DNA of 64,000 bases from Shinella granuli (GTDB taxonomy: Bacteria; Pseudomonadota; Alphaproteobacteria; Rhizobiales; Rhizobiaceae). Under the pieces are notes generated by a model. That model searched no databases. It saw only the letters and a list, made by a program, of their open reading frames with translations, and was not told the origin of the DNA. Location: positions 62,001 to 126,000 of the forward strand of contig NZ_SLVX01000010.1 in assembly GCF_004341885.1 (NCBI RefSeq). Reading direction: 5' to 3'. Every line of letters starts with the position of its first letter. Position 1 is the stretch's first letter. A program made the translations under genes and the position numbers. This document shows positions 1-64,000 of the stretch, piece after piece.

Positions 1-253
1 CGCCGATGCCGTGATTGCCGGAGGAGGCGGTGATCAGCCGCCCGCCTGCCGGCTGGGCGGACATCTTCGCCATCGCGCCCCTGATCTTGAAGGATCCGGT
101 GAGCTGGAAGTTCTCCGCCTTGAAGAGCACCGTCGCGCCCTCGGCTTTTCCGGCCTTGCGGGCGGGCAGGAGGGGCGTCTGGTAGATATGGTCGCGGATG
201 CGGGCCCTTGCCCGGACGGCGGCGGCCGCGGTTTCGAAGACGATGGTCTGCAT
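1..253 (-). CDS. PLP-dependent serine/threonine dehydratase, EutB-like (N-terminal part, cut by window edge)
   Basis: Reading leftward from an ATG at 253, the first 84 residues match the N-terminus of fold-type II PLP dehydratases. The PLP-lysine motif TGSFKIRGA is near residue 52 and the phosphate-binding SSGNHGIG near residue 77, where the window ends. Such enzymes deaminate serine, threonine or hydroxylated amino acids to 2-oxo acids in the cytosol. The start follows GAGG by 7 bases and lies 14 bases after the transporter ATPase stop, so it is probably the last visible gene of the operon. A dehydratase beside an ornithine-cyclodeaminase-like gene and a polar amino-acid transporter resembles eutB-eutC of ectoine/hydroxyectoine utilisation. 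The exact substrate is not shown. Only about a quarter of the protein is visible. Confidence 0.8.
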   Translation of the reverse strand, partial: MQTIVFETAAAAVRARARIRDHIYQTPLLPARKAGKAEGATVLFKAENFQLTGSFKIRGAMAKMSAQPAGGRLITASSGNHGIG

Positions 254-267
254 GGTTTCCTCGCTGG

Positions 268-999
268 TCAATATTGCGTTCCGATTTGCCGAAGGAATTC
301 CTTCGTACGGGCATGGGATGGATGACGGAAGAACGTTTCGGGGTCGGCCTCTTCGAGGATCGTTCCGCGGTCCATGAAGATGATGCGGTCCGCGACGCTT
401 CGTGCGAAGCCCATCTCGTGGGTGACGACGATCATCGTGAGGCCCTGGCAGGAAAGGTCCGTCATGACGTCGAGCACCTCCTTGACCATTTCCGGGTCGA
501 GGGCGGAGGTGGGCTCGTCGAACAGCATGACCTTCGGCTTCATGCACAGGGCACGCGCGATCGCCACGCGCTGCTGCTGTCCGCCGCTGAGCTGGCGCGG
601 ATAGCTCGCCGCCTTCTCCGTCAGTTGCATGCGCGCCAGCATGGCCATCGCCTCTTCCTCCGCCGCCCGGTGCGGTGTCCGGCGTACCCGCCGCATGGCG
701 AGCGTCAGGTTGTCCAGAACCGTCAGGTGCGGAAAGAGGTTGAACTGCTGGAAGACCATGCCGACGTCGCCGGCAAGCGCAAGCACGTTGGCGCAGTCGG
801 CCGAAAGGCAGTGGCCGGCGATCTCCACGGTGCCGCCCTGCCGCTCCTCCAGTCCGTTCAGGCAGCGCACGAAGGTCGATTTGCCCGAGCCGGACGGCCC
901 ACACAGGACGATGCGCTCGCCGGCCGCGACCGTGAGGCTGACCCCGTGCAGGACTTTTGCGGCGCCATAGGATTTGATCAGGTTCTGCGCGACGATCAT
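268..999 (-). CDS. Polar amino-acid ABC transporter, ATP-binding subunit
   Basis: This 243-residue ATPase powers the inner-membrane importer encoded just upstream. Walker [10 protein letters not shown] is at about residues 34-42, the ABC signature LSGGQQQR near 140, and Walker B with [10 protein letters not shown] just after. The switch histidine lies in VVTHEMGFA, a wording typical of the GlnQ/HisP/ArtP polar amino-acid family. The start ATG overlaps the stop of the preceding permease by 4 bases (ATGA), which indicates translational coupling. Length is normal for the family. The substrate is probably a basic or zwitterionic amino acid or derivative, judged from the binding protein of the operon. 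Confidence 0.93.
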
Positions 1000-1733
1000 G
1001 ACGACGCTCCCAGGGCTTGTGGCCGCGGCTGCGCCGCGCGGCCGCTTTTGCCGATCGCGGCGACCCCCGGAATGCGCCGCTCGACGAAGCGGAAGGCGAT
1101 GCCGAACAGGAAGCCGATCGCAAGGTAGAGAAGGCCGGCGACGATGAAGACCTCGAAGGGCGCATAGGTTTTTGCCGTGAAGGCGCGCGCCGCTCCCGAC
1201 ATTTCCATGACCGTGACGGCGCTCGCGAGCGAACTCGCTTTCAGCACGAGGATCAGTTCATTGCCGATCGAGGGCAGGATCGCCCTATAGACCTGTGGCA
1301 GGAGGACGTCCCGCATCCGGCTGAACCTCGAAAGGCCGAGCGAGATGCAGGCCTCCGCCTGGCCGGGCGGAAGCCGCTTCAGGCCGCCGGCGATGATGAC
1401 GGCGACATAGGCGGCGGAATTGAGCCCGATGGCGATGATGGCGCAATTCACCGGCTCGCGGATGATCGGCCAGATCGCGCTGGCGCGCACCGCATCGAAC
1501 TGGGCGAGGCCGTAATAGAGAATGAAGAGCTGGACGAGGAGCGGGCTGCCGCGCAGGAGGAACGTATGGGTCGCCACCGGCCAGCGCAGCAGCGGGGACC
1601 TTGCCGTCAGCGCCAGCCCGAGCGGCAAGGCGAGGGCCTGGCCGAGCACGAAACCCGCCAGGGTGACGATCAGGGTCAGCTTCAGGCCCGCATAGACGAT
1701 GGGGATGGATTGCAGGAGGATCTCGTAGGACAT
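996..1733 (-). CDS. Polar amino-acid ABC transporter permease 1 (HisM/EhuD-like)
   Basis: This 245-residue inner-membrane permease of the His/Glu/Gln/Arg class has several hydrophobic helices and the EAA-like cytoplasmic loop, seen as [20 protein letters not shown] near residue 140, where the ATPase docks. I start at the ATG at 1733, because longer readings run through the upstream gene in another frame. It begins 6 bases downstream of the previous permease stop and overlaps the ATPase gene by 4 bases. It presumably forms a heterodimer with the product of 1739-2404. Confidence 0.9.
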
Positions 1734-1738
1734 CGCGC

Positions 1739-2404
1739 TCACCGTCCGAAGGTCAGGCGGCGGTTGCCATAGGCGAAGATCGCCATGGAGACGCTGGTGA
1801 TGGCCACATAGAGACCCGCGACGATGAGGTAGAAGGTCATGGGCGACTGCGTCGCGCCTGCCGCCACCACGCCCTTGCGCATCAGCTCCTCCAGCCCGAC
1901 GATCGAGACCAGCGCGCTCTCCTTGAGGATGATGAGCCATTGGTTGCCGAGCCCGGGCAGGGCATAGGAGAACATCTGGGGCAGGATGACATGCCGGAAG
2001 GTCGCCCCGGTGCCGAGGCCGAGGCTCTTGGCCGCCTCGGCCTGGCCGGGCGGGATCGTGTGGAGGGCACCGCGCAGGATCTCGGTGAGGTAGGCGCCGG
2101 AGACGAAGGAAAGCGCGCAGATGCCGGCCGTCAGCGCATCCACCTCGACATAGGCGCCGAACATCCTGCTGAGCAGAACCGTGCCGCCGTAGAAGACGAG
2201 GAAGATGACGAGCAGTTCCGGAAGACCGCGGATGATCGTGACATAGGTGGAGACGCACCAGCGCACCGGCGCATTGCCGAACTCGGCGCCGAACACCGCC
2301 GCAATGGCAATCACGAGGCCGATGGCGAAGCTTCCGAGGGCCACTTCGAGCGTGACGAGCAGTCCTTCCAGCAGATGCGGAAGATAGGCGAGGATGAGTG
2401 ACAT
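1739..2404 (-). CDS. Polar amino-acid ABC transporter permease 2 (HisQ/EhuC-like)
   Basis: This 221-residue permease has about five hydrophobic segments and the EAA loop GQAEAAKSLGLGTGATFRHV around residue 135. It pairs with the other permease to form the membrane channel of a periplasmic-binding-protein-dependent amino-acid importer. An ATG at 2404 starts with the typical hydrophobic MSLILAYLPHLLEGL; an in-frame ATG at 2425 would add seven residues and cannot be excluded. It lies 58 bases after the binding-protein gene in the same operon. Confidence 0.9.
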   Translation of the reverse strand: MSLILAYLPHLLEGLLVTLEVALGSFAIGLVIAIAAVFGAEFGNAPVRWCVSTYVTIIRGLPELLVIFLVFYGGTVLLSRMFGAYVEVDALTAGICALSFVSGAYLTEILRGALHTIPPGQAEAAKSLGLGTGATFRHVILPQMFSYALPGLGNQWLIILKESALVSIVGLEELMRKGVVAAGATQSPMTFYLIVAGLYVAITSVSMAIFAYGNRRLTFGR

Positions 2405-2462
2405 GGGTCGGCCCTTGCGGGTCATGCGCCGCGCCGGGCGCGAGGCATGACCCTGCCCGTTG

Positions 2463-3245
2463 TTAGCCCTTGTAGGAGAGATCGTAGCCGAAGAACTTCG
2501 TCGAGATCTTCCCGATCGTCCCGTCGGAGATCATGTCGACGATGGCCTTGTCCACCCGCGCCTTCAGGTCTTCCCGGCCCTGTTTCAGGGCGATGCCCTG
2601 TCCGTTGCCGAATTCGGCATAGTCGGCGCTGGTCAGCATGGGGCCGGCAAGCTCGAGCTTGCCTTCGCGGGCCTTCATCAGTTCCTCCCACACCGATTGC
2701 TCCAGCAGGCCGGCATCGATGCGGCCGGCGGCCAGATCGTCGGCGATCTGCTCGTTGCGCTCGTAGAGACGGACATCGGCATTCTTGAAGTACGTGTTGG
2801 CCACGGCCTCATGGGTCGAGCCGGTCTGCACGCCGATCGCCTTGCCTTCCAGCGCCGCCTCAAGCTCCGCCCTCGTCTTGGTGGCGGCAAGCGCGCCGCC
2901 CTTGATGGTCGCGATGTGATAGGGCGCGTCGGCATAGGCCTTGGAGAAATCCACCTGCTTCGCGCGTTCGGCGGTGATCGAGAGGCCGGAAATCACGAGG
3001 TCGAACTTGCCGACCTGGAGGCTTGCCAAAAGGCCGTCGAAGGACTGGTTGGTCCAGGCGCAGTCCGCGCCGATGCGCTTGCAGATCTCGTCGCCGACCT
3101 CGCGGTCGAAGCCGACGATGTCGCCTGCCGTGTCCGTATAGCCCCATGGCGGGAAATCGGCGCTGGTGCCGATGCGCAGTGGTTCGGCGCCGGCGCTCCC
3201 GGCAGTGATGGCGGCAAGAACGGATGCGATTGCTAGGATTTTCAT
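2463..3245 (-). CDS. Polar amino-acid ABC transporter, periplasmic binding protein
   Basis: A 260-residue family-3 solute-binding protein. A Sec signal peptide is clear (MKILAIASVLAAITAGSAGA, cleavage after about residue 20). The mature protein opens with the family pattern LRIGTSADFPPWGYTD and contains GFDREVGDEICKRIG and DLVISGLSITAERAKQVDFS, typical of lysine/arginine/ornithine/histidine-type receptors. It captures the substrate in the periplasm and delivers it to the permeases encoded downstream. A strong ribosome site (AAAGGGGAA) precedes the ATG. The preference for basic amino acids is inferred only from general similarity; EhuB-like ectoine binding is an alternative. Confidence 0.92.
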   Translation of the reverse strand: MKILAIASVLAAITAGSAGAEPLRIGTSADFPPWGYTDTAGDIVGFDREVGDEICKRIGADCAWTNQSFDGLLASLQVGKFDLVISGLSITAERAKQVDFSKAYADAPYHIATIKGGALAATKTRAELEAALEGKAIGVQTGSTHEAVANTYFKNADVRLYERNEQIADDLAAGRIDAGLLEQSVWEELMKAREGKLELAGPMLTSADYAEFGNGQGIALKQGREDLKARVDKAIVDMISDGTIGKISTKFFGYDLSYKG

Positions 3246-3295
3246 GTCATTCCCCTTTTCAGTGATGGTTTTGTCGCGGCCGGTCCGGCCGCGGG

Positions 3296-4264
3296 TCAGG
3301 TCCGGATGTCCAGCCCGGCGACCCGTTCGAGCACGGTTCTGGCCATGGCAATGTCCTGGGTGGCGACGCCGGTGAGATCGGCGATCGTGATCTGCGAGGC
3401 GGCCTTGCGCCCGCGCGCCCGCCCGGAAAGGATGAGGCCGAGCTCGATGCAGTCCTCGGTCCTGATCAGGCCCGCGGCGAAGGCGCCGGCGAATTCGCCG
3501 TGCTCCAGGCACTGGCGTGCAAGATCGACGGCCAGAACATTGGCGCGGGCGACGAGATCGACGGCCAGCTCCCGCTTGCCCGGCGCATCGGCGCCCATGG
3601 CGGTGATATGCGTGCCTTCCCGGATCCAGTCGGCCTTGATGAGCGGATGGGCCGAGGGCGTCGTGGTGACGATGACGTCGGAGGTGCGGCACATGGCTTC
3701 GAGATCGTCCGCCACATGGACCGCGAGCCCGATGGCCGCGAGGTCGGCCTGAAACGCCTCGGCTTTGGCGCGCGCGCGACCCCAGACGTTGATCGTGATC
3801 GGCCGGCCGGCGAGGGCGGCCATGGCCCTTGCCTGGAAACGGGCCTGCGTGCCCGTGCCGACGATAGAGAAGGTCTCGGCGTCGTCGCGGCAGAGGGCGA
3901 AGGTGGCGACCGCGCCGCCGATGCCGGTTCTCAGGTCCGTCAGCCAGCCCTCGTCGTTCAGCGTGGCGATCACCTGGCCGGTCTCGGCCGAGACGGCGAC
4001 GATGATGCCGTTGCTCGACGGCAGTCCCTTGGACGGGTTGTCGTAGAAGCCGGCGGCGATCTTCACGACGAAGACCGGGTCGCCGGCGATGTAGCCGTAC
4101 TTGATGTGGCAATCGCCGTTTTTGTCGGGAAAACCGAGATAGCCGACGGGCGGCACGTTCGCACGCCCATCCGATATCGCGATGTAGGCGTCCCGTATCG
4201 CCGCGATCGTCCCGGGATCGATGCTGACGAGGTTCTGGATGTCGGAACGTGAGAGCTGGATCAT
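3296..4264 (-). CDS. Ornithine cyclodeaminase / mu-crystallin family protein (EutC-like)
   Basis: This 322-residue protein belongs to the NAD(P)-binding ornithine cyclodeaminase/mu-crystallin family. The Rossmann region VGTGTQARFQARAMAAL is near residue 135, followed by INVWGRARAKAEAF and the later VTTTPSAHPLI, the usual family landmarks. Members cyclise ornithine to proline, reduce imines, or act in ectoine breakdown (EutC). It heads the operon that continues with the binding protein 50 bases downstream, two permeases, the ATPase and a dehydratase. This setting favours a catabolic role for the imported compound rather than proline synthesis. Confidence 0.85.
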   Translation of the reverse strand: MIQLSRSDIQNLVSIDPGTIAAIRDAYIAISDGRANVPPVGYLGFPDKNGDCHIKYGYIAGDPVFVVKIAAGFYDNPSKGLPSSNGIIVAVSAETGQVIATLNDEGWLTDLRTGIGGAVATFALCRDDAETFSIVGTGTQARFQARAMAALAGRPITINVWGRARAKAEAFQADLAAIGLAVHVADDLEAMCRTSDVIVTTTPSAHPLIKADWIREGTHITAMGADAPGKRELAVDLVARANVLAVDLARQCLEHGEFAGAFAAGLIRTEDCIELGLILSGRARGRKAASQITIADLTGVATQDIAMARTVLERVAGLDIRT

Positions 4265-4444
4265 GGGCTTCCCGCCTTTTCAGGCAATCAGGGTTTGCGG
4301 GCCGCATCGCAGCCGCACCCGGTGGAGACCCGGCTGGCCGCAGGCGGCGTGGATTGGTTTGCGGGCAACCGGAAAGGCCTGGCCGGGGTTGCCGGGAACG
4401 CCGGCTGCAGCCTTTCGGGCTGCTGGCCGTCGTTCCTGGCGGGC

Positions 4445-4472
4445 ACTATAGGAGATAAAACTAAATTGTCCA
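4445..4472 (-). promoter_or_regulatory. Putative promoter of the amino-acid transporter/OCD operon
   Basis: On the minus strand TGGACA (4467-4472) and TATAGT (4445-4450) are separated by 16 bases, a reasonable sigma-70-type promoter directed at the gene starting at 4264. The leader would be about 170 bases. The surrounding AT-rich stretch 4455-4497 stands out in GC-rich DNA and contains the short inverted repeat TCCA-GTA-TGGA, so a regulator may bind there. No expression evidence is available from the sequence. Confidence 0.4.
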
Positions 4473-4494
4473 GTATGGATTTTTCTGTCTAATT

Positions 4495-5661
4495 TTATGT
4501 TCGTCCGGCAAGCGCGCCGAGCGCCGTTCTTGCAAGGAGCGTCGCCCCCGGGGCGATGATCGCATCGTTGAAATCGTAGGCCGGCTGGTGCAGCCGGCCG
4601 TCCAATACTGCCGGGCCGTTGCCGATCCAGGCATAGGCGCCGGGGCGGTGAAGCAGGAAGAAGCCGAAATCGTCGCCGGCCATCGTGGGACGCGGATCGC
4701 CCCGATAGGCTGCAAGGCCCGCCTGCCGCACGGCCGCGCGCATGAGGTCGCGTTCCAACGGCGTGTTTGCCACCGGCGGGCATATGGGATCGTCGAAGGC
4801 AAGATCGACGGTGCAGGATGCGATGGACGCGGCGGCCGCGGCGACGGCGCGCGTGCGCTCCCGGAGCAGGGTGAGGGTCTCCATGCGGAAGGCCCGCAGC
4901 GTGCCCTTCAGGTCCGCGGACTGGGGGATGATGTTCTGGGCATGGCCGCCGTGGAACGAGCCGACGGTCGCGACCGCCGCCTCATAGGGGTCGACCGCCC
5001 GTGCGACGGCCTGCTGGAGACCGGTGAGGAAATGCCCGCCGGCGAGCAGCGGATCGCCGGAAAGATGAGGCATCGCGGCATGCGCGCCGTCGGCGCGGAA
5101 GGTGATGTCGAATTCCGACGTGCCGGCCATGACCGGGCCTTCGTGCAGCAGGACTTCGCCGGCCGGCATGTCGGGCCAGTTGTGCAGGCCTAAGATCCGC
5201 TCGAAGGGGAAGCGCTCGAGCAAGCCGTCCTCGATCATCAGCCGGGCGCCGCCGAAGCGCTCCTCCGCCGGCTGGAAGACGAGATGGACGGTGCCGGCGA
5301 AGTTTCGCGTCCGGGCAAGCAGGGTCGCCGCGCCGATCAGGATGGCGACATGTCCGTCGTGGCCGCAGGCATGCATCTTGCCGGGGTTCTTCGAGGCGTA
5401 GGAAAGGCCTGTCGTCTCGCTGATCGCAAGAGCATCCATGTCCGCGCGCAGCGCCACCGCCGGGCCGGGCGCGGACCCTTCGATGACGCCGACGAGCCCG
5501 TTGCCGCCGATCTTCTCGTGAACCGGGATGCCGAGGGCTTCCAGCCGGTCCCGGATGAATCCGGCCGTCCAGACCTCTTCGAGGGAAAGCTCCGGGTGGG
5601 CATGCAGGGCGTGGCGGTAGGAAATCAGCGTGTTGATGTCGGCTTGGGAAAGAGTGTTCAT
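4495..5661 (-). CDS. M20D amidohydrolase (hippurate / IAA-amino acid hydrolase type)
   Basis: This 388-residue metallo-amidohydrolase of the M20 peptidase family cleaves N-acyl amino acids or similar amides in the cytosol using two divalent metal ions. HACGHDGH at about residues 97-104 carries the metal-binding Cys/His/Asp, and FQPAEERFGGARLMIEDG near 140 supplies the catalytic glutamate. GLHNWPDMPAG and the late MAGDDFGFFL are also family hallmarks. The ATG at 5661 fits the usual N-terminus; a start at 5700 would lie inside the palindrome at 5677-5707. It is on the strand of the amino-acid transporter operon but separated from it by 230 bases, so it probably has its own promoter. It may hydrolyse an acylated form of the imported amino acid. 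Confidence 0.87.
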   Translation of the reverse strand: MNTLSQADINTLISYRHALHAHPELSLEEVWTAGFIRDRLEALGIPVHEKIGGNGLVGVIEGSAPGPAVALRADMDALAISETTGLSYASKNPGKMHACGHDGHVAILIGAATLLARTRNFAGTVHLVFQPAEERFGGARLMIEDGLLERFPFERILGLHNWPDMPAGEVLLHEGPVMAGTSEFDITFRADGAHAAMPHLSGDPLLAGGHFLTGLQQAVARAVDPYEAAVATVGSFHGGHAQNIIPQSADLKGTLRAFRMETLTLLRERTRAVAAAAASIASCTVDLAFDDPICPPVANTPLERDLMRAAVRQAGLAAYRGDPRPTMAGDDFGFFLLHRPGAYAWIGNGPAVLDGRLHQPAYDFNDAIIAPGATLLARTALGALAGRT

Positions 5662-5676
5662 CGGCGCCTGTGCATA

Positions 5677-5707
5677 TACATTGTTGTCCCGTTTGAACAA
5701 AATTGTA
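5677..5707. promoter_or_regulatory. Imperfect 31-bp palindrome, candidate operator of the M20 hydrolase gene
   Basis: The arms TACATTGTTGTCC (5677-5689) and GAACAAAATTGTA (5695-5707) are inverted repeats matching at 10 of 13 positions around a 5-base centre. The site lies 16 to 46 bases before the M20 start codon, where a repressor would block the promoter. No dedicated regulator is adjacent, so the binding protein is unknown; GntR-type factors often use TTGT/ACAA arms. Confidence 0.4.
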
Positions 5708-5780
5708 TAGCTCTACACGACTCCGCTTTGCAACCTGCTTTGTCTCTCCCAATGTGCATGCTGTCCCGCCGAACGGGGCG

Positions 5781-6665
5781 TCACGACAGGATCAGGCGCT
5801 CCATGAGGGCCTTCAGGTCCCTCGCCACGGCAAAACTGTCGTCCTGGTGCTGGCGCCTGCAGAAGAGCTCGCAGCTCCACCAGCCGGTATAGCCGGTCGA
5901 TTTGACGGCATCGACCCAGCTTTGGAGGTCGAGCACGCCCTGGCCGGTCGGCACGTCCCGGAGGACGGGTTCGTTCGGTATACCGCCGGCATAGGGCAGG
6001 GAATCGCAAAGATGCACGCCGTAGATCAGCTCCTTGTCGAGCCGGGCGATCCGTTCCGGCGTGTCGCCGCTGGTATAGGAGTGCCAGAAGTCGATGACGA
6101 TGCGCACATTGTCCCGCTTGCAGCGGTCGATCACCTGCAACTGGGCATCCATCGTGTTGAGCGGCGTCCAGGACAGCGCTTCGAGATAGACGAGCAGGCC
6201 ATGCGATGCGGCGATGTCCGCGACGGCCTGGAGATTGGCGGCGGTGAGATCAAGCTGGGCGTCCGTCGGCAGATCGACGAGGCCGCGGTAGAGGTCGGGA
6301 TACCGCTCTGCGGCGCCTGCCTCGAAGACCCGGATATCCAGCGGGCCGGTGATGGCCTCGATGCCTTTCGCCCCGGCCGCCGAGGCCAGCGCACAGAGCT
6401 CCTCGGCCTCCCGCAGCATCTGCCGGCGGCCGTCGCCCTGCCGCTCGAGGTCGATCAGGAAGCCGATGCCGGGCAGGACGAGGCCGTCGAGCCGTGCCTT
6501 CAGCTCGGATGTGGAGAAGCCGGCTTCGAGGAAGGCGGCGATCTTCGGGCCGGAGGTTTCGAGGCCGTCGAAGCCGAGGCTGCGCGCGATCGCGATGTCG
6601 ATCGCCAGCGTGTTCGGCCGGGATGCCATGGAATGGTAGATGAGCTGGTTTTCTGTCCGGGTCAT
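5781..6665 (-). CDS. Sugar phosphate isomerase/epimerase family protein (xylose-isomerase-like TIM barrel)
   Basis: This 294-residue protein has the AP-endonuclease-2/xylose-isomerase-like TIM barrel. Family signs are GFDGLETSGPKIAAFLEAGF near residue 30, a glutamate in VYLEALSW, IVIDFWHSYTSGDTPE with candidate metal ligands around residue 195, YGVHLCDSLPYAGG, and GWWSCELF near the C-terminus. Members isomerise, epimerise or eliminate sugars, inositols and keto-sugars, often with a divalent metal. Its start codon overlaps the stop of the upstream Gfo/Idh gene by 4 bases, so the two enzymes probably act in sequence. The pairing is common in inositol and 3-keto-glycoside pathways. The reaction itself cannot be read from the sequence. 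Confidence 0.8.
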   Translation of the reverse strand: MTRTENQLIYHSMASRPNTLAIDIAIARSLGFDGLETSGPKIAAFLEAGFSTSELKARLDGLVLPGIGFLIDLERQGDGRRQMLREAEELCALASAAGAKGIEAITGPLDIRVFEAGAAERYPDLYRGLVDLPTDAQLDLTAANLQAVADIAASHGLLVYLEALSWTPLNTMDAQLQVIDRCKRDNVRIVIDFWHSYTSGDTPERIARLDKELIYGVHLCDSLPYAGGIPNEPVLRDVPTGQGVLDLQSWVDAVKSTGYTGWWSCELFCRRQHQDDSFAVARDLKALMERLILS

Positions 6666-7696
6666 GGATGCGAGCCTCCTGCGCTAGTCTTTGCGTCAAC
6701 GGTCCCGATGGAAACGGGCCGTTTGTTCCGGGCCGCGCGGATGGCTTCCGCGGCGCGCAGCGCGATGACGTTGTCTTCGCCGAGCGACATCCAGGTCGCC
6801 GGCTTGCGGGGCAAAGCCAGGAAGGCTTCGATCGTCGTGACATGCGGGTCGCGCTCGCGCACAGGGATGAGCTCGTTCCGCCCGTTCAGCCGCCGGACCA
6901 GCGTGCCGGCGCCCTTTCCGCTCAGCGTTCCATGGGCGATCAGCGTGCCGCGGTCGCCGGCGAGCATGACGATGCTTTCGAACTCCGCGGTCGTGAAACT
7001 CTCGTAAGATTGAAGGACGGCACCGCCGGACAGGCCGAGCGCATAGGACTGCTGGTCGGTTTCGCCCTGCGCCGGCGAGGCCGAAAGGGCGGAGACGGCA
7101 ACAGGCTCCTGGCCGGTGAGGAAACGCGCAAGGTCGATGCTGTCGATGGAGGCTTCGAAAAGCGCATTGCCACGATCCACCGCCTCGTCGGCATGGCGGT
7201 TGGGCGGCGGCTGGAAGGGGGCGCCGCGCGCGATGAGGAGCGATTGCAGCGTGCCGATTTCCCCTTCCAGCAGCAGCCGGCGCATGGTCTGATGGGGCGA
7301 AAGGGTGCGGAAGGGCTGGTGGAGCGCCAGGGTGATGCCCGCCGTCCGGCATGTCTCGACGAGGCTTGCCGCCAGACGGCTGCTGCCGGCGATCGGGCCG
7401 TCGCACAGGACGTGTTTGCGCTGCGCCGCCGCTGCCAGGATGTAGTGCCTGCGCCGGTCGCGGACGGCGCTGACATAGGCGAAGCCGACGCGCGGATCCT
7501 CCAGCGCCCGACGGGCATCGAGGGCGACGCCGGGGATCTGCATGTCCTGCGAGAAATGCGCTGCATATTGCCGGTTGCGGCTGACGACCCACAGGGGTTC
7601 CTGTCCGGCCGACCGGATCGCCGCAACCATGTGCTCCGTTGTTATGGTTCCGGTCCCCATGACGGACCATCCGACCGCTTCGCTGGACTGCACCAC
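6662..7696 (-). CDS. Gfo/Idh/MocA family oxidoreductase with an altered EKP motif
   Basis: This 344-residue protein resembles NAD(P)-dependent Gfo/Idh/MocA sugar dehydrogenases: an N-terminal Rossmann fold (SVMGTGTITTEHMVAAIRSA) and a C-terminal dimer/substrate domain. Where the family has the catalytic EKP after a KHVLC-type strand, this protein reads KHVLCDGPIAGS, so the lysine is absent. The expected late HxxxH/D region reads ASIDSIDLARFLTG. It may therefore be a non-canonical dehydrogenase or a sensor. The start is a GTG at 7696 preceded by GGGAGGA; a second GTG follows at once. It is divergent from the Xre regulator at 7832 and coupled to the downstream TIM-barrel gene. Confidence 0.75.
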   Translation of the reverse strand: MVQSSEAVGWSVMGTGTITTEHMVAAIRSAGQEPLWVVSRNRQYAAHFSQDMQIPGVALDARRALEDPRVGFAYVSAVRDRRRHYILAAAAQRKHVLCDGPIAGSSRLAASLVETCRTAGITLALHQPFRTLSPHQTMRRLLLEGEIGTLQSLLIARGAPFQPPPNRHADEAVDRGNALFEASIDSIDLARFLTGQEPVAVSALSASPAQGETDQQSYALGLSGGAVLQSYESFTTAEFESIVMLAGDRGTLIAHGTLSGKGAGTLVRRLNGRNELIPVRERDPHVTTIEAFLALPRKPATWMSLGEDNVIALRAAEAIRAARNKRPVSIGTVDAKTSAGGSHP

Positions 7697-7791
7697 GGGT
7701 CCTCCCTTTCATCCTCCGGAGATTGAACGGTCGGCCCGCGCGCCACAACTTCGCAGGCAGTTGATGTCTTTAGCGATATGAAGTAGAATTA

Positions 7792-7808
7792 GCGTCACAA
7801 TGCGTCAT
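7792..7808. promoter_or_regulatory. Direct GCGTCA repeats upstream of the Xre regulator gene
   Basis: GCGTCA (7792-7797) and TGCGTCAT (7801-7808) are direct repeats nine bases apart, in the 135-bp divergent region between the Gfo/Idh gene and the Xre regulator. The same half-site makes a perfect inverted repeat upstream of the ThDP gene (9578-9608). The shared motif makes the regulator encoded at 7832 the natural candidate to bind both sites. Confidence 0.4.
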
Positions 7809-7831
7809 ATAAGGCGCTGGCGGGGACGGGA

Positions 7832-8656
7832 ATGGATCAGCTGGGACGAGACGGGGCCGCCTTGGCGGCGAACCTCAGGACGCTCTGCGAGCAGCACGGT
7901 TCGGTCGCGGCCGTCTGCCGCAAGATCAACGTCAACCGGCAGCAGTTCAACAAGTACCTGTCGGGCGCCCATGTGCCGTCGCCCGCCAATCTCAGGATCA
8001 TCGCGAACTATTTCGGCCTCAGCGTCCCCATGCTCTTTGCCGACCCGGAGGAATTCCGCACGCTGGTGGAGGGCAACTTCTTCCACGCGATGGCGACCGC
8101 CCGGCAGCTACCGGAATTCTCGCGCTTCGTCTCGGACATGATCGTCGAGAACAATGCCGATCACAACGACATCGTCGGGGTCTACGACCGCTACCAGTTC
8201 TCCTCGATCTACAAGGGTTTCGTGCTGCGGTCGGCCTTCTGCATCTACCGCAACAGGGAATTCCTCCAGCACTATTATGTCGAGCGCTTCCCGAGTTTCG
8301 ACGATCCGAAGAAGACGGAATATGTCTTCAAGTATTACGGCTTCTGCTTCCCCGTCGCCGACCGTCTCTTCACGGCGGATTTCGAGGGCATCCAGTCGAA
8401 CGAGATGACCTTCGGCGTCTATGCGCAGGTCAAGCGCAACGCCAAGCGCTTCATGTTCGGCATTTCGAGCGGCATCGCCGCGACCGTCTTCCGCCAGCCT
8501 TATTCCACGAAGGTCGCGCTGCACTACCGGGGGCCCGGCCTGTTGCGCCGCGCGCATCTCAAGGAACTGACGGTGATGGACCGCAACGACCCCAGCATTC
8601 CGCGCGAGGCCTTGCAGTATCTCGGCGACGGCTCCGACATGATCCAGATGAGCTGA
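7832..8656 (+). CDS. Xre-family helix-turn-helix transcriptional regulator
   Basis: This 274-residue protein has an N-terminal Cro/CI-type HTH (about residues 10-65). The wording includes VCRKINVNRQQFNKYLSG followed by HVPSPANLRIIANYFGLSV, where the recognition helix is expected. The remaining 200 residues form an aromatic-rich domain (for example FKYYGFCFPVADRLF) that I do not recognise and that may sense a ligand. It is divergent from the Gfo/Idh-isomerase pair and flanked on the other side by the cupin-like and ThDP genes, with GCGTCA repeats 24-40 bases before its start. It probably controls itself and the neighbouring catabolic genes. Confidence 0.8.
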   Translation: MDQLGRDGAALAANLRTLCEQHGSVAAVCRKINVNRQQFNKYLSGAHVPSPANLRIIANYFGLSVPMLFADPEEFRTLVEGNFFHAMATARQLPEFSRFVSDMIVENNADHNDIVGVYDRYQFSSIYKGFVLRSAFCIYRNREFLQHYYVERFPSFDDPKKTEYVFKYYGFCFPVADRLFTADFEGIQSNEMTFGVYAQVKRNAKRFMFGISSGIAATVFRQPYSTKVALHYRGPGLLRRAHLKELTVMDRNDPSIPREALQYLGDGSDMIQMS

Positions 8657-8666
8657 GGCGGCCCCG

Positions 8667-9356
8667 TCAGGGGTGCAGTTCGACGGCGAGCCAGACGCTG
8701 TCGCTGTCCGCATAGTAGCGGTGCCAGGGATAGGTCCACTGGTTCTCGCCCGTCACCCGGCAGAAGGGATCGTGCGAATAGCCGATCGGCATCACCACGT
8801 CCTCGTAGAGCGTTGCCGCGCCGCGGGCCTTGAATTTCTGCATGCGGCCCAGCCCGTGGATCTGCGTGTGCGTTTCCAGGAACGGGTGCTCGTTGTGGAT
8901 GAAGCAATCCGTGTCGCCCGGCGACCACCAGAGATTGAGCTTCAGCGTGAAGACCTGCGGCGCCTCGGCCGCCGCGCGCTCATTGGTGAAGACGCGCGGG
9001 TCGAGCGTGACGGTGCCGATCTCGTCCTGCGCCGAGATGTAGAGCGGCGTGTCGCGCGGGAAGCTGCGGATGCGGTTGCCCAGCCAGTCCCAGCCGCGGA
9101 ACATGCAGCCGCCGAGATTGGTCGGGTTGACGACCTTGATGAGCGCCGCCCGCTCCGCCGAGCGGATGCGGCCACCCTTCAGCCAGGTCGACTTCCATGC
9201 CGGCACGATGGCGGGGTGCTCGTCGCCCGTCACCATCGGGGTGGGGCTGATATTGACCACGACGGCGTCCGCCACATCGTAGTCGACCACGTTCTCAACC
9301 AGCTTTGCCGAAATGAAGTCGTCTGCGAAAGCCAGGTCTCTGCTCAGGTTCTGCAC
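8667..9356 (-). CDS. Hypothetical protein, possibly cupin-fold
   Basis: This 229-residue protein is of uncertain family. The second half is rich in histidine, aspartate and aromatic residues in an order seen in cupins: FIHNEHPFLETHTQIHGLG near residue 150, MPIGYSHDPF near 195, and a C-terminal YPWHRYYADSDSVWLAVEL that would supply the last histidine and glutamate. A metal-binding isomerase or dioxygenase role is possible but unproven. No signal peptide or membrane segment is visible. It is convergent with the Xre regulator (10 bases apart) and divergent from the ThDP gene. The intervening promoter region carries the TGACGC palindrome, so it probably belongs to the same regulon. Confidence 0.6.
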   Translation of the reverse strand: MQNLSRDLAFADDFISAKLVENVVDYDVADAVVVNISPTPMVTGDEHPAIVPAWKSTWLKGGRIRSAERAALIKVVNPTNLGGCMFRGWDWLGNRIRSFPRDTPLYISAQDEIGTVTLDPRVFTNERAAAEAPQVFTLKLNLWWSPGDTDCFIHNEHPFLETHTQIHGLGRMQKFKARGAATLYEDVVMPIGYSHDPFCRVTGENQWTYPWHRYYADSDSVWLAVELHP

Positions 9357-9577
9357 GGCGGTGCCTCTTTTGTCTGTCCGTATCCTGAGAAAGCCATAGC
9401 GCGCGCCGCGAAAAAAGTGCGCGCCGGAATTAATTTATTCGCATGACGACGCGGTGTCAGCTTCACTTTGCGCAGGATGGCTTTCTCCGTGGGCATCCGC
9501 TCATTCCAGCCAGGGCGCGTGCGGACCGTCACGAAATGGCCAGACCGGCGGTGGCGCGTTCGGCGTGAGCGGAAACT

Positions 9578-9618
9578 ATGACGCAGAACTGCTTTTGGAG
9601 TGCGTCATCTCGCGTCAG
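9578..9618. promoter_or_regulatory. TGACGC palindrome in the cupin-like / ThDP divergent promoter region
   Basis: ATGACGCA (9578-9585) and TGCGTCAT (9601-9608) form a perfect 8-bp inverted repeat with 15 bases between the arms, and a third half-site CGCGTCAG follows at 9611-9618. The 376-bp gap 9357-9732 holds no convincing gene, and this cluster is its most distinctive element. It lies about 125 bases before the ThDP start and 220 before the cupin-like start. The half-site recurs before the Xre regulator gene. Confidence 0.45.
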
Positions 9619-9732
9619 TGTTTCGATGGCTGCGAACTTGCGGCGGCGCTCCGCTCGGCCGAAGAATAAGCCCATCGCTGGAAGGCGTCCCTTCCTGCTC
9701 ACGAGACAACGATATTTCAGAGGGTCGATCAC

Positions 9733-11535
9733 ATGAAACTGACAGGTGGCCAAGTCGTCGCGAAAGCGTTGAAGGAATACGGCGTCGAATATGTGGCGGG
9801 CGTGCCGGGCCATGGCATCTGGTCGCTGTTCGACGCCTTCCTGCAGGAAGGCTCGGAGATCCCCTTCATCCAGGTGATGCACGAGCAGAGCGCGGTTCAC
9901 ATGGCGGACGGCTATTATCGCGCCTCCGGCAAGCCGATGGCCTGCTCCACCTCGGTCGGCCCGGGCGCGGCCAACACCATCATCGGCCTTGCAACCGCCT
10001 ATTGCGATTCCACCTCGCTCTTCTACATCTCCGGTTCGCCCCAGACCTACATGCACGGCCACGGCACGATGCAGGAACTGGAGCGCCAGCAGGACAACGC
10101 CTTCCCGCGCATCACCGAGCAGGTGACCAAGCGCGCCTGGCAGGCCAATTCGGTGCAGGTCCTCCCAAGCATCATGCACCGCGCCTTCAGCGAGTTGCTG
10201 ACCGGCCGCCCGGGTCCGGTTCACGTCGAAGTGCCGATGGACGTTCAGGTCGAGGCGGCGGATGTCACCATCCATCCGCTCGGCAAGCGCCTGCCGGTCG
10301 GCGTGGCCTATCCGGATCCGAAGGCCGTCGAGGCGGCGCTGAAGGTGCTCCTTGCCGCCGAACGCCCGGTCATCGTCGCCGGCGGCGGCGCGATCACGGC
10401 GAACGCCTCGGCCGAACTGACGCGCCTTGCCGAAAAGCTCGGCGCGGCCGTCTCCATCACCTGGAACGGCAAGGGTGCGATCTCCGAGGATCACGCGCTG
10501 TTCATCGGCGCGGTCGGCCAGACGGGCACGACCTGCGGCAACAAGATCACCGCCTCGGCCGACGTCGTCGTCTCGGTCGGCTGCCGCTTCACCGACTGGT
10601 CGGCCTCCTCCTACGCCAAGGGCGTCTCCTTCTCGATCCCCTCAGCCAAGCTGATCCATATCGACCTCGACCCGCGCGAGATCGGCAAGAATTACGAGAC
10701 CGAGGTCGGCATCGTCGCCGACGCCAAGGTGACGCTGGAGGCGATCCTGTCGCTCATTTCCGATGCGGACTCGCAGAAGATGCTGGCGCGCCGTGAAAAT
10801 TTCCTCGCCGACGTGCAGAAGGCCAAGGCCGACTGGCGCGCCCAGGTCGAGCCGCGCGAAAACAGCCGCGAGACGCCCTTTACCTCGCAGCGCCCGCTGA
10901 TGGCGCTGCGCAAGGTCCTCGACCGCGACGGCATCGTCGTCGTCGGCTCGGGCAATACGCAAGGCTCGGTGAAGCAGAGTTTCCCGGTCTACGAGCCGCG
11001 CACGCACCTCACCTCCGGTTCCTATTCGCCGATGGGCTGGGCGGTGCCGGCGGCGATGGGCGCCAAGCTCGCCTGCCCGGACCGGCAGGTCGTCGCCATC
11101 GTCGGCGACGGCGACTTCATGATGTCGCTGCCGGAAATGGGCACCGCGGTCATGAACGGCATCAACGTCGTATTCCTCGTTCTGAACAACCAGGGCTACA
11201 TGTCGATCCGCGGCGGGCAGCGCAAGTTCATGGGCCGCCACATCGCCTCCGAGTTCAACCACCACGCCGGCAACGGCGCGCCCTATTCGGCCGATATCGC
11301 CGCCTCCGCCAGGGCCTTCGGCCTCCAGGCCTGGAAGGTCGAGAAGGATGAGGACCTTGAAAGCAGCCTGAAGGCGGCGCTCGACTGCGGCGGCCCGGCC
11401 CTCGTCGAAGTCATCGTCTCGCGGGATGCCGCCGGCCCGTTCGCCACCGGCTGGTGGGACTTCCCGTCGCCGGCCTATTACGAGAAGGAGCAGGCCGCCT
11501 ACGCGGACATGCGCGCCCTCGAACAGCATCTCTAA
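9733..11535 (+). CDS. Thiamine-diphosphate-dependent enzyme (acetolactate synthase / IolD-like superfamily)
   Basis: This 600-residue protein has the three-domain layout of ThDP decarboxylases and synthases. The N-terminal pyrimidine-binding domain holds the activating glutamate in HEQSAVHMADGYYRASG (about residue 51). A central domain follows (about 200-340). The C-terminal PP domain has the Mg-ThDP motif GDGDF near residue 457, with its partner LNNQGYMSI about 30 residues later. Superfamily members decarboxylate 2-oxo acids, ligate aldehydes or open cyclic diones (IolD). It differs from sulfoacetaldehyde acetyltransferase in wording and has no small subunit nearby, so it is unlikely to make branched-chain amino acids. 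A HisD-like dehydrogenase follows 91 bases later, which suggests consecutive steps on a polyol- or hydroxyacid-derived compound. Confidence 0.85.
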   Translation: MKLTGGQVVAKALKEYGVEYVAGVPGHGIWSLFDAFLQEGSEIPFIQVMHEQSAVHMADGYYRASGKPMACSTSVGPGAANTIIGLATAYCDSTSLFYISGSPQTYMHGHGTMQELERQQDNAFPRITEQVTKRAWQANSVQVLPSIMHRAFSELLTGRPGPVHVEVPMDVQVEAADVTIHPLGKRLPVGVAYPDPKAVEAALKVLLAAERPVIVAGGGAITANASAELTRLAEKLGAAVSITWNGKGAISEDHALFIGAVGQTGTTCGNKITASADVVVSVGCRFTDWSASSYAKGVSFSIPSAKLIHIDLDPREIGKNYETEVGIVADAKVTLEAILSLISDADSQKMLARRENFLADVQKAKADWRAQVEPRENSRETPFTSQRPLMALRKVLDRDGIVVVGSGNTQGSVKQSFPVYEPRTHLTSGSYSPMGWAVPAAMGAKLACPDRQVVAIVGDGDFMMSLPEMGTAVMNGINVVFLVLNNQGYMSIRGGQRKFMGRHIASEFNHHAGNGAPYSADIAASARAFGLQAWKVEKDEDLESSLKAALDCGGPALVEVIVSRDAAGPFATGWWDFPSPAYYEKEQAAYADMRALEQHL

Positions 11536-11545
11536 AATCCCGGCG

Positions 11546-11563
11546 GGGAGGCATCCGCCTCCC
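11546..11563 (+). terminator. Short GC hairpin after the ThDP gene
   Basis: GGGAGGC-ATCC-GCCTCCC forms a perfect 7-bp stem with a 4-base loop 10 bases after the stop codon. No T-run follows, so it may only stabilise the 3' end or attenuate transcription before the HisD-like gene. Confidence 0.35.
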
Positions 11564-11626
11564 TTGCCCTCCCAAGACGATTGACAACGCGGCGCCGACG
11601 GCGGCCGTGAACGAAGAGACTTTGTC

Positions 11627-12940
11627 ATGATACGCCACATCAAAACAGCCAAGGCCTCCATCGAGCAGGGCGGCACCGACAGCGCGGTCACCAGGACGGT
11701 CGAGGCCCTTCTCGCGAAGGTCCGGGACGGCGGAGACAAGGCGGTTCGCGCGCTCTCGGTCCAGTTCGACGGCTTCGACCGGGAAACCTACCGCCTGACG
11801 AAGGAAGAGATCGCGCACTGCATCAATTCGCTTGCGCCGCGGGAACGGGAGGACCTGGATTTCGCCCAGGACCAGATCCGCCGGTTCGCCGAAGCGCAGA
11901 AGGCGGCATTGAAGGACATCGAGGTCGAGACGCTGCCGGGTGTCGTGCTTGGCCACAGGAACGTGCCGATCCAGAATGTCGGATGTTACGTGCCGGGCGG
12001 CAAATATCCGCTGCTCGCCTCCGCCCACATGACGGTGCTGACGGCGCGCGTCGCTGGCTGCGAGCGCATCATCACCTGTGCTCCGCCGTTCCAGGGCAGG
12101 ATCGCGGAAAAGATCGTGGCGGCACAGGCGCTTGCCGGCGCGGACGAGATCTATTGCCTCGGCGGCGTGCAGGCCATTGCCGCCATGGCCTATGGTACCG
12201 AGACGATCGAGCCCGTCGACATGCTCGCCGGCCCCGGCAATGCCTATGTGGCGGAAGCCAAGCGCCTGCTCTTCGGCCATGTCGGCATCGACCTTTTCGC
12301 CGGCCCGACGGAAACGCTTGTCATCGCCGATGACAGCGTCGACGGCGAACTGGTGGCGACCGACCTCCTCGGCCAGGCCGAGCACGGGGTGAACTCGCCC
12401 GCGATCCTCATCACCAATTCGGAGAAGCTGGCGCGCGATACGCTGGCGGAGATCGAGCGCCTTCTGCAGATCCTGCCGACGGCGGCCGTCGCCGGCAAGG
12501 CCTGGGAGGATTTCGGCGAGATCATCCTGTGCGACACCGTCGATGAAATGGTGGCGGAAGGCGACCGCGTCGCCTCCGAGCATGTGCAGGTCATGACCCG
12601 CGACCCGGACTATTTCCTTCGGAAGATGAAGAACTACGGCGCGCTGTTCCTCGGCGCCCGCACCAATGTCGCCTTCGGCGACAAGGTGATCGGCACGAAC
12701 CACACCCTGCCGACCAACAAGGCGGCCCGCTACACCGGCGGCCTCTGGGTCGGGAAGTTCCTGAAGACCTGCACCTACCAGAAGGTCCTGACCGACGAGG
12801 CCTCCGCCCTGATCGGCGCCTACAGCTCGCGGCTCTGCCTGATGGAAGGGTTTTCCGGCCATGCCGAGCAGGCCAACATCCGCGTCCGCCGCTACGGCGG
12901 CCGGAATGTCGGCTACGCGATGCCCGCAGACCCCGTTTAA
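11627..12940 (+). CDS. HisD-like zinc dehydrogenase (histidinol / sulfopropanediol dehydrogenase family)
   Basis: This 437-residue member of the HisD family oxidises a primary alcohol to an acid in two NAD-dependent steps. The expected zinc and catalytic residues are present: Gln and His in LLGQAEHG near 250, Glu-His in ASEHVQ near 317, Asp in [15 protein letters not shown] near 351, and the C-terminal His in GFSGHAEQ near 411. [13 protein letters not shown] and AGPTE are also typical. It lies in a catabolic operon next to a ThDP enzyme and a sugar-type transporter, not with histidine genes, so a HpsN-like or polyol-oxidising role is more likely than histidine synthesis. The 60-bp gap to the binding protein suggests cotranscription. 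Confidence 0.82.
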
Positions 12941-13000
12941 CAACCACGCACAGAGCCTGCCAAGGGCCGCGACCAAAACTCAACCAGAGAGGATGAAACC

Positions 13001-14248
13001 ATGTCCAGATTTATCGCCACAGCGCTTGCGGCGACCATGCTCGTGCCCGTTGCAGCCCATGCGGAGGGCCAGATCGAAGTCCTGCACCACTGGGTCTCGC
13101 AGAGCGAGGTCGACGCGCTCAATGTCATCCGCAAGGAGCTCGAGGCCAAGGGCTTCGAGTGGAAGGATTCGGCGGTCGGCGGCATGAGCGGCGCCAATGC
13201 CCAGCAGGCGCTGCGCTCGCGCCTGACGGCGGGCAACCCGCCCGGCGCCATGCAGTTCCTCGGCTGGGAAGGCGTGCAATGGGCGGAACAGGGCGTCGTG
13301 CGCGACCTGAACGACCTTGCCACCGCCGGTGGCTGGCGCGAGGCGCTGGCCCCGCAGCTTCTGCCCTTCGTGACCTCGGGCGAGGCCTTCATCGCCGCGC
13401 CGATCAACATGCACCGCCAGAACTGGGTCTGGGCCAACAGGAAGCTCTTCGACGACGCCGGCGTTGCCGTTCCCAAGACCTGGGCGGAACTGATCGAGAC
13501 CGGCAAGACGCTCAAGGAGAAGGGCATCGTCCCGGTCGCGATGGGCGACGAGCCCTGGCAGATCGGCATCATCTTCGACGCGCTGCTCTCCGATATCAAC
13601 GGCCCGGAATTCTACCAGAAGACGGCAATCGATCTCGACCCCGAGGCGCTCGGCAGCCCTGAAATGGTGAAGGTTTTCGATATGCTGCGCGAGGTCCGCG
13701 GCCTCGTCGACGACAATTTCGTCGGCCGCGACTGGGCTGTCGCCACCGGCATGGTCATCAATGGCGAGGCGGCCATGCAGTTCATGGGCGACTGGGCGAA
13801 GGGCGAATTCCTCGCCAAGGGCCTGAAGCCCAACCAGGACTTCTACTGCTTCGCGACGCCGGGTGCGGTCACCTCCTTCCAGTATCTCATCGACAGTTTC
13901 GGCATGTTCACCGTCAGCGACGAGACCGTGCAGAAGGCCCAGGTCGCATTGGCCGAGACCATTATGGACCCGAAGGTCCAGAAGGGCTTCAACCTCATCA
14001 AGGGCTCGATCCCGGCGCGTAACGACGTGTCGGTCGACGATTTCGACGATTGCGCCAAGCTCGGCTACCAGGAGCGCGCGGCGGCGATCGAGAAGGGCAG
14101 CATGCAGGGCGCCATCACCCATGGCTTTGCCGCAAAGCCGGAATTCGCCTCCGTCTTCAGCGATGTGGCCGCGCAGTTCTTCGTCGGCAAGATGAGCTCC
14201 GAAGACGCCGTCAAGATGCTGGTCTCCGGCATCGACAACGCCCGGTAA
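13001..14248 (+). CDS. Carbohydrate ABC transporter, periplasmic binding protein (CUT1)
   Basis: This 415-residue family-1 solute-binding protein has a Sec signal peptide (MSRFIATALAATMLVPVAAHA, cleavage near residue 21). The mature start EGQIEVLHHWVSQSEVDAL and the later ANRKLFDDAGVAVPKTWAEL are typical of glucose/mannose (GtsA-like) and related sugar receptors. A hinge motif, AMQFMGDWAKGEF, is near residue 265. It captures the substrate in the periplasm for the permeases at 14316 and 15202. The ribosome site AGAGAGGA precedes the ATG. A strong hairpin follows the gene, the usual way to raise binding-protein transcript above permease transcript. Confidence 0.93.
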   Translation: MSRFIATALAATMLVPVAAHAEGQIEVLHHWVSQSEVDALNVIRKELEAKGFEWKDSAVGGMSGANAQQALRSRLTAGNPPGAMQFLGWEGVQWAEQGVVRDLNDLATAGGWREALAPQLLPFVTSGEAFIAAPINMHRQNWVWANRKLFDDAGVAVPKTWAELIETGKTLKEKGIVPVAMGDEPWQIGIIFDALLSDINGPEFYQKTAIDLDPEALGSPEMVKVFDMLREVRGLVDDNFVGRDWAVATGMVINGEAAMQFMGDWAKGEFLAKGLKPNQDFYCFATPGAVTSFQYLIDSFGMFTVSDETVQKAQVALAETIMDPKVQKGFNLIKGSIPARNDVSVDDFDDCAKLGYQERAAAIEKGSMQGAITHGFAAKPEFASVFSDVAAQFFVGKMSSEDAVKMLVSGIDNAR

Positions 14249-14262
14249 CCCGCATCCCCATC

Positions 14263-14288
14263 GGAGGAGCCGGCGTGCCGGCTCCTCC
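14263..14288 (+). terminator. Strong hairpin between binding-protein and permease genes
   Basis: GGAGGAGCCGGC (14263-14274) pairs perfectly with GCCGGCTCCTCC (14277-14288). With no U-run it resembles the mRNA-stabilising stem-loops found after malE-type genes, which raise binding-protein expression over permeases. Confidence 0.5.
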
Positions 14289-14315
14289 CACAGTCCTTGC
14301 CATCGGAGCTGACCC

Positions 14316-15209
14316 ATGAGCGCCTCTACGCGCATGTCATCGCGATTGGCAGGCTGGCTGCCGCGCATCGTCGTCGCTCCCAGCCTGCTCGTCGTCATCG
14401 TCACGGTCTACCTGTTCATTCTCTGGACAGGCGTGATTTCCGTCACCTCGTCGAAATTCGTGCCGACCTACGATTTCGTCGGCCTCGAGCAATATGTCCG
14501 CCTGTGGGCGACGCCCCGCTGGCACACCGCCGTCGCCAATCTCTTCATCTTCTCCGCGCTGTTCCTCGCGCTCTCCACGGGGCTCGGGCTGCTCATGGCC
14601 ATCCTGCTCGACCAGAACATCCGGGCGGAAGGCGCGCTCCGTGCGATCTACCTCTACCCGATGGCGCTCTCCTTCATCGTGACGGGGACGGCCTGGAAGT
14701 GGATCATGAATCCCGGCCTCGGGGTGCAGAAGGTCGTCAACGATCTCGGCTGGACCGACTTCCGCTTCGACTGGATCACCAACCCCGACACGGCGATCTA
14801 CACCGTCGTCGTCGCCGGCGTCTGGCAGTCCTCAGGCTTCGCCATGGCGATCTTCCTTGCAGGCCTGCGCGGCATCGACAATTCCGTCATCAAGGCCGCG
14901 CAGATCGAAGGGGCCTCGCTGCCGCTGATCTACCGGCAGATCATCATCCCGATGCTGCGCCCCGCTATGCTGAGCGTCATCGTCCTCTTGAGCTACATCG
15001 CCATCAAGAGCTTCGACCTGGTTCTGGCGCTGACGAATGGCGGCCCCGGCACGGCGACCGAGCTGCCGTCGACCTTCATGTTCTCCGCCACCTTCCGCCG
15101 CAACCAGATGGGCGTCGGCGCGGCGAGTGCCGTGATGATGCTGATGACCGTCGCGGCCATCATCGTCCCCTACCTCTATTCCGAACTCCGGAGTGAGAAC
15201 AATGGCTGA
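14316..15209 (+). CDS. Carbohydrate ABC transporter permease (MalF-like)
   Basis: This 297-residue inner-membrane protein has about six hydrophobic helices, beginning with LLVVIVTVYLFILWTGVI. The EAA loop EGASLPLIYRQIIIPMLRP is near residue 200, followed by NGGPGTATELPSTFMF, a hallmark of CUT1 MalF/UgpA-type permeases. It forms the translocation pore with the product of 15202-16077. The two genes overlap by 8 bases. The substrate is not identifiable, but a mono- or disaccharide or polyol is likely from the receptor and the oxidoreductases downstream. Confidence 0.92.
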   Translation: MSASTRMSSRLAGWLPRIVVAPSLLVVIVTVYLFILWTGVISVTSSKFVPTYDFVGLEQYVRLWATPRWHTAVANLFIFSALFLALSTGLGLLMAILLDQNIRAEGALRAIYLYPMALSFIVTGTAWKWIMNPGLGVQKVVNDLGWTDFRFDWITNPDTAIYTVVVAGVWQSSGFAMAIFLAGLRGIDNSVIKAAQIEGASLPLIYRQIIIPMLRPAMLSVIVLLSYIAIKSFDLVLALTNGGPGTATELPSTFMFSATFRRNQMGVGAASAVMMLMTVAAIIVPYLYSELRSENNG

Positions 15210-16077
15210 AGCCCTTTCCCAATCCGGCAAGGCGCGGCTCGGCCGCCTCTTCGTCTACGGCTGCCTCGTCGTCGTCGCGCTCCTCTACCTCATGCCCCTC
15301 TGGGTCATGGTCGTGACGTCCCTGAAACCCCTCGACGAGATCTATGGCGGCTCGTTCATCGGCGTGCCCAAGGTGGTGACGCTCGATGCCTGGCGCGCGG
15401 CATGGTCTGAGGCCTGCATCGGCACGGAATGCACCGGCCTGAAACCCTATTTCGTCAACTCGCTGCTGATGGTGATCCCGGCGGTGGCGCTCTCGACCGG
15501 CATCGGCGCGATCAATGGCTACATCCTCACGAAATGGAGGTTTCCCGGCGCGAATTTCGTCTTCGGCCTCCTGCTGTTCGGCTGCTTCCTGCCCTACCAG
15601 GCGATCCTCATCCCCATGGCCCGTACGCTCGGCCTTCTGGGCCTTGCCGGTTCCATTCCCGGCCTCGTCGCCGTGCATGCCTCCTATGGCATCTGCTTCA
15701 CGACGCTGTTCTTCCGCAATTACTTCGTGTCGCTGCCGGATGAGCTGACCAAGGCGGCGATGGTCGACGGGGCGGGCTTCTTCCGCATCTTCTGGAGCGT
15801 CATCCTGCCGACCTCGATCCCGATCATCGTCGTCTCCTGCATCTGGCAGTTCACGCAGATCTGGAACGACTTCCTGTTCGGCGTCTCGTTCACATCAGGC
15901 TCCAGCAGTCCCATCACGGTGGCGCTCAACAACATCGTCAACGTGACCACCGGCCGCAAGCAGTACAATGTCGACATGGCCGCCGCCATGATCGCCGCCA
16001 TCCCAACCCTGGTCGTCTACATCGTCGCGGGCCGCTACTTCGTCCGCGGGCTGACGGCCGGCGCCGTGAAAGGCTGA
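15202..16077 (+). CDS. Carbohydrate ABC transporter permease (MalG-like)
   Basis: This 291-residue CUT1 permease of the MalG type has a first membrane helix in [20 protein letters not shown] and the EAA loop [20 protein letters not shown] at about residues 185-205. The start is the ATG at 15202, which overlaps the preceding stop; an upstream in-frame GTG at 15193 is possible but would extend the overlap. The ATPase gene begins 4 bases after the stop, so the transporter genes are tightly coupled. Confidence 0.92.
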
Positions 16078-16081
16078 AGCC

Positions 16082-17182
16082 ATGTCCACTCTCGAAATCG
16101 ATCGCGTCCGCAAGGCCTATGGCCATCTCGAAGTCCTGAAGGAGGTGTCGATCTCCATCGGAACCGGCGACTTCCTCGTGCTGCTCGGCCCCTCCGGCTG
16201 CGGCAAGTCCACGCTGCTCAACATGATCGCCGGGCTGGAGACCATCACCGGTGGTCAGATCCGCATCGCCGGGAAGACCGTCAACGACCTCTCGCCGAAG
16301 GACCGGGACATCGCCATGGTGTTCCAGTCCTATGCGCTCTATCCGACGATGACGGTGCGGCAGAACATCGAGTTCGGCATGAAGATCCGCCGGATCGCCC
16401 AGGCCGACCGCGACAGGGCCGTGAAGACGGCGTCGGATCTCCTGCAGATCACCCATCTTCTCGACCGCAAGCCCTCGCAGCTTTCCGGCGGCCAGCGCCA
16501 GCGCGTCGCCATGGGGCGGGCCATCGTGCGCGAGCCGAAACTCTTCCTGTTCGACGAGCCGCTGTCGAACCTCGACGCCAAGCTGCGTGTCGACATGCGC
16601 ACCGAGATCAAGCGCCTGCATGCCCGCCTCGGCACGACCATCGTCTATGTCACGCATGACCAGATCGAGGCGATGACGCTCGCCACGCGCGTTGCCGTGA
16701 TGAAGGACGGCGTGGTGCAGCAGCTCGACGAGCCGCAGGCCGTCTACGACCGGCCGGCCAATGTCTATGTTGCCCGCTTCGTCGGCTCGCCGGCCATGAA
16801 CATCGTGCCGGCGGTGCTGGGGGCCGAGGGGGCCACGGCGACAGCCGTCATCGATATCGCCCGGCGGCCGGCGGCGCGCATCGGGGGCATTTCCCTCTCC
16901 GCGGAGGCGCTTCGCCGCTATGCGGGCAGGAAAGTACTGGTCGGCATCCGCCCGGAGAACTTCTCGATCGCCACGGCGAGTGCCGCACCAGCGCTGACCG
17001 TCGATTTCGACGTCGTCGAGCCGACGGGGCCGGATACGCTCGCCGTCTTCCAGCTCGGCGGCGTGGAGGTGACCGCCCGCCTTCCGCCACGCCAGGCCCA
17101 TGCGGGCCGCGAGGCCGCACTGGCGGTCGATACGTCCAAGATCGTGCTCTTCGACAGCGAAACCGAAACGCGCATCGACTGA
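16082..17182 (+). CDS. Carbohydrate ABC transporter ATPase (MalK/UgpC type)
   Basis: This 366-residue ATPase has Walker [10 protein letters not shown] at residues 36-44, the signature [19 protein letters not shown] near 135, Walker [17 protein letters not shown], and the switch region [16 protein letters not shown]. The C-terminal third (after about residue 235) is the OB-fold/TOBE regulatory domain of MalK-type proteins, with [11 protein letters not shown] near 285. It energises sugar import through the two permeases encoded immediately upstream. A GMC oxidoreductase starts 10 bases downstream, which ties uptake to oxidation. Confidence 0.94.
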
Positions 17183-17192
17183 AAGATTTTTT

Positions 17193-18695
17193 ATGACCGA
17201 GACGGCAGACATCGTCATCATCGGCTCCGGCATCGGCGGAGCGTCCCTGGCGCACAGCCTTGCGCCTTCGGGCCTCAAGATCGTCATTCTCGAACGGGGC
17301 GTGCATCTGACGGACAGTCCAGAGGCGCGTGACGATGTCGCCATCTTCCAGAAGGGCTTCTACCGGTCCTCGGAGGAATGGCTGGGCACGGATGGCGAGA
17401 GTTTCCTGCCGGGCAACTACTATTATGTCGGCGGCAATTCGAAGTTCTTCGGCGCGGTCATGTACCGGTACCGCCGCGAGGATTTTGCACCGCGGCCGCA
17501 TATGGACGGTGCGTCCCCCGGCTGGCCGATGTCCTACGAGGACCTGTCGCCCTGGTATGACGCGGCCGAGCACGTTTTCAGGGTACGCGGCTCGACCACG
17601 GACGACCCGACGGAGCCGCGGCATGAAAGACCCTATTCCTACCCGCCGGTTCCCGACGAGCCGGCGATCGCCGCCGTCCGCCGCCGGCTGGAGAAGGCGG
17701 GCATCCATCCGGCCTCCCTTCCGCTGTCGATCGATCTCGACGCCTGGCTGAAACGGGCGCCGACGGGGTGGGATGCGTTTCCGAACACCGGAACGGGCAA
17801 GATCGATGCGGAGGTGGGGCCGCTCGCCAGCGCGCTTGCCCATCCCAATGTCAGCCTCGTGACCGGTGCCAGCGTCATGCGCCTCGAAACGGACGGGGCC
17901 GGGCGCCGCGTCACCGCGGCCGTCTACAGGAAGGACGGCGTGGAGCATCGCATTTCCGCCGGCCGCTTCGCCGTTGCCGCCGGCGCGGTCCAGTCCGCGG
18001 CGCTTCTCCTGCGCTCGGCCAATGGGACGCATCCGGCCGGTCTCGGCAACAGTTCGGACCAGCTCGGGCGCAATTTCATGAACCACAACACGACGGCGAT
18101 GCTGACGATCCGTCCTTTCGCCGCCAACAGTTGCGTCTACCAGAAGACCATCGCCTTCAACGATTTCTACAACGAGGACAACGAATACGGTTTCCCGCTC
18201 GGCAATGTCCAGCTCCTCGGCCACATCACCGGCAACATCCTCAAGGCCAACCTGCCGATGCCGGCGCCGGCCTGGTTTGCACGGCTGGTGGCGCGCTATG
18301 CCTATGGCTGGTTCCTGACGAGCGAGGACCTGCCCAATCCGGAAAGCCGGGTCATGGTGCGGGACGATCGCATCGTCATGCACTGGATCCGCTCCAACAT
18401 GCGGGCGCATGAGGCGCTGATCGCGAAAACCCGCGCCGTCATGCGCAAGGCGGGGTTCCCGATCGTGCTGACGCACACCTTCGGCCGCAAGACGACATCG
18501 CATCAATGCGGCACGGCGCGCATGGGCCATGATCCGCAAAGTTCGGTCGTCGATCTCGATTGCCGCAGCCACGATGTCGAGAACCTCTACATCACGGATG
18601 CCTCCGTGTTGCCGACCTCGGCCGCCGTCAATCCGGCACTCACCATCGCTGCCCTCGCCATCAAGGCCGGCAGCGCCATTGCAGGGGGAAAGTGA
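17193..18695 (+). CDS. GMC family FAD-dependent oxidoreductase 1
   Basis: This 500-residue flavoprotein has an N-terminal dinucleotide fold (IVIIGSGIGGASLAHSL) and a glutamate-ended strand (IVILERG) for FAD. The GNYYYVGGNSKFFGAVMYRY segment near residue 75 and the C-terminal SHQCGTARMG near 431, where the active-site histidine is expected, place it with pyranose-oxidase and glucoside-3-dehydrogenase-like GMC enzymes. Such enzymes oxidise a sugar hydroxyl, often at C3, and pass electrons to an acceptor. No Tat signal is seen, so it is probably cytosolic or needs a partner. It starts 10 bases after the transporter ATPase and overlaps the next GMC gene by one base. Confidence 0.85.
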   Translation: MTETADIVIIGSGIGGASLAHSLAPSGLKIVILERGVHLTDSPEARDDVAIFQKGFYRSSEEWLGTDGESFLPGNYYYVGGNSKFFGAVMYRYRREDFAPRPHMDGASPGWPMSYEDLSPWYDAAEHVFRVRGSTTDDPTEPRHERPYSYPPVPDEPAIAAVRRRLEKAGIHPASLPLSIDLDAWLKRAPTGWDAFPNTGTGKIDAEVGPLASALAHPNVSLVTGASVMRLETDGAGRRVTAAVYRKDGVEHRISAGRFAVAAGAVQSAALLLRSANGTHPAGLGNSSDQLGRNFMNHNTTAMLTIRPFAANSCVYQKTIAFNDFYNEDNEYGFPLGNVQLLGHITGNILKANLPMPAPAWFARLVARYAYGWFLTSEDLPNPESRVMVRDDRIVMHWIRSNMRAHEALIAKTRAVMRKAGFPIVLTHTFGRKTTSHQCGTARMGHDPQSSVVDLDCRSHDVENLYITDASVLPTSAAVNPALTIAALAIKAGSAIAGGK

Positions 18696-20341
18696 TGGCA
18701 CTTCGCGCCATGGGATCGGCCCGCTTCGGGATTTCTCCCCGGCATCCGGACGAGGTCGACACGTTCGATTATATCGTGGTCGGCGGCGGGTCGACGGGCT
18801 GCGTCGTGGCCGCGCGCCTCTCGGAGGATCCCGCCGTGCGCGTTCTCCTCATGGAGGAGGGGCCGCGCGACCTCAGCCCCTACATCCACATTCCCGGTGC
18901 CTACTACAAGACCGCGCAGGGCGATCTCCTGAAGCGCATTCCCTGGGAGCCGATGGCCGAGCAGGAGCGGACGGAAACGCCGACCATGGTGCAGGCCCGG
19001 GTGCTGGGCGGCGGCAGCTCGGTCAATGCGATGATCTATATCCGCGGCGTGCCCGACGACTACGAGCAATGGGCGCGCCTCGGCGCGGAGGGCTGGGGCT
19101 ATGCCGATGTCCTGCCGTATTTCAAGCGCGCCGAGGACAACAACCGCTTCTGCAACGAGGCCCATGGCGTCGGCGGGCCGCTCGGCGTCTCCGATATCGA
19201 TTACATCCATCCGCTGACCCGCGCCTGGCTGCAGGCCTGCCAGCAGGCGGGGCTGCCCTATAATCCGGACTTCAATTCCGGCGATCCGGCGGGCTGCGGG
19301 CTCTACCAGATCACGGCGCGCAATGGCCGCCGCAGCTCGGCTGCCGTCGCCTATCTCAACCCGGCCCGCAAGCGCGGCAACCTGCGCATCGAGACGGGAA
19401 CGACGGTCACCCGCATCCTCATCGAGAAGGGCAGGGCGGTCGGTGTCGAATGCGCCAGGGGCAAGCGCAAGGTCATCTACCGCGCCGATCAGGAAGTGGT
19501 CGTCTCCACCGGGGCGATCGCGACGCCGAAGCTGCTGATGCTGTCGGGCATCGGCCCGGCGGATGAGATCGGGCGGCACGGCATTGCGGTCCATGCCGAC
19601 CTGCCGGGCGTCGGACAGAACCTCCAGGACCATATCGAGATCTCGCTGGTCTACCAGCTCAATGGCCCGCACAGCTACGACAAGTACAAGAAGCTGCACT
19701 GGAAGGCCCTTGCCGGGCTGAATTATGCGCTCTTCCGCAACGGTCCCGCTTCGTCCAACCTCATCGAGGGCGGTGCGTTCTGGTGGGGCAACAGGAGCGA
19801 GGCGACGCCCGACATCCAGTATTTCATGGTGGTCGGCGCCGGCATCGAGGAGGGCGTCGATGCCGTGCCGGGCGGCAATGGCTGCACGGTCAATCTGGGG
19901 CAGATCCGGCCGCGCTCGCGAGGGGAGGTCACGCTTCAGAGTGCCGATCCGGCGGCAAATCCGCGCGTGGCGCCGCGCTATTTCTCCGATCCCTACGATC
20001 TCGAAGCCATCACCGACGGCACGATGGCGGCCCTCGACATCATGGCGCAGCCGGCCATCGCGAAATTCGTGACGGCGCGGCATACGCCGGTGCCGTCCCT
20101 CAGGACCCGCGAGGAGATCCGTGCCTTCTGCGTCAAGGACGCCCATGCGGCCCTGCACCCCGCCGGGACCTGCCGGATGGGAGGGGACGACCGGGCCGTG
20201 GTCGATCCGAAGCTGCGCGTGCACGGCATCGAGCGGCTTCGTGTTGCCGATGCCTCGGTCATGCCGACGCTGATCTCCGGCAATCCGAATTCTGTCTGCA
20301 TCATGATCGGCGAACGCGCTGCCGATTTTCTGCGTCAATAG
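18695..20341 (+). CDS. GMC family FAD-dependent oxidoreductase 2 (choline/alcohol dehydrogenase type)
   Basis: This 548-residue GMC oxidoreductase is in a different subfamily from its neighbour. FDYIVVGGGSTGCVVAARLS binds FAD near residue 25. The first GMC signature ARVLGGGSSVNAMIYIRG is near residue 105, the second STGAIATPKLLMLSGIGP near 275, and the catalytic His region LHPAGTCRMGGDD near 487. A C-terminal GNPNSVCIMIGERAADF closes the fold. It resembles alcohol/choline dehydrogenases that act on primary or polyol alcohols. Its ATG shares a base with the preceding TGA (TGATG), so the two flavoenzymes are translationally coupled and probably expressed together. Confidence 0.9.
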   Translation: MALRAMGSARFGISPRHPDEVDTFDYIVVGGGSTGCVVAARLSEDPAVRVLLMEEGPRDLSPYIHIPGAYYKTAQGDLLKRIPWEPMAEQERTETPTMVQARVLGGGSSVNAMIYIRGVPDDYEQWARLGAEGWGYADVLPYFKRAEDNNRFCNEAHGVGGPLGVSDIDYIHPLTRAWLQACQQAGLPYNPDFNSGDPAGCGLYQITARNGRRSSAAVAYLNPARKRGNLRIETGTTVTRILIEKGRAVGVECARGKRKVIYRADQEVVVSTGAIATPKLLMLSGIGPADEIGRHGIAVHADLPGVGQNLQDHIEISLVYQLNGPHSYDKYKKLHWKALAGLNYALFRNGPASSNLIEGGAFWWGNRSEATPDIQYFMVVGAGIEEGVDAVPGGNGCTVNLGQIRPRSRGEVTLQSADPAANPRVAPRYFSDPYDLEAITDGTMAALDIMAQPAIAKFVTARHTPVPSLRTREEIRAFCVKDAHAALHPAGTCRMGGDDRAVVDPKLRVHGIERLRVADASVMPTLISGNPNSVCIMIGERAADFLRQ

Positions 20342-20371
20342 GCGCTGCTTTTTATTGCATATATTTGCGTG

Positions 20372-20404
20372 TTTGTGCATGATTAGAATCAATACATGCA
20401 CAAA
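20372..20404. promoter_or_regulatory. Perfect 10-bp inverted repeat, candidate DeoR operator
   Basis: TTTGTGCATG (20372-20381) and CATGCACAAA (20395-20404) are a perfect inverted repeat with a 13-base AT-rich centre, just before the HAD gene. A related half, TTGCATATATTTGCG, begins about 17 bases upstream. The HAD gene is coupled to a DeoR regulator, so this is probably an autoregulatory operator. An ATG at 20396 lies inside the right arm and is therefore an unlikely start. Confidence 0.55.
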
Positions 20405-20416
20405 GAGGCAAGCGAA

Positions 20417-21046
20417 ATGAATCCAAGCATTGTGGTCTTCGATATCGGCGGCGTGCTGATCGACTGGAATCCCGCCTATCTCTATCGCCAGCTCCTGCCG
20501 GACGAGGCGGCGGTTTCGGCCTTCCTGGCGGAGGTCTGCACCCCGGCATGGAACGAGGCGTTCGATGCCGGGCGGCCGTTTGCCGAGGGCATAGCCGAAC
20601 TCGTGCAGCGCCATCCCGAGCGGGCCGATCTGATCGAGGCCTACTGGCTGCGCTGGCACGAGATGCTGGGCGGCGAGGTGCCGGGGACCGCCGGCATTCT
20701 GGGACGGCTGAAGGCGGACGGTATTCCCGTGCACGCGATCTCGAACTGGTCGGCGGAGACCTTCCCGCGGGCGCAGGCGATCTTTCCCTTCCTCGATGCG
20801 TTCGATGTCCTCGTCGTCTCCGGACGGGAGAAGCTCATAAAGCCGCATGCGCCCATCTTCGAGCGCTATCTGGAGCGGGCGGGCGTGCGCGCCGAGCAAT
20901 GCATCTTCATCGACGACAATCCGGCGAACATCGCCGCGGCAGCGGCACTCGGCTTCCACACCGAGCACTTCAGCACGGCCGAGGCGCTGGAGACCCGCCT
21001 CACGGCCCTCGGCCTGCTCTTGCCGGAAGTGGAGACGGCGGGATGA
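20417..21046 (+). CDS. HAD superfamily hydrolase (subfamily IA phosphatase-like)
   Basis: This 209-residue haloacid-dehalogenase-type hydrolase has the nucleophile aspartate in VVFDIGGVLIDWNP (Asp9), a serine/threonine motif in VHAISNWSAETFP near 110, a lysine in REKLIKPHAPIFERYL near 143, and the acidic metal site in CIFIDDNPANIAAA near 170. The Asp+2 position is glycine, as in the YihX-like branch. It probably dephosphorylates a sugar phosphate or other small metabolite. I prefer the ATG at 20417, which follows AAAGAGG by 8 bases. Its stop overlaps the DeoR start by 4 bases. Confidence 0.87.
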   Translation: MNPSIVVFDIGGVLIDWNPAYLYRQLLPDEAAVSAFLAEVCTPAWNEAFDAGRPFAEGIAELVQRHPERADLIEAYWLRWHEMLGGEVPGTAGILGRLKADGIPVHAISNWSAETFPRAQAIFPFLDAFDVLVVSGREKLIKPHAPIFERYLERAGVRAEQCIFIDDNPANIAAAAALGFHTEHFSTAEALETRLTALGLLLPEVETAG

Positions 21047-21825
21047 CCGCGGACAGGAAGGAACTGGCGGCGCTTTCTCCGGAGGAGCGACAGGCCGTCA
21101 TTCTCGAAAAGGTCAATGCGGCCGGCCGGGTCCTTGCAGCCGGGCTGGCGCAGGAATTCGGCGTGTCGGAGGATTCGATCCGCCGCGACCTGCGCGACCT
21201 TTCGGATGCGGGGCTCGTGCAGCGCTTTCACGGCGGCGCGGCGCGGCTCGTCACGCCGGCGCTCGATTTCCACCGACGCGAGGCGCTGCATGCGGAGGAA
21301 AAGCAGTCGATCGGCCGCGCCGCGGCCGCGCCGATCCCCGATGGCGCGACGCTGCTGGTGGATTCGAGCACGACGGTCGTCCGTTTCGTGCGCGCGCTCT
21401 CGCCGGCGCTGTCCCTGCGCATCATCACGACCGCGGTCGACGTCGCCGCCGCCGCGCTCGATCATCCGCTCGCCGAGGTGGTCATGCTCGGCGGCCGCCT
21501 GGGCCGGCTGACGCGCAGCGCGACCGGCGCCGGCGCGATCGACGCGATCCGGGCGCTGCGGGTCGACTATTGTGTTCTCGGCACCTGCGGCATTGATCAC
21601 GGCCTCACGCTCCGCGCCGACGATTTCGAGGATGCCCATCTGAAATCGGCGATGATCCGGGCCGCGAACAAGACCCTGCTCCTGGCGACGGCGGACAAGC
21701 TCGGCCAGGCGGCAACTTATGAAGTGGCGCCGATTGCCGCCGTATCGGCGCTTTTCACCAGCAGCCGGGATACCGCCATCCTCAAGGCCATCCGCGAGGC
21801 CGGCGTCGATGTCGAGACAGTCTGA
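21043..21825 (+). CDS. DeoR-family transcriptional regulator
   Basis: This 260-residue DeoR/GlpR-type repressor has an N-terminal winged HTH (about residues 8-60; LAQEFGVSEDSIRRDLRDL is the recognition region, then LVQRFHGGAARL). The sugar-phosphate-sensing domain carries the family wording LVDSSTTVVRFVRAL, VVMLGGRLGRLTRSATG and a C-terminal LLLATADKLGQAA. Such regulators release DNA on binding a phosphorylated sugar. It is coupled to the HAD phosphatase (ATGA overlap) and followed by a GH3-like gene 18 bases later. The palindrome at 20372-20404 is its likely operator. It may also repress the GMC/transporter operon immediately upstream. Confidence 0.88.
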   Translation: MTADRKELAALSPEERQAVILEKVNAAGRVLAAGLAQEFGVSEDSIRRDLRDLSDAGLVQRFHGGAARLVTPALDFHRREALHAEEKQSIGRAAAAPIPDGATLLVDSSTTVVRFVRALSPALSLRIITTAVDVAAAALDHPLAEVVMLGGRLGRLTRSATGAGAIDAIRALRVDYCVLGTCGIDHGLTLRADDFEDAHLKSAMIRAANKTLLLATADKLGQAATYEVAPIAAVSALFTSSRDTAILKAIREAGVDVETV

Positions 21826-21843
21826 CGGACCACGGAGATGACG

Positions 21844-22848
21844 ATGCGCTTTTCACCGGATGACGACGCCCGGGCGATCCTCCTGCCCGCCTTCGATACG
21901 CTCGACATCATCGATGTCATGGTGCCCTTCCTGGAAAAGGGCGGCTGTTCCGTCCTGATCGGCGAGACGCGGGCGGAATATGTCGCACGGCGCATGTCGG
22001 CCGAACGGTTGGCGAGCGAGACGCCGGATAGCTTTCAAGCCGCCGTCGCGCGGTTGAAGGCCGTAACTCCCGGCTTGATCGTCGCCGTGGACCAGGAACT
22101 GGGCGGCATCCAGCGGCTGCAGGGGCTGATTCCCCCGCTTCCCTCGCTCGACGAGGCGCATGCGCTTGACGACGCGGCGCTCGCCGAACGGTGCAGGGCG
22201 ACGGCCGCCGCCGCCCGCGCGCTCGGGGTTTCGATGTTCCTGGCGCCCATCGCCGATGTCATAGACGGGCAGAACGCCTGGCTGCACGGCCGCACGATGG
22301 GCAGCTATCCGCAGGCCGTTGCCCGGGTGGCGGCGGCCTTCGTGAAAGGGGTCCAGAGCGCCGGCATCACTGCGGTGACGAAACATTTCCCCGGCTTCAA
22401 CGACCTGGAGGGCGATCCGGCTCTCGTCGACGTTTCCCTGCGCACATCGCGTGATCGCCTTCTTCACAACGCCCTGCCGTTCACCGCCGCCATCGAAGCC
22501 GGGACACGGGCGATCATGACGGGGCCGGCGCCCGTCGCCGCGCTCGACGGGCAGAATGCCGCGAGCACCTCGCCGGCGGTCATGGCGATGCTGCGAAACG
22601 ACTTCGGCTTCAAGGGCCTGATCGTCAGCGACGATCTCGATGCCCCCGCCACGATGCGCGGTCGTTCCCTGCTCGAAACCGCGATCGCTTCCCTCGGCGC
22701 GGGGGCGGATTTGCTGCTCGTGGGCGGCGGGCCGCACCTCGATGCGCTGTGCGACGGCATTGCCGACGCTGCCCGTTCCGGACGCCTCGCGCCGGATCGC
22801 CTGGCGCAGGCGGCGGCCCGAGTGCGGCAGGCTGCGGCAGGCGGGTAG
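21844..22848 (+). CDS. Glycoside hydrolase family 3 N-terminal-type enzyme (NagZ-like)
   Basis: This 334-residue single-domain GH3 protein has a TIM barrel with VAVDQELGGIQRLQGL near 75, the substrate-binding TKHFPGFNDLEGDPALVD near 178, and LIVSDDLDAPATM near 262, which carries the aspartate expected as nucleophile. The layout resembles NagZ N-acetylglucosaminidases, but the fit is loose and the context is catabolic. No signal peptide is visible, so it should act on an imported glycoside. The ATG at 21844 has GGAG at good spacing; an ATG at 21838 directly abuts GGAG. As the last gene of the HAD-DeoR operon it could release the sugar that the oxidoreductases use. Confidence 0.78.
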   Translation: MRFSPDDDARAILLPAFDTLDIIDVMVPFLEKGGCSVLIGETRAEYVARRMSAERLASETPDSFQAAVARLKAVTPGLIVAVDQELGGIQRLQGLIPPLPSLDEAHALDDAALAERCRATAAAARALGVSMFLAPIADVIDGQNAWLHGRTMGSYPQAVARVAAAFVKGVQSAGITAVTKHFPGFNDLEGDPALVDVSLRTSRDRLLHNALPFTAAIEAGTRAIMTGPAPVAALDGQNAASTSPAVMAMLRNDFGFKGLIVSDDLDAPATMRGRSLLETAIASLGAGADLLLVGGGPHLDALCDGIADAARSGRLAPDRLAQAAARVRQAAAGG

Positions 22849-23019
22849 GCGCGCGAGCGCGAAGACCGAGGTTCTGGTGTCTTGTGGGGCGGCGAATCCA
22901 AACGCAGGGAACAGGCCTTGAGGTTGGAATCGGCTCGTGCGCTGCATGGAAGGGAACCAAAACCGTTCCCGCGAATTTCCGCGCAGGATGCGTGATACCA
23001 CCAGACGAGGCGGCAGAGA

Positions 23020-24594
23020 GTGCGAAACGACGGTTTCCCGGTGCATGTTGCACACACCAGCGCGCCGGCCCCCATCATCCGGCCCGGCGTGAATGCCTGG
23101 CGGGTGGCGAGGGCCGACCGGTTGAAGGTCCTCGTCGATGGCGAGGCCTATTTCCGGCGGCTGGAGAACGTGCTGCTGCAGGCGCGCAAGGAGATCTGGA
23201 TCGTCGGCTGGGACTTCAATCCGGATATCCCGATCCGGCCCGACAGGCCGCATTCGCCGAGCCTCGGCACCTTCCTGCTCGACCTTGTCGCGGCGCGCCC
23301 GGACCTCACCATCCGCGTGCTGATCTGGGGCATGGGGCCGATCTATTCCGGAAAATCGCTGAAAATGTTCCGCAAGCGGCGCTGGTCCTCCCATCCGCGC
23401 ATCCAACTCGCCTTCGATAACCGCCATCCGATCCGTGGCTCCCATCATCAGAAATTCGTGGTGGTGGACGACCGCGTCGCCTTCATCGGCGGCATCGACC
23501 TTACCGCCAAGCGCTGGGATACGAGCGAGCACCGCATCGACGATCCCCGCCGGGTCATGCCGTCGGGCGAGCCCTACGAGCCGGTGCATGACATGCAGGT
23601 GGCGCTGGAGGGTGAGGCGGCCCGTCTCGCCGGCGATATCGCGCGCCGGCGCTGGCTGTTCGCCACCGACGAGGCGGTGCCGCTCACCGGGGCCGCGGCC
23701 GAAGTTTCCCTCGACGGGCTCGCGCCTGACATGGCCGGGGTGGATGTCGCCTTCACCCGCACGGAGCCGGCGATCCGCGGGCGGGAGGCCTGCACCGAGG
23801 CGATGGACCTGACGGTGGCGGCCCTCAAGGCCGCGCGGCGGCACATCTATATCGAAAGCCAGTATTTCGCCTCGAAGAGGGTCTGCGACGTGCTGTGCGA
23901 AAAGCTCGCAGAGCCGGATGGGCCGGAGGTGGTCGTGGTCTCGACGCTGAGCTCGCACGGCATCATCGAGCGTCTCGTGCTCGGCGCCAATCGCGACCGG
24001 CTGATCCGCCGCCTCGGCCGGTGCGACAGATATGGCCGCATGCGTGCCTTCTATCCTGTCGTGCCGAGACCTGACGGTACGGAACAGGAGATCGTCATCC
24101 ATTCCAAGCTCGTCATCGTGGACGACGTCTTTCTGCGCATCGGCTCCTCGAACCTCAACCAGCGCAGCGAAGGGCTGGATACGGAACTCGACATCGCGGT
24201 CGAGGCGCGCAGGCAGGAGGAGCGCAAGGCCATCGTCGGCCTGCGCGACCGGCTGCTGGCGGAACATCTCGATGCCGATCCGGTGCTGTTCGGGGCCGCG
24301 GTGGGCGCAGAGGGATTGCTGGGCAGGACCATCGACGCCTTCAATACGCGTGCGCGCGGGCTGCGGCCGTTTCCGGATGCCCGAGGCAGGGGCTCCATCG
24401 AGCCGGTTGCCGGTACCGGGCTTGTCGATCCGGTCGCGCCGTGGTGGCCGCTTCCGGCCTGGCGAGATGCGGCCCGGGCGTTTCTTCGCCGTCAGTTCGG
24501 GCTGTCGCGCAGCCCGGCATCGCCGTTCGATCCCAGCAAAGCCTCGCTGGCGAGCAGCGACACCAGCCCCAGCGGCAGCGGGATGAAGAAATAG
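23020..24594 (+). CDS. Phospholipase D / cardiolipin-synthase-like protein
   Basis: This 524-residue protein has two HKD phosphodiesterase motifs: HHQKFVVVDDRVAFIGG near residue 145 and HSKLVIVDDVFLRIGSSN near 363. These are the two halves of the PLD active site. No N-terminal membrane helices are present, unlike ClsA, which recalls ClsB (YbhO) or plain PLD enzymes. It likely transfers or hydrolyses phosphatidyl groups at the inner membrane. The proposed start is a GTG at 23020 after GGCAGAGA. The gene runs about 100 bases into the convergent YbhN-like gene. With the flanking YbhN- and YbhP-like genes it reproduces the E. coli ybhP-clsB-ybhN set. Confidence 0.88.
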   Translation: MRNDGFPVHVAHTSAPAPIIRPGVNAWRVARADRLKVLVDGEAYFRRLENVLLQARKEIWIVGWDFNPDIPIRPDRPHSPSLGTFLLDLVAARPDLTIRVLIWGMGPIYSGKSLKMFRKRRWSSHPRIQLAFDNRHPIRGSHHQKFVVVDDRVAFIGGIDLTAKRWDTSEHRIDDPRRVMPSGEPYEPVHDMQVALEGEAARLAGDIARRRWLFATDEAVPLTGAAAEVSLDGLAPDMAGVDVAFTRTEPAIRGREACTEAMDLTVAALKAARRHIYIESQYFASKRVCDVLCEKLAEPDGPEVVVVSTLSSHGIIERLVLGANRDRLIRRLGRCDRYGRMRAFYPVVPRPDGTEQEIVIHSKLVIVDDVFLRIGSSNLNQRSEGLDTELDIAVEARRQEERKAIVGLRDRLLAEHLDADPVLFGAAVGAEGLLGRTIDAFNTRARGLRPFPDARGRGSIEPVAGTGLVDPVAPWWPLPAWRDAARAFLRRQFGLSRSPASPFDPSKASLASSDTSPSGSGMKK

Positions 24595-25424
24595 ACGGCA
24601 CGAAAGGCGATCAGCGCGCCGATCGGGGCGGCGCCTCCCAGAAGAAAGGCGATCGTCGCCTCCAGCACGCCGAGCCCGCCCGGCACATGACTGACGAGCG
24701 CCGTCAGGTTGCCGACCACATAGGCGGCCGTCGTTTCCATATAGCCGGTCTTGCCGCCGAGCAGTTGATGCAGGCAGGCGCCGACGCAGGCGAAGTTCAA
24801 GGTCCCGATCACGATCTGCATGCCGGCAAGGCGCACCGTCGGCAGGGCGAAGCGCCAGCTCTTCACCTTCAGTTCGCCGCGCACGAAGGCGGCAAGCGCA
24901 AGATAGGTTGCGCCAAGCGCAAGGCAGGCAAGGCCGAGGGCAAGGGATGCCGCCGTTCCCAGCCCCGCGATCCTGCCGGCGGTGCCGGGAAGCAGGATGA
25001 GGCAAAGCCCGGCTAGGGTGATGAGCCCGAGGCCGACCGTCACGCCGCAGAAGACGATCAGCTTGGCGATCTCCTCGCCGTCGAGGCCCCAGCGGGAATA
25101 GAAGCGGTAGCGCACGGCGCCGCTGGAAAGCGCGGCGACGCCGACATTGTGGCCGATGGCCAGACTGGTGAAGGAGGCGAGCGCCGCGCGTGGATAGGAG
25201 AGCGGTTTGCCGACATAGTGCAGCGCCAGGAAATCGAAGAGCGTCAGGCAGAGATAGGAGCAGGCCGCGAAAACGAGTGCCAGGGCGAAGCTTGTCGTGG
25301 GAATGGCGGCGATCGAGCCTGTAATCTCCACCCATGAATATTGGCTCAGCGTCCGGTAGACCAGCCAGCCGGCGACAAGCACCGCGCAGGCGACAAGGGC
25401 ATGCAGGATATGGCTTCGTTTCAT
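24492..25424 (-). CDS. YbhN/UPF0104-type multi-pass membrane protein
   Basis: This 310-residue integral membrane protein has about eight hydrophobic segments and belongs to the lysylphosphatidylglycerol-synthase transmembrane-region family (UPF0104). Family signs are SLAIGHNVGVAALSSGAVRYRFYSRWGL near residue 95 (shown here across several pieces) and LVSHVPGGLGVLEATIAFLL near 240. These membrane modules are associated with lipid flipping or transport. I start at the ATG at 25424, where the sequence becomes MKRSHILHALVACAVLVAGW. It is convergent with the PLD gene and divergent from the EEP gene, although the three homologues form one operon in E. coli. Confidence 0.82.
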   Translation of the reverse strand: MKRSHILHALVACAVLVAGWLVYRTLSQYSWVEITGSIAAIPTTSFALALVFAACSYLCLTLFDFLALHYVGKPLSYPRAALASFTSLAIGHNVGVAALSSGAVRYRFYSRWGLDGEEIAKLIVFCGVTVGLGLITLAGLCLILLPGTAGRIAGLGTAASLALGLACLALGATYLALAAFVRGELKVKSWRFALPTVRLAGMQIVIGTLNFACVGACLHQLLGGKTGYMETTAAYVVGNLTALVSHVPGGLGVLEATIAFLLGGAAPIGALIAFRAVYFFIPLPLGLVSLLASEALLGSNGDAGLRDSPN

Positions 25425-25511
25425 GCGTCGGGTCTTCCTCGCTCTGTCCGGGCGGAACGAAAATGCGGCGTCCCGTGTTCCCGAAGGCGTCGGAAGCAAC
25501 GAGAGGACGGC

Positions 25512-26237
25512 ATGGCGAGGCGGCTCAGGATCGCAACCTACAATGTGCACAGCTGCTTCGGCACGGACCGGAAGCTCGATCCCGCCCGCATTGCCGCGGT
25601 GATCGCCGAATGCGAGGCTGATATCATCGCCTTGCAGGAGGTCGATGTGGCCCGTGCCCGCAGCGGCGGTATCGACCAGGCAGAGACCATCGCCAGCCAT
25701 CTGCGCATGGTCTCGCATTTCCATCCGGCGCTGCATCTTGAAGAGGAGCGCTATGGCGACGCCCTGCTCACGGCGCTGCCGACGCGGCTCGTCAAGGCCG
25801 GCGGTCTGCCGTCCCGTGGCGAACCGCGCGGCGCGCTATGGGTCGAGGTGCCGGTCGATATGGTGAAGCTGCAGGTCTTCGTCACCCATCTCGGCCTTCT
25901 CGGCGCCGAGCGCGTGCGGCAGACCGAAGCGCTGATCGGGCCTGGCTGGCTCGGAGCGGAGATGCCGGAGAATTCCCGCATCCTCTTTGCCGGAGATCTC
26001 AACGCCATCTCGCGCTCTGCCTCCTATCGCCTGCTCGTGCGGCGCTTCGGGGATGCGCAGGTCATGGCCGGCGGCCGACCGCAGCCGACCTTTCCCTCAC
26101 GACTCCCGCTGCTGCGGATCGATCATATCTTTGTCGGGGAAGGGATTCGCGTCGAGCGGGCATTCGTGCACGACAGCCCGCTTGCCCGCCGCGCCTCCGA
26201 TCACCTGCCGCTCTGCGCCGACTTCGAGATCATGTAA
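25512..26237 (+). CDS. Endonuclease/exonuclease/phosphatase (EEP) family protein, YbhP-like
   Basis: This 241-residue EEP-fold hydrolase has the expected metal and catalytic residues in order: ATYNVHSCFG (Asn), IIALQEVDV (Glu), VFVTHLGLLG (His), LFAGDLNAI (Asp and Asn), IDHIFV and a final ASDHLPLCADFEI (Asp-His). Members cleave phosphodiester bonds in nucleic acids, phosphoinositides or sphingolipids. Next to PLD and YbhN-type genes, as in E. coli ybhPON, a phospholipid-linked role is likely. The ATG at 25512 follows GAGAGGA. No signal peptide is present. Confidence 0.85.
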   Translation: MARRLRIATYNVHSCFGTDRKLDPARIAAVIAECEADIIALQEVDVARARSGGIDQAETIASHLRMVSHFHPALHLEEERYGDALLTALPTRLVKAGGLPSRGEPRGALWVEVPVDMVKLQVFVTHLGLLGAERVRQTEALIGPGWLGAEMPENSRILFAGDLNAISRSASYRLLVRRFGDAQVMAGGRPQPTFPSRLPLLRIDHIFVGEGIRVERAFVHDSPLARRASDHLPLCADFEIM

Positions 26238-26341
26238 TCCTGCCGGCGGGAAACACGTTCCTCTTTCGAGGCTTGCCGTCTGGTCCGTTTGCGCCCGCAC
26301 GCGGTGTTGACCGACAAGACGACGAACCTGTAATTCGGCCT

Positions 26342-26839
26342 TTATCGCGACAGGCGGTTCTCGTCGTCGATCAGGACGAGGCGGCTGGGCATGGCCTCGC
26401 CCCATGTCCACAGGACGAGATTGAGATCGCCGTTCATTGCGGCCGGCGCGAAACTCTTCACGAGCAGCCCCTGATAGCCGGCGGCCGAAAGCCGGCGCGC
26501 AAAATCCTGGGTTCGGGAGATGCCAGAAGCCCGCATCTGGTCGCGCCAGGCCGGATCGGCGATCGCGGCCGCATCCATGCCTTCCGCATGCAGCGCCTCC
26601 GCGTCGCGGCAGTCGAAAACCCGCGCGATATCGGCATCGTAGGAAACGAGGGTGGTCGGCTGCAGGTTGCCGACCTGGTTGGCCTCCCGCAGCGCCGTCA
26701 TGATCGACAGCGACGTGTAGAGCGCCGGCATGCCCTTCGGGTTGAACCGGCCGCCATAGAGCTCCGCACCGCGCCCGGACAGCGGTTCGCGGGCATAGAC
26801 CGGGTTCAGCGCCCGGTATAACTTTCCCTGATAGCGCAT
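26342..26839 (-). CDS. RES-domain toxin of a RES-Xre toxin-antitoxin pair
   Basis: This 165-residue RES protein has the conserved Arg in LYRALNPVYA, the Glu/Tyr and Arg region of AELYGGRFNPKGMPALYTS, and later serine and asparagine-containing strands. RES toxins resemble ADP-ribosyltransferases and deplete NAD+. The ATG at 26839 is 8 bases after the antitoxin stop, so the two genes form a bicistron with the antitoxin first, the usual order. The pair may stabilise this replicon, although it is about 13 kb from repABC. Confidence 0.88.
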   Translation of the reverse strand: MRYQGKLYRALNPVYAREPLSGRGAELYGGRFNPKGMPALYTSLSIMTALREANQVGNLQPTTLVSYDADIARVFDCRDAEALHAEGMDAAAIADPAWRDQMRASGISRTQDFARRLSAAGYQGLLVKSFAPAAMNGDLNLVLWTWGEAMPSRLVLIDDENRLSR

Positions 26840-26847
26840 CTGCCGGG

Positions 26848-27198
26848 CTATGCGTGGATGCCGGCGTCGACTGCGTCGATATAGTCGAGCACGTCGTCCG
26901 CGCGCCCGCTTCGGACCAGTTGCATGGCCGTCTGGCCGGAAAAGCCGGGAAGCGGCTCGGAACGATACCAGGCATAAGCCATCAGCGCCGAGCCGAAACG
27001 GGGCTCGACCTTGTTGACGATCTCGATCATCTCGCGCAGGCGGCGCTGGGTCTTGTCGGAGCGGACGCGGTCCTTGCGCTGGATGGCATCCTTCCCGAGC
27101 CCGGCCGTCCGCGCGATTTCCTCGCTGGTCGTGCGCAGGGCATCGGCGATCTTGCGCGGCACGAAAAGCCCGTCGTCGGCATATTGGGCAAGGCCCAT
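26848..27198 (-). CDS. Xre/DUF2384 (ParS/MbcA-type) antitoxin
   Basis: This 116-residue antitoxin has an N-terminal HTH-like region (FVPRKIADALRTTSEEIART, about residues 12-31). A C-terminal DUF2384 domain neutralises RES toxins and carries RLREMIEIVNKVEPRFGSAL and PGFSGQTAMQLVRSGRADDV, the typical wording before the final helix. The ATG at 27198 is preceded by GGAAGGAAA; a longer reading to 27318 would run through the palindrome at 27230-27247 and is unlikely. It presumably represses its own promoter together with the toxin. Confidence 0.87.
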   Translation of the reverse strand: MGLAQYADDGLFVPRKIADALRTTSEEIARTAGLGKDAIQRKDRVRSDKTQRRLREMIEIVNKVEPRFGSALMAYAWYRSEPLPGFSGQTAMQLVRSGRADDVLDYIDAVDAGIHA

Positions 27199-27229
27199 GG
27201 CGATTTCCTTCCGAACTTGCCATTCATTA

Positions 27230-27247
27230 TGACGCAATATAGCGTCA
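27230..27247. promoter_or_regulatory. TGACGC-N6-GCGTCA palindrome before the antitoxin gene
   Basis: TGACGC (27230-27235) and GCGTCA (27242-27247) flank AATATA, 32 bases before the antitoxin ATG, a normal autoregulatory operator position. The rest of the 329-bp interval 27199-27527 shows no gene. The half-site equals that found around the Xre regulator at 7.8-9.6 kb, though the spacing differs. Confidence 0.5.
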
Positions 27248-27527
27248 GATATCGCGGAGTTCAATGGTAAGGCGCCGAAAGGAGGAGGCGACCGTGCCCG
27301 CAGTAGAGGGACGTCCACCCGCGATATTCATTCGGAGTGCTCCGTTTTTGGCAAGATCGATGGAGCAGAATACGGGAAATCCGAATTATCCATTCTATGG
27401 CGGGGCAATTATCGGCGAAGGCCGCAAGACATATCTTCTCCTCGTTCATACCCGCAACGAGGCGCTCTCGCCGGTCCATCTGCCCGGCAGGCCCTGCTTT
27501 TCGCAGTACATATTCAGGAGTTTCAAG

Positions 27528-28541
27528 ATGCGAGCCATCGGCTACGAAAATCCGCAATCCATCGATGCCACGACGGCCCTCGTCGATATCGACCTTCCGC
27601 GCCCGGAACCCACGGGACGCGACATTCTTGTCGAGGTGAAGGCGGTTTCGGTCAATCCGGTCGACACCAAGATCCGCGCTTCGGCAAAAGCCGAACCGGG
27701 TCAGTGGCGGGTGCTGGGCTGGGATGCGGCCGGCATCGTCACGGCCGTCGGCCCACAGGCAAGCCTGTTCAAGCCCGGCGACACGGTCTTCTATGCCGGC
27801 GCCATCAACCGCCCCGGCACCAATGCCGAATATCACCTCGTCGACGAGCGCATCGTCGGCAACAAGCCGGCCTCGCTCGACTTCCCGGCAGCGGCCGCCC
27901 TGCCGCTGACGTCAATCACGGCCTGGGAGATGCTGTTCGACAGGCTGGACGTGACGCGGCCCGTTGCCGGCGCGGCAGATGCCATCCTCATCATTGGCGG
28001 CGCCGGCGGCGTCGGCTCCATCGCCATCCAGATCGCCCGGGCGCTGACGGACCTGACGGTCATCGCCACCGCCTCGCGGCCGGAAACGCAGGACTGGGTG
28101 AAGGCGCTCGGTGCCCATCATGTCATCGATCATCGCAAGCCGCTGGCCGCGCAGGTGGAAGCCCTCGGCATCGGCCAGCCGGCCTTCGTCTTCTCCACGA
28201 CCAACACCGACGACCATCTGGGTGAAATCGTCGAGCTGATCGCGCCGCAGGGCCGCTTCGGCCTGATCGATGACCCGAAGACGCTGGATGCCCTGCCGCT
28301 GAAGCGCAAGTCGATCTCGCTGCACTGGGAATTGATGTTCACCCGCTCGCTGTTTGCCACCGCCGATATCGAGAAGCAGCACGCGCTGCTGAACCGGGTC
28401 AGCGCGTTGGTGGATGCCGGCAAGATCAAGTCGACCCTCAACAAGAACTTCGGCACCATCAATGCGGAGAACCTCAAGCGCGCCCATGCGCTCATCGAAT
28501 CCGGCAAGGCCAAGGGCAAGATCGTGCTCGCCGGCTTCTGA
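27528..28541 (+). CDS. Zinc-type alcohol dehydrogenase-like / quinone oxidoreductase family protein
   Basis: This 337-residue medium-chain dehydrogenase/reductase of the QOR branch has the GroES-like N-terminal domain (VKAVSVNPVDTKIRASA, VLGWDAAGIVTAVG) and an NADPH-binding Rossmann domain with LIIGGAGGVGSIAIQIARAL near residue 155. The catalytic zinc cysteine and histidine of true alcohol dehydrogenases are absent, so it probably reduces quinones or enones with NADPH. CAGGAG lies well spaced before the ATG at 27528. A LysR gene is convergent, ending 3 bases away. Confidence 0.88.
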   Translation: MRAIGYENPQSIDATTALVDIDLPRPEPTGRDILVEVKAVSVNPVDTKIRASAKAEPGQWRVLGWDAAGIVTAVGPQASLFKPGDTVFYAGAINRPGTNAEYHLVDERIVGNKPASLDFPAAAALPLTSITAWEMLFDRLDVTRPVAGAADAILIIGGAGGVGSIAIQIARALTDLTVIATASRPETQDWVKALGAHHVIDHRKPLAAQVEALGIGQPAFVFSTTNTDDHLGEIVELIAPQGRFGLIDDPKTLDALPLKRKSISLHWELMFTRSLFATADIEKQHALLNRVSALVDAGKIKSTLNKNFGTINAENLKRAHALIESGKAKGKIVLAGF

Positions 28542-28544
28542 CGC

Positions 28545-29441
28545 TCAGACGCCGCAGCCCGTCGAAAGGGCCGCGGCGATGCGGTCGATGAGCATGCGCA
28601 CGCGCCGCGGCTGCACGGCGCTTGGCGGATAGACGATCTGCAATGCCGTGCTGCCTGCGGAGAAATCGCCGAGCAGCTCGACAAGCGCGCCGGCGGCGAG
28701 ATCCTCGGCCACGTCGCGGATCGATTTCAGCGCGATGCCGCGCCCCTGCCGGCACCACTCACGCACCAGCCCGCCATCGTTCACGACCCGCCGCCCGCGC
28801 ACGGTCACCTTGCGCACCACAGCGTTGATGACGAACGGCCAGTCATGGTCGATGTTCTGCCCGAAGCGCATGACGATGCAGTCGTGCTGCGCAAGATCGT
28901 TCGGATGGGTGGGCGTGCCGTGCGCCGCGAGATAGGCCGGCGCGGCGCAGACGACGCGGCGGTTCTCCCCGAGCGACTTTGCCTTGAGGCTGCTGTCGGC
29001 CAGCATGCCGTGCCGGACGGCGAAATCCATGCCCTGCCCGACGATGTCGACATTGCCGTCCGTCAGGTTGAGATCGATCGTGACGGCGGGATGCTCGGCC
29101 AGGAAGGCGTCGATGACAGGCACGAGCAGGCGACGGCCGAGATCTTCCGGCGCGCTGAGCCGGATCGGTCCGGAAATGACATCCGCGCCGCGCCGCACGC
29201 GGCTTTCCAGCTCCTCCGCTTCCGCCAGCAGTCGTCTCGCCCCCTCGACGAGCGCCCTGCCCTCCTCCGTCAGGCTGATCGCCCGTGTCGTGCGGATCAG
29301 GAGCGCCGCGCCGTAATAGGCCTCCAGGGATGCCAGGCGTTCCGAGACGGTCGCAGGCGACAGGCCGACCTCGCGGCCCGCAACGGCAAGGCCGCCCTTC
29401 TCGACGATGCGCAGGAAGAGGGAGAGATTTTCAAGCAGCAT
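28545..29441 (-). CDS. LysR-family transcriptional regulator
   Basis: This 298-residue LysR regulator has an N-terminal winged HTH (VEKGGLAVAGREVGLSPATV, about residues 13-32), then TRAISLTEEGRAL, and a type-2 periplasmic-binding-like effector domain from about residue 90. The wording IRLSAPEDLGRRLLVPVIDA and VDFAVRHG-like segments places it in the CrgA/DsdC-like group. It is convergent with the quinone-reductase-like gene. The ATG at 29441 gives the standard MLLENLSLFLRIVE start, and a longer ATG at 29492 adds an atypical extension. Its target is unknown. Confidence 0.87.
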   Translation of the reverse strand: MLLENLSLFLRIVEKGGLAVAGREVGLSPATVSERLASLEAYYGAALLIRTTRAISLTEEGRALVEGARRLLAEAEELESRVRRGADVISGPIRLSAPEDLGRRLLVPVIDAFLAEHPAVTIDLNLTDGNVDIVGQGMDFAVRHGMLADSSLKAKSLGENRRVVCAAPAYLAAHGTPTHPNDLAQHDCIVMRFGQNIDHDWPFVINAVVRKVTVRGRRVVNDGGLVREWCRQGRGIALKSIRDVAEDLAAGALVELLGDFSAGSTALQIVYPPSAVQPRRVRMLIDRIAAALSTGCGV

Positions 29442-29588
29442 TGATCGCTTTTCCCGAATGATGATGCCGGGAACGAAGCAATTATCGGGCACGACCGCAA
29501 GGGATGTTGCGCAACCATGTTTCCGCGCCGAAGGTTCATGGACGCGCGGTGCTGTCGGACTTGGCGCGGATGACGGTGCCCTCGCCGT

Positions 29589-30083
29589 TCAGGAACGTCC
29601 CTTCAGATGTCCGGTCGGAAGCGCCGTCGTATACTTGATCTGGCTGAGGGCGAAGCTTGAGCGGATATTGGCAACGCCCGGGATAAGCGTGAGGAAGTCG
29701 ACGACGAGGGCCTGGAATTTCATCAGGTCCTCGACCACCACGCGCAGCATGTAGTCCGCCTCCCCGGTCATCAGGTAGCATTCGACGATCTCGGGCTTGG
29801 TGCGGATGGCGGCGTTGAAGACGTCGAGCGATTCCCGGTCCTGCTGCTTCAGCGAGACCTGCACGAAGACATTGACCGCCAGCCCCAGCGCCTGCGCGTC
29901 GACCAGCGCGACCGACCCCTTGATGACGCCGTTTTCCTTGAGGTCGTTGACCCGCCGCCAGCAGGGCGAGGCCGACAGGCCCGTCGCCTCCGCCAGTTCC
30001 GAAACGCTCATTTCGGCATTCTGCTGCAGGAGGTCGAGGATGCGGATGGAGGCGGCATCGAGGCCAGGCTTGGAAATCGGCAT
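29589..30083 (-). CDS. Lrp/AsnC-family transcriptional regulator (MdeR-like context)
   Basis: This 164-residue Lrp-type regulator has an AsnC HTH (ILDLLQQNAEMSVSELAEAT, then LSASPCWRRVNDLKENGVIK) in residues 14-60 and a RAM effector domain with VECYLMTGEADYMLRVVVED near 105. Lrp proteins form octamers that respond to amino acids. It is divergent from an E1-type dehydrogenase gene, the arrangement of mdeR-mdeB for methionine-derived 2-ketobutyrate in pseudomonads. Nested inverted repeats begin at the base next to its start codon, which supports autoregulation and control of the neighbour. Confidence 0.9.
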   Translation of the reverse strand: MPISKPGLDAASIRILDLLQQNAEMSVSELAEATGLSASPCWRRVNDLKENGVIKGSVALVDAQALGLAVNVFVQVSLKQQDRESLDVFNAAIRTKPEIVECYLMTGEADYMLRVVVEDLMKFQALVVDFLTLIPGVANIRSSFALSQIKYTTALPTGHLKGRS

Positions 30084-30147
30084 AGTTGACCGAAGAAAGA
30101 GGAATTATCGAAATTCTATTTCGCAATTTCGTTATCCTTGGTCAACT
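30084..30147. promoter_or_regulatory. Nested inverted repeats in the Lrp / E1 divergent promoter
   Basis: An outer perfect repeat AGTTGACC (30084-30091) / GGTCAACT (30140-30147) encloses an inner CGAAAT-TCT-ATTTCG (30109-30123), with a further AATTTCG copy beside it. The AT-rich centre and multiple half-sites suit a multimeric Lrp regulator bound between the two divergent genes. Confidence 0.5.
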
Positions 30148-30214
30148 GCGATCAGTTTTCCCGCCCGCGCCGGTGTAGCATTCCTCGTCATTGGAGGACG
30201 GGAGTGAGACAAGC

Positions 30215-32590
30215 ATGAATGAGGCGGCCTTGACGCCAGCGCAGCTGGCATGCCTGAAAGACCTGGAGCGGCAGGTGCTGTGGCATGCCTGCTGGATGAT
30301 CCACAATGCCAACCACCTGCGTGAGAAGGGCGAGGTGAAGGTCGGCGGGCACCAGGCCTCCTCGGCCTCGCTCGCCTCGATCATGACGGCGCTCTATTTC
30401 CATGTGCTGCGGCCGGAGGACCGTGTTGCTGTCAAGCCGCATGCCTCGCCGGTCTTCCATGCCATCCAGTACCTGATGGGCAACCAGACACGCGAAAAGC
30501 TCGAGAATTTCCGCGGTTTCGGCGGGGCGCAATCCTATCCGAGCCGCACCAAGGACATCGACGACGTCGATTTTTCCACCGGATCCGTCGGGCTTGGCGT
30601 GGCGATCACCGCCTTCGCCTCGATCGTGCAGGACTACATTGCCGCCAAGCCCTGGGCCGGGACGCAGCCGGGCGGGCGCATGATCGCGCTGGTCGGTGAT
30701 GCGGAGCTCGACGAGGGCAACATCTATGAATGCCTGCAGGAAGGCTGGAAACACGACCTGCGCAATACCTGGTGGGTGATCGACTACAACAGGCAGAGCC
30801 TCGACGGTGTCGTGCATGAAGGCCTGTGGCAGCGCATCGAAGGCATTTTCACGGCTTTCGGCTGGGATGTGAAGGTGCTGAAATATGGCGCGCTCCAGCA
30901 GGCCGCCTTTCGGGAGCCGGGCGGCGAGGCGCTGCGCGGCTGGATCGATCGATGCCCGAACCAGCTTTATTCCGCGCTGACCTTCCAGGGCGGGGCCGCC
31001 TGGCGCAAGCGGCTCACCGACGAGATCGGCACGCAGGAGGGCGTCGCGGACCTTCTGGCGGCACGCAGCGACGATGCGCTTTCCGACCTCATGGGCAATC
31101 TTGGCGGCCATTGTCTCGAAACGCTGATCGAGACGTTCGAGAGCATCGACCACGACCGACCGACCGTCTTCCTCGCCTATACGATCAAGGGCTGGGGCAC
31201 GCCGCTCGCCGGCCACAAGGACAACCATGCCGGCCTGATGACCAAGGCCCAGATGGAGACGTTCCAGGAGCGCATCGGCGTTGCGCCGGGTACGGAGTGG
31301 GAGACGTTCGGGGCGATCCCCTCGCCTGCCCCGGTGCGCGCGTTCCTGAAGACGGTGCCTTTCTTCGCCAAGGGCACGCGACGATTCGCCTCCCCTGCCG
31401 TGCCCTCTTCCGGCCCGGTCTTCCTCGAGGATCGCGAGCTGTCGACGCAGGCGGGTTTCGGCAAGATCCTCGATGCGATCGCCAGGCGCGACGACGCCCT
31501 GTCGGCGCGCATCGTCACCACGGCGCCGGATGTGACCGTCTCGACGAATCTCGGGCCCTGGGTCAACCGCCGCGGCCTTTTCGCCCGCGAGCGGATGGCC
31601 GATACGTTCCGCGACGAGCGCGTGCCCTCGGCGCAGAAATGGGAGTTCGGCCCGGCGGGCCAGCATATCGAGCTCGGCATCGCCGAGATGAACCTGTTCC
31701 TGCTGCTCGGCGCCGCCGGCCTGTCGCATTCGCTGTTCGGCGAGCGGCTGCTGCCCATCGGCACGGTCTACGATCCCTTCGTGGCACGCGGCCTCGATGC
31801 GCTGAACTATGCCTGCTACCAGGATGCGCGCTTCATGATCGTCGGCACGCCTTCCGGCGTGACGCTGGCGCCGGAAGGCGGGGCACACCAGTCGATCGGC
31901 TCGCAGCTCATCGGCATGAGCCAGGACGGGCTGGCCAGCTTCGAGCCGGCTTTCCTCGACGAGCTGTCCGTCATCATGGACTGGTCCTTCGACTATATGC
32001 AGCGTGACGGCGACGGCACGCATGACAGGCGCACCTGGCTGCGGGACGAGACCGGCGGCTCGGTCTATCTGCGCCTGACGACGCGGCCGCTGGAGCAGAT
32101 CGCGCTTCGCCGCGAGGATCCGGCCTTCCGGCAGGGCGTGATCGACGGTGCCTACTGGCTGCGTCCGCCTTCGGCGCGCACCCGCATCGTGCTCGCCTAT
32201 CAGGGCTGCATCGCGCCGGAAGTGCTGATGGCGGCCGGGCGGCTCGCCGAGACGCATGGCGACGTCTCGGTGCTGGCGGTCACCTCCGCCGACCGGCTGA
32301 ATGCCGGCTGGACGGCGGCGCAACGCGCCCGCCGCCAGGGGGATGCCAGCGCCCGCAGCCATATCGAGACGCTGCTTTCCGCGGTTCCGCGCGATGCGGG
32401 TCTCATCACCGCCACCGACGGCCATCCGGCGACGCTCGGCTGGCTCGGCGCAGTGGAAGGGAACCGCACGGTCTCGCTCGGTGTCGAGCACTTTGGCCAG
32501 ACCGGCACGATTGCCGATCTCTACGCCCATTTCGGCATCGATACGCATGCCATCGTGGACGCGGCGCGCTCCTTCCGAACCGGCGGCTGA
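30215..32590 (+). CDS. Pyruvate-dehydrogenase-E1-like / transketolase-like ThDP enzyme (MdeB-like)
   Basis: This 791-residue ThDP enzyme resembles homodimeric 2-oxo acid dehydrogenase E1 (AceE, MdeB), about 100 residues shorter than AceE. The N-terminal domain has GGHQASSASLASIMTALYF near residue 50, STGSVGLGVAITAFASI near 122, and the ThDP motif GDAELDEGN with NRQSLDG around 168-200. The transketolase-like central domain has QHIELGIAEMNLFLLL near 485. Such enzymes oxidatively decarboxylate pyruvate or 2-ketobutyrate with E2/E3 partners, none of which is nearby. The Lrp neighbour suggests a link to amino-acid breakdown. The ATG at 30215 follows GGACGGGAG. Confidence 0.85.
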   Translation: MNEAALTPAQLACLKDLERQVLWHACWMIHNANHLREKGEVKVGGHQASSASLASIMTALYFHVLRPEDRVAVKPHASPVFHAIQYLMGNQTREKLENFRGFGGAQSYPSRTKDIDDVDFSTGSVGLGVAITAFASIVQDYIAAKPWAGTQPGGRMIALVGDAELDEGNIYECLQEGWKHDLRNTWWVIDYNRQSLDGVVHEGLWQRIEGIFTAFGWDVKVLKYGALQQAAFREPGGEALRGWIDRCPNQLYSALTFQGGAAWRKRLTDEIGTQEGVADLLAARSDDALSDLMGNLGGHCLETLIETFESIDHDRPTVFLAYTIKGWGTPLAGHKDNHAGLMTKAQMETFQERIGVAPGTEWETFGAIPSPAPVRAFLKTVPFFAKGTRRFASPAVPSSGPVFLEDRELSTQAGFGKILDAIARRDDALSARIVTTAPDVTVSTNLGPWVNRRGLFARERMADTFRDERVPSAQKWEFGPAGQHIELGIAEMNLFLLLGAAGLSHSLFGERLLPIGTVYDPFVARGLDALNYACYQDARFMIVGTPSGVTLAPEGGAHQSIGSQLIGMSQDGLASFEPAFLDELSVIMDWSFDYMQRDGDGTHDRRTWLRDETGGSVYLRLTTRPLEQIALRREDPAFRQGVIDGAYWLRPPSARTRIVLAYQGCIAPEVLMAAGRLAETHGDVSVLAVTSADRLNAGWTAAQRARRQGDASARSHIETLLSAVPRDAGLITATDGHPATLGWLGAVEGNRTVSLGVEHFGQTGTIADLYAHFGIDTHAIVDAARSFRTGG

Positions 32591-32639
32591 AGCGGAACGT
32601 CGCATCCGGAAGGGCGGCAGCACGGGTTCGGGAACGTGA

Positions 32640-32662
32640 GCGGCGCCGATGCGCGGCGCCGC
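32640..32662. terminator. GC-rich hairpin between convergent genes
   Basis: GCGGCGCC (32640-32647) and GGCGCCGC (32655-32662) form an 8-bp stem with a 7-base loop, 50 bases after the E1-like stop and before the convergent hypothetical gene. No T-run is present. It may act as a bidirectional, Rho-assisted end. Confidence 0.3.
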
Positions 32663-32736
32663 GCTGTCGTCCTGGATGTCTGTCATCGGCTCGCGGACCA
32701 GCCGTCTGCGGGCACGGACTGGCGTCGCCTAGGTCA

Positions 32737-33240
32737 TCAGGTCCATTCGTAGGCCCGTTCCGTACGGTAAGGCCGCTCGGCCACGAAGAGAGACGGATCG
32801 TTGCCACCAACGTAATGCAGGGCATCCGCATCGTCGTTGAAGCCGACGAAGACCATCAGCATGGCGCGGGCGGCCGGGTGCCCTTTCCGGCGATACGAGA
32901 AGCGGACGGCGCAATGCGGATATTGCGCATCCAGCGTGCCGTCGCCCTCCTTGCGGTCGCCGGTGAGCGCGACGAACTGACCGAGGGCGAAGAACCGGTC
33001 GATGGCGGCAAAGGCCGAGGCCTGCGACATCTGCTGGCTGGTGCCGGTGCCGGCGGGACGGCCATAAAAGAGGCTGTCGGTCTGGCCCTTGCGGCGCGTC
33101 GTTTCGTAGACGACGAGGCCGCCTGCTACGGCCAGTTCCAGATGGGCGCCGAAGGTCTGGAAGCGTTCGGGATGGCGATCCAGCTCCGCGAACAGACCCC
33201 TCAGGTCCGCGACATAGTCCGCGTACAGCGCAGCATTCAT
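32737..33240 (-). CDS. Conserved-looking hypothetical protein
   Basis: This is a 167-residue soluble protein that I do not recognise. It has no signal peptide or membrane helix. The N-terminal part is helical (YADYVADLRGLFAELDRHPE), and the middle is strand-rich with VVYETTRRKGQTDSLFYGRP and AVRFSYRRKGHPAARAMLMV. Codon use matches the neighbours and the ATG at 33240 gives a natural start, so it is probably a real gene. It is convergent with the E1-like gene and followed upstream by a strong hairpin, so it is likely a single-gene unit. Confidence 0.6.
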   Translation of the reverse strand: MNAALYADYVADLRGLFAELDRHPERFQTFGAHLELAVAGGLVVYETTRRKGQTDSLFYGRPAGTGTSQQMSQASAFAAIDRFFALGQFVALTGDRKEGDGTLDAQYPHCAVRFSYRRKGHPAARAMLMVFVGFNDDADALHYVGGNDPSLFVAERPYRTERAYEWT

Positions 33241-33288
33241 GGAAGGCTCATCCTTGATTTCCGGTCGACGTGCCGCGCTCCCTAACAC

Positions 33289-33320
33289 AGGCACGGCGGC
33301 GTGGAAACGCCGCCGTGCCT
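33289..33320. terminator. Perfect 13-bp hairpin
   Basis: AGGCACGGCGGCG (33289-33301) pairs perfectly with CGCCGCCGTGCCT (33308-33320) around a 6-base loop. It separates the hypothetical gene at 32737-33240 from the transporter remnant and may end leftward transcription from the DUF983 side. No long T-run follows on either strand. Confidence 0.5.
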
Positions 33321-33387
33321 GGTCTCTATTTCATGGAGACGGCCACCGAACCGTTGTGGCCCGCTGCGCCGCTCCAATCAAGGACGT

Positions 33388-33600
33388 TCAGGCCGCGACT
33401 GGTGCGGCAACCTCCCTGCGGCATGCGTGACTGACCGCGAGGGCCAGCATGGCGAAGGTGGAAACCGCCGCCGGCCCGGTGAAGATCAGGAAATTCTGCT
33501 GAAGGGGCAGTTCCTTCGCCGGCAGCATGCCGCCAAGATCAAGGGGTTGATCCGCGAAATGTATGCGGAGAACCCGCCTTGGCTGCGGCTGTCGAACGTC
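33388..33600 (-). pseudogene. Probable C-terminal remnant of a membrane transporter (MFS-like)
   Basis: On the minus strand the reading that ends at the TGA at 33388 gives MLPAKELPLQQNFLIFTGPA followed by a hydrophobic helix (AVSTFAMLALAVSHACRR) and a short charged tail, like the last helix of a major-facilitator transporter. Upstream residues (GFSAYISRINP) continue in another frame, which suggests a frameshift. No start codon with a ribosome site is present. The 384-bp interval 33241-33624 holds this stump and the hairpin, and I see no complete gene. The family assignment is tentative. Confidence 0.35.
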
Positions 33601-33624
33601 ACCTGGTAGGCCCCTCCCCTCGTG

Positions 33625-34011
33625 TCAGGTGCCTGCCTGCCGGCGGACCACCTTGCCCTCTTCGGCCTTGTAGAAATACTGGCTCGCGACCAACCATCCC
33701 TTGAGTGGCCGTAGCGGGGGTATGCAGGTCAACAGCATGAAGGGCCCGGTGACCAGCACCTGCGTCAGCAGCGAGGCGCTGAAGGCGACCTCCAGCCAGA
33801 CGGCGAGCAGCACGCTCGGCACGCAGGCAAAGCAGATGACGAAGAAGGCCGGGCCATCGGCCGGGTCGGCGAAGGAATAGTCGAGGCCGCAGGCCTCGCA
33901 TTTCGGCGCCAGGGTCAGGAACCCCTTGAAGAGATGGCCCTGGCCGCAGCGCGGGCAACGGCCCCGGATGCCGGTCTGCATGGGTGGCAGTTGAGGATAG
34001 GTCTCGTTCAT
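33625..34011 (-). CDS. DUF983 family membrane protein
   Basis: This 128-residue protein has an N-terminal zinc-ribbon-like half (GRCPRCGQGHLFKGFLTLAP and CEACGLDY, four cysteines) followed by two membrane helices (AFFVICFACVPSVLLAVWLE and LLTQVLVTGPFMLLTC). This is the DUF983 arrangement common in alphaproteobacteria. The function is unknown, though some members lie near cytochrome oxidase assembly genes; no such genes are here. AAGGAAAG precedes the ATG at 34011. Confidence 0.85.
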   Translation of the reverse strand: MNETYPQLPPMQTGIRGRCPRCGQGHLFKGFLTLAPKCEACGLDYSFADPADGPAFFVICFACVPSVLLAVWLEVAFSASLLTQVLVTGPFMLLTCIPPLRPLKGWLVASQYFYKAEEGKVVRRQAGT

Positions 34012-34165
34012 GGCTGCATCTTTCCTTATCCATTCAATCCTATCATTATGTGCTGTCATATAGATGCAATCATGCTGTCAATCTGTCGATCAGACATACT
34101 GACGCAGGCGCGTGGGCGCCTGCCGCCGGCGGGGCTGCTTTCATTCGATCGGGAGATGTGTGGGA

Positions 34166-35569
34166 TCAGAAGAAGGAGCCGGCCATTTCCGGCGGCCCTT
34201 CGAGCGCATGCGCCATGAATTCGAGGGCGGTCTGAAGCTGCGGCCGCGTTACCGGGCCGCCGAGGCTGACCCGCACGGCCTCGGGCGGCGTGCCGTCGAC
34301 CGCAAAGGCATCGCTGGCCATCACGCCGAGGCCGCAGGCCCGCATGTGGGTGCCGAAGGTAGATCGTGTCCAGCCCTGCGGCAGCGGCAGCCAGATGTTG
34401 AAGCTCAAGGGATCGGCGCGGTAGCCGGCGGGCAGGAGACTGGCGGCCAGTGCCTGGCGGGCCGGCGCTTCCGTGCGGAGGAATTCGAGAATGGCGTCGG
34501 CCGTGCCATCCTCGATCCAGCGTGTGGTGAGCGCCGTCGTCAGGGGCGAGGCCATGAGATTGCCCGCCCGCATGGCTCCGGCGAAGGACCAGAGGGCCCG
34601 GCTGTCGTCGGGCGCGCCCACATAGGCAAGGCGCAGGCCCGCACCGATGCATTTCGACAGGCCGCCGATATACCAGGTGAGCTGTGGCGCGAGCGCGGCA
34701 AGCGGCGCGGGACCATCTGCCGGAATGAAGCCATAGGCATCATCCTCGACGATCGGCAGGTGATATGTCTGCGCCACGGCGGCGATCGCCGCGCGCCGGG
34801 CGGCGGGCATGGTCAGCGTCAACGGGTTCTGCAGCGTCGGATTGAGATAGATCGCCTTCGGCTTTTCGCGTTCGCAGGCATCCGCGAAGGCATCCGGCAG
34901 GACGCCATGATCGTCCACCGGCAGGCCGACGAGCCGCAGGCGCAGCTGCGCGGCGATCGAGCGCATGCCCGGATAGGTGATGGCTTCGGCAAGCACGGTG
35001 TCGCCCGGTTTTGTGAGCATGCCGAAGATCGCCAGCAGCGCGGGATGGGCGCCAGGCGCCACGAAGATGCGTTCCTGCGGCGGCGTGAGGCTGCGGCGGC
35101 TAAGCCAAAGCGCGGCGGCTTCCTTGTCCATGGCCGCGCCGCCGAAACTCTGGTAGCGCAGCAGGGGAACGAGATCGGCGGCGAGCGCGGAAAGGCCCTC
35201 GCGCATGCGGGCAAGCAGGGCCGGATCGTCCGGTTCCGGCGGCATGTTCATGGAGGGATCGACCAGGGCGGCGCGGCGGCTGTCGGGTGATGCGTCCAGG
35301 GTGAAATTGCCGCGCGCCGTATCCGCGCTACCCGTCACGAAGGTGCCGCGGCCGACATGCGACTGCACGAGCCCGCGCTTCTGCGCTTCGAGATAGCCGC
35401 GGGCGACGGTGGTGACGTCGATGGCGAGCCGCCGGGCAAGGTCCCGGTGCGTTGGCAGCCTGTCGCCGGCCGAGAGCTGCCCGCCGCGCAGGTCCATCTC
35501 GATCAGGTCGGCGATCGCCATGTAGAGGGGGCTGCTGCTGCGGCCGAGATCGGGATGCCAGTTCTTCAT
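34166..35569 (-). CDS. MocR-type regulator (GntR HTH fused to a PLP aminotransferase domain)
   Basis: This 467-residue fusion has a GntR winged helix in residues 1-80 (LYMAIADLIEMDLRGGQLSA, RLPTHRDLARRLAIDVTTVA, then VGRGTFV). It is joined by a linker to a fold-type I aminotransferase domain with NPTLQNPLTLTM near 230, IVEDDAYGFI near 265 and the PLP-lysine motif YIGGLSKCIGAGLRLAYVG near 300. MocR proteins use PLP or an amine as effector and usually regulate the adjacent divergent gene. Here the upstream neighbour is a LysR gene on the same strand, so the target is not obvious. The ATG at 35569 gives a standard N-terminus. Confidence 0.9.
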   Translation of the reverse strand: MKNWHPDLGRSSSPLYMAIADLIEMDLRGGQLSAGDRLPTHRDLARRLAIDVTTVARGYLEAQKRGLVQSHVGRGTFVTGSADTARGNFTLDASPDSRRAALVDPSMNMPPEPDDPALLARMREGLSALAADLVPLLRYQSFGGAAMDKEAAALWLSRRSLTPPQERIFVAPGAHPALLAIFGMLTKPGDTVLAEAITYPGMRSIAAQLRLRLVGLPVDDHGVLPDAFADACEREKPKAIYLNPTLQNPLTLTMPAARRAAIAAVAQTYHLPIVEDDAYGFIPADGPAPLAALAPQLTWYIGGLSKCIGAGLRLAYVGAPDDSRALWSFAGAMRAGNLMASPLTTALTTRWIEDGTADAILEFLRTEAPARQALAASLLPAGYRADPLSFNIWLPLPQGWTRSTFGTHMRACGLGVMASDAFAVDGTPPEAVRVSLGGPVTRPQLQTALEFMAHALEGPPEMAGSFF

Positions 35570-35682
35570 GCCTGCGGGTTCCAAGCCAACATAGATTGAC
35601 GGTATATTGCCTGTATGCCGGCCTGTCATCCCGCGGATGCGGACAAAGCGTCGCAATGCCGGCGAAGCTGGCTTGACGAATG

Positions 35683-36549
35683 TCAGCCGGCGGAGATGGC
35701 GGCCTTCTGCGTCAGGACGTCGGCCATGGTACGGGCAAGCGCGCGGGCGGCAAGGGTCGGCTGCCTGTCGGCGTAGCGGATGCTGAGGGAGGAAGCGGGA
35801 AGTGGCGGCAGCGGGCCGCCTGCGGGAGCCGCGCGGATGCCGCTGCCGATATCGCCCTCGGTCACCACGGCCACCGCCAGGCCGGCACGCACGACGGAGA
35901 AGACGCCCTGCAGGCTGGTGCAGGTCACCATGCATTTCCAGCGCACGCCGTTTTGCTCCAGGGCGGAAATCGCCGCGCCGCGGTAGGCGCAGGGGCCGCG
36001 AACCAGCGCCAGCGGCACGGTGCCATCCGGTGGCGGCACCCAGTTGGGGGCGGTGATCCAGACGAGGTTCTCCGCGCACAGCACGTCGCCGTCCTGCATT
36101 GCGGGTACGTCGCGGATGACGGCGAGGTCGATGTTACGCTGGCGCAGGTCCCGCAGCAGGTCGCTCGACAGCCCGCCCCGGATCTCCACGCCAACCCGCG
36201 GCTTTTCACGCATGAAATTCTTCAGCGCCACGGTGAGCGGGACGAAGAGGTAATGGTCGTCGGGAACGCCGACCACCAGCGTGCCGCTGAGAAGATCGGG
36301 TTTAAAACTCTGCTCCATCTCCTCGATCGATTGCACCACGCGGGTGGCGTGGCCGATCAGCTCCCGCCCGTCGGAGGTCAGTACGCAGGAACGGGTCGTG
36401 CGCTCGAACAACTGTTTGCCAAGATGGCTCTCGAGGCGGGCGATCTTGTGGCTGACGGTCGACTGCGTGATGTTCAGCCGTTCTGCCGCCACCGAAAAGC
36501 TCTGCGTGTCCGCCACCGTAAGGAAGCACTGGAGAAGAGAGGTGTCCAT
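35683..36549 (-). CDS. LysR-family transcriptional regulator, divergent from the ATC operon
   Basis: This 288-residue LysR protein has an HTH in residues 1-60 (DTQSFSVAAERLNITQSTVS, then HKIARLESHLGKQLFERTT) and an effector domain from about residue 88 (LLSGTLVVGVPDDHYLFVPL). It is divergently oriented to the ATC hydrolase operon starting at 36936, and a racemase remnant now fills most of the 386-bp interval. LysR regulators typically control the divergent operon with a pathway intermediate as co-inducer, so regulation of ATC or cysteine use is the leading hypothesis. The region before its start is AT-rich and suited to LysR binding. Confidence 0.87.
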   Translation of the reverse strand: MDTSLLQCFLTVADTQSFSVAAERLNITQSTVSHKIARLESHLGKQLFERTTRSCVLTSDGRELIGHATRVVQSIEEMEQSFKPDLLSGTLVVGVPDDHYLFVPLTVALKNFMREKPRVGVEIRGGLSSDLLRDLRQRNIDLAVIRDVPAMQDGDVLCAENLVWITAPNWVPPPDGTVPLALVRGPCAYRGAAISALEQNGVRWKCMVTCTSLQGVFSVVRAGLAVAVVTEGDIGSGIRAAPAGGPLPPLPASSLSIRYADRQPTLAARALARTMADVLTQKAAISAG

Positions 36550-36693
36550 GAAAAAAGGATATATGAAGATTATCGCTTAATCCATGAAGAAACATCGCTT
36601 CTGTCGATTAACCTTTGCCGTCATCAATGCGGGCCTGTGAAGCAGCGGAGGAGATGCCGGCGTGGCGGATGAGGACAGGCAAACCGGCGGTGA

Positions 36694-36903
36694 TCGCCGG
36701 CGAATGACACCGTGATCGAGCCGGAAACACGGCGTTTTCTGCTGCTGCCTCGCGTCGAGGCCTGTTCCAGCATCGTCGACGCCGTGGAAGCGGTGACGGG
36801 CAAGCCGACCGCCGCCAGCAACCCGGCGCTTGCCTGGGATGCGTTTCGAAAGGCGGGGCACAACAGCCCCCTCCCCCGTGCTGGCCGTCTTTGGGCGGCA
36901 TAG
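36694..36903 (+). pseudogene. C-terminal remnant of an Asp/Glu/hydantoin-racemase-family protein
   Basis: The frame ending in the TAG at 36903 encodes RRFLLLPRVEACSSIVDAVE, then AVTGKPTAASNPALAWDAFR. This matches the C-terminus of aspartate-racemase/maleate-isomerase proteins, where a cysteine-containing strand is followed by a helix and the S-N-Q/P-A-L-x-W motif. The expected active-site cysteine strand reads RFLLLPRVEAC, so it is degraded. A stop codon at 36691 shuts the frame upstream and the N-terminal 75% is missing. A racemase that interconverts D- and L-ATC would be expected in this operon, which makes the stump meaningful. The rest of the 386-bp interval 36550-36935 shows no other gene. 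Confidence 0.5.
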
Positions 36904-36935
36904 CGGCAAATCCACGTCTAATCAGAAGGATCACC

Positions 36936-37463
36936 ATGATGACGACAAGCGAAAGCATCGATTCCCGGGCCGCCATGGACGGCGAGATCGGCATCCTCGC
37001 CCGGCGCAAGATCGAGGCCGGCATCATCGCGCCGATCTATGAGGAAATGTGCCGGCAGATTGGCGTGGAAAAGGCGGAGGCCATTCTCGATGCCGCCATC
37101 CGGCAGGCCGCGATCAAGGCCGGGCAGGCCTTCGCCGCGAAGACCCCCGGCGGCACGACGCTGCGCACCTTCCAGGAACTGCAGGATCTCTGGACGCAGG
37201 ATGATGCCCTGGTGATCGAGGTCACGAAGGCGACCGATGCGGAATTCCACTATAACGTCAAGCGCTGTCGCTACGCAGAGACCTATCGGGAAATGGGCCT
37301 CGGCCATATCGGACACCTCCTTTCGTGCAACCGGGATGGTGTCTTCTGCACGGGCTATGATCCGCGCATCACGCTGGAGCGCAGCCAGACGGTGATGGAG
37401 GGAGCCTCCCACTGCGACTTCAAATACCGTTTCCACGCGGATGTGCAGGGGCAGGGAGAATGA
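36936..37463 (+). CDS. L-2-amino-thiazoline-4-carboxylic acid hydrolase (ATC hydrolase, AtcB-like)
   Basis: This 175-residue protein resembles the ATC_hydrolase family. The N-terminal helices (DGEIGILARRKIEAGIIAPI) are followed by FAAKTPGGTTLRTFQELQDL near 65, and by the C-terminal ligand half with FHYNVKRCRYAETYREMGL near 107, HLLSCNRDGVFCTGYDPRIT near 130 and the final CDFKYRFHA. AtcB opens the thiazoline ring of L-ATC to give N-carbamoyl-L-cysteine. The following gene encodes the matching N-carbamoyl hydrolase and overlaps it by 4 bases, which strongly supports the call. AGAAGGA precedes the ATG; a second ATG lies one codon later. Confidence 0.82.
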   Translation: MMTTSESIDSRAAMDGEIGILARRKIEAGIIAPIYEEMCRQIGVEKAEAILDAAIRQAAIKAGQAFAAKTPGGTTLRTFQELQDLWTQDDALVIEVTKATDAEFHYNVKRCRYAETYREMGLGHIGHLLSCNRDGVFCTGYDPRITLERSQTVMEGASHCDFKYRFHADVQGQGE

Positions 37464-38728
37464 ACGCCATCCCGTCACCCGCCGCCCTGCCCTCGCTTCT
37501 CGTCGATGCGGAGCGGCTATGGTCCGATATCCTCGCGACCGCGCGCTTTGGCGCCGCCGGCGAGACCGGCATGAACCGCCTTGCCGGCAGCGTGGCCGAT
37601 GGCGACGTGCGCCGCTGGTTCGAAGCGGAATGCCGGGCGCTTGGCTGTACGGTCGAGGTCGATCGCATCGGCAACATGTTCGCCACCTATCCCGGTACGG
37701 ATCCTTGTCTCCCCTCCATTGCCGTCGGAAGCCATCTCGACACCCAGCCGGCCGGCGGTCGCTTCGATGGCATTCTCGGCGTGCTGGCCGGTGTCGAAAT
37801 CCTGCGCATCCTACGTGCATCCGGCCGGCGGCTGGTGCATCCTTTCACCGTGGTCAACTGGACCAATGAGGAGGGCTCCCGCTTCGCCCCCGCCATGATG
37901 GGGTCCGGGGTGTTCTGCGGCGTCCATGCGCTTGACGCCATGTCCGCCCGTACCGACAAGGATGGTATCTCGGTGGGAGAGGCGCTGGAGGCGATCGGCT
38001 ACAGGGGCGAGCATCCGCCCGGGCATTTGCCGATGGCGGCTTATCTGGAATTGCATATCGAGCAGGGACCCGTGCTGGAAGCGGCCGGACGCGCCATCGG
38101 CATCGTTACGGGTGTGCAGGGGCTCCGCTGGCTGGACATCCGCATCAAGGGTACGGAGGCGCATGCGGGGGCCTTTCCGATGACGTTGCGCCAGGATGCG
38201 CTGGTTTCGGCCGCGAAGGTCATCCAGGTTGTCGAGGCCGTCGCCCTGAAGCATTCCCCGGGCGTCGGCACGGTGGGATATGTCCATGTTGCCCCGAATT
38301 CCCGAAATGTCGTTCCGGGCGAGGTCTGCCTCGAAGTGGACCTGCGTCACCCGGACGAAGCGGGTCTTATGGCGATGGAGGCGGGTATCCGGGACGAGGT
38401 GAACCGGCAGGTGCCCGGGGCGGCGGTCTCCGCCGTATGGCGCAAGGCTCCGGTCGCCTTCGATACGGGGTTGCGCGGGCTGGTCGCACAAGCCGCGGCG
38501 GATATTGCCCTCCCGGCGATGGACATCGTGTCGGGTGCGGGCCATGACGCGGCACATCTTGCCGGCCAGATGCCCACGGCTATGGTTTTCATACCCTCGC
38601 GTGATGGGCTGTCGCACAATGCGCGTGAATTCTCCTCTCCGCAGCAATGCGCCGACGGCGCGAATGCCCTGCTGCGAAGTGTTTTGCGCGCCGATGAACT
38701 TTTGCTATCAAGACGGGCGCGGATCTGA
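37460..38728 (+). CDS. N-carbamoyl-L-amino acid (cysteine) amidohydrolase, M20 family (AtcC-like)
   Basis: This 422-residue zinc amidohydrolase of the hydantoinase/carbamoylase group has the metal-site motifs AVGSHLDTQPAGGRFDGIL near residue 92 and NWTNEEGSRFAPAMMGSGVF near 133, the dimer-domain IEQGPVLEAAG near 198, and SGAGHDAAHLA near 357. It hydrolyses N-carbamoyl amino acids to the free amino acid, CO2 and ammonia. The 4-base overlap with the ATC hydrolase gene points to N-carbamoyl-L-cysteine as substrate, with L-cysteine the product. Length is normal. The desulfhydrase gene follows after 139 bases. Confidence 0.85.
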   Translation: MNAIPSPAALPSLLVDAERLWSDILATARFGAAGETGMNRLAGSVADGDVRRWFEAECRALGCTVEVDRIGNMFATYPGTDPCLPSIAVGSHLDTQPAGGRFDGILGVLAGVEILRILRASGRRLVHPFTVVNWTNEEGSRFAPAMMGSGVFCGVHALDAMSARTDKDGISVGEALEAIGYRGEHPPGHLPMAAYLELHIEQGPVLEAAGRAIGIVTGVQGLRWLDIRIKGTEAHAGAFPMTLRQDALVSAAKVIQVVEAVALKHSPGVGTVGYVHVAPNSRNVVPGEVCLEVDLRHPDEAGLMAMEAGIRDEVNRQVPGAAVSAVWRKAPVAFDTGLRGLVAQAAADIALPAMDIVSGAGHDAAHLAGQMPTAMVFIPSRDGLSHNAREFSSPQQCADGANALLRSVLRADELLLSRRARI

Positions 38729-38867
38729 AGGATACCTGCCGTTCTTCCGGACCGGGAAGAGCGTGCTGACAAGCACTTCGTTCCCCTACCCCGTCCGAGC
38801 CGCCTGCATGATTCCAGCTTCGTGCGGGAATGATCGACGCGGACAACGCCTTGCGAAGGATTGACAC

Positions 38868-39989
38868 ATGAACACGAATTCGACGCGGTTCCAGACGGAA
38901 GCCGTCCCCTCTCTCGACTGTGCCGACCGGGCCTGGGCACGCAATGCGATCGGCATCCTGGAGGGCGATGCCCGCCGTTCGGCGGATACGCATCTGGTCA
39001 ATCCGGTGTTCAAGGGGTTGAAGGGCATCGCCATCTATCTCAAGGATGAGAGCACGCACCCGACCGGAAGCCTGAAGCATCGGCTCGCCCGCTCGCTGTT
39101 CCTCTACGGCATCTGCAACGGGAGGATCAGCAAGGGCACAACACTGGTCGAGGCCTCGTCGGGCTCGACCGCGGTGTCCGAGGCCTATTTCGCCAATCTG
39201 CTCGAACTTCCGTTCATTGCCGTCATGCCGCGCAGCACCAGCCGGACGAAGATCGACGTCATCGAACGTTTCGGCGGCCGCTGCGCCTTCGTCGACAGCC
39301 CGTCGGAGGTCTATGAAACCGCAGCACGCATCGCGGCGGAGACCGGCGGCCACTATCTCGACCAGTTCACCAATGCCGAACGGGCCACCGACTGGCGGGG
39401 CAACAACAACATCGCCGAGAGCATCTTCGGCCAGATGGAGCGGGAAGCCCATCCGGTTCCGAGCTGGGTGATCATGGGCGCTGGAACCGGCGGCACGTCG
39501 GCGACGATCGGCCGCTATATCCGCTACCGCAACCTCTCGACGCGGCTTTGCGTGACGGACGTCGAACATTCGGTGTTCTACGACGCCTGGAAGGCGAGCG
39601 ACATGCAGGCGACCTGCACCGCGCCGTCGCGCATCGAAGGGGTCGGGCGGCCGCGCGTCGAACCGTCCTTCATCCCCACGGTCATCGACCAAATGATCAA
39701 GGTGCCGGATGCCGCCTCCATCGCCGCCGCGCATGTTCTCTCCGACCGGCTGTTCCGCCGGGTGGGCGCCTCGACTGGCACGAACTTCTTCGGCCTGCTC
39801 TCCATCGCCGACAGCCTGATGAGGGAAGGGCGCGAAGGTTCCCTCGTCACCCTCATCTGCGACAGCGGCGATCGCTATTCCAGCACCTATTTCAATCCGG
39901 ACTGGCTGGCGAAAAACGGCATCGACATCGCCCCGTGGCGCGAGACGATCGAGACGTTCCTCGACACAGGATCGTTCAAGGCGCCCTGA
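38868..39989 (+). CDS. Cds1-type PLP-dependent L-cysteine desulfhydrase
   Basis: This 373-residue fold-type II PLP enzyme is in the Cds1 branch of the cysteine synthase family. [13 protein letters not shown] near residue 40, [20 protein letters not shown] near 58 (PLP lysine about residue 70), [14 protein letters not shown] near 95, [20 protein letters not shown] near 166 and [18 protein letters not shown] near 204 match the mycobacterial L-cysteine desulfhydrase pattern as I recall it. The reaction converts L-cysteine to pyruvate, ammonia and hydrogen sulfide. After the ATC hydrolase and N-carbamoyl-cysteine hydrolase genes it would complete a route from a thiazoline to carbon, nitrogen and sulfide. 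A cysteine-synthase-like role is the main alternative. Confidence 0.82.
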
Positions 39990-40077
39990 TCGCGTAAAGA
40001 ATGGGCCGCGTCGCAGCCCGGCTGCAACGTGGCCCGCCGGCCTGCTTCGATTGGGTTGGCGGGTATTGTAGACGGGT

Positions 40078-40093
40078 GTTGTACATGTACAAC
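40078..40093. promoter_or_regulatory. Candidate parS palindrome 1 upstream of repA
   Basis: GTTGTACATGTACAAC is a perfect 16-bp palindrome with the GTT...AAC ends of repABC-type parS sites. It lies about 250 bases before repA. RepB (ParB) is expected to bind here for partition and incompatibility. A near-identical copy lies 116 bases downstream. Confidence 0.65.
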
Positions 40094-40193
40094 CGAGAGG
40101 CTCCGGCATGTGCCGGTGAGTCGACGCCGTGAGCGGGCATTTGCGGATGTGAGGTTCGGCCAGCAAGGCAAAAGTGCAAGGCCGGCCGACGCG

Positions 40194-40209
40194 GTTGTAC
40201 ATGTACAAT
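40194..40209. promoter_or_regulatory. Candidate parS palindrome 2 upstream of repA
   Basis: GTTGTACATGTACAAT repeats the first palindrome with one end mismatch. Two copies in the 351-bp interval between the desulfhydrase and repA (39990-40340, no genes seen) support a partition or autoregulatory role. It sits about 45 bases before the likely -35 of repA. Confidence 0.55.
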
Positions 40210-40251
40210 TTGAAGCCTGTGGGCGCCGCCGCCGCCCTTTCCAAAAAGGGT

Positions 40252-40280
40252 TTGCCCGACTCGGGGAATCGGACTAGCTT
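40252..40280 (+). promoter_or_regulatory. Putative repABC promoter
   Basis: TTGCCC (40252-40257) and TAGCTT (40275-40280) are 17 bases apart and point towards repA, 60 bases upstream of its start. RepA and RepB normally repress this promoter. The hexamers are only partial consensus matches. Confidence 0.35.
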
Positions 40281-40340
40281 CATCAGCGCTTATTCATCGA
40301 ATTTCGGGGAAAAAGCGCAGAAGTTAAATCCGAGGCCACG

Positions 40341-41540
40341 ATGTTGAAACAAGCCGCGACCGACCAGAGCGGAAATCTGCGTTCGCTGATCGTCTCTGAC
40401 GCAGAGGAACTGATGCGCCAGCTCCAGGCCCATCAGCAGCGGAGCTTTCCGCCGACCGCCAGGAAGAGCATCCGGCATTTCTCCTCGGCCGAGGCTGCCG
40501 AGTTCATCGGAATCCACCAGGGCTATCTGCGCCAGATCGTGGCAGAAGGCCATGGGCCGGAGCCGTCCCCCAATGGGCGCCGCACCTATTCCGTCGACGA
40601 TATCGAGGCCTTGCGCAAGCTTCTCGACGAAGGCGGGAAGGGGCCGCGCAAATATATCCGGCATCGGCGCGATGGCGAAAAGCTGCAGGTCATCTCCGTG
40701 ATGAACTTCAAGGGCGGCAGCGGCAAGACCACGACCTCCGCCCATCTCGCACAGTTCCTCGCCCTTCGCGGCTATCGCACGCTGGCGATCGACCTCGATC
40801 CGCAGGCGTCGCTGTCGGCCCTGTTCGGCCACCAGCCGGAACTGGATGTCGGCGACAACGAGACGCTCTATGGCGCCATCCGGTATGACGACGCCCGCCG
40901 CGACGTGACCGAGATCGTCCGGGCGACCTACACGCCCAACCTCCATATCATTCCCGGCAATCTCGAGCTCATGGAATTCGAGCATGAGACGCCGAAGGCG
41001 CTGATGGCGCGCACCGATACCAACTCCATGTTCTTCGCGCGCATCGGCGAATGCCTTGCGGATATCGAGAGCGCCTACGACGTCGTGGTGATCGACTGCC
41101 CGCCGCAGCTCGGCTTCCTTACCCTGTCCGCCCTCTGCGCCGCGACCGCCGTGCTGATCACCGTCCATCCGCAGATGCTCGACGTCATGTCGATGAGCCA
41201 GTTCCTGCAGATGACCGGCGACCTGCTGCAGGTCGTGGAGAATGCCGGCGGCGCGATGAACTACGACTGGATGCGGTATCTGGTCACCCGCTTCGAGCCG
41301 AATGACGGGCCGCAGGCTCAGATGGCCGGCTTCATGCGTTCGATTTTCGGCAACCGCGTTCTTTCCAACGCGATGCTGAAGTCGACGGCGATTTCCGATG
41401 CCGGGCTGACCAAGCAGACCCTCTACGAGATCGACCGGGCGCAGTTCACGCGCGGAACCTATGATCGCGCCCTCGAATCCCTGACCGCGGTGAACACGGA
41501 GATCGAAGAGCTCGTCAAGCAGACCTGGGGGCGGAAGTAA
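40341..41540 (+). CDS. repA: RepA, ParA-type partition ATPase of a repABC replicon
   Basis: This 399-residue protein has an N-terminal DNA-binding helix-turn-helix (FSSAEAAEFIGIHQGYLRQI, about residues 48-67) and a deviant Walker A (MNFKGGSGKTTTSAHLAQFL) at about residues 121-140. LAIDLDPQASLSALFG and VVVIDCPPQLGFLTLSAL are also typical of large plasmid ParA proteins. With RepB it segregates the replicon and represses the operon when bound to ADP. GAGG lies 6 bases before the ATG. repB starts 3 bases after the stop. Confidence 0.97.
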   Translation: MLKQAATDQSGNLRSLIVSDAEELMRQLQAHQQRSFPPTARKSIRHFSSAEAAEFIGIHQGYLRQIVAEGHGPEPSPNGRRTYSVDDIEALRKLLDEGGKGPRKYIRHRRDGEKLQVISVMNFKGGSGKTTTSAHLAQFLALRGYRTLAIDLDPQASLSALFGHQPELDVGDNETLYGAIRYDDARRDVTEIVRATYTPNLHIIPGNLELMEFEHETPKALMARTDTNSMFFARIGECLADIESAYDVVVIDCPPQLGFLTLSALCAATAVLITVHPQMLDVMSMSQFLQMTGDLLQVVENAGGAMNYDWMRYLVTRFEPNDGPQAQMAGFMRSIFGNRVLSNAMLKSTAISDAGLTKQTLYEIDRAQFTRGTYDRALESLTAVNTEIEELVKQTWGRK

Positions 41541-41543
41541 GCG

Positions 41544-42560
41544 ATGGCCAGAAAGAACATCTTCGGCGCGGATACCGATGCACCGGCGGGCGCCAGCGCC
41601 GAAACCGGCTCGCTGACCGACGTCCGCCCGCTGGCCAATCTCGATCGGCCCCTGCGGCGCTCCGGTCCGGTCGGTGCCTTCTCGCAATCCCTGGGCAGCA
41701 TTTCGGAAAAGGCGCAGCGCGCGGCCGACCTCGAAAAGCAGCTCGCCCATGGCCAGACCGTCGTCGAGCTGGATCCGTCCCTCATAGACAGCTCTTTCGT
41801 GCCGGACAGGCTCGGGATCGATCCCGAAAGCCTCAACAGTCTTGTCGGGCAGATCCGTGAACACGGTCAGCAGGTCCCGATTCTGGTCCGGCCCCATCCG
41901 GATGCCGAGGGCCGCTACCAGGTTGCCTACGGCCATCGGCGGCTTGCCGCCATCCGCAAGATCGGTGGACCGATCAAGGCGGTCATCCGGCCGCTCACGG
42001 ATGAGCAGCTGGTCGTCAGCCAGGGCCAGGAGAACAACGCACGCACCGATCTTTCCTATATCGAGCGGACGTTCTTTGCCCTTCGCCTCGAGCGGCGAGG
42101 CTTTTCACGCGACATCATCATGTCGTCGCTCGGCGTGGACAAGGCCGCCCTGTCGCGGATGATCGCCCTGGCGAGCCGACTTCCCGATGCGCTGATCGAG
42201 GCGATCGGCCCGGCGCCGAGTTTTGGCCGCACGCGATGGGCCGAGGTGGCCGACCTGCTCGACAACGCCCTGAAGAAAGCCAGGGCGCTGAAACTCATTC
42301 ATGCCGATGCCTTCAAGGCGCTGTCTTCCGATGGCCGCTTCGAGCACCTCTTCGAACAGCTGCGGGCGACAAAGCCGAAGCCCAGGAGCGGGGAGTGGCG
42401 CGCGGACGGCGCAAGGGCGGTGAAGGTCACGGAGACCGAGAGCCAGCTCACCTTGAATTTCAACAAGGCTGCCGTGCCGAAGTTCGGTGCTTTCGTCGAG
42501 AAGCGGCTGGACCGGCTCTACGAGGAATTCCTGAAGGAAAACGAGGAGCTTGAACCGTAA
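41544..42560 (+). CDS. repB: RepB, ParB-type centromere-binding partition protein
   Basis: This 338-residue ParB-family protein starts with MARKNIFGAD, typical of rhizobial RepB. It has the ParB nuclease-like segment VPILVRPHPDAEGRYQVAYG with HRRLAA (near residue 110), the ENNARTDLSYIERTFFALRL segment, and an HTH (SLGVDKAALSRMIALASRLP) near 194. It binds parS palindromes, two candidates for which lie upstream of repA, and helps RepA in partition and repression. It is in a typical repABC operon and ends just before the antisense RNA terminator. Confidence 0.97.
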   Translation: MARKNIFGADTDAPAGASAETGSLTDVRPLANLDRPLRRSGPVGAFSQSLGSISEKAQRAADLEKQLAHGQTVVELDPSLIDSSFVPDRLGIDPESLNSLVGQIREHGQQVPILVRPHPDAEGRYQVAYGHRRLAAIRKIGGPIKAVIRPLTDEQLVVSQGQENNARTDLSYIERTFFALRLERRGFSRDIIMSSLGVDKAALSRMIALASRLPDALIEAIGPAPSFGRTRWAEVADLLDNALKKARALKLIHADAFKALSSDGRFEHLFEQLRATKPKPRSGEWRADGARAVKVTETESQLTLNFNKAAVPKFGAFVEKRLDRLYEEFLKENEELEP

Positions 42561-42617
42561 AAGAAAAAGGCCCCCGAACGACCAAAGCCGTGGAAGCCTT
42601 CTCCTGATTTCTAGCAA
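42561..42617 (-). ncRNA. repABC antisense counter-transcribed RNA (IncA/ctRNA)
   Basis: In the 150-bp repB-repC gap the minus strand encodes a short RNA of about 57 nucleotides ending in GC-rich pairing (GGCTTCC...GGGGGCC) and a run of T residues (complement of 42561-42568). Position, size, terminator and promoter (42623-42651) match the ctRNA of repABC replicons, which pairs with the repC leader and limits RepC synthesis and copy number. The exact 5' end is estimated from the promoter. Confidence 0.82.
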
Positions 42618-42622
42618 GATCG

Positions 42623-42651
42623 AGAATCGCATTTCCACGAATCCTAGTCAA
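42623..42651 (-). promoter_or_regulatory. Promoter of the repABC antisense RNA
   Basis: On the minus strand TTGACT (42646-42651) and GATTCT (42623-42628) are exactly 17 bases apart and lead into the ctRNA. The -35 is a five-of-six consensus match. Confidence 0.7.
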
Positions 42652-42710
42652 GAGTCTTTGGCACCGTTTTGGTGAGCGGATTTCTTTTGCCTGAAGAGAG
42701 GTGAAGGAAA

Positions 42711-43925
42711 ATGCGAAATGCAAATGTGACGACGCCCTTCGGGCGGCGGCCGATGACGCTTGCCCTGGTGAAAGGCCAGCTGGAGACGGCCGACCGCAAC
42801 CCGAGCAAGGCGGTCGACAAGTGGAAGGTCTTTCGGGATATCTGTGAGGTCAAGGAAGTTTTCGGGCTTCAGGACCGTGCGCTGGCGGTGCTTCATGCCC
42901 TGTTGAGCTTTTATCCTGAAGCTGATCTTTCCGACGAGCGCGGCCTGGTGGTCTTTCCCTCGAACGCCCAATTGGCGATCCGCGCGCATGGCATTGCCGG
43001 AACGACGCTGCGGCGCCATCTGGCGGCCCTGGTCGATGCGGGGCTGGTCCAGCGTCGCGACAGCCCGAACGGCAAGCGGTACGCACATCGCAACCGGGGA
43101 GGGGAGATCGAGGAGGCTTTCGGTTTCAGCCTGGCGCCACTCGTTGCCCGTGCGGCCGAACTGGCGGGGCTCGCACAGCAGGTGGCCGAGGAGAAGCTGC
43201 GTTTCAAGCGCGCCAAGGAGGCTTTGACGCTGTGCCGGCGCGACGTGCGCAAGCTGGTTTCGGCGGCGATGGAGGAGGGGGCCGATGGCGATTGGGCCGC
43301 GATCGAGGACCTTTACCTCGCTCTGATTGCGCGCCTTCCGCGTCTGCCGCGGCAAGATCAGGTCGATGCCGTACTGGAAGAAATGCAGCTGTTGCGTGAG
43401 GAAATCGTCAACCGTCTGGAAATGCAGCTAAAAACAGAAAAAACAGATGGCAATGCTGTCCAGAATGGACAGCACATACAGAATTCAAAACCCGATTCCA
43501 CCCATGAATTTAAACCTCGCTCTGACAAAGAGCAGGGCGCGATGCCGAGACCGGAAATGCGGCGACTTGCAGAGCCGCCCAAGGCGTTTCCCCTTGCCAT
43601 GGTGCTGAAGGCTTGCCCCGAAATTCGCGACTATGCGCCGGAGGGCCGCATCACGCATTGGCGGGACCTGTTGTCGGCTGCTGTGACGGTACGTTCGATG
43701 CTGGGCGTCAGCCCTTCGGCCTACCAGGAGGCCTGCGAAACCATGGGACCTGAAAATGCGGCCGTCGCGATGGCCTGCATCCTTGAGCGGGCAGGGCACA
43801 TCAATTCCCCCGGCGGCTACCTGCGCGATCTCACGCGAAAGGCCGCACGCGGCGAATTCGGCCTCGGCCCGATGCTGATGGCGGCGCTTAGGGCAAACGG
43901 CGCAGCGGAAAGGCGTACGGGCTGA
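42711..43925 (+). CDS. repC: RepC, replication initiator of a repABC replicon
   Basis: This 404-residue initiator opens with TPFGRRPMTLALVKGQ, a RepC hallmark. The N-terminal winged-helix region contains VFPSNAQLAIRAHGIAGTTL and HLAALVDAGLVQRRDSPNGK (about residues 83-125), and a C-terminal domain follows a low-GC linker. GAAGGAAA precedes the ATG. RepC is essential for replication and usually acts at an origin inside its own gene; an AT-rich region with a small palindrome is present at 43425-43520. Expression is expected to be limited by the antisense RNA upstream. Confidence 0.97.
   Translation: MRNANVTTPFGRRPMTLALVKGQLETADRNPSKAVDKWKVFRDICEVKEVFGLQDRALAVLHALLSFYPEADLSDERGLVVFPSNAQLAIRAHGIAGTTLRRHLAALVDAGLVQRRDSPNGKRYAHRNRGGEIEEAFGFSLAPLVARAAELAGLAQQVAEEKLRFKRAKEALTLCRRDVRKLVSAAMEEGADGDWAAIEDLYLALIARLPRLPRQDQVDAVLEEMQLLREEIVNRLEMQLKTEKTDGNAVQNGQHIQNSKPDSTHEFKPRSDKEQGAMPRPEMRRLAEPPKAFPLAMVLKACPEIRDYAPEGRITHWRDLLSAAVTVRSMLGVSPSAYQEACETMGPENAAVAMACILERAGHINSPGGYLRDLTRKAARGEFGLGPMLMAALRANGAAERRTG
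43425..43520. other. Probable replication origin region inside repC
   Basis: This stretch of repC is clearly AT-richer than its surroundings, includes runs such as AAAAACAGAAAAAACAG, and holds a perfect hairpin GCTGTCCA-GAA-TGGACAGC at 43455-43473. repABC origins have been mapped to an AT-rich segment in the middle of repC. The exact limits cannot be fixed from sequence. Confidence 0.5.
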
Positions 43926-44532
43926 GCGCTGGACTTGTGGAATCCCGAGGGCTGTGGCGCTTTTCGAAAAATCCGAGGCGGCCGCCGGAAGCATGACGGC
44001 ATACTTCGAAGCTGCCTTTGGGGTCCGTCAAGCCGGGAAGAGGTGCATCATCGATATCGGCCAAGGAACCGCCGGCTCCGGTGTGCTTCTCTGGCGGGGC
44101 GTGTCAGCTCCTAAAGGTTGAGCCGATCCAGTCGGGCGTCATCCCGCAGGATGCAGGGGAAACGGTGGACTTCCGCGATCCGGGGCCACGTCTCGAACTG
44201 GGCGATTTTGAAGTGAAAACAGCTCGCTTGCCGAGAGCCAGCGATGCGCGGGAAGGACGCAAGGTAAGGAACGCAAACAGATATATCTCATCGATCACCT
44301 GCGGAATTTGCACGACGGGCTGATCGCCGAACGAGGGTCCCGTCGCTGTTTTCAGCGGGAAAACGGTCCATTGCTCTATAGTGCGCAAAACGAGCGATAA
44401 GGCAATCTTATCCATTGTTTTAATCATCTCATAGGTGGTGCGGATTTTTATCCAGTTTTATTTGAAAGCGCACATGGGCTGAATCGGGCCTTCAATCCTC
44501 GGTAAGCAGTTTTCAGATCTCGCGCAGTGGTT
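43926..44532. other. Intergenic stretch after repC with no supported gene
   Basis: About 600 bases between repC and the FNR-type box of the stress-protein gene show no gene I can support. A 107-residue minus-strand reading (44104-44427) starts MIKTMDKIALSLVLRTIEQW but becomes arginine- and serine-rich and has no recognisable domain. The stretch has lower GC than the flanks, possibly a replicon junction or decayed DNA. Confidence 0.4.
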
Positions 44533-44546
44533 TTGACGCAGATCAT
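44533..44546 (+). promoter_or_regulatory. FNR/FixK-type box a
   Basis: TTGACGCAGATCAT is a near-perfect FNR-family site (TTGAY-N4-ATCAA with the last base changed). Its centre is about 76 bases before the universal stress protein ATG, and a TAGGCT hexamer (44570-44575) lies about 33 bases downstream of the centre, where a class II promoter would have its -10. Confidence 0.6.
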
Positions 44547-44615
44547 CGCGGCGCGGCCGAATTGGAGGCTAGGCTCTTCTTCGTTGGGCAACCATTCAGG
44601 CGAAGGAGTTCGAAA

Positions 44616-45446
44616 ATGTCTTTCAAGACCATACTCTCGCTCATCGGCACGACAAACGCCGAAGCGGATATCGACAAGGCCGCGACCTTGACGGCGGAGC
44701 TGGAGGGGCATCTGTCCGTGGTGGCGCTGCGAACCGCGATATCACCGTTCGGTGCGGATTATCCGGCCGCCGCGGCTTGGCTGAACGAACGTCAAAAGGA
44801 GATCGATGGATTGATAGACGTCCGGCGCCTGGCCGACGACCGTTGCCGGAAAGGTAGGCTGCCGTTCGACATCGACCATATCTACGATGACCGGTTCATC
44901 ATCGAAAGCAACATCGGCATGCGCGCGATGTATGCCGACGTCGTCGTCGCCGGGGAGGGTATCCGTTCGGATACCGACTTGCGCAAGGCAGCCGTCGCGG
45001 CCACGGCTTTCAATTCCGGCACGCCGCTCCTCCTGATGCCGAAAACGGGTCGCGTCAGCCTCAGGCCGAAAAATGTCCTTCTGGCTTGGAACTCGCGTCC
45101 GCAGGCCGCCAGCGCAGCGAAGGCCGCAATCGAGATGCTTGCAGGGGCCGATGCGGTTCACCTCACCGTTGTCGATCCGGACACATCCTATTTTGGGAAC
45201 GGCGGAGAACCGGGCGCAGACATGGCGGCGTACTTGTCCCGTCATGGCGCAAAAGTCGTCGTCGAACAGCTGGCAAGCGGGGATCGGGCGACGGAGGAGG
45301 TGATCCGGCAGCATGCGCTCGAACTCGGCTGCGATATGATCGTCATGGGAGCCTACGGCCATTCGCGCCTGCGCGAGCGCGTGTTCGGCGGCGTCACCGC
45401 GTCGATCCTCGAGAATTGCGACATACCCGTCTTTATGGCGCGGTAA
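44616..45446 (+). CDS. Universal stress protein, tandem-domain
   Basis: This 276-residue protein has two UspA-like halves. The second half is well conserved, with NVLLAWNSRPQAASAAKAAI near residue 152 and the nucleotide-binding GCDMIVMGAYGHSRLRERVF near 247, followed by GGVTASILENCDIPVFMAR. The first half is degenerate and lacks the GxxGHS ATP motif. Usp proteins promote survival in starvation and oxygen limitation. GAAGGAG lies 7 bases before the ATG. The FNR-type box a upstream indicates microaerobic induction. It is one of three usp genes in this region. Confidence 0.88.
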   Translation: MSFKTILSLIGTTNAEADIDKAATLTAELEGHLSVVALRTAISPFGADYPAAAAWLNERQKEIDGLIDVRRLADDRCRKGRLPFDIDHIYDDRFIIESNIGMRAMYADVVVAGEGIRSDTDLRKAAVAATAFNSGTPLLLMPKTGRVSLRPKNVLLAWNSRPQAASAAKAAIEMLAGADAVHLTVVDPDTSYFGNGGEPGADMAAYLSRHGAKVVVEQLASGDRATEEVIRQHALELGCDMIVMGAYGHSRLRERVFGGVTASILENCDIPVFMAR

Positions 45447-45530
45447 GGATCGAAGCGCCTCGGCCATCTGTCCAGCGCCGGGGCGATCCTATCAATCTGT
45501 GGCCGTTTGCCGTGCCGTCCAGGCAGCCTG

Positions 45531-45569
45531 TCCGGAGTTGCCGAGGGCGGCGGTCCCGTGGCCTCCGGA
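45531..45569. terminator. Inverted repeat between convergent genes
   Basis: TCCGGAG (45531-45537) and CTCCGGA (45563-45569) can pair across 25 bases between the convergent stress-protein and DUF4010 genes. It is a weak candidate for a bidirectional terminator, with no T-run. Confidence 0.25.
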
Positions 45570-45617
45570 TAGGCTGATCCTCGCTTCGTGACTCAAGGAT
45601 GGTAAGGTGGGCTGCTG

Positions 45618-46880
45618 TCAAGCCAGCGGCAGGGCGTAGGCGGCATAGGCCGCCGTGCCGGCGACGAGCGTGATGGCGGCAAGCGGCAGGCTGAAGGAGG
45701 CGGGTGCGAGCACGGCTGCGATTCCCGCGCGGCACAGGGCATTCGTCGCCATGGCTGCCAGGATCGCCTTTGCGATCACGTCGAGCGGCAGCACATCCCT
45801 GCCCATTTGCAGAGCGGTCAGCACGGCGACGTCCACATCGACCGTGCCTGTCAATGCCGTCGTAGCCAAAAGACCGGAGCTGCCGAACTGCGAGACCAGA
45901 ACAGCGCTCGTAATGCCGGCCACCGCGAAAATCGTCGCGAAGATCAGGAGTGGACCGATTTCGAACGGGTTGCTGGCCGGTACGTCCGCGAAGGGCTTGT
46001 TCTGCGGCCAGTAGAACATCGCGAGCCCGCATGCGGAGAATATGACTGCGGCCGTGGCGGCCGCCGGGCCGACAAGAATGATCGCGGTCGGGTCGATCAG
46101 CAGGATCAGCCCTATCACGCGCGTGATGGATACGGCTGCACCCAGCGCTGCGGCGCCGGCGAGCGGAAGCGGATCGACGGACAGTTTGGCGGTTCGCGCC
46201 AGAACCATGGTGACGGCGGTCGACGATACCAGGGAACCGGCAATCGCACTCAGGACGAAGCCCTTCCTTGCCCCGAACATCCTGACGGCGATATAGCCGA
46301 GGAACGAGAGGCTCGCGGTCAGGACGGTGAAGAGCCATACCTTTCTTGGATTGAGGCCTCCCCAGGGGTCGATGGTCTCGTCCGGCAGGATCGGCAGGAT
46401 CACGGCCGTCATGACGGCCAGCATCATTGCAGAGCGCAGTTCCACCCAGGTCAGGCGCTTCAGGAAACCGTGCAGGACGTCCCGGCTTGCAAGCGTGGCC
46501 GCAAGAGCCGCCCCTCCGGCTGCCGCCGCCTGGGCGTCCCCGGCCACAGCCAGCCCGCCGAGAGCGAAAACGCCAAGGCCTGCCATGACGGTGGTGACGC
46601 TGTAGTCCGAATCCGATTGCGCCTCGCGCAGCTTGAACACGCCCAGCGTGACGGCGAAGCCGAGGAAACCGATCGGAAACACCATCGGATAGTGGAGGGA
46701 TGCCGCGACGGCGGCCAGCACGCCGCCGAGAAGCCCCGATATCCCGAATGTGCGCATGCCGGCGGTTCTGCTGCCCGCGGGCGCCCGGCGTTCCTGCCAG
46801 CCGCGCTCGAGCCCGACCAGAAGGCCGATCGAAAGGGCAATGCCAAGTCTGGCTATGAGTGTGTCCATCGCCCGCGCCAT
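45618..46880 (-). CDS. DUF4010 / MgtC-type multi-pass membrane protein
   Basis: This roughly 420-residue integral membrane protein has about 12 hydrophobic segments. The N-terminal part (ALSIGLLVGLERGWQERRAP, AGMRTFGISGLLGGVLAAVA) is typical of MgtC/SapB-like proteins, and the C-terminal DUF4010 half includes SSTAVTMVLARTAKLS and ALTGTVDVDVAVLTALQMGR. The family is thought to act in ion homeostasis or transport; the function is not established. I use the ATG at 46880, though one at 46868 is equally plausible. It is divergent from the P-type ATPase gene, with FNR-type box b between them. Confidence 0.8.
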   Translation of the reverse strand: MARAMDTLIARLGIALSIGLLVGLERGWQERRAPAGSRTAGMRTFGISGLLGGVLAAVAASLHYPMVFPIGFLGFAVTLGVFKLREAQSDSDYSVTTVMAGLGVFALGGLAVAGDAQAAAAGGAALAATLASRDVLHGFLKRLTWVELRSAMMLAVMTAVILPILPDETIDPWGGLNPRKVWLFTVLTASLSFLGYIAVRMFGARKGFVLSAIAGSLVSSTAVTMVLARTAKLSVDPLPLAGAAALGAAVSITRVIGLILLIDPTAIILVGPAAATAAVIFSACGLAMFYWPQNKPFADVPASNPFEIGPLLIFATIFAVAGITSAVLVSQFGSSGLLATTALTGTVDVDVAVLTALQMGRDVLPLDVIAKAILAAMATNALCRAGIAAVLAPASFSLPLAAITLVAGTAAYAAYALPLA

Positions 46881-46955
46881 CTGGATTGATCCCACAGGCC
46901 GGTGCGCGGCCATGGGCTGTGAAAAGCCACTGTAGACGAGTTGTGGCCTTTGGAA

Positions 46956-46969
46956 TTGATCTTGCGCAA
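46956..46969. promoter_or_regulatory. FNR/FixK-type box b
   Basis: TTGATCTTGCGCAA has the FNR-family layout TTGAT-N4-xxCAA in the divergent region between the DUF4010 gene and the P1B-type ATPase gene. TATTCA (46993-46998) lies about 33 bases right of its centre. The right half deviates from GTCAA/ATCAA, so this is the weakest of the five sites. Confidence 0.5.
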
Positions 46970-47028
46970 GGTGGGCATGGTCGTTTGCGGCCTATTCATC
47001 CGGTATTCTGCCGATGGGAGAAGGGAAC

Positions 47029-48870
47029 GTGCCCCAAGCGAACCAGGGCTACTGGCCGCGGCATTCCAGCATGATACTGGTCGCGGTCGCAGCCGGAGGG
47101 CTTTTGATCGGGCTGGTCTTGTCGTGGCAGGCCGCCCGATATGCCGGTTTGGTCTGGACCATCGCGACGCTGGTGGTGCTTGCCAGCCTGTTCGTCCAGG
47201 TTGCCGGGGCGCTGCGTCGGGGCGATATCGGGCTCGATATCGTCGCGGCACTTTCCATGTCTGCGGCGATTGCATTCAACGAACCGCTTGCGGGAAACGT
47301 CGTCGGCGTGATGTATGCCGGCGGCCAGTTGCTCGAAGCCTTTGCCGAAGGGCGAGCGCGCCGGGAGATGACGGCCCTGATGGGCCGCGTTTCGCATTCT
47401 GCCATGCGCTACGGTTCATCGGGGCTCGAAGAGGTCGCGATCTCGCAGATACGGCCGGGCGACCGGCTGCTTGTCCGGCAAGGTGAGGTGCTCCCGGTGG
47501 ACGGGGTCGTGTCCGGCGATGCGGCGGCGCTCGATATGGCGGCATTGACGGGAGAGTCCTTGCCGCGGTCCGTTCCGCCGGGCGGTGAGGCCCTGAGCGG
47601 CTCCACCAGCATGGGAGCGGCCTTCGACCTCGTCGCGAGCCGGAGTGCCGCCGAAAGCACCTATGCGGGGGTCGTGCGCCTGGTCGAGGCCGCGCAAGCC
47701 ATCAAGGCGCCCATGGTCCGCATGGCGGATCGCTTTGCGATGGGCTTTCTGCTTTTGACCATCGGCATTGCGGGCCTCGCCTGGTATTTGTCGGAAGATC
47801 CGATCCGGGCGCTCGCCGTCCTTGTTGTCGCGACGCCCTGTCCTCTCATCCTTGCGGTTCCTGTCGCCATCATTTCCGGAATGTCGCGAGCAGCAGCGAT
47901 CGGCGTCCTCGTGAAGAACGGCGGCATGCTCGAAATGCTGGCACGCGTGCGGACGGCGGTTCTCGACAAGACCGGCACGCTGACCCATGGCCAGGCTGCG
48001 GTGATGGATATCAGGACGACGCCGGCTTTCGCGGCGGAAACGGTTCTGCAGGCGGCCGCGAGCCTCGATCAGGCTTCCGGGCATGTCGTCGCCGCCGCGC
48101 TGGTTCATGTTGCAACCGAAAGGGGCCTGCCCCTGTCGAAGCCGGAAAGCGTGCAGGAAACGCCAGGGACAGGCATTGAAGGGTGCGTGGACGGAAGAAG
48201 GGTCGTGGTCGGCGGGAGCGGTTTCGTGCAGCGCACATCCGGCTGTGATGATCCGCACGCCCTGATATCGCCCGAGATGCGAGCCTCCATGACCGTTGCC
48301 GTCGCCATCGATGGCGTGCTGGCGGGCATGATCGTTCTGAAGGACCAGATCCGCGCGGACGCGGTGTCGGTTCTGAACGACCTTCGGGCTGCCGGCATCC
48401 GGAGGCTCGTGCTGGCGTCGGGAGATCGCGTGGAGATCGCGCAGGCTGTGGGCAGGGCGCTTGGCATGGATGCCGTCCTGGGCGACCTGACGCCCGAAGC
48501 CAAGGTGGCCGCCGTCCGGGCGGAGGCGCGCGACGGCCCCGTGATGATGGTGGGCGATGGCGTCAACGATGCGCCGGCGCTCGCCGCGGCCGATATCGGC
48601 GTTGCCATGGGCGCGCGCGGCACGGCCTCGTCGTCGGAGGCCGCTGGCATCGTGCTTCTTGTCGATGAGCTCGCTCCGCTGGTCAAGGCGATTGCCATCG
48701 CGCGCCGAAGCCATCGGATCGCGCTCCAGAGCGTATCGGTGGGCCTTGCGCTTTCGATCGGCGCGATGGTCGTGGCGGCGTGCGGATATCTGCAGCCTCT
48801 CGAGGGCGCGATCCTTCAGGAGGCGATCGACGTGGCCGTGATCCTCAATGCATTGCGGGCGCTCCGGTAA
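47029..48870 (+). CDS. P1B-type heavy-metal-translocating P-type ATPase with a TPC motif
   Basis: This 613-residue metal-pumping ATPase has the actuator TGES (AALTGESLPRS) near 175, the membrane motif ATPCPLILAVPVAIISG near 267, the phosphorylation site LDKTGTLTHG near 313, and the hinge MMVGDGVNDAPALAAADIGV near 508. The TPC in place of the copper-type CPC and the absence of an N-terminal metal-binding domain place it near P1B-4/P1B-5 pumps, whose cargo may be Fe, Ni, Co or Mn. I prefer the GTG at 47029, which follows GGAGAAGGGAA; an ATG at 47014 lacks a ribosome site. FNR-type box b upstream suggests microaerobic expression, as for rhizobial metal ATPases near fix genes. Confidence 0.87.
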   Translation: MPQANQGYWPRHSSMILVAVAAGGLLIGLVLSWQAARYAGLVWTIATLVVLASLFVQVAGALRRGDIGLDIVAALSMSAAIAFNEPLAGNVVGVMYAGGQLLEAFAEGRARREMTALMGRVSHSAMRYGSSGLEEVAISQIRPGDRLLVRQGEVLPVDGVVSGDAAALDMAALTGESLPRSVPPGGEALSGSTSMGAAFDLVASRSAAESTYAGVVRLVEAAQAIKAPMVRMADRFAMGFLLLTIGIAGLAWYLSEDPIRALAVLVVATPCPLILAVPVAIISGMSRAAAIGVLVKNGGMLEMLARVRTAVLDKTGTLTHGQAAVMDIRTTPAFAAETVLQAAASLDQASGHVVAAALVHVATERGLPLSKPESVQETPGTGIEGCVDGRRVVVGGSGFVQRTSGCDDPHALISPEMRASMTVAVAIDGVLAGMIVLKDQIRADAVSVLNDLRAAGIRRLVLASGDRVEIAQAVGRALGMDAVLGDLTPEAKVAAVRAEARDGPVMMVGDGVNDAPALAAADIGVAMGARGTASSSEAAGIVLLVDELAPLVKAIAIARRSHRIALQSVSVGLALSIGAMVVAACGYLQPLEGAILQEAIDVAVILNALRALR

Positions 48871-48911
48871 CGCGGGAAGCCGGCCTGTCCTGCGGGACCT
48901 TTCCCGCCGTT

Positions 48912-51629
<2,718 letters not shown>

Positions 51630-51663
51630 GCGCTTCTCCTTTGCCATCACACCGTCACGCCGA

Positions 51664-52530
51664 TCATCCATCGGATCGCACGCCCCTGCCGGGAACGATC
51701 ATCACGTCGCACTCCACCTCTTCCAGAAGCGCCTCGGCGACGCTGCCGATCAATGCGCCGAGAAGGCCGGTCCGGCCGTAGGTGCCGGCAAGCAGCAGGT
51801 CGATGTCTTCCTTGATCGCGAATTCGGCAAGGAGGGGTGCGGGATCGCCATGGGCGACATGGATGCCGACATCGTTTCCCGCATCCGGCAGATGACTTGC
51901 GACGAAGGCTTTCGCATCCTCCCGCGCCAGGTTCGCCCGGCCTCGCTCGGAACCATCCTTGTCGTCGAGGAAACCGCGGAACGGCATGTCGAAGGCGTGG
52001 AAAAGCGTGATGTGGGCCGGCGGGAAGAGCAGGGCGCCCATTTCGAGCGCGCCGGTGGAGGCTTCGGAAAGGTCGCTGGCCACCACGATACGGCGATAGG
52101 CCTGCCGCACCCGCTTCTTCACCACCAGCACCGGCAGGCCGGCCTGGCGCACCACGCTTGCCGTCGTGCCGCCGACCAGCATGTGCCCGAGCGCATCGTT
52201 GCCGGCAATGCCGGTGACGATCATGTCGCAATTCCTTTCGCGCGCGACGGCGAGGATGACGTCGGCCGGCTCTCCCTCGCGGATGTCGATATCCCAGGCG
52301 ATATCGCCGACATCTGCGAACTCGCGATCGAGATGGCTGGACGCGCGCCGCCTGGCCGCGGCGAGGATGGTGGAGGTCGTGCCGGTCATGCTGACGACGT
52401 CGAGCGCATGCACGATCGTCAGCTTCGCCTTCCATGCCCGGGCAAGATCGAGCGCACGGTCCTGCGCCCTGTCGCAGCGTGCGCTGAGGTCTGTCGCCAG
52501 GAGAAGGTGACGAGGGGGATTTTCGGTCAT
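51664..52530 (-). CDS. Universal stress protein, tandem-domain
   Basis: This 288-residue protein has two UspA domains. The first has HLLLATDLSARCDRAQDRAL and MIVTGIAGNDALGHMLVGGT with a GxxG phosphate loop, and the second RIVVASDLSEASTGALEMGA and LLLAGTYGRTGLLGALIGSV. Such tandem Usp proteins bind ATP or AMP and aid survival without oxygen. The ATG at 52530 follows AAGGATG. It lies between ackA (55 bases) and the P2 ATPase gene (34 bases) on the same strand, so it belongs to the FNR-type operon that starts at phaC. Confidence 0.9.
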   Translation of the reverse strand: MTENPPRHLLLATDLSARCDRAQDRALDLARAWKAKLTIVHALDVVSMTGTTSTILAAARRRASSHLDREFADVGDIAWDIDIREGEPADVILAVARERNCDMIVTGIAGNDALGHMLVGGTTASVVRQAGLPVLVVKKRVRQAYRRIVVASDLSEASTGALEMGALLFPPAHITLFHAFDMPFRGFLDDKDGSERGRANLAREDAKAFVASHLPDAGNDVGIHVAHGDPAPLLAEFAIKEDIDLLLAGTYGRTGLLGALIGSVAEALLEEVECDVMIVPGRGVRSDG

Positions 52531-52585
52531 GGGCAAGCATCCTTGTCGTGTTGGCGCAGCGGGACGGTGCGGTTGCTGGCGGCGG

Positions 52586-53773
52586 TCACCTCGCGATGCC
52601 CTCCAGGATCGAGACGGTTTCCTCAGCGATCACCTGCTCCTCGTCGGTAGCGATGACGAAAGCGGTGATGCGGCTTTTCGGGGTGCTGATGCGGGTGGCG
52701 TTTGCGGCATTGGCGGCGGGATCGAGGTCGAGGCCGAGCCAGCCGAGCCGCTGGCAGACATCGGCCCGGACCGCCGGCTGGTTCTCGCCGACGCCGGCGG
52801 TGAAGACGACGGCGTCGAGACCGCCGAGCGTGGCGGCGAGCCGGGCGATCTCGCCGGCGATGCGGAAGGTGAAGAGCTCGATCGCCTCCCTCGCCTCCGG
52901 CGCATCGCTGGCGAGAAGATCGCGGCTGTCGGCGCTGATGCCGGAGACGCCGAGAAGGCCGGACTTGTGATACAGGAGATCCTCGACATCCCGCAGAGTG
53001 CGTTCCCCAGGCCCCAGGAGATGCAGCAGCACGCCGGGATCGAGTGCGCCGCATCGCGTCGCCATCGGAATGCCGTCGAGGGTCGAAAAGCCCATGCTGG
53101 TGTCGCGGCTGGTGCCCTCGTTGAGGCCGCACAGGCTCGCGCCGCTGCCGAGATGGGCGACCACGACCCTGCCGCTGGCCCTTTCGGGCGCAAGGCGGGT
53201 GAGTTCACCGGCGATGAACTTGTAGGAGAGGCCGTGGAAGCCGTACCGCTTGATACCGTGCTCGTGGAGGGCGCGCGGGATGGCGAAGCGGCGCACGAGC
53301 GCGTCGTTCGTCCGATGAAAGGCGGTGTCGAAGGAGGCAGCCTGCGGCAGGTCCGGCAGCACGCTGCCGATCGCCCGGATCAGGCGCAGGCTCTGCGGCT
53401 GGTGGAGCGGCGCCAGTGCCGTCAGCGCGTCGATCGCCGCGATCGTTTCCGCATCGAGGCGCACGGGACCGTCGAACCTGTCGCCGCCGTGCACGACGCG
53501 ATGCCCGACGAGCGCGACCTTCCCGAGGTCGAAGTTGCGGCCGAGGATGGCGAAGGTCTCTGAGAGGATGTCGCTCAGGTCCTCGTCCGGCCGGGCCTCC
53601 AGCGTGGTTTCGATCCGCTGCTCACCCTCGCCTGCCCGCAAGGTCAGCGGATCGTGGCGAAAATCTATCACGCCGCGCGCGATCCGGGCAGGACCGGCGA
53701 CATCAAGCTCGAACAGGCCGATCTTCACGGTGGAGGAGCCGGCGTTGAAGGTCAGCAGGGTTTTCCGGCTCAT
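52586..53773 (-). CDS. ackA: Acetate kinase
   Basis: This 395-residue acetokinase has the N-terminal phosphate motif LTFNAGSSTVKIGLFELD, GHRVVHGGDRFDGPV near 105, the catalytic SFDTAFHRTN near 160, VAHLGSGASLCGLNEGTSRD near 195, and TAGVGENQPAVRADVC near 320. It converts acetyl phosphate plus ADP to acetate plus ATP. No phosphotransacetylase gene is in the window, so the acetyl phosphate most probably comes from the phosphoketolase encoded at 56329 on the other arm of the same divergent promoter. Its start overlaps the stop of a 59-codon gene by 4 bases. Confidence 0.95.
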   Translation of the reverse strand: MSRKTLLTFNAGSSTVKIGLFELDVAGPARIARGVIDFRHDPLTLRAGEGEQRIETTLEARPDEDLSDILSETFAILGRNFDLGKVALVGHRVVHGGDRFDGPVRLDAETIAAIDALTALAPLHQPQSLRLIRAIGSVLPDLPQAASFDTAFHRTNDALVRRFAIPRALHEHGIKRYGFHGLSYKFIAGELTRLAPERASGRVVVAHLGSGASLCGLNEGTSRDTSMGFSTLDGIPMATRCGALDPGVLLHLLGPGERTLRDVEDLLYHKSGLLGVSGISADSRDLLASDAPEAREAIELFTFRIAGEIARLAATLGGLDAVVFTAGVGENQPAVRADVCQRLGWLGLDLDPAANAANATRISTPKSRITAFVIATDEEQVIAEETVSILEGIAR

Positions 53774-53949
53774 GCGGACAGTCCTTTCATCGGATACGGC
53801 GTTCCGGCCATCTTGGCGGGCAGGAGGCCGACCGTCCACAGGCCATGGGCGACGAACCGGGCGATCGAGGCGGTATCGCCGGGTCGAGGTGCGCCGAAGG
53901 TCCTGTTGCGGAGAATGTCGGCCAGCGGAGTTTCACCTTTGCAAAACAT
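53770..53949 (-). CDS. Small 59-residue protein between PHA synthase and acetate kinase genes
   Basis: This short reading frame overlaps the phaC end by 17 bases and the ackA start by 4 bases (ATGA), as expected of a translated gene in a tightly packed operon. The product begins MFCKGETPLADILRNRTFGA and ends AKMAGTPYPMKGLSA. It has no membrane helix or signal peptide and one cysteine. GGGGAC lies close upstream of the ATG. I do not recognise it. It could be a small regulator of either neighbour, or only a coupling leader for ackA. Confidence 0.5.
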   Translation of the reverse strand: MFCKGETPLADILRNRTFGAPRPGDTASIARFVAHGLWTVGLLPAKMAGTPYPMKGLSA

Positions 53950-55735
53950 AGGTCCCCGGAGCATCGGCGAGCGATCTGTTGCCCTTGCGGCGGGCGCCCA
54001 TCGCCGGTGCTGCGACCCGCTCCGGCGCCGAACGCGCGGCAAGCCATCTCGTCCAGGCCTCCCACCACGAGCCCGGTCGCCCCTCGGCGGTTTCCGCCCA
54101 TTCGTCTGCGCCCACGCATAGCCCTTCGGCCGCGCGCGTGGCGATGCGGTAGCGGCGGCGCGGGTGGCCCGGTTCGCTGACGATGCCGGCATTGTGGCCG
54201 CCGCTGGTGAGGACGAAGGTGAGGTCGGTATTGCTGAGGTAATGGATCTTGTAGACCGATCGCCAGGGCGCGACGTGATCGCGCTCGGTGCCGACCACGA
54301 ACATCGGCACACGGATGTTCTGGATGGCGGCAGGGTGCCCGTCGACCAGGAAGCGCCCGGCGGCAAGCTCGTTGCCGAGATAAAGGCGTTTCAGGTATTC
54401 GGCATGCATCCGGTAGGGCATGCGGGTGGAATCGGCGTTCCAGGCCATCAGGTCGATCATCGGCGTGCGCTCGCCCATCATGTGCTCGTGCACGATGCGC
54501 GACCAGACGAGGTCGTTCGAGCGCAGGAGCTGGAAGGCGCCTGCCATCTGGTCGGCCGAGAGATAACCGCGGTTCCACATCATGCTTTCGAGCACATGCA
54601 ACTGGCTGTGGTCGATGAAGAGCGCGAGTTCGCCGGGCTCCGTGAAATCCGTCTGCGCCGCAAGCAATGTCAGGCTCGCCAGCCGGTCGTCACCCCGGCG
54701 TGCCATGTCGGCGGCTGCGATGGACAGCAGCGTGCCGCCCAGGCAATAGCCCGCGGCATGGACCCTGCGGCCGGGAACGACGGCATCGACCGCCTCGAGC
54801 GCCGCCATCACGCCGAGCCGGCGATAGTCGTCCATCGTCAGGTCGCGGTCGGCCGCCGTCGGGTTGCGCCAGGAAATGCAGAAGACGGTGTGGCCCTTCT
54901 CCACCAGGTAACGCACGAGCGAATTGTGCGGCGAAAGGTCGAGGATGTAATATTTCATGATCCAGGCCGGCACGATCAGCACCGGTTCGGCCAGCACGGT
55001 TTCGCCTGCCGGCGCGTACTGGATCAGCTCGATCAGGTGGTTGCGGTAGAGCACCTTGCCCGGCGTTGCGGCGACATCCCGGCCGACGACGAAATTCTCC
55101 GTGCCGGCCGGCTGCTGTCCGGTGGCGAGGCGCCCTACATCCTCCATCCAGTTGCGCAGGCCGTCGAGGAAATTCATGCCGCCGGATCGGATCGTCCTTT
55201 CCAGCACCTCCGGATTGGCGAAGGGCAGGTTGGAAGGCGAGAAGACATCGAGGATCTGGCGCGCGGCGAAGGACACGATATCCTGGTGATGCGGCGCCAC
55301 ACCGGGCACCTCGTTCGTGACATTGTGCCACCATTGCTGCTGGAGCAGGAAGGCCTGCGCCCAGATGCTGAACGGCGGCTTTTTCCAGCGCGGGTCGGCA
55401 AAGCGGTAGTCTCCGGCGAGAGGCTCGATGCAGGGCGGTGCATCCGGATCGGCTGCCGCTGCCGCGAGATGGCAAAGCAGGCGGACGGCCTTGCGGTTGG
55501 CCTTGTCGAGGAGTTCCAGCCGCTTGCCGGGCGCGGAGGCGAGATGGATCGACCAATCCATGAGGGCAAGCGCGAAGGCGGCAGGCGACAGGCCCGCGCT
55601 GAACTGCCCGGTGAACGCCTCCCGCATGCGGTCGATCGCGCGGAAGGCTTCGCTTCCCAGCTCCTCCATGCGCGGAACGGGCGGCAGGCCTGCCGCGTGC
55701 CGGAAAGGCAATGTCTCGCTCATCGGGCTGTTCAT
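53933..55735 (-). CDS. phaC: Poly(3-hydroxyalkanoate) synthase
   Basis: This 600-residue PHA synthase of the class I type has the N-terminal region with WWHNVTNEVPGVAPHHQDIV near 160 and the alpha/beta-hydrolase core with VLIVPAWIMKYYILDLSPHN near 262. The lipase-like box GYCLGGTLLSIAAADMA near 335 holds the catalytic cysteine. TDFTEPGELALFIDHSQL, an Asp region, and TSGGHNAGIVSEPGHPRRRY (catalytic His) follow. It polymerises hydroxyacyl-CoA into storage granules. AAGGAG seven bases before the ATG at 55735 fixes the start. It leads the operon phaC-small gene-ackA-usp-P2 ATPase under FNR-type box c. A phasin-like gene lies across the divergent promoter. Confidence 0.92.
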   Translation of the reverse strand: MNSPMSETLPFRHAAGLPPVPRMEELGSEAFRAIDRMREAFTGQFSAGLSPAAFALALMDWSIHLASAPGKRLELLDKANRKAVRLLCHLAAAAADPDAPPCIEPLAGDYRFADPRWKKPPFSIWAQAFLLQQQWWHNVTNEVPGVAPHHQDIVSFAARQILDVFSPSNLPFANPEVLERTIRSGGMNFLDGLRNWMEDVGRLATGQQPAGTENFVVGRDVAATPGKVLYRNHLIELIQYAPAGETVLAEPVLIVPAWIMKYYILDLSPHNSLVRYLVEKGHTVFCISWRNPTAADRDLTMDDYRRLGVMAALEAVDAVVPGRRVHAAGYCLGGTLLSIAAADMARRGDDRLASLTLLAAQTDFTEPGELALFIDHSQLHVLESMMWNRGYLSADQMAGAFQLLRSNDLVWSRIVHEHMMGERTPMIDLMAWNADSTRMPYRMHAEYLKRLYLGNELAAGRFLVDGHPAAIQNIRVPMFVVGTERDHVAPWRSVYKIHYLSNTDLTFVLTSGGHNAGIVSEPGHPRRRYRIATRAAEGLCVGADEWAETAEGRPGSWWEAWTRWLAARSAPERVAAPAMGARRKGNRSLADAPGTYVLQR

Positions 55736-55851
55736 GGATGTCTCCTTCGGCAGGTTCATGTGCACTGCTGGAAGCAACCGCATTCGCATTGCGACCCCAT
55801 GACCGGATGGCGGATCGAGCGCCACCCTATACAGGGCAGTCTCCATCTCCG

Positions 55852-55865
55852 TTGACACAGATCAA
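55852..55865. promoter_or_regulatory. FNR/FixK-type box c in the phaC / phasin-phosphoketolase divergent promoter
   Basis: TTGACACAGATCAA matches the FNR-family pattern TTGAY-N4-ATCAA. On the right, TAGAAT (55887-55892) is centred 31 bases from the box centre, the class II spacing. The box also lies about 120 bases before phaC on the left. One site could control both arms of the island. Confidence 0.7.
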
Positions 55866-55927
55866 GTTTCATTGTGCGAAATCGCCTAGAATGAAATGAT
55901 GTCGAAACGGGAAAAAGGGAGTTCGTC

Positions 55928-56254
55928 ATGCCTGAAGTCAATGCGACGGATGCGGAGCGGGTTGTTGCGGCCTTTGCCCCCATGGCGGCCGATCCGCTTC
56001 TCCTGACGCCCTTCGAGATCGGAATGGCGATGTACCGGCACTGGCTGGGCGCGACGTCGCGCCTGCTCCAGGACCAATCCGCCCATCTGCAGAATCTCGC
56101 CGAATGCGACAATCCCTTCAACATGCTGGTCTATCAGACGTAGTTCGCCGAGAAATCCGTCGCGGCCGGCCTCGATGAACTGCGCCGGGGCGTCGATACG
56201 GTCACGGAAGCCGCCCGTGGCCATATGGCCGTCGGCGGGACGTTGCCGCAATAG
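55928..56254 (+). pseudogene. Phasin-like granule protein gene interrupted by an amber codon
   Basis: From the ATG at 55928 the frame encodes 71 residues (MPEVNATDAERVVAAFAPMA ... FNMLVYQT), then a TAG at 56141-56143. The same frame continues for 36 more residues, [20 protein letters not shown] and on to a second TAG at 56254. The continuous helical pattern and the FAEKS segment resemble phasin-type proteins that coat PHA granules, which suggests a nonsense mutation in a formerly 108-residue gene. Either a 71-residue short form is functional or the gene is inactive; a CAG-to-TAG change or a sequencing error would explain it. It is in the plus arm of the FNR-type promoter c, 70 bases after the box centre. 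Confidence 0.55.
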
Positions 56255-56328
56255 GACCGTGCCGTTGCCGGAGCAAACCGGAGGGTATGGGCGTTGAAGC
56301 CTTCGAACAGGCGACAAGGAGAGAGGGC

Positions 56329-58695
56329 ATGGCGAACGATCCTGACACCGGGGACCTCGCGCTGATTGACCGTTACTGGCGGGCGGCCAACTATCTTTCC
56401 GTCGGCCAGATCTACCTGATGGACAATCCGCTGCTCCGCGAGCCGCTCAAGGCGGAGCATGTGAAGCCGCGCCTTCTCGGCCACTGGGGCACCACGCCGG
56501 GTCTGAATTTCATCTACGCCCACCTCAACCGGATCATCAAGGCCCGCGATGCCGACATCCTCTACATCTGCGGCCCCGGCCACGGCGGGCCTGGCATGGT
56601 GGCCAACACCTATCTGGAAGGCACCTATTCGGAAATCTATCCGGAGGTGGGCGAGGACGAGGCAGGGCTGAAGAAACTCTTCCGGCAGTTCTCCTTCCCC
56701 GGCGGCATTCCGAGCCATGCGGCGCCCGAGACGCCCGGCTCGATCCACGAGGGCGGCGAGCTCGGTTATGCGCTGGTGCATGCCTATGGCGCGGCCTTCG
56801 ACAATCCCGACCTCGTCGTCGCCTGCGTGGTGGGGGACGGCGAGGCCGAGACCGGCCCGCTCGCCGCCGCCTGGCATTCCAACAAGTTCCTGAGCCCCGT
56901 CAGCGACGGCACGGTGCTGCCGATCCTGCATCTCAACGGCTACAAGATCGCCAACCCGACCGTGCTGGCACGCCTGCCGGACGAAGAGCTTGCCCATCTC
57001 TTCACCGGCTATGGCTACGATCCGATCTTCGTGGAGGGCCACGAGCCGCAGGCCATGCACCGGGACATGGCGGCGGCGCTCGACACGGCCTTCGACCGCA
57101 TCGCGGCCATCCGCGCCGCAGCGAAGGGCGAACCCGCCCGAAGGCCGCACTGGCCGATGATCGTGCTGCGCAGCCCCAAGGGCTGGACGGGGCCGAAGGA
57201 GGTGGACGGCAAGGTGGTCGAGAACCATTGGCGCTCGCACCAGGTACCCGTTTCCGAATGCCGCTCGAACGCCGCCCATCGCGACATCCTCGAAGCCTGG
57301 ATGCGCAGTTACGATCCGGAAGATCTCTTCGACGCGGCCGGCCGCCTCAAGCCGGACCTGCGGGCGCTCGCGCCGACAGGGGAACGCCGCATGGGTGCCA
57401 GCCCGCACGCCAATGGCGGCGTCCTGCGCAAGGCGTTGCGCACGCCGGACATTCGTGACTATGCGGTCGCCGTCGACAATCCCGGGGCTATCGACGCGCA
57501 GGCGACGAAGGTTCTCGGCGACTATCTGCGCGACGTGATCCGGCTGAACGCGGCGGAAAGCAATTTCCGCGTCTTCGGCCCGGACGAGACGGCCTCGAAC
57601 CGGCTCGGCAGCGTCTTCGAGGCGACGGATCGCGCATGGATGGCCGAGACGCTGCCGACGGACGATCATCTTTCGCCGGACGGCCGCGTCATGGAAGTCT
57701 TGAGCGAGCATCTTTGCCAGGGCTGGCTGGAAGGCTATCTCCTCACCGGCCGCCACGGCTTCTTCTCCTGTTACGAAGCCTTCATCCACATCGTCGATTC
57801 GATGTTCAACCAGCATGCCAAGTGGCTGAAGGTCGCGCGCGAGCTGTCCTGGCGCAAGCCGGTCTCCTCGCTCAACTACCTGCTGACCTCCCATGTCTGG
57901 CGGCAGGACCACAACGGCTTCTCGCACCAGGATCCCGGCTTCGTCGACCTCGTCGCCAACAAGGGCGCGGATATCGTGCGCGTCTACCTGCCGCCGGACG
58001 CCAACACGCTGCTTTGGGTCGGCGATCATTGCCTGAAGACCTGGAACCGCATCAACGTCATCGTCGCCGGCAAGCAGCCGGCGCCGCAATGGCTGGCCAT
58101 GGATGAGGCGGTGCGCCATTGCGAGGCCGGGCTCGGCATCTGGGACTGGGCGGGCACGGAAGAGGGGCTTGGCCCGGACATCGTGATGGCCTGCGCCGGC
58201 GACGTGCCGACCATGGAAACGCTCGCCGCCGTCGATCTCCTGCGCCGGGCGCTGCCGCACCTGCGCATCCGCGTCGTCAATGTCGTCGACCTGATGGTGC
58301 TGCAATCGCCGCAGCACCATCCGCACGGCATTTCGGACGCGGCTTTCGACCGGATCTTTACCCGCGACCGGCCGGTGATCTTCGCCTATCACGGCTATCC
58401 CTACCTCATCCATCGGCTTGTCTACAAACGCACGAACCACACGAACGTGCATGTCAGGGGCTTCATCGAGGAGGGCACGACCACCACGCCCTTCGACATG
58501 GCCGTGATGAACGAGCTCGACCGCTATCATCTCGCCATCGAGGCCGTCGAGCGCCTGCCGGCTCTGGGTGAAAAGGCGGCGGATATCGTTGCCGCGCTGA
58601 AGGGGAAGCTTGCCGAGCACCACGCCTATGTGCGCGAGCATGGCGAGGACATGCCGGAAATCCGGGACTGGAAATGGCCCTATCCGCGGCAGTAG
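56329..58695 (+). CDS. xfp: Xylulose-5-phosphate/fructose-6-phosphate phosphoketolase
   Basis: This 788-residue phosphoketolase has the family openings [40 protein letters not shown] near 60 and [20 protein letters not shown] near 88. The ThDP motif [20 protein letters not shown] is near 178, with [15 protein letters not shown] following. The C-terminal half has [20 protein letters not shown] near 478. It cleaves xylulose-5-P or fructose-6-P with phosphate to acetyl phosphate plus a triose or tetrose phosphate. With the acetate kinase across the promoter it forms an ATP-yielding shunt that avoids pyruvate dehydrogenase. AAGGAGAGAGGGC precedes the ATG. Confidence 0.96.
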
Positions 58696-58734
58696 CCGTG
58701 CCGTGGGCAAAGCGGTCCGTGAGGGGAGGGGATC

Positions 58735-60093
58735 ATGCTGTCACTGAAATCGCTCGGCGGCGCCGGAACCGTCACCGGTTCGAAGCATCTGCTTTCCCTC
58801 GGCGAGCATCGCATCCTGGTCGATTGCGGTCTCTTCCAGGGCCTGAAGAACCTGCGTGACCTCAACTGGACGCCCCTGCCGGTCTCCCCGCACGCCATCG
58901 ATGCGGTGATCCTCACCCATGCGCATCTCGATCATAGCGGATACCTGCCGCGTCTGGTGCATGCGGGCTATCGCGGCAAGGTCTATGCAACGCCGGCCAC
59001 CCGCGACGTCGCCGAACTGATCCTCATGGACAGCGGCCACCTGCAGGAAAAGGATGCGGACTTCCTCAACCGGCACAAGTTGTCGCGCCACCAGCCGGCC
59101 CTTCCGCTCTATGGCGTGCGGGACGCGCAACGGGCCGTCGAGCACTTCTCGACCGTGGAGTTCGGACAGGCGGTGCGGCTTGCCAACGGCGCGACCTTCC
59201 GCTTCCGTCCCGCCGGGCACATTCTGGGCGCAGCGAGCGTGGACCTCGAATGGGGCGGCCGCCGGATCGTCTTTTCCGGCGATATCGGGCGCTACAGCGA
59301 TCCGCTCATGCCGGACCCGGCTCCGCCGCCGGAGGCCGACTATATCCTCATCGAATCCACCTACGGCAATCGCATCCACGACAGGACCGACCCGGCCGAT
59401 GCCCTGCAAGCGGTCATCGACCGGACGGTCAGGCGCGGCGGCACGCTCGTCGTCCCGGCCTTCGCCGTCGGCAGGGCGCAGGAACTGCTCTACTATTTCT
59501 GGAAGCTGAAGCGGGCGGGCCGTCTTCCGGCCGTTCCGCTGTTCCTCGACAGTCCGATGGCCATCGACGCGACGGGGCTTCTGGGCCGGCACATGCAGGA
59601 TCACCGTCTCGATATGGAAACCTGCAAGGCCGTGTTCTCCATCGCGCGCTACACCGACGACGTCGAGGCTTCGAAGGCGATCAGCGCCAACCGGTTTCCC
59701 AAGATCGTCATTTCGGCTTCGGGCATGGCGACGGGCGGGCGCGTCCTGCATCATCTCAAGGCGTTCGCGCCCGATGCCCGCAATACGATCCTGCTTGCCG
59801 GCTTCCAGGCGGCCGGCACGCGAGGCCGCTCGCTCCAGGAAGGCGCGAGGGAGCTGAAGATCCATGGCTCCTGGGTGCCGGTCAATGCGGAGGTGGCGCA
59901 TCTCGACATGCTCTCGGCCCATGCCGATGCCGACGAACTGATGCGCTGGCTCTCCGCCTGCCCGCGCCCGCCGCGCAAGGTCTTCATCGTGCACGGCGAG
60001 GCCGAAGCCTCCGAAGCGTTGCGCATCCGCATCGCGCGGGAGCTTGGATGGGCGAGCGTCGTGCCGCGGCTCGATCAGGAATTCGTGTTGTGA
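58735..60093 (+). CDS. Metallo-beta-lactamase / beta-CASP RNase-like protein
   Basis: This 452-residue MBL-fold protein has a beta-CASP domain and an RNA-specificity C-terminus. ILTHAHLDHSGYLPRLVHAG near residue 59 is the metal-binding HxHxDH, GAASVDLEWGGRRIVFSGDI near 165 carries further ligands, ESTYGNRIHD near 205 is the beta-CASP motif A, and ISASGMATGGRVLHHLKAFA near 325 and LSAHADADELMRWL near 393 supply the later histidines. Family members are RNA exo/endonucleases of the CPSF-73/RNase J kind. The gene follows phosphoketolase by 40 bases, so it is probably cotranscribed. It may adjust mRNA turnover during oxygen limitation. Confidence 0.88.
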   Translation: MLSLKSLGGAGTVTGSKHLLSLGEHRILVDCGLFQGLKNLRDLNWTPLPVSPHAIDAVILTHAHLDHSGYLPRLVHAGYRGKVYATPATRDVAELILMDSGHLQEKDADFLNRHKLSRHQPALPLYGVRDAQRAVEHFSTVEFGQAVRLANGATFRFRPAGHILGAASVDLEWGGRRIVFSGDIGRYSDPLMPDPAPPPEADYILIESTYGNRIHDRTDPADALQAVIDRTVRRGGTLVVPAFAVGRAQELLYYFWKLKRAGRLPAVPLFLDSPMAIDATGLLGRHMQDHRLDMETCKAVFSIARYTDDVEASKAISANRFPKIVISASGMATGGRVLHHLKAFAPDARNTILLAGFQAAGTRGRSLQEGARELKIHGSWVPVNAEVAHLDMLSAHADADELMRWLSACPRPPRKVFIVHGEAEASEALRIRIARELGWASVVPRLDQEFVL

Positions 60094-60109
60094 GCCCGGC
60101 AGGCCGGGT

Positions 60110-60725
60110 TCAGGCGGAGCGGAGGTCCTTGCGGATCAGGACGAGGGTCGCGTCGTCGGGATAGGGGATCGCGACGAAACCCTGCTCCCGTTCGAGTTCA
60201 ATGGCCTCGTGGTTTTCGCGGCTTTCGAGCGATTCCAGGGTCTCGACGCCGCGAGACTGCGCGTAGCGGGCCGCATGGCGCAGCATTTCCCAGGCGATGC
60301 CCTTGTGCTTGTCCTCGGCGCGAACGGAGATCGCCACCTCCGCCTTCGTCATCGACGGATCGCAGGCAACCATCGCCGTCGCGACAATCGCCTTGCCGTC
60401 ATCGGCAAAGGCAAGGAAGTGCTCGGTCGCGCGATGATCGACCTGCGTCATGGCGAGGAGACGTTCATGGCTCATCTCGCGCACGCCGCGCGAGGAGACG
60501 TTCATGGCTCATCTCGCGCACGCCGCCGAGGAAACGGAAGCGTAGGTCTGCGGGCGCCACATGGGCGAAGAACGCGGCCAGAAGCGCCTCGTCCTCGGGG
60601 CGGACCGGGCGAATGTGGAGCACGAACCCGGTGCGGGTCACCAGATCGCAGCTCCAGAGGTCGGCGGCCGGCCGCACGGATGAACCGCCCGCTCGTTCCG
60701 GTTCCTCGTAGACAAGTGCTATCAT
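60110..60725 (-). pseudogene. GNAT acetyltransferase gene frameshifted by a 37-bp tandem duplication
   Basis: Reading from the ATG at 60725 (GAAGGAG upstream) the frame gives MIALVYEEPERAGG and a GNAT-type entry HIRPVRPEDEALLAAFFAHV up to VREMSHERLLA, then runs into the duplicated copy out of phase and soon departs. The other frame carries the same VREMSHERLLA and then continues MTQVDHRATEHFLAFADDG, VAISVRAEDKHKGIAWEMLR and GVETLESLESRENHEAIELE to a stop at 60110. Removing one 37-base copy restores a GNAT domain of about 190 residues resembling the acetyltransferase part of PatZ-type protein lysine acetyltransferases. FNR-type box d lies 80 bases before the start. Confidence 0.7.
60453..60526. 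repeat. Perfect 37-bp tandem duplication inside the GNAT gene
   Basis: Bases 60453-60489 and 60490-60526 are identical (each begins GCGAGGAGACGTTCATGG and ends CGCACGCCGC). Because 37 is not a multiple of three, the second copy shifts the reading frame. Loss of one copy by slippage would restore the gene. Confidence 0.9.
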
Positions 60726-60798
60726 CGCATTCTCCTTCGCAAGGTTCGAGATCGATTTCCGATATCGGCCATTGTGCACCCGCTGCCGCAACCGGGCT

Positions 60799-60812
60799 TT
60801 GATGCGGGTCAA
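60799..60812. promoter_or_regulatory. FNR/FixK-type box d in the GNAT / ornithine carbamoyltransferase divergent region
   Basis: TTGATGCGGGTCAA fits the rhizobial FixK pattern TTGAT-N4-GTCAA exactly. Leftward, CACAAT (complement of 60771-60776) is centred about 32 bases away and would serve the GNAT gene. Rightward the box is about 165 bases before the carbamoyltransferase ATG. Confidence 0.7.
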
Positions 60813-60969
60813 GGTGATGCGGAGGGACCGGGTGCAGTCTTTCCACATTTTCGAATGCCGGGAGGCGGTGCCGTGCCTGACGCAGAACATGGCCGCCAGG
60901 GCCGCGGCGGGGGCCACTGCATGACCTGCCCCATCGCGCGCGATCCGATCTGACAGAGGAGAAACCAAC

Positions 60970-61971
60970 ATGCCCGTCAATCTGCATGGCTGCAGTGTGC
61001 TGACGCTGGACGATTTTTCCGGCGCGGAGATCCGCTACCTGCTGCGTCTTGCCGCCGAGCTCAAGGCGGCGAAGCAGGCCGGCACGGAGGTGCCGCGTCT
61101 TGCCCGCAAGAACATCGCCCTGATCTTCGAAAAGGAATCCACCCGCACCCGCTCCGGCTTCGAGGTCGCGGCCTACGATCAGGGCGCGCACGTCACCTAT
61201 ATCGGCCCGTCCGGCAGCCATATCGGCCACAAGGAAACCATGAAGGACACGGCGCGCGTACTCGGACGCATGTACGACGCCATCGAGTTCAGGGGCTTCA
61301 GCCAGCATCAGGCGGATGTGCTGGCCGCCTATGCCGGCGTGCCGGTCTATAACGGGCTGACCGACGAGGCGCATCCGACCCAGGTTCTCGCCGACTTCAT
61401 GACGATGCGCGAATTCACCCACAAGCACCTGTCGGACACGACGCTCGTCTTCGTCGGCGCGGGGCGGGACAATGTGGCGACGTCGCTCGCGATCGGCGCG
61501 GCGAAGGTCGGCATGGACATGCGCATCGCTTCGCCCCGCGCGCTCTGGCCGGACGATGCGTTCTGCGATCGCGTCCGGTCCATGGCAGAAGCGAACGGCG
61601 GCAGCTTCCGGCTGGATGAGGATGTCCATGCCGCCGTGCTCGGGGCTGATTTCGTCTATACCGACGTCTGGCTTTCCATGGGCGAGAACGAGAGCGCCTG
61701 GCGGGAAAGGATAGAGCTCCTGACGCCCTATCGCGTGACCCGCGCGCTGTTGGCCGCGACGAGAACGCCGCATACAAAGTTCATGCATTGCCTGCCGGCC
61801 TTCCACAATGCGGAGACGGAGGTCGGGCAGGACATCGCCCGAAGCTACGGCATCGATTGCATGGAGGTCACCGACGAGGTCTTCGAATCCGCCGCATCGA
61901 TCGTGTTCGACCAGGCGGAAAACCGCATGCACACGATCAAGGCGATCCTCGTCGCCACTATCGGAGCGTGA
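60970..61971 (+). CDS. Ornithine carbamoyltransferase, catabolic (ArcB-like)
   Basis: This 333-residue carbamoyltransferase has the carbamoyl-phosphate site [20 protein letters not shown] near residue 52, the second-site [15 protein letters not shown] near 136, and the ornithine loop [12 protein letters not shown] near 272. The wording [32 protein letters not shown] and the length resemble catabolic ArcB enzymes more than short anabolic ArgF. ArcB phosphorolyses citrulline to ornithine and carbamoyl phosphate for ATP production. No arcA or arcC is present here, so partners must be elsewhere. Its location in an FNR-type island supports an anaerobic-energy role. Confidence 0.9.
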
Positions 61972-62004
61972 CATGAGGATCGGTGCCCGGCGGGTTTGCT
62001 GCAC

Positions 62005-62018
62005 TTGATCGGCGTCAA
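62005..62018 (+). promoter_or_regulatory. FNR/FixK-type box e
   Basis: TTGATCGGCGTCAA fits TTGAT-N4-GTCAA exactly and is followed by TATCCT (62040-62045) centred 31 bases away, the class II arrangement. It is 70 bases before the ATG of the universal stress protein gene at 62082. Confidence 0.72.
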
Positions 62019-62081
62019 GGTGACGTTTTGCATGTGCACTATCCTTTACCCAGATAGAAAACAGGACGGAGGAGCAGTCCG

Positions 62082-62903
62082 ATGAGCTACAAGTCCATTC
62101 TCGTGAATCTGGATGTCGACGGGCCGATCGGTCCGGTCGTGAAGGCGGCGCGTGCGCTGGCGCAGCGATGGAACGCCAGGCTGATCGGATTTTGCGCGGC
62201 CGACGTGTATCTGCCGGTCACCGGGCCGGAGGGCGCGACGCTCGCCGCGGAAGTCTGGCAGCAGATGCGCGACGACGACGAGCGCCGGTTCAAGGAACTG
62301 CGCAAGGAATTCGAGACCCTGGTTGCCGGCGCCGTCGAGACCGAATGGCGCGAAGCCCTGGAAAGACCGACCTACGCCCTTGTTCAGGCATCGAGAGCGG
62401 CCGATCTCGTCGTCATGCAGGCGGCCGATGGCGCCGCGACGCGGGATACGGCGCGCCGGTCCGATCCGGGGAGCGTCGTCCTGCAGGCGGGGCGTCCCCT
62501 GCTGATTGTCGGGACGGAGGCGGAACACAGGCTCGGCAGGAAGATCGTGGTCGCCTGGAAGGACACGAAGGAAGCGCGGCGGGCGGTCCTCGATGCCGTG
62601 CCGCTGCTCCAGGCGGCCGACGATGTCATCGTGGTCACGGTGGCGCCCACCATCGATCAATGGGCTCGCGAGAGCATGGCCGACGTTACTGCGTTTCTCG
62701 CCCGCCATGGCGTGGCCGCGCGCAATGAAACCATGGAGAGCTACCACGAGAGCGACAGCCTGATCGCGCTCGTCGACCGCTACGATGCCGATCTCGTCGT
62801 TTCGGGCGCCTTCGGGCACAGCCGGCTCAGGGAATGGGCTTTCGGAGGCATGACCCGGTCGTTGCTCGACGAAGTCCGGCTCAACCGTTTCATGTCGAGC
62901 TGA
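62082..62903 (+). CDS. Universal stress protein, tandem-domain
   Basis: This 273-residue protein starts MSYKSILVNLDVDGPIGPVV. The second UspA domain is intact: KIVVAWKDTKEARRAVLDAV near residue 161 and YDADLVVSGAFGHSRLREWA near 235, followed by FGGMTRSLLDEV, which is the ATP-binding G-x-x-G-H-S pattern. The first half is degenerate. CGGAGGAG lies upstream of the ATG. FNR-type box e with a good -10 makes it one of the clearest oxygen-regulated genes in the window. It resembles the usp gene at 44616 more than that at 51664. Confidence 0.9.
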   Translation: MSYKSILVNLDVDGPIGPVVKAARALAQRWNARLIGFCAADVYLPVTGPEGATLAAEVWQQMRDDDERRFKELRKEFETLVAGAVETEWREALERPTYALVQASRAADLVVMQAADGAATRDTARRSDPGSVVLQAGRPLLIVGTEAEHRLGRKIVVAWKDTKEARRAVLDAVPLLQAADDVIVVTVAPTIDQWARESMADVTAFLARHGVAARNETMESYHESDSLIALVDRYDADLVVSGAFGHSRLREWAFGGMTRSLLDEVRLNRFMSS

Positions 62904-63049
62904 CCGGGCCGCTTGCGGCTGAACAAGGAACGCATGGTGGAAGGGTTTCGCAGTTCTGATTGTTGCAGCGCAAGCTCTGCGGCAATTCGGCAGGTAAGGA
63001 GCCTTTTCATCGCGAGGCACGATTGGTAAGCCTTGCGGGAGAGGTTTCG

Positions 63050-63442
63050 ATGAACAAGCGTCTGCAACAAAGCCGGATTGGAATGGTGGCCTTCGCCGTC
63101 GCCATCCTGATGGCGTTGCAGGTGCTCCTCAGCCCGTTCGCCGTTGCAGCCAGCGCCGCCACGTCGCCGGTCGATGCCTTCGGCAACCCGCTCTGCATCA
63201 CGCATATCGAGGAGCAGGAACCGGCGTCCGCGCCGGGCAAGGAGCGTTCGCTCGCTCCCGATTGCTGCGTGCTTGCCTGCGGCTCGGCCGCAGCCTTCGT
63301 GCCGACGCACCACGCCGTCCCTATCCTGTTCAATCCGCTTGCCCAGCCATCGCAGCGGATCCTCGATGGCTATGGCGACACTGTCCCGTCGGTGTATGAC
63401 GCGCTCCCCGGACATCCGCGCGGTCCCCCCACGAGCGCCTGA
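63050..63442 (+). CDS. DUF2946-like exported hypothetical protein
   Basis: This 130-residue protein has a single hydrophobic N-terminal segment (MVAFAVAILMALQVLLSPFA), a probable signal peptide or anchor ending near residue 36. A cysteine/histidine-containing middle (PLCITHIEEQE and APDCCVLACGSAAA) and a proline-rich tail resemble DUF2946 proteins found beside copper-handling genes. The next gene encodes a YcnI-type copper protein, in line with that. The start follows GGGAGAGG. The function is unknown; periplasmic copper binding is inferred. Confidence 0.65.
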   Translation: MNKRLQQSRIGMVAFAVAILMALQVLLSPFAVAASAATSPVDAFGNPLCITHIEEQEPASAPGKERSLAPDCCVLACGSAAAFVPTHHAVPILFNPLAQPSQRILDGYGDTVPSVYDALPGHPRGPPTSA

Positions 63443-63581
63443 TCGCCAGGCAGCGACCGTTCCGCGGCCATGATGATCAATCTGCCTTGGGCCCATTGAC
63501 GGGCAGGGCAGGTGACGTCGCGCGCCTCCTTCTTCCTTCAAATCTTGCCGGCAGGGATGACCGGCCTCATGGAGACTGACT

Positions 63582-64000
63582 ATGCTGAAAAGAATGCTTG
63601 CAACCGTTGCCGCCCTCGCAATCGGTTCCGGAACCGCCTTCGCCCATGTTTCGCTGCAACTGAAGGAGGCGCCGGTCGGCTCGACCTACCGCGCGATCTT
63701 CCAGGTGCCGCATGGTTGCGAAGGCAAGCCGACGAATGTGGTCCGCGTGCAGATCCCGGAAGGCGTCATCGCGGTCAAGCCGCAGCCGAAGGCCGGCTGG
63801 ACGCTCGAAAAGATCAAGGGCGCCTATGCGAAATCCTACGACTACCACGGCACGCCGACCAGTGAAGGCGTGAAGGAGATCGTGTGGAGCGGCGGCAGCC
63901 TTGGCGATGACGAATATGACGAGTTCGTCCTGCGGGTCTATCTGACGAAGGACCTGAAAGCGGGCGAAACGCTCCACTTCCCCGTGGTGCAGGAGTGCCC
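63582..64000 (+). CDS. YcnI/DUF1775 copper-associated protein (N-terminal part, cut by window edge)
   Basis: The frame from the ATG at 63582 stays open to the window end (139 codons visible). A signal peptide MLKRMLATVAALAIGSGTAF is followed by AHVSLQLKEAPVGSTYRAIF, so processing leaves an N-terminal or near-terminal histidine, which binds copper in YcnI proteins. PHGCEGKPTNVVRVQIPEGV, KAGWTLEKIKG and a YDEFVLRVYLTKDLKAGETL stretch are typical DUF1775 elements. GGAG lies 8 bases before the ATG. A PCuAC chaperone or CopD would be expected beyond the edge. Confidence 0.85.
   Translation, partial: MLKRMLATVAALAIGSGTAFAHVSLQLKEAPVGSTYRAIFQVPHGCEGKPTNVVRVQIPEGVIAVKPQPKAGWTLEKIKGAYAKSYDYHGTPTSEGVKEIVWSGGSLGDDEYDEFVLRVYLTKDLKAGETLHFPVVQEC

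What the first reader, a model, noticed from the sequence alone, without database searches (positions are those of the whole stretch)
44533..62018. Five FixK/FNR-type boxes tie an 18-kb island into one oxygen-limitation regulon
The sites 44533-44546, 46956-46969, 55852-55865, 60799-60812 and 62005-62018 all fit TTGAY-N4-NNCAA-like patterns; two are exact TTGAT-N4-GTCAA. Three lie in divergent promoters, so about 13 genes come under them. Two (c, e) have a -10-like hexamer centred 31 bp away, the class II FNR geometry. The gene set (usp x3, phaC, phasin-like, xfp, ackA, arcB-like, two P-type ATPases, beta-CASP RNase) looks like a microaerobic survival programme beside a replication origin. The regulator itself is not in the window.
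Basis: partly seen in the sequence, partly recalled or inferred. Interest (0 to 1): 0.8.

Follow-up and report, generated by a model that had tools for sequence, protein, structure and literature searches.

The report
Oxygen-responsive survival gene island in Shinella
Five matching control sites really do look able to switch an 18-kb block of fermentation and stress-survival genes on when oxygen runs out, a known kind of bacterial regulation predicted here in a bacterium where it has yet to be tested.

Summary
All five boxes are where stated. A matrix built only from ChIP-mapped FnrL sites of Rhodobacter ranks four of them 1-4 in the 64-kb window; box b is weak by score. Exact TTGAY-N4-RTCAA occurs 27 times in the genome against 7.4 per off-register spacing, including before fnrN|hemN, ccoN, ccoG, hemA, pseudoazurin and two usp genes. 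Three of the 27 lie in this island. Among congeners each box ranks 1st to 5th of the intergenic 14-mers for conservation.

The replicon is of Shinella type. The likely regulator is an FnrN encoded on another contig; no clear FixK was found. Relatives carry arcDABC behind box d and pta beside ackA; in the window arcD, arcA and arcC are gone. The theme is ATP supply without respiration, and survival.

The kind is known: phosphoketolase-acetate kinase, phaC2, usp and an MBL hydrolase depend on FixK2 in Bradyrhizobium (PMC9104804). New member of a known kind; no expression data.

The parts
44533..44546 (+). Box a, variant FNR box TTGACGCAGATCAT before usp1
   Evidence: Rank 4 of window by FnrL matrix; best conserved intergenic 14-mer over 4 rows
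44570..44575 (+). -10-like TAGGCT, centre 33 bp from box a
   Evidence: GCTAG conserved in 6 of 6 rows
44616..45446 (+). universal stress protein 1
   Evidence: PF00582
45618..46913 (-). MgtC/SapB-type membrane protein with DUF4010; start may be 46867
   Evidence: PF13194, PF02308
46929..46934 (-). -10-like TACAGT, centre 31 bp from box b, towards mgtC
   Evidence: TAGAAT or TACAAT in three congeners by reading
46956..46969 (+). Box b, variant TTGATCTTGCGCAA (fits TTGA/C-N6-T/GCAA)
   Evidence: Rank 7, 2.3 expected by chance; best conserved intergenic 14-mer over 5 rows
47014..48870 (+). heavy-metal P1B-type ATPase; no N-terminal metal domain found
   Evidence: TIGR01525, TIGR01512 over cut-off
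48912..51671 (-). cation P-type ATPase (Ca2+-like); start uncertain
   Evidence: TIGR01522 below its cut-off
51664..52536 (-). universal stress protein 2 (two Usp stretches)
   Evidence: PF00582
52586..53839 (-). acetate/propionate kinase; start probably near 53773
   Evidence: NF005462 over cut-off
53933..55738 (-). class I-like PHA synthase phaC
   Evidence: PF07167, PF12551; TIGR01838 below cut-off
55824..55829 (-). -10-like TAGGGT, centre 32 bp from box c, towards phaC
   Evidence: same in 7 of 8 rows, TAAGGT in the eighth, whether phaC or pta follows
55852..55865 (+). Box c, TTGACACAGATCAA, between phaC and phasin-xfp
   Evidence: Rank 1 of window; exact box in 8 of 8 rows
55887..55892 (+). 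-10-like TAGAAT, centre 31 bp from box c
55928..56143 (+). phasin-like gene, cut short by an in-frame stop after 71 codons (108 aa in HZN7)
   Evidence: intact homologues match PF09361 just under cut-off
56287..58695 (+). phosphoketolase xfp
   Evidence: NF003621 over cut-off
58735..60093 (+). beta-CASP MBL-fold RNase-like protein
   Evidence: PF10996, PF07521
60110..60725 (-). GNAT acetyltransferase, frame disrupted by a 37-bp duplication relative to HZN7
60771..60776 (-). -10-like CACAAT, centre 32 bp from box d, towards GNAT
60799..60812 (+). Box d, TTGATGCGGGTCAA; stands before arcD in relatives
   Evidence: Rank 2 of window
60835..60840 (+). -10-like CAGTCT, centre 32 bp from box d (weak by score)
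   Evidence: conserved in 7 of 7 rows
60873..60953 (+). 26-codon frame ending in the last residues of ArcA, scar of an arcD-arcA deletion
60970..61971 (+). ornithine carbamoyltransferase; arcB by its place in relatives
   Evidence: TIGR00658 over cut-off; inside arcDABC of WSC3-e
62005..62018 (+). Box e, TTGATCGGCGTCAA before usp3
   Evidence: Rank 3 of window; rank 3 of 97 in conservation
62040..62045 (+). -10-like TATCCT, centre 31 bp from box e
   Evidence: CTATC conserved in 7 of 7 rows
62082..62903 (+). universal stress protein 3
   Evidence: PF00582

Best explanation
The island is part of a genome-wide FNR-type regulon. At very low oxygen an FnrN protein encoded on contig C1 (L026; a CX2CX7C cysteine motif that should carry an oxygen-labile Fe-S cluster) dimerises and binds the boxes at class II positions, with the -10 element 31-33 bp from the box centre. 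It switches on usp1, mgtC and/or the metal ATPase, phasin-xfp-RNase, phaC-ackA-usp2-cation ATPase, GNAT, arcB and usp3. Boxes c and d, and perhaps b, serve promoters in both directions. The products would supply ATP without respiration (phosphoketolase makes acetyl-phosphate, acetate kinase makes ATP; in relatives also the arginine deiminase pathway) and help the cell survive. Shown: box sequences, excess, positions, conservation, gene families, an fnrN gene. Inferred: binding, activation, oxygen response, metabolic role.
For: Matrix from 28 FnrL sequences of 27 ChIP regions (PMC2908626 Table 2) ranks boxes c, d, e, a 1-4 in the window. TTGAY-N4-RTCAA 27 in 6.59 Mb versus 148 over 20 other spacings (Poisson P 2e-8). 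Genome sites stand before fnrN|hemN, ccoN, ccoG, pseudoazurin, hemA, coxB, two usp. Conservation rank among intergenic 14-mers: a 1/163, b 1/133, c 2/179, d 5/128, e 3/97. A -10-like hexamer at 31-33 bp in 5 of 5 window boxes and 10 of 19 genome sites examined, against 14.8% of 924 intergenic positions. Exact boxes before arcD in WSC3-e, G017, G004 and G019. FNR box before phaC in 4 of 4 Paracoccus phaC loci read. In B. diazoefficiens phosphoketolase-acetate kinase, an MBL hydrolase, phaC2 and usp need FixK2 (PMC9104804 passage); phbC and uspA are FnrL-bound in R. sphaeroides.
Against: No transcript or binding data. Box b scores no better than chance (2.3 expected). About a quarter of the genome's exact sites are expected by chance from the off-spacing rate. 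Other CRP/FNR proteins (for instance on C3, C17, C58) could use the same box. Outside the genus the link is patchy: only 12 of 30 xfp loci have a site scoring 14 or more within about 1.5 kb (two of the 12 are the window itself and a congener), and the A. pusense and Rhodopseudomonas loci have none. A published reconstruction of FnrN/FixK regulons (PMC4999443) does not mention phosphoketolase, acetate kinase or universal stress in its main text. Phasin and GNAT are broken and arcB has lost its partners, so part of the island may no longer work here.
Confidence: 0.85

Rival explanations
1. The boxes are read by another CRP/FNR-family protein (for instance those on C58, C3 or C17) that answers to a signal other than oxygen, such as nitric oxide.
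For: These proteins exist in the genome; the C17 regulator has a box in front of its own gene. Dufour 2010 states that FNR, FixK and DNR recognise very similar sites.
Against: The same motif stands at fnrN|hemN, ccoN and ccoG, classic oxygen-controlled genes. The C58 gene has no FixL- or FixJ-like neighbour in the 4.5 kb read; by eye it lies beside iron-uptake-like genes and a transposase. The C17 protein is closest to FtrB.
Confidence: 0.12
2. Boxes c, d, e and a are real, but box b is a chance or unrelated element, for instance a metal-responsive operator of the ATPase containing the palindrome CTTGCGCAAG.
For: b scores at chance level; in the window its conserved block contains a separate perfect palindrome (read).
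Against: Block conserved over 5 rows, rank 1 of 133; fits the FixK2 consensus TTGA/C-N6-T/GCAA, and FixK2 targets with GCAA ends exist (PMC9104804); -10-like hexamer at 31 bp on the mgtC side; in H4-D48 an exact box lies beside it before the same ATPase.
Confidence: 0.3
3. The matches are chance and the genes are not co-regulated.
For: One-mismatch matches to TTGA-N6-TCAA are common in the window (17 found, 10.2 expected); the island was noticed after looking.
Against: Genome excess, matrix ranks, conservation, geometry.
Confidence: 0.02

Closest known systems
FixK2 regulon of Bradyrhizobium diazoefficiens (PMC9104804, two passages incl. part of Table 2; PMC6515984, passages)
   Same: Phosphoketolase-acetate kinase, an MBL hydrolase, phaC2, usp, HlyD and CBS genes depend on FixK2 and carry like boxes, including ATGA- and -GCAA variants
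   Different: FixK2 is induced there by FixLJ and the genes are scattered; here FnrN is the likely switch, the genes are contiguous, and P-type ATPases and arc genes join. Whether the MBL proteins are the same family was not tested
FnrL regulon of Rhodobacter sphaeroides (PMC2908626, section 9 part 1 and section 11 read)
   Same: 14-bp site; phbC, uspA, hemA, hemN, ccoNOQP bound; FnrN here scores best against the FnrL model
   Different: No phosphoketolase, acetate kinase or arc genes in the binding table
hFixL-FxkR-FixK / FnrN anaeroboxes of Rhizobium leguminosarum (PMC7888657, passages)
   Same: Same anaerobox; the pRlvB xfp-ackA stretch of 26 kb has 8 sites scoring 14 or more and lies beside a sensor kinase, a CRP-type regulator and a response regulator
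   Different: Own genome shows no close FixK; the passages do not mention phosphoketolase or usp
Anr-dependent anaerobic survival set of Pseudomonas aeruginosa (PMC5705914, passages)
   Same: ackA-pta, uspK and the regulator anr needed without oxygen; arcDABC reported earlier as needed
   Different: Pyruvate rather than phosphoketolase feeds the acetate kinase pathway; that screen itself saw no defect for single arc genes

Membership tests
FNR/FixK-type operator (anaerobox) | 14-bp inverted repeat TTGAY-N4-RTCAA | tested here: met
   Exact in c, d, e; one mismatch in a; two in b
FNR/FixK-type operator (anaerobox) | Scores with experimentally mapped sites | tested here: met
   Ranks 1-4 for c, d, e, a; not met by b, rank 7 with 2.3 expected
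FNR/FixK-type operator (anaerobox) | Lies at an activating distance from a promoter | tested here: met
   -10-like hexamer at 31-33 bp in 5 of 5 boxes; -10 weights recalled; no mapped start sites
FNR/FixK-type operator (anaerobox) | Conserved in relatives | tested here: met
Oxygen-limitation regulon | Induced at low oxygen through FnrN or FixK | not testable with these tools
   No expression data held
FnrN (oxygen-sensing FNR type) | N-terminal cysteine cluster plus CRP-type HTH | tested here: met
   CX2CX7C and a further cysteine in L002/L026; PF13545, PF00325, PF00027; NCBIfam FnrL best but below its cut-off, 224 of 300 bits
FixLJ-FixK cascade | A FixK protein without the cysteine cluster, and its sensor pair | tested here: inconclusive
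   FixK query: best hit FnrN 31%; C58 34% over residues 16-183. Kinase query: 53 hits, best 39%, not resolved
Arginine deiminase operon | arcA, arcB, arcC and arcD together | tested here: not met
   No arcD or arcC match in the window; genome-wide only the last 19 residues of arcA; arcC and arcD were not searched genome-wide. Intact in WSC3-e

The most novel reading that the evidence does not exclude
The island is a modular anoxia cassette in which the FNR promoter nodes are the fixed part and the gene cargo is swapped around them: box c keeps both its divergent -10 elements whether phaC, pta or both follow; the arc operon comes and goes between boxes d and e; the cassette sits on plasmids or on chromosome-sized contigs, and part of it (phaC-cation ATPase with an FNR box) recurs in Paracoccus.
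Probability: 0.45. Interest if true: 0.45.

Novelty: new member of a known kind. Interest (0 to 1): 0.35.

Why it matters
It extends a known oxygen-limitation programme, whose published examples seen here come from nodule, phototrophic and marine bacteria and Pseudomonas, to Shinella, and joins phosphoketolase, acetate kinase, PHB and (in relatives) arginine deiminase genes under one kind of switch. Shinella congeners offer natural cargo swaps around constant FNR promoters, which would let one test which genes matter for survival without oxygen.

Tried and rejected
FixK as regulator: a query with the CRP-type regulator of the Rhizobium pRlvB cluster gave no clear orthologue. A query with its kinase gave 53 hits and no firm answer. 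Cas14 label for the beta-CASP protein: NCBIfam match 381 bits against a cut-off of 800, so rejected. Link to the replication origin: set aside as incidental. The built-in control, the pattern read backwards (2 hits against 27), was set aside as too kind; I used off-register spacings instead.

Rows dropped or weak: of 24 genome sites outside the window I left 5 out of the -10 test (C10:136697 inside a gene; C1:12364, C4:11664, C8:211659, C12:122307, left out by eye) and chose sides by eye. For conservation ranks I dropped near-identical rows (HZN7, G015, G016) and, for box e, G011, whose box lies elsewhere; G005 and G010 in set e are near-identical, so e rests on about 3 lineages. G008 loci L074 and L075 gave no exact box. 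The ycnI query was out of frame and is not used. -10 weights are recalled E. coli frequencies. Gene calls come from a simple ORF script.

Not in print: the ten paper searches listed no paper on this Shinella island; only searches used the word Shinella, one search showed 20 of 119 papers and one search showed 6 of 49. Most subscription papers are not held.
Full report
Where it lies. The window is contig C10, 62001-126000, of a 6.59-Mb genome in 97 contigs. The island is 98.9% identical over its whole length to plasmid pShin-04 of Shinella sp. HZN7 and 91.5% to a Shinella WSC3-e plasmid (70% covered). Next to it are repA, repB (annotated in HZN7) and a third frame that I take for repC, so it sits on a repABC replicon. 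Congener G011 has a contig of the same length (4,605,385) as a Shinella PSBB067 record, so the 'genus' searched here is Shinella by inference.

The boxes. All five are present as stated. The independent test was a matrix built from 28 FnrL sequences in 27 regions mapped by ChIP in Rhodobacter sphaeroides (PMC2908626, section 11 read; two of the 28 are poor matches and were kept). It ranks c, d, e and a first to fourth among all positions in the window; matches as good are expected 0.02, 0.02, 0.05 and 0.15 times per 64 kb in third-order Markov sequence. Box b ranks seventh with 2.3 expected. Two sites outside the island (20379 and 35673) lie between a and b in rank.

Genome test. TTGAY-N4-RTCAA occurs 27 times; the same half-sites at 20 other spacings occur 148 times, 7.4 each, P 2e-8. 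So about a quarter of exact sites may be chance. Of the 24 outside the window, one (C10:136697) is clearly inside a gene and one (C12:122307) overlaps the 3' end of a frame; by my reading the other 22 lie between called frames or within about 100 bases of a frame's 5' edge. Neighbours include fnrN|hemN, ccoN, ccoG, pseudoazurin, 5-aminolevulinate synthase, coxB, two usp genes, an FtsH-like and a HlyD-type gene; several other sites have neighbours I did not identify. Three of the 27 fall in 17.5 kb of island against 0.07 expected, P 6e-5, post hoc.

Conservation. Alignments of each intergenic region with congeners show the box as an island of identity. Ranked among intergenic 14-mers by identity to the window, the boxes are a 1 of 163, b 1 of 133, c 2 of 179, d 5 of 128, e 3 of 97, over 4, 5, 6, 5 and 4 rows. 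The stretches that beat d lie at its conserved -10-like region. Box a keeps its odd CAT end in 6 of 6 rows, and b its GCAA end in 6 of 6. These variants have precedents: FnrL-bound sites beginning ATGA and the FixK2 consensus TTGA/C-N6-T/GCAA. In H4-D48 an exact box lies beside the b block.

Geometry. A hexamer scoring at least 2.5 lies 31-33 bp from the box centre in 5 of 5 window boxes and 10 of 19 genome sites tested, against 14.8% of 924 island intergenic positions and 5.4% of 20,000 random ones. Box c has one on each side (TAGAAT, TAGGGT); box d has CACAAT towards GNAT and a weak but conserved CAGTCT towards arc. The weights are recalled.

Gene content. Three Usp proteins, an MgtC/DUF4010 protein, a heavy-metal P1B ATPase, a Ca-like P-type ATPase, acetate kinase, PHA synthase, phosphoketolase, a beta-CASP MBL protein, GNAT, ornithine carbamoyltransferase. 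In WSC3-e box d stands about 60 bp before arcD-arcA-arcB-arcC and box e before usp3; pta replaces phaC beside ackA. G017, G004 and G019 also have arcD behind one or two exact boxes. In the window arcD, arcA and arcC are absent; genome-wide, a search for arcA finds only its last 19 residues, at 60894-60950, within a 26-codon frame before arcB. arcC and arcD were not sought elsewhere in the genome. A phosphate acetyltransferase domain exists on C18, 60% identity.

Regulator. L026 encodes a CRP-family protein with CX2CX7C and PF13545, PF00325 and PF00027 domains; NCBIfam ranks FnrL first (224 bits, cut-off 300), FixK 128, Fnr 101. It shares a box with hemN. A query with the CRP-type regulator of the pRlvB cluster has it as best hit. 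Hence FnrN, directly sensing oxygen, is the best candidate.

Spread. The MBL marker is in 11 of 21 genus genomes, own included. Xfp is in 44 of 151 family genomes; of the 30 best loci, own included, 12 have a site scoring 14 or more in the flanks (16 sites in 88 kb), and one site lies inside 70.6 kb of xfp genes. R. leguminosarum pRlvB has 8 such sites in 26 kb around its xfp-ackA genes and an Agrobacterium plasmid 5 (one inside a gene), but A. pusense pA and Rhodopseudomonas pBAL398.3 have none. I read 5 of the 16 Paracoccus records: four have phaC with a site 109-238 bp before it; the fifth lacks phaC and has no site within 2 kb of its ATPase.

Known or new. Dufour 2010 predicts phosphoketolase, CBS and HlyD genes in the FixK core regulon and usp in the FNR one, and reports FnrL binding at phbC. 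In B. diazoefficiens, phosphoketolase-acetate kinase, an MBL hydrolase, phaC2 and a usp gene fall in fixK2 mutants (PMC9104804, passage), and phosphoketolase, usp, phaC2 and a GNAT gene appear in the microoxia table of PMC6515984 (passages). A putative phosphoketolase fell about 9-fold in one of six conditions in an R. palustris fixK mutant (PMC3050613, passage). FnrL of Dinoroseobacter activates usp genes (PMC5398030, passages). Against: the FnrN/FixK reconstruction in PMC4999443 does not mention phosphoketolase, acetate kinase or universal stress in its main text, nor does PMC7888657. So the kind is known; this is a new, contiguous member with gene swaps around fixed promoters. I rate interest 0.35.

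Noticed in passing
window 60873-60970: Scar of a deletion that removed arcD and nearly all of arcA, leaving a 26-codon frame ending in the ArcA C-terminus just before arcB, behind box d.
   Followed up: yes
window 56141-56143: Phasin-like gene has an in-frame stop after 71 codons; the HZN7 copy is 108 aa.
   Followed up: partly
window 60454-60490: A 37-bp duplication relative to HZN7 breaks the GNAT frame.
   Followed up: partly
L023 11198 (G000:C10:136697): A fourth exact TTGAY-N4-RTCAA on the same contig lies near the 3' end of an SDR-like frame, so it is probably not a promoter site.
   Followed up: no
L035 3048 and L044 3003 (C6:298747, C32:33002): Two similar frames each have an exact FNR box 18 bp before the start; the one tested (L035) is a LuxR-type autoinducer-binding regulator, hinting at oxygen control of quorum sensing.
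   Followed up: partly
L041 2960 and 4949 (C23): HlyD-type and FtsH-like genes have exact boxes at their 5' ends; a HlyD-RbbA-permease set directly follows usp3 in WSC3-e (L050).
   Followed up: partly
L079 3259-6756: In R. leguminosarum pRlvB the xfp-ackA cluster lies beside a PAS kinase, a CRP-type regulator and a response regulator, an arrangement like hFixL-FixK-FxkR.
   Followed up: partly
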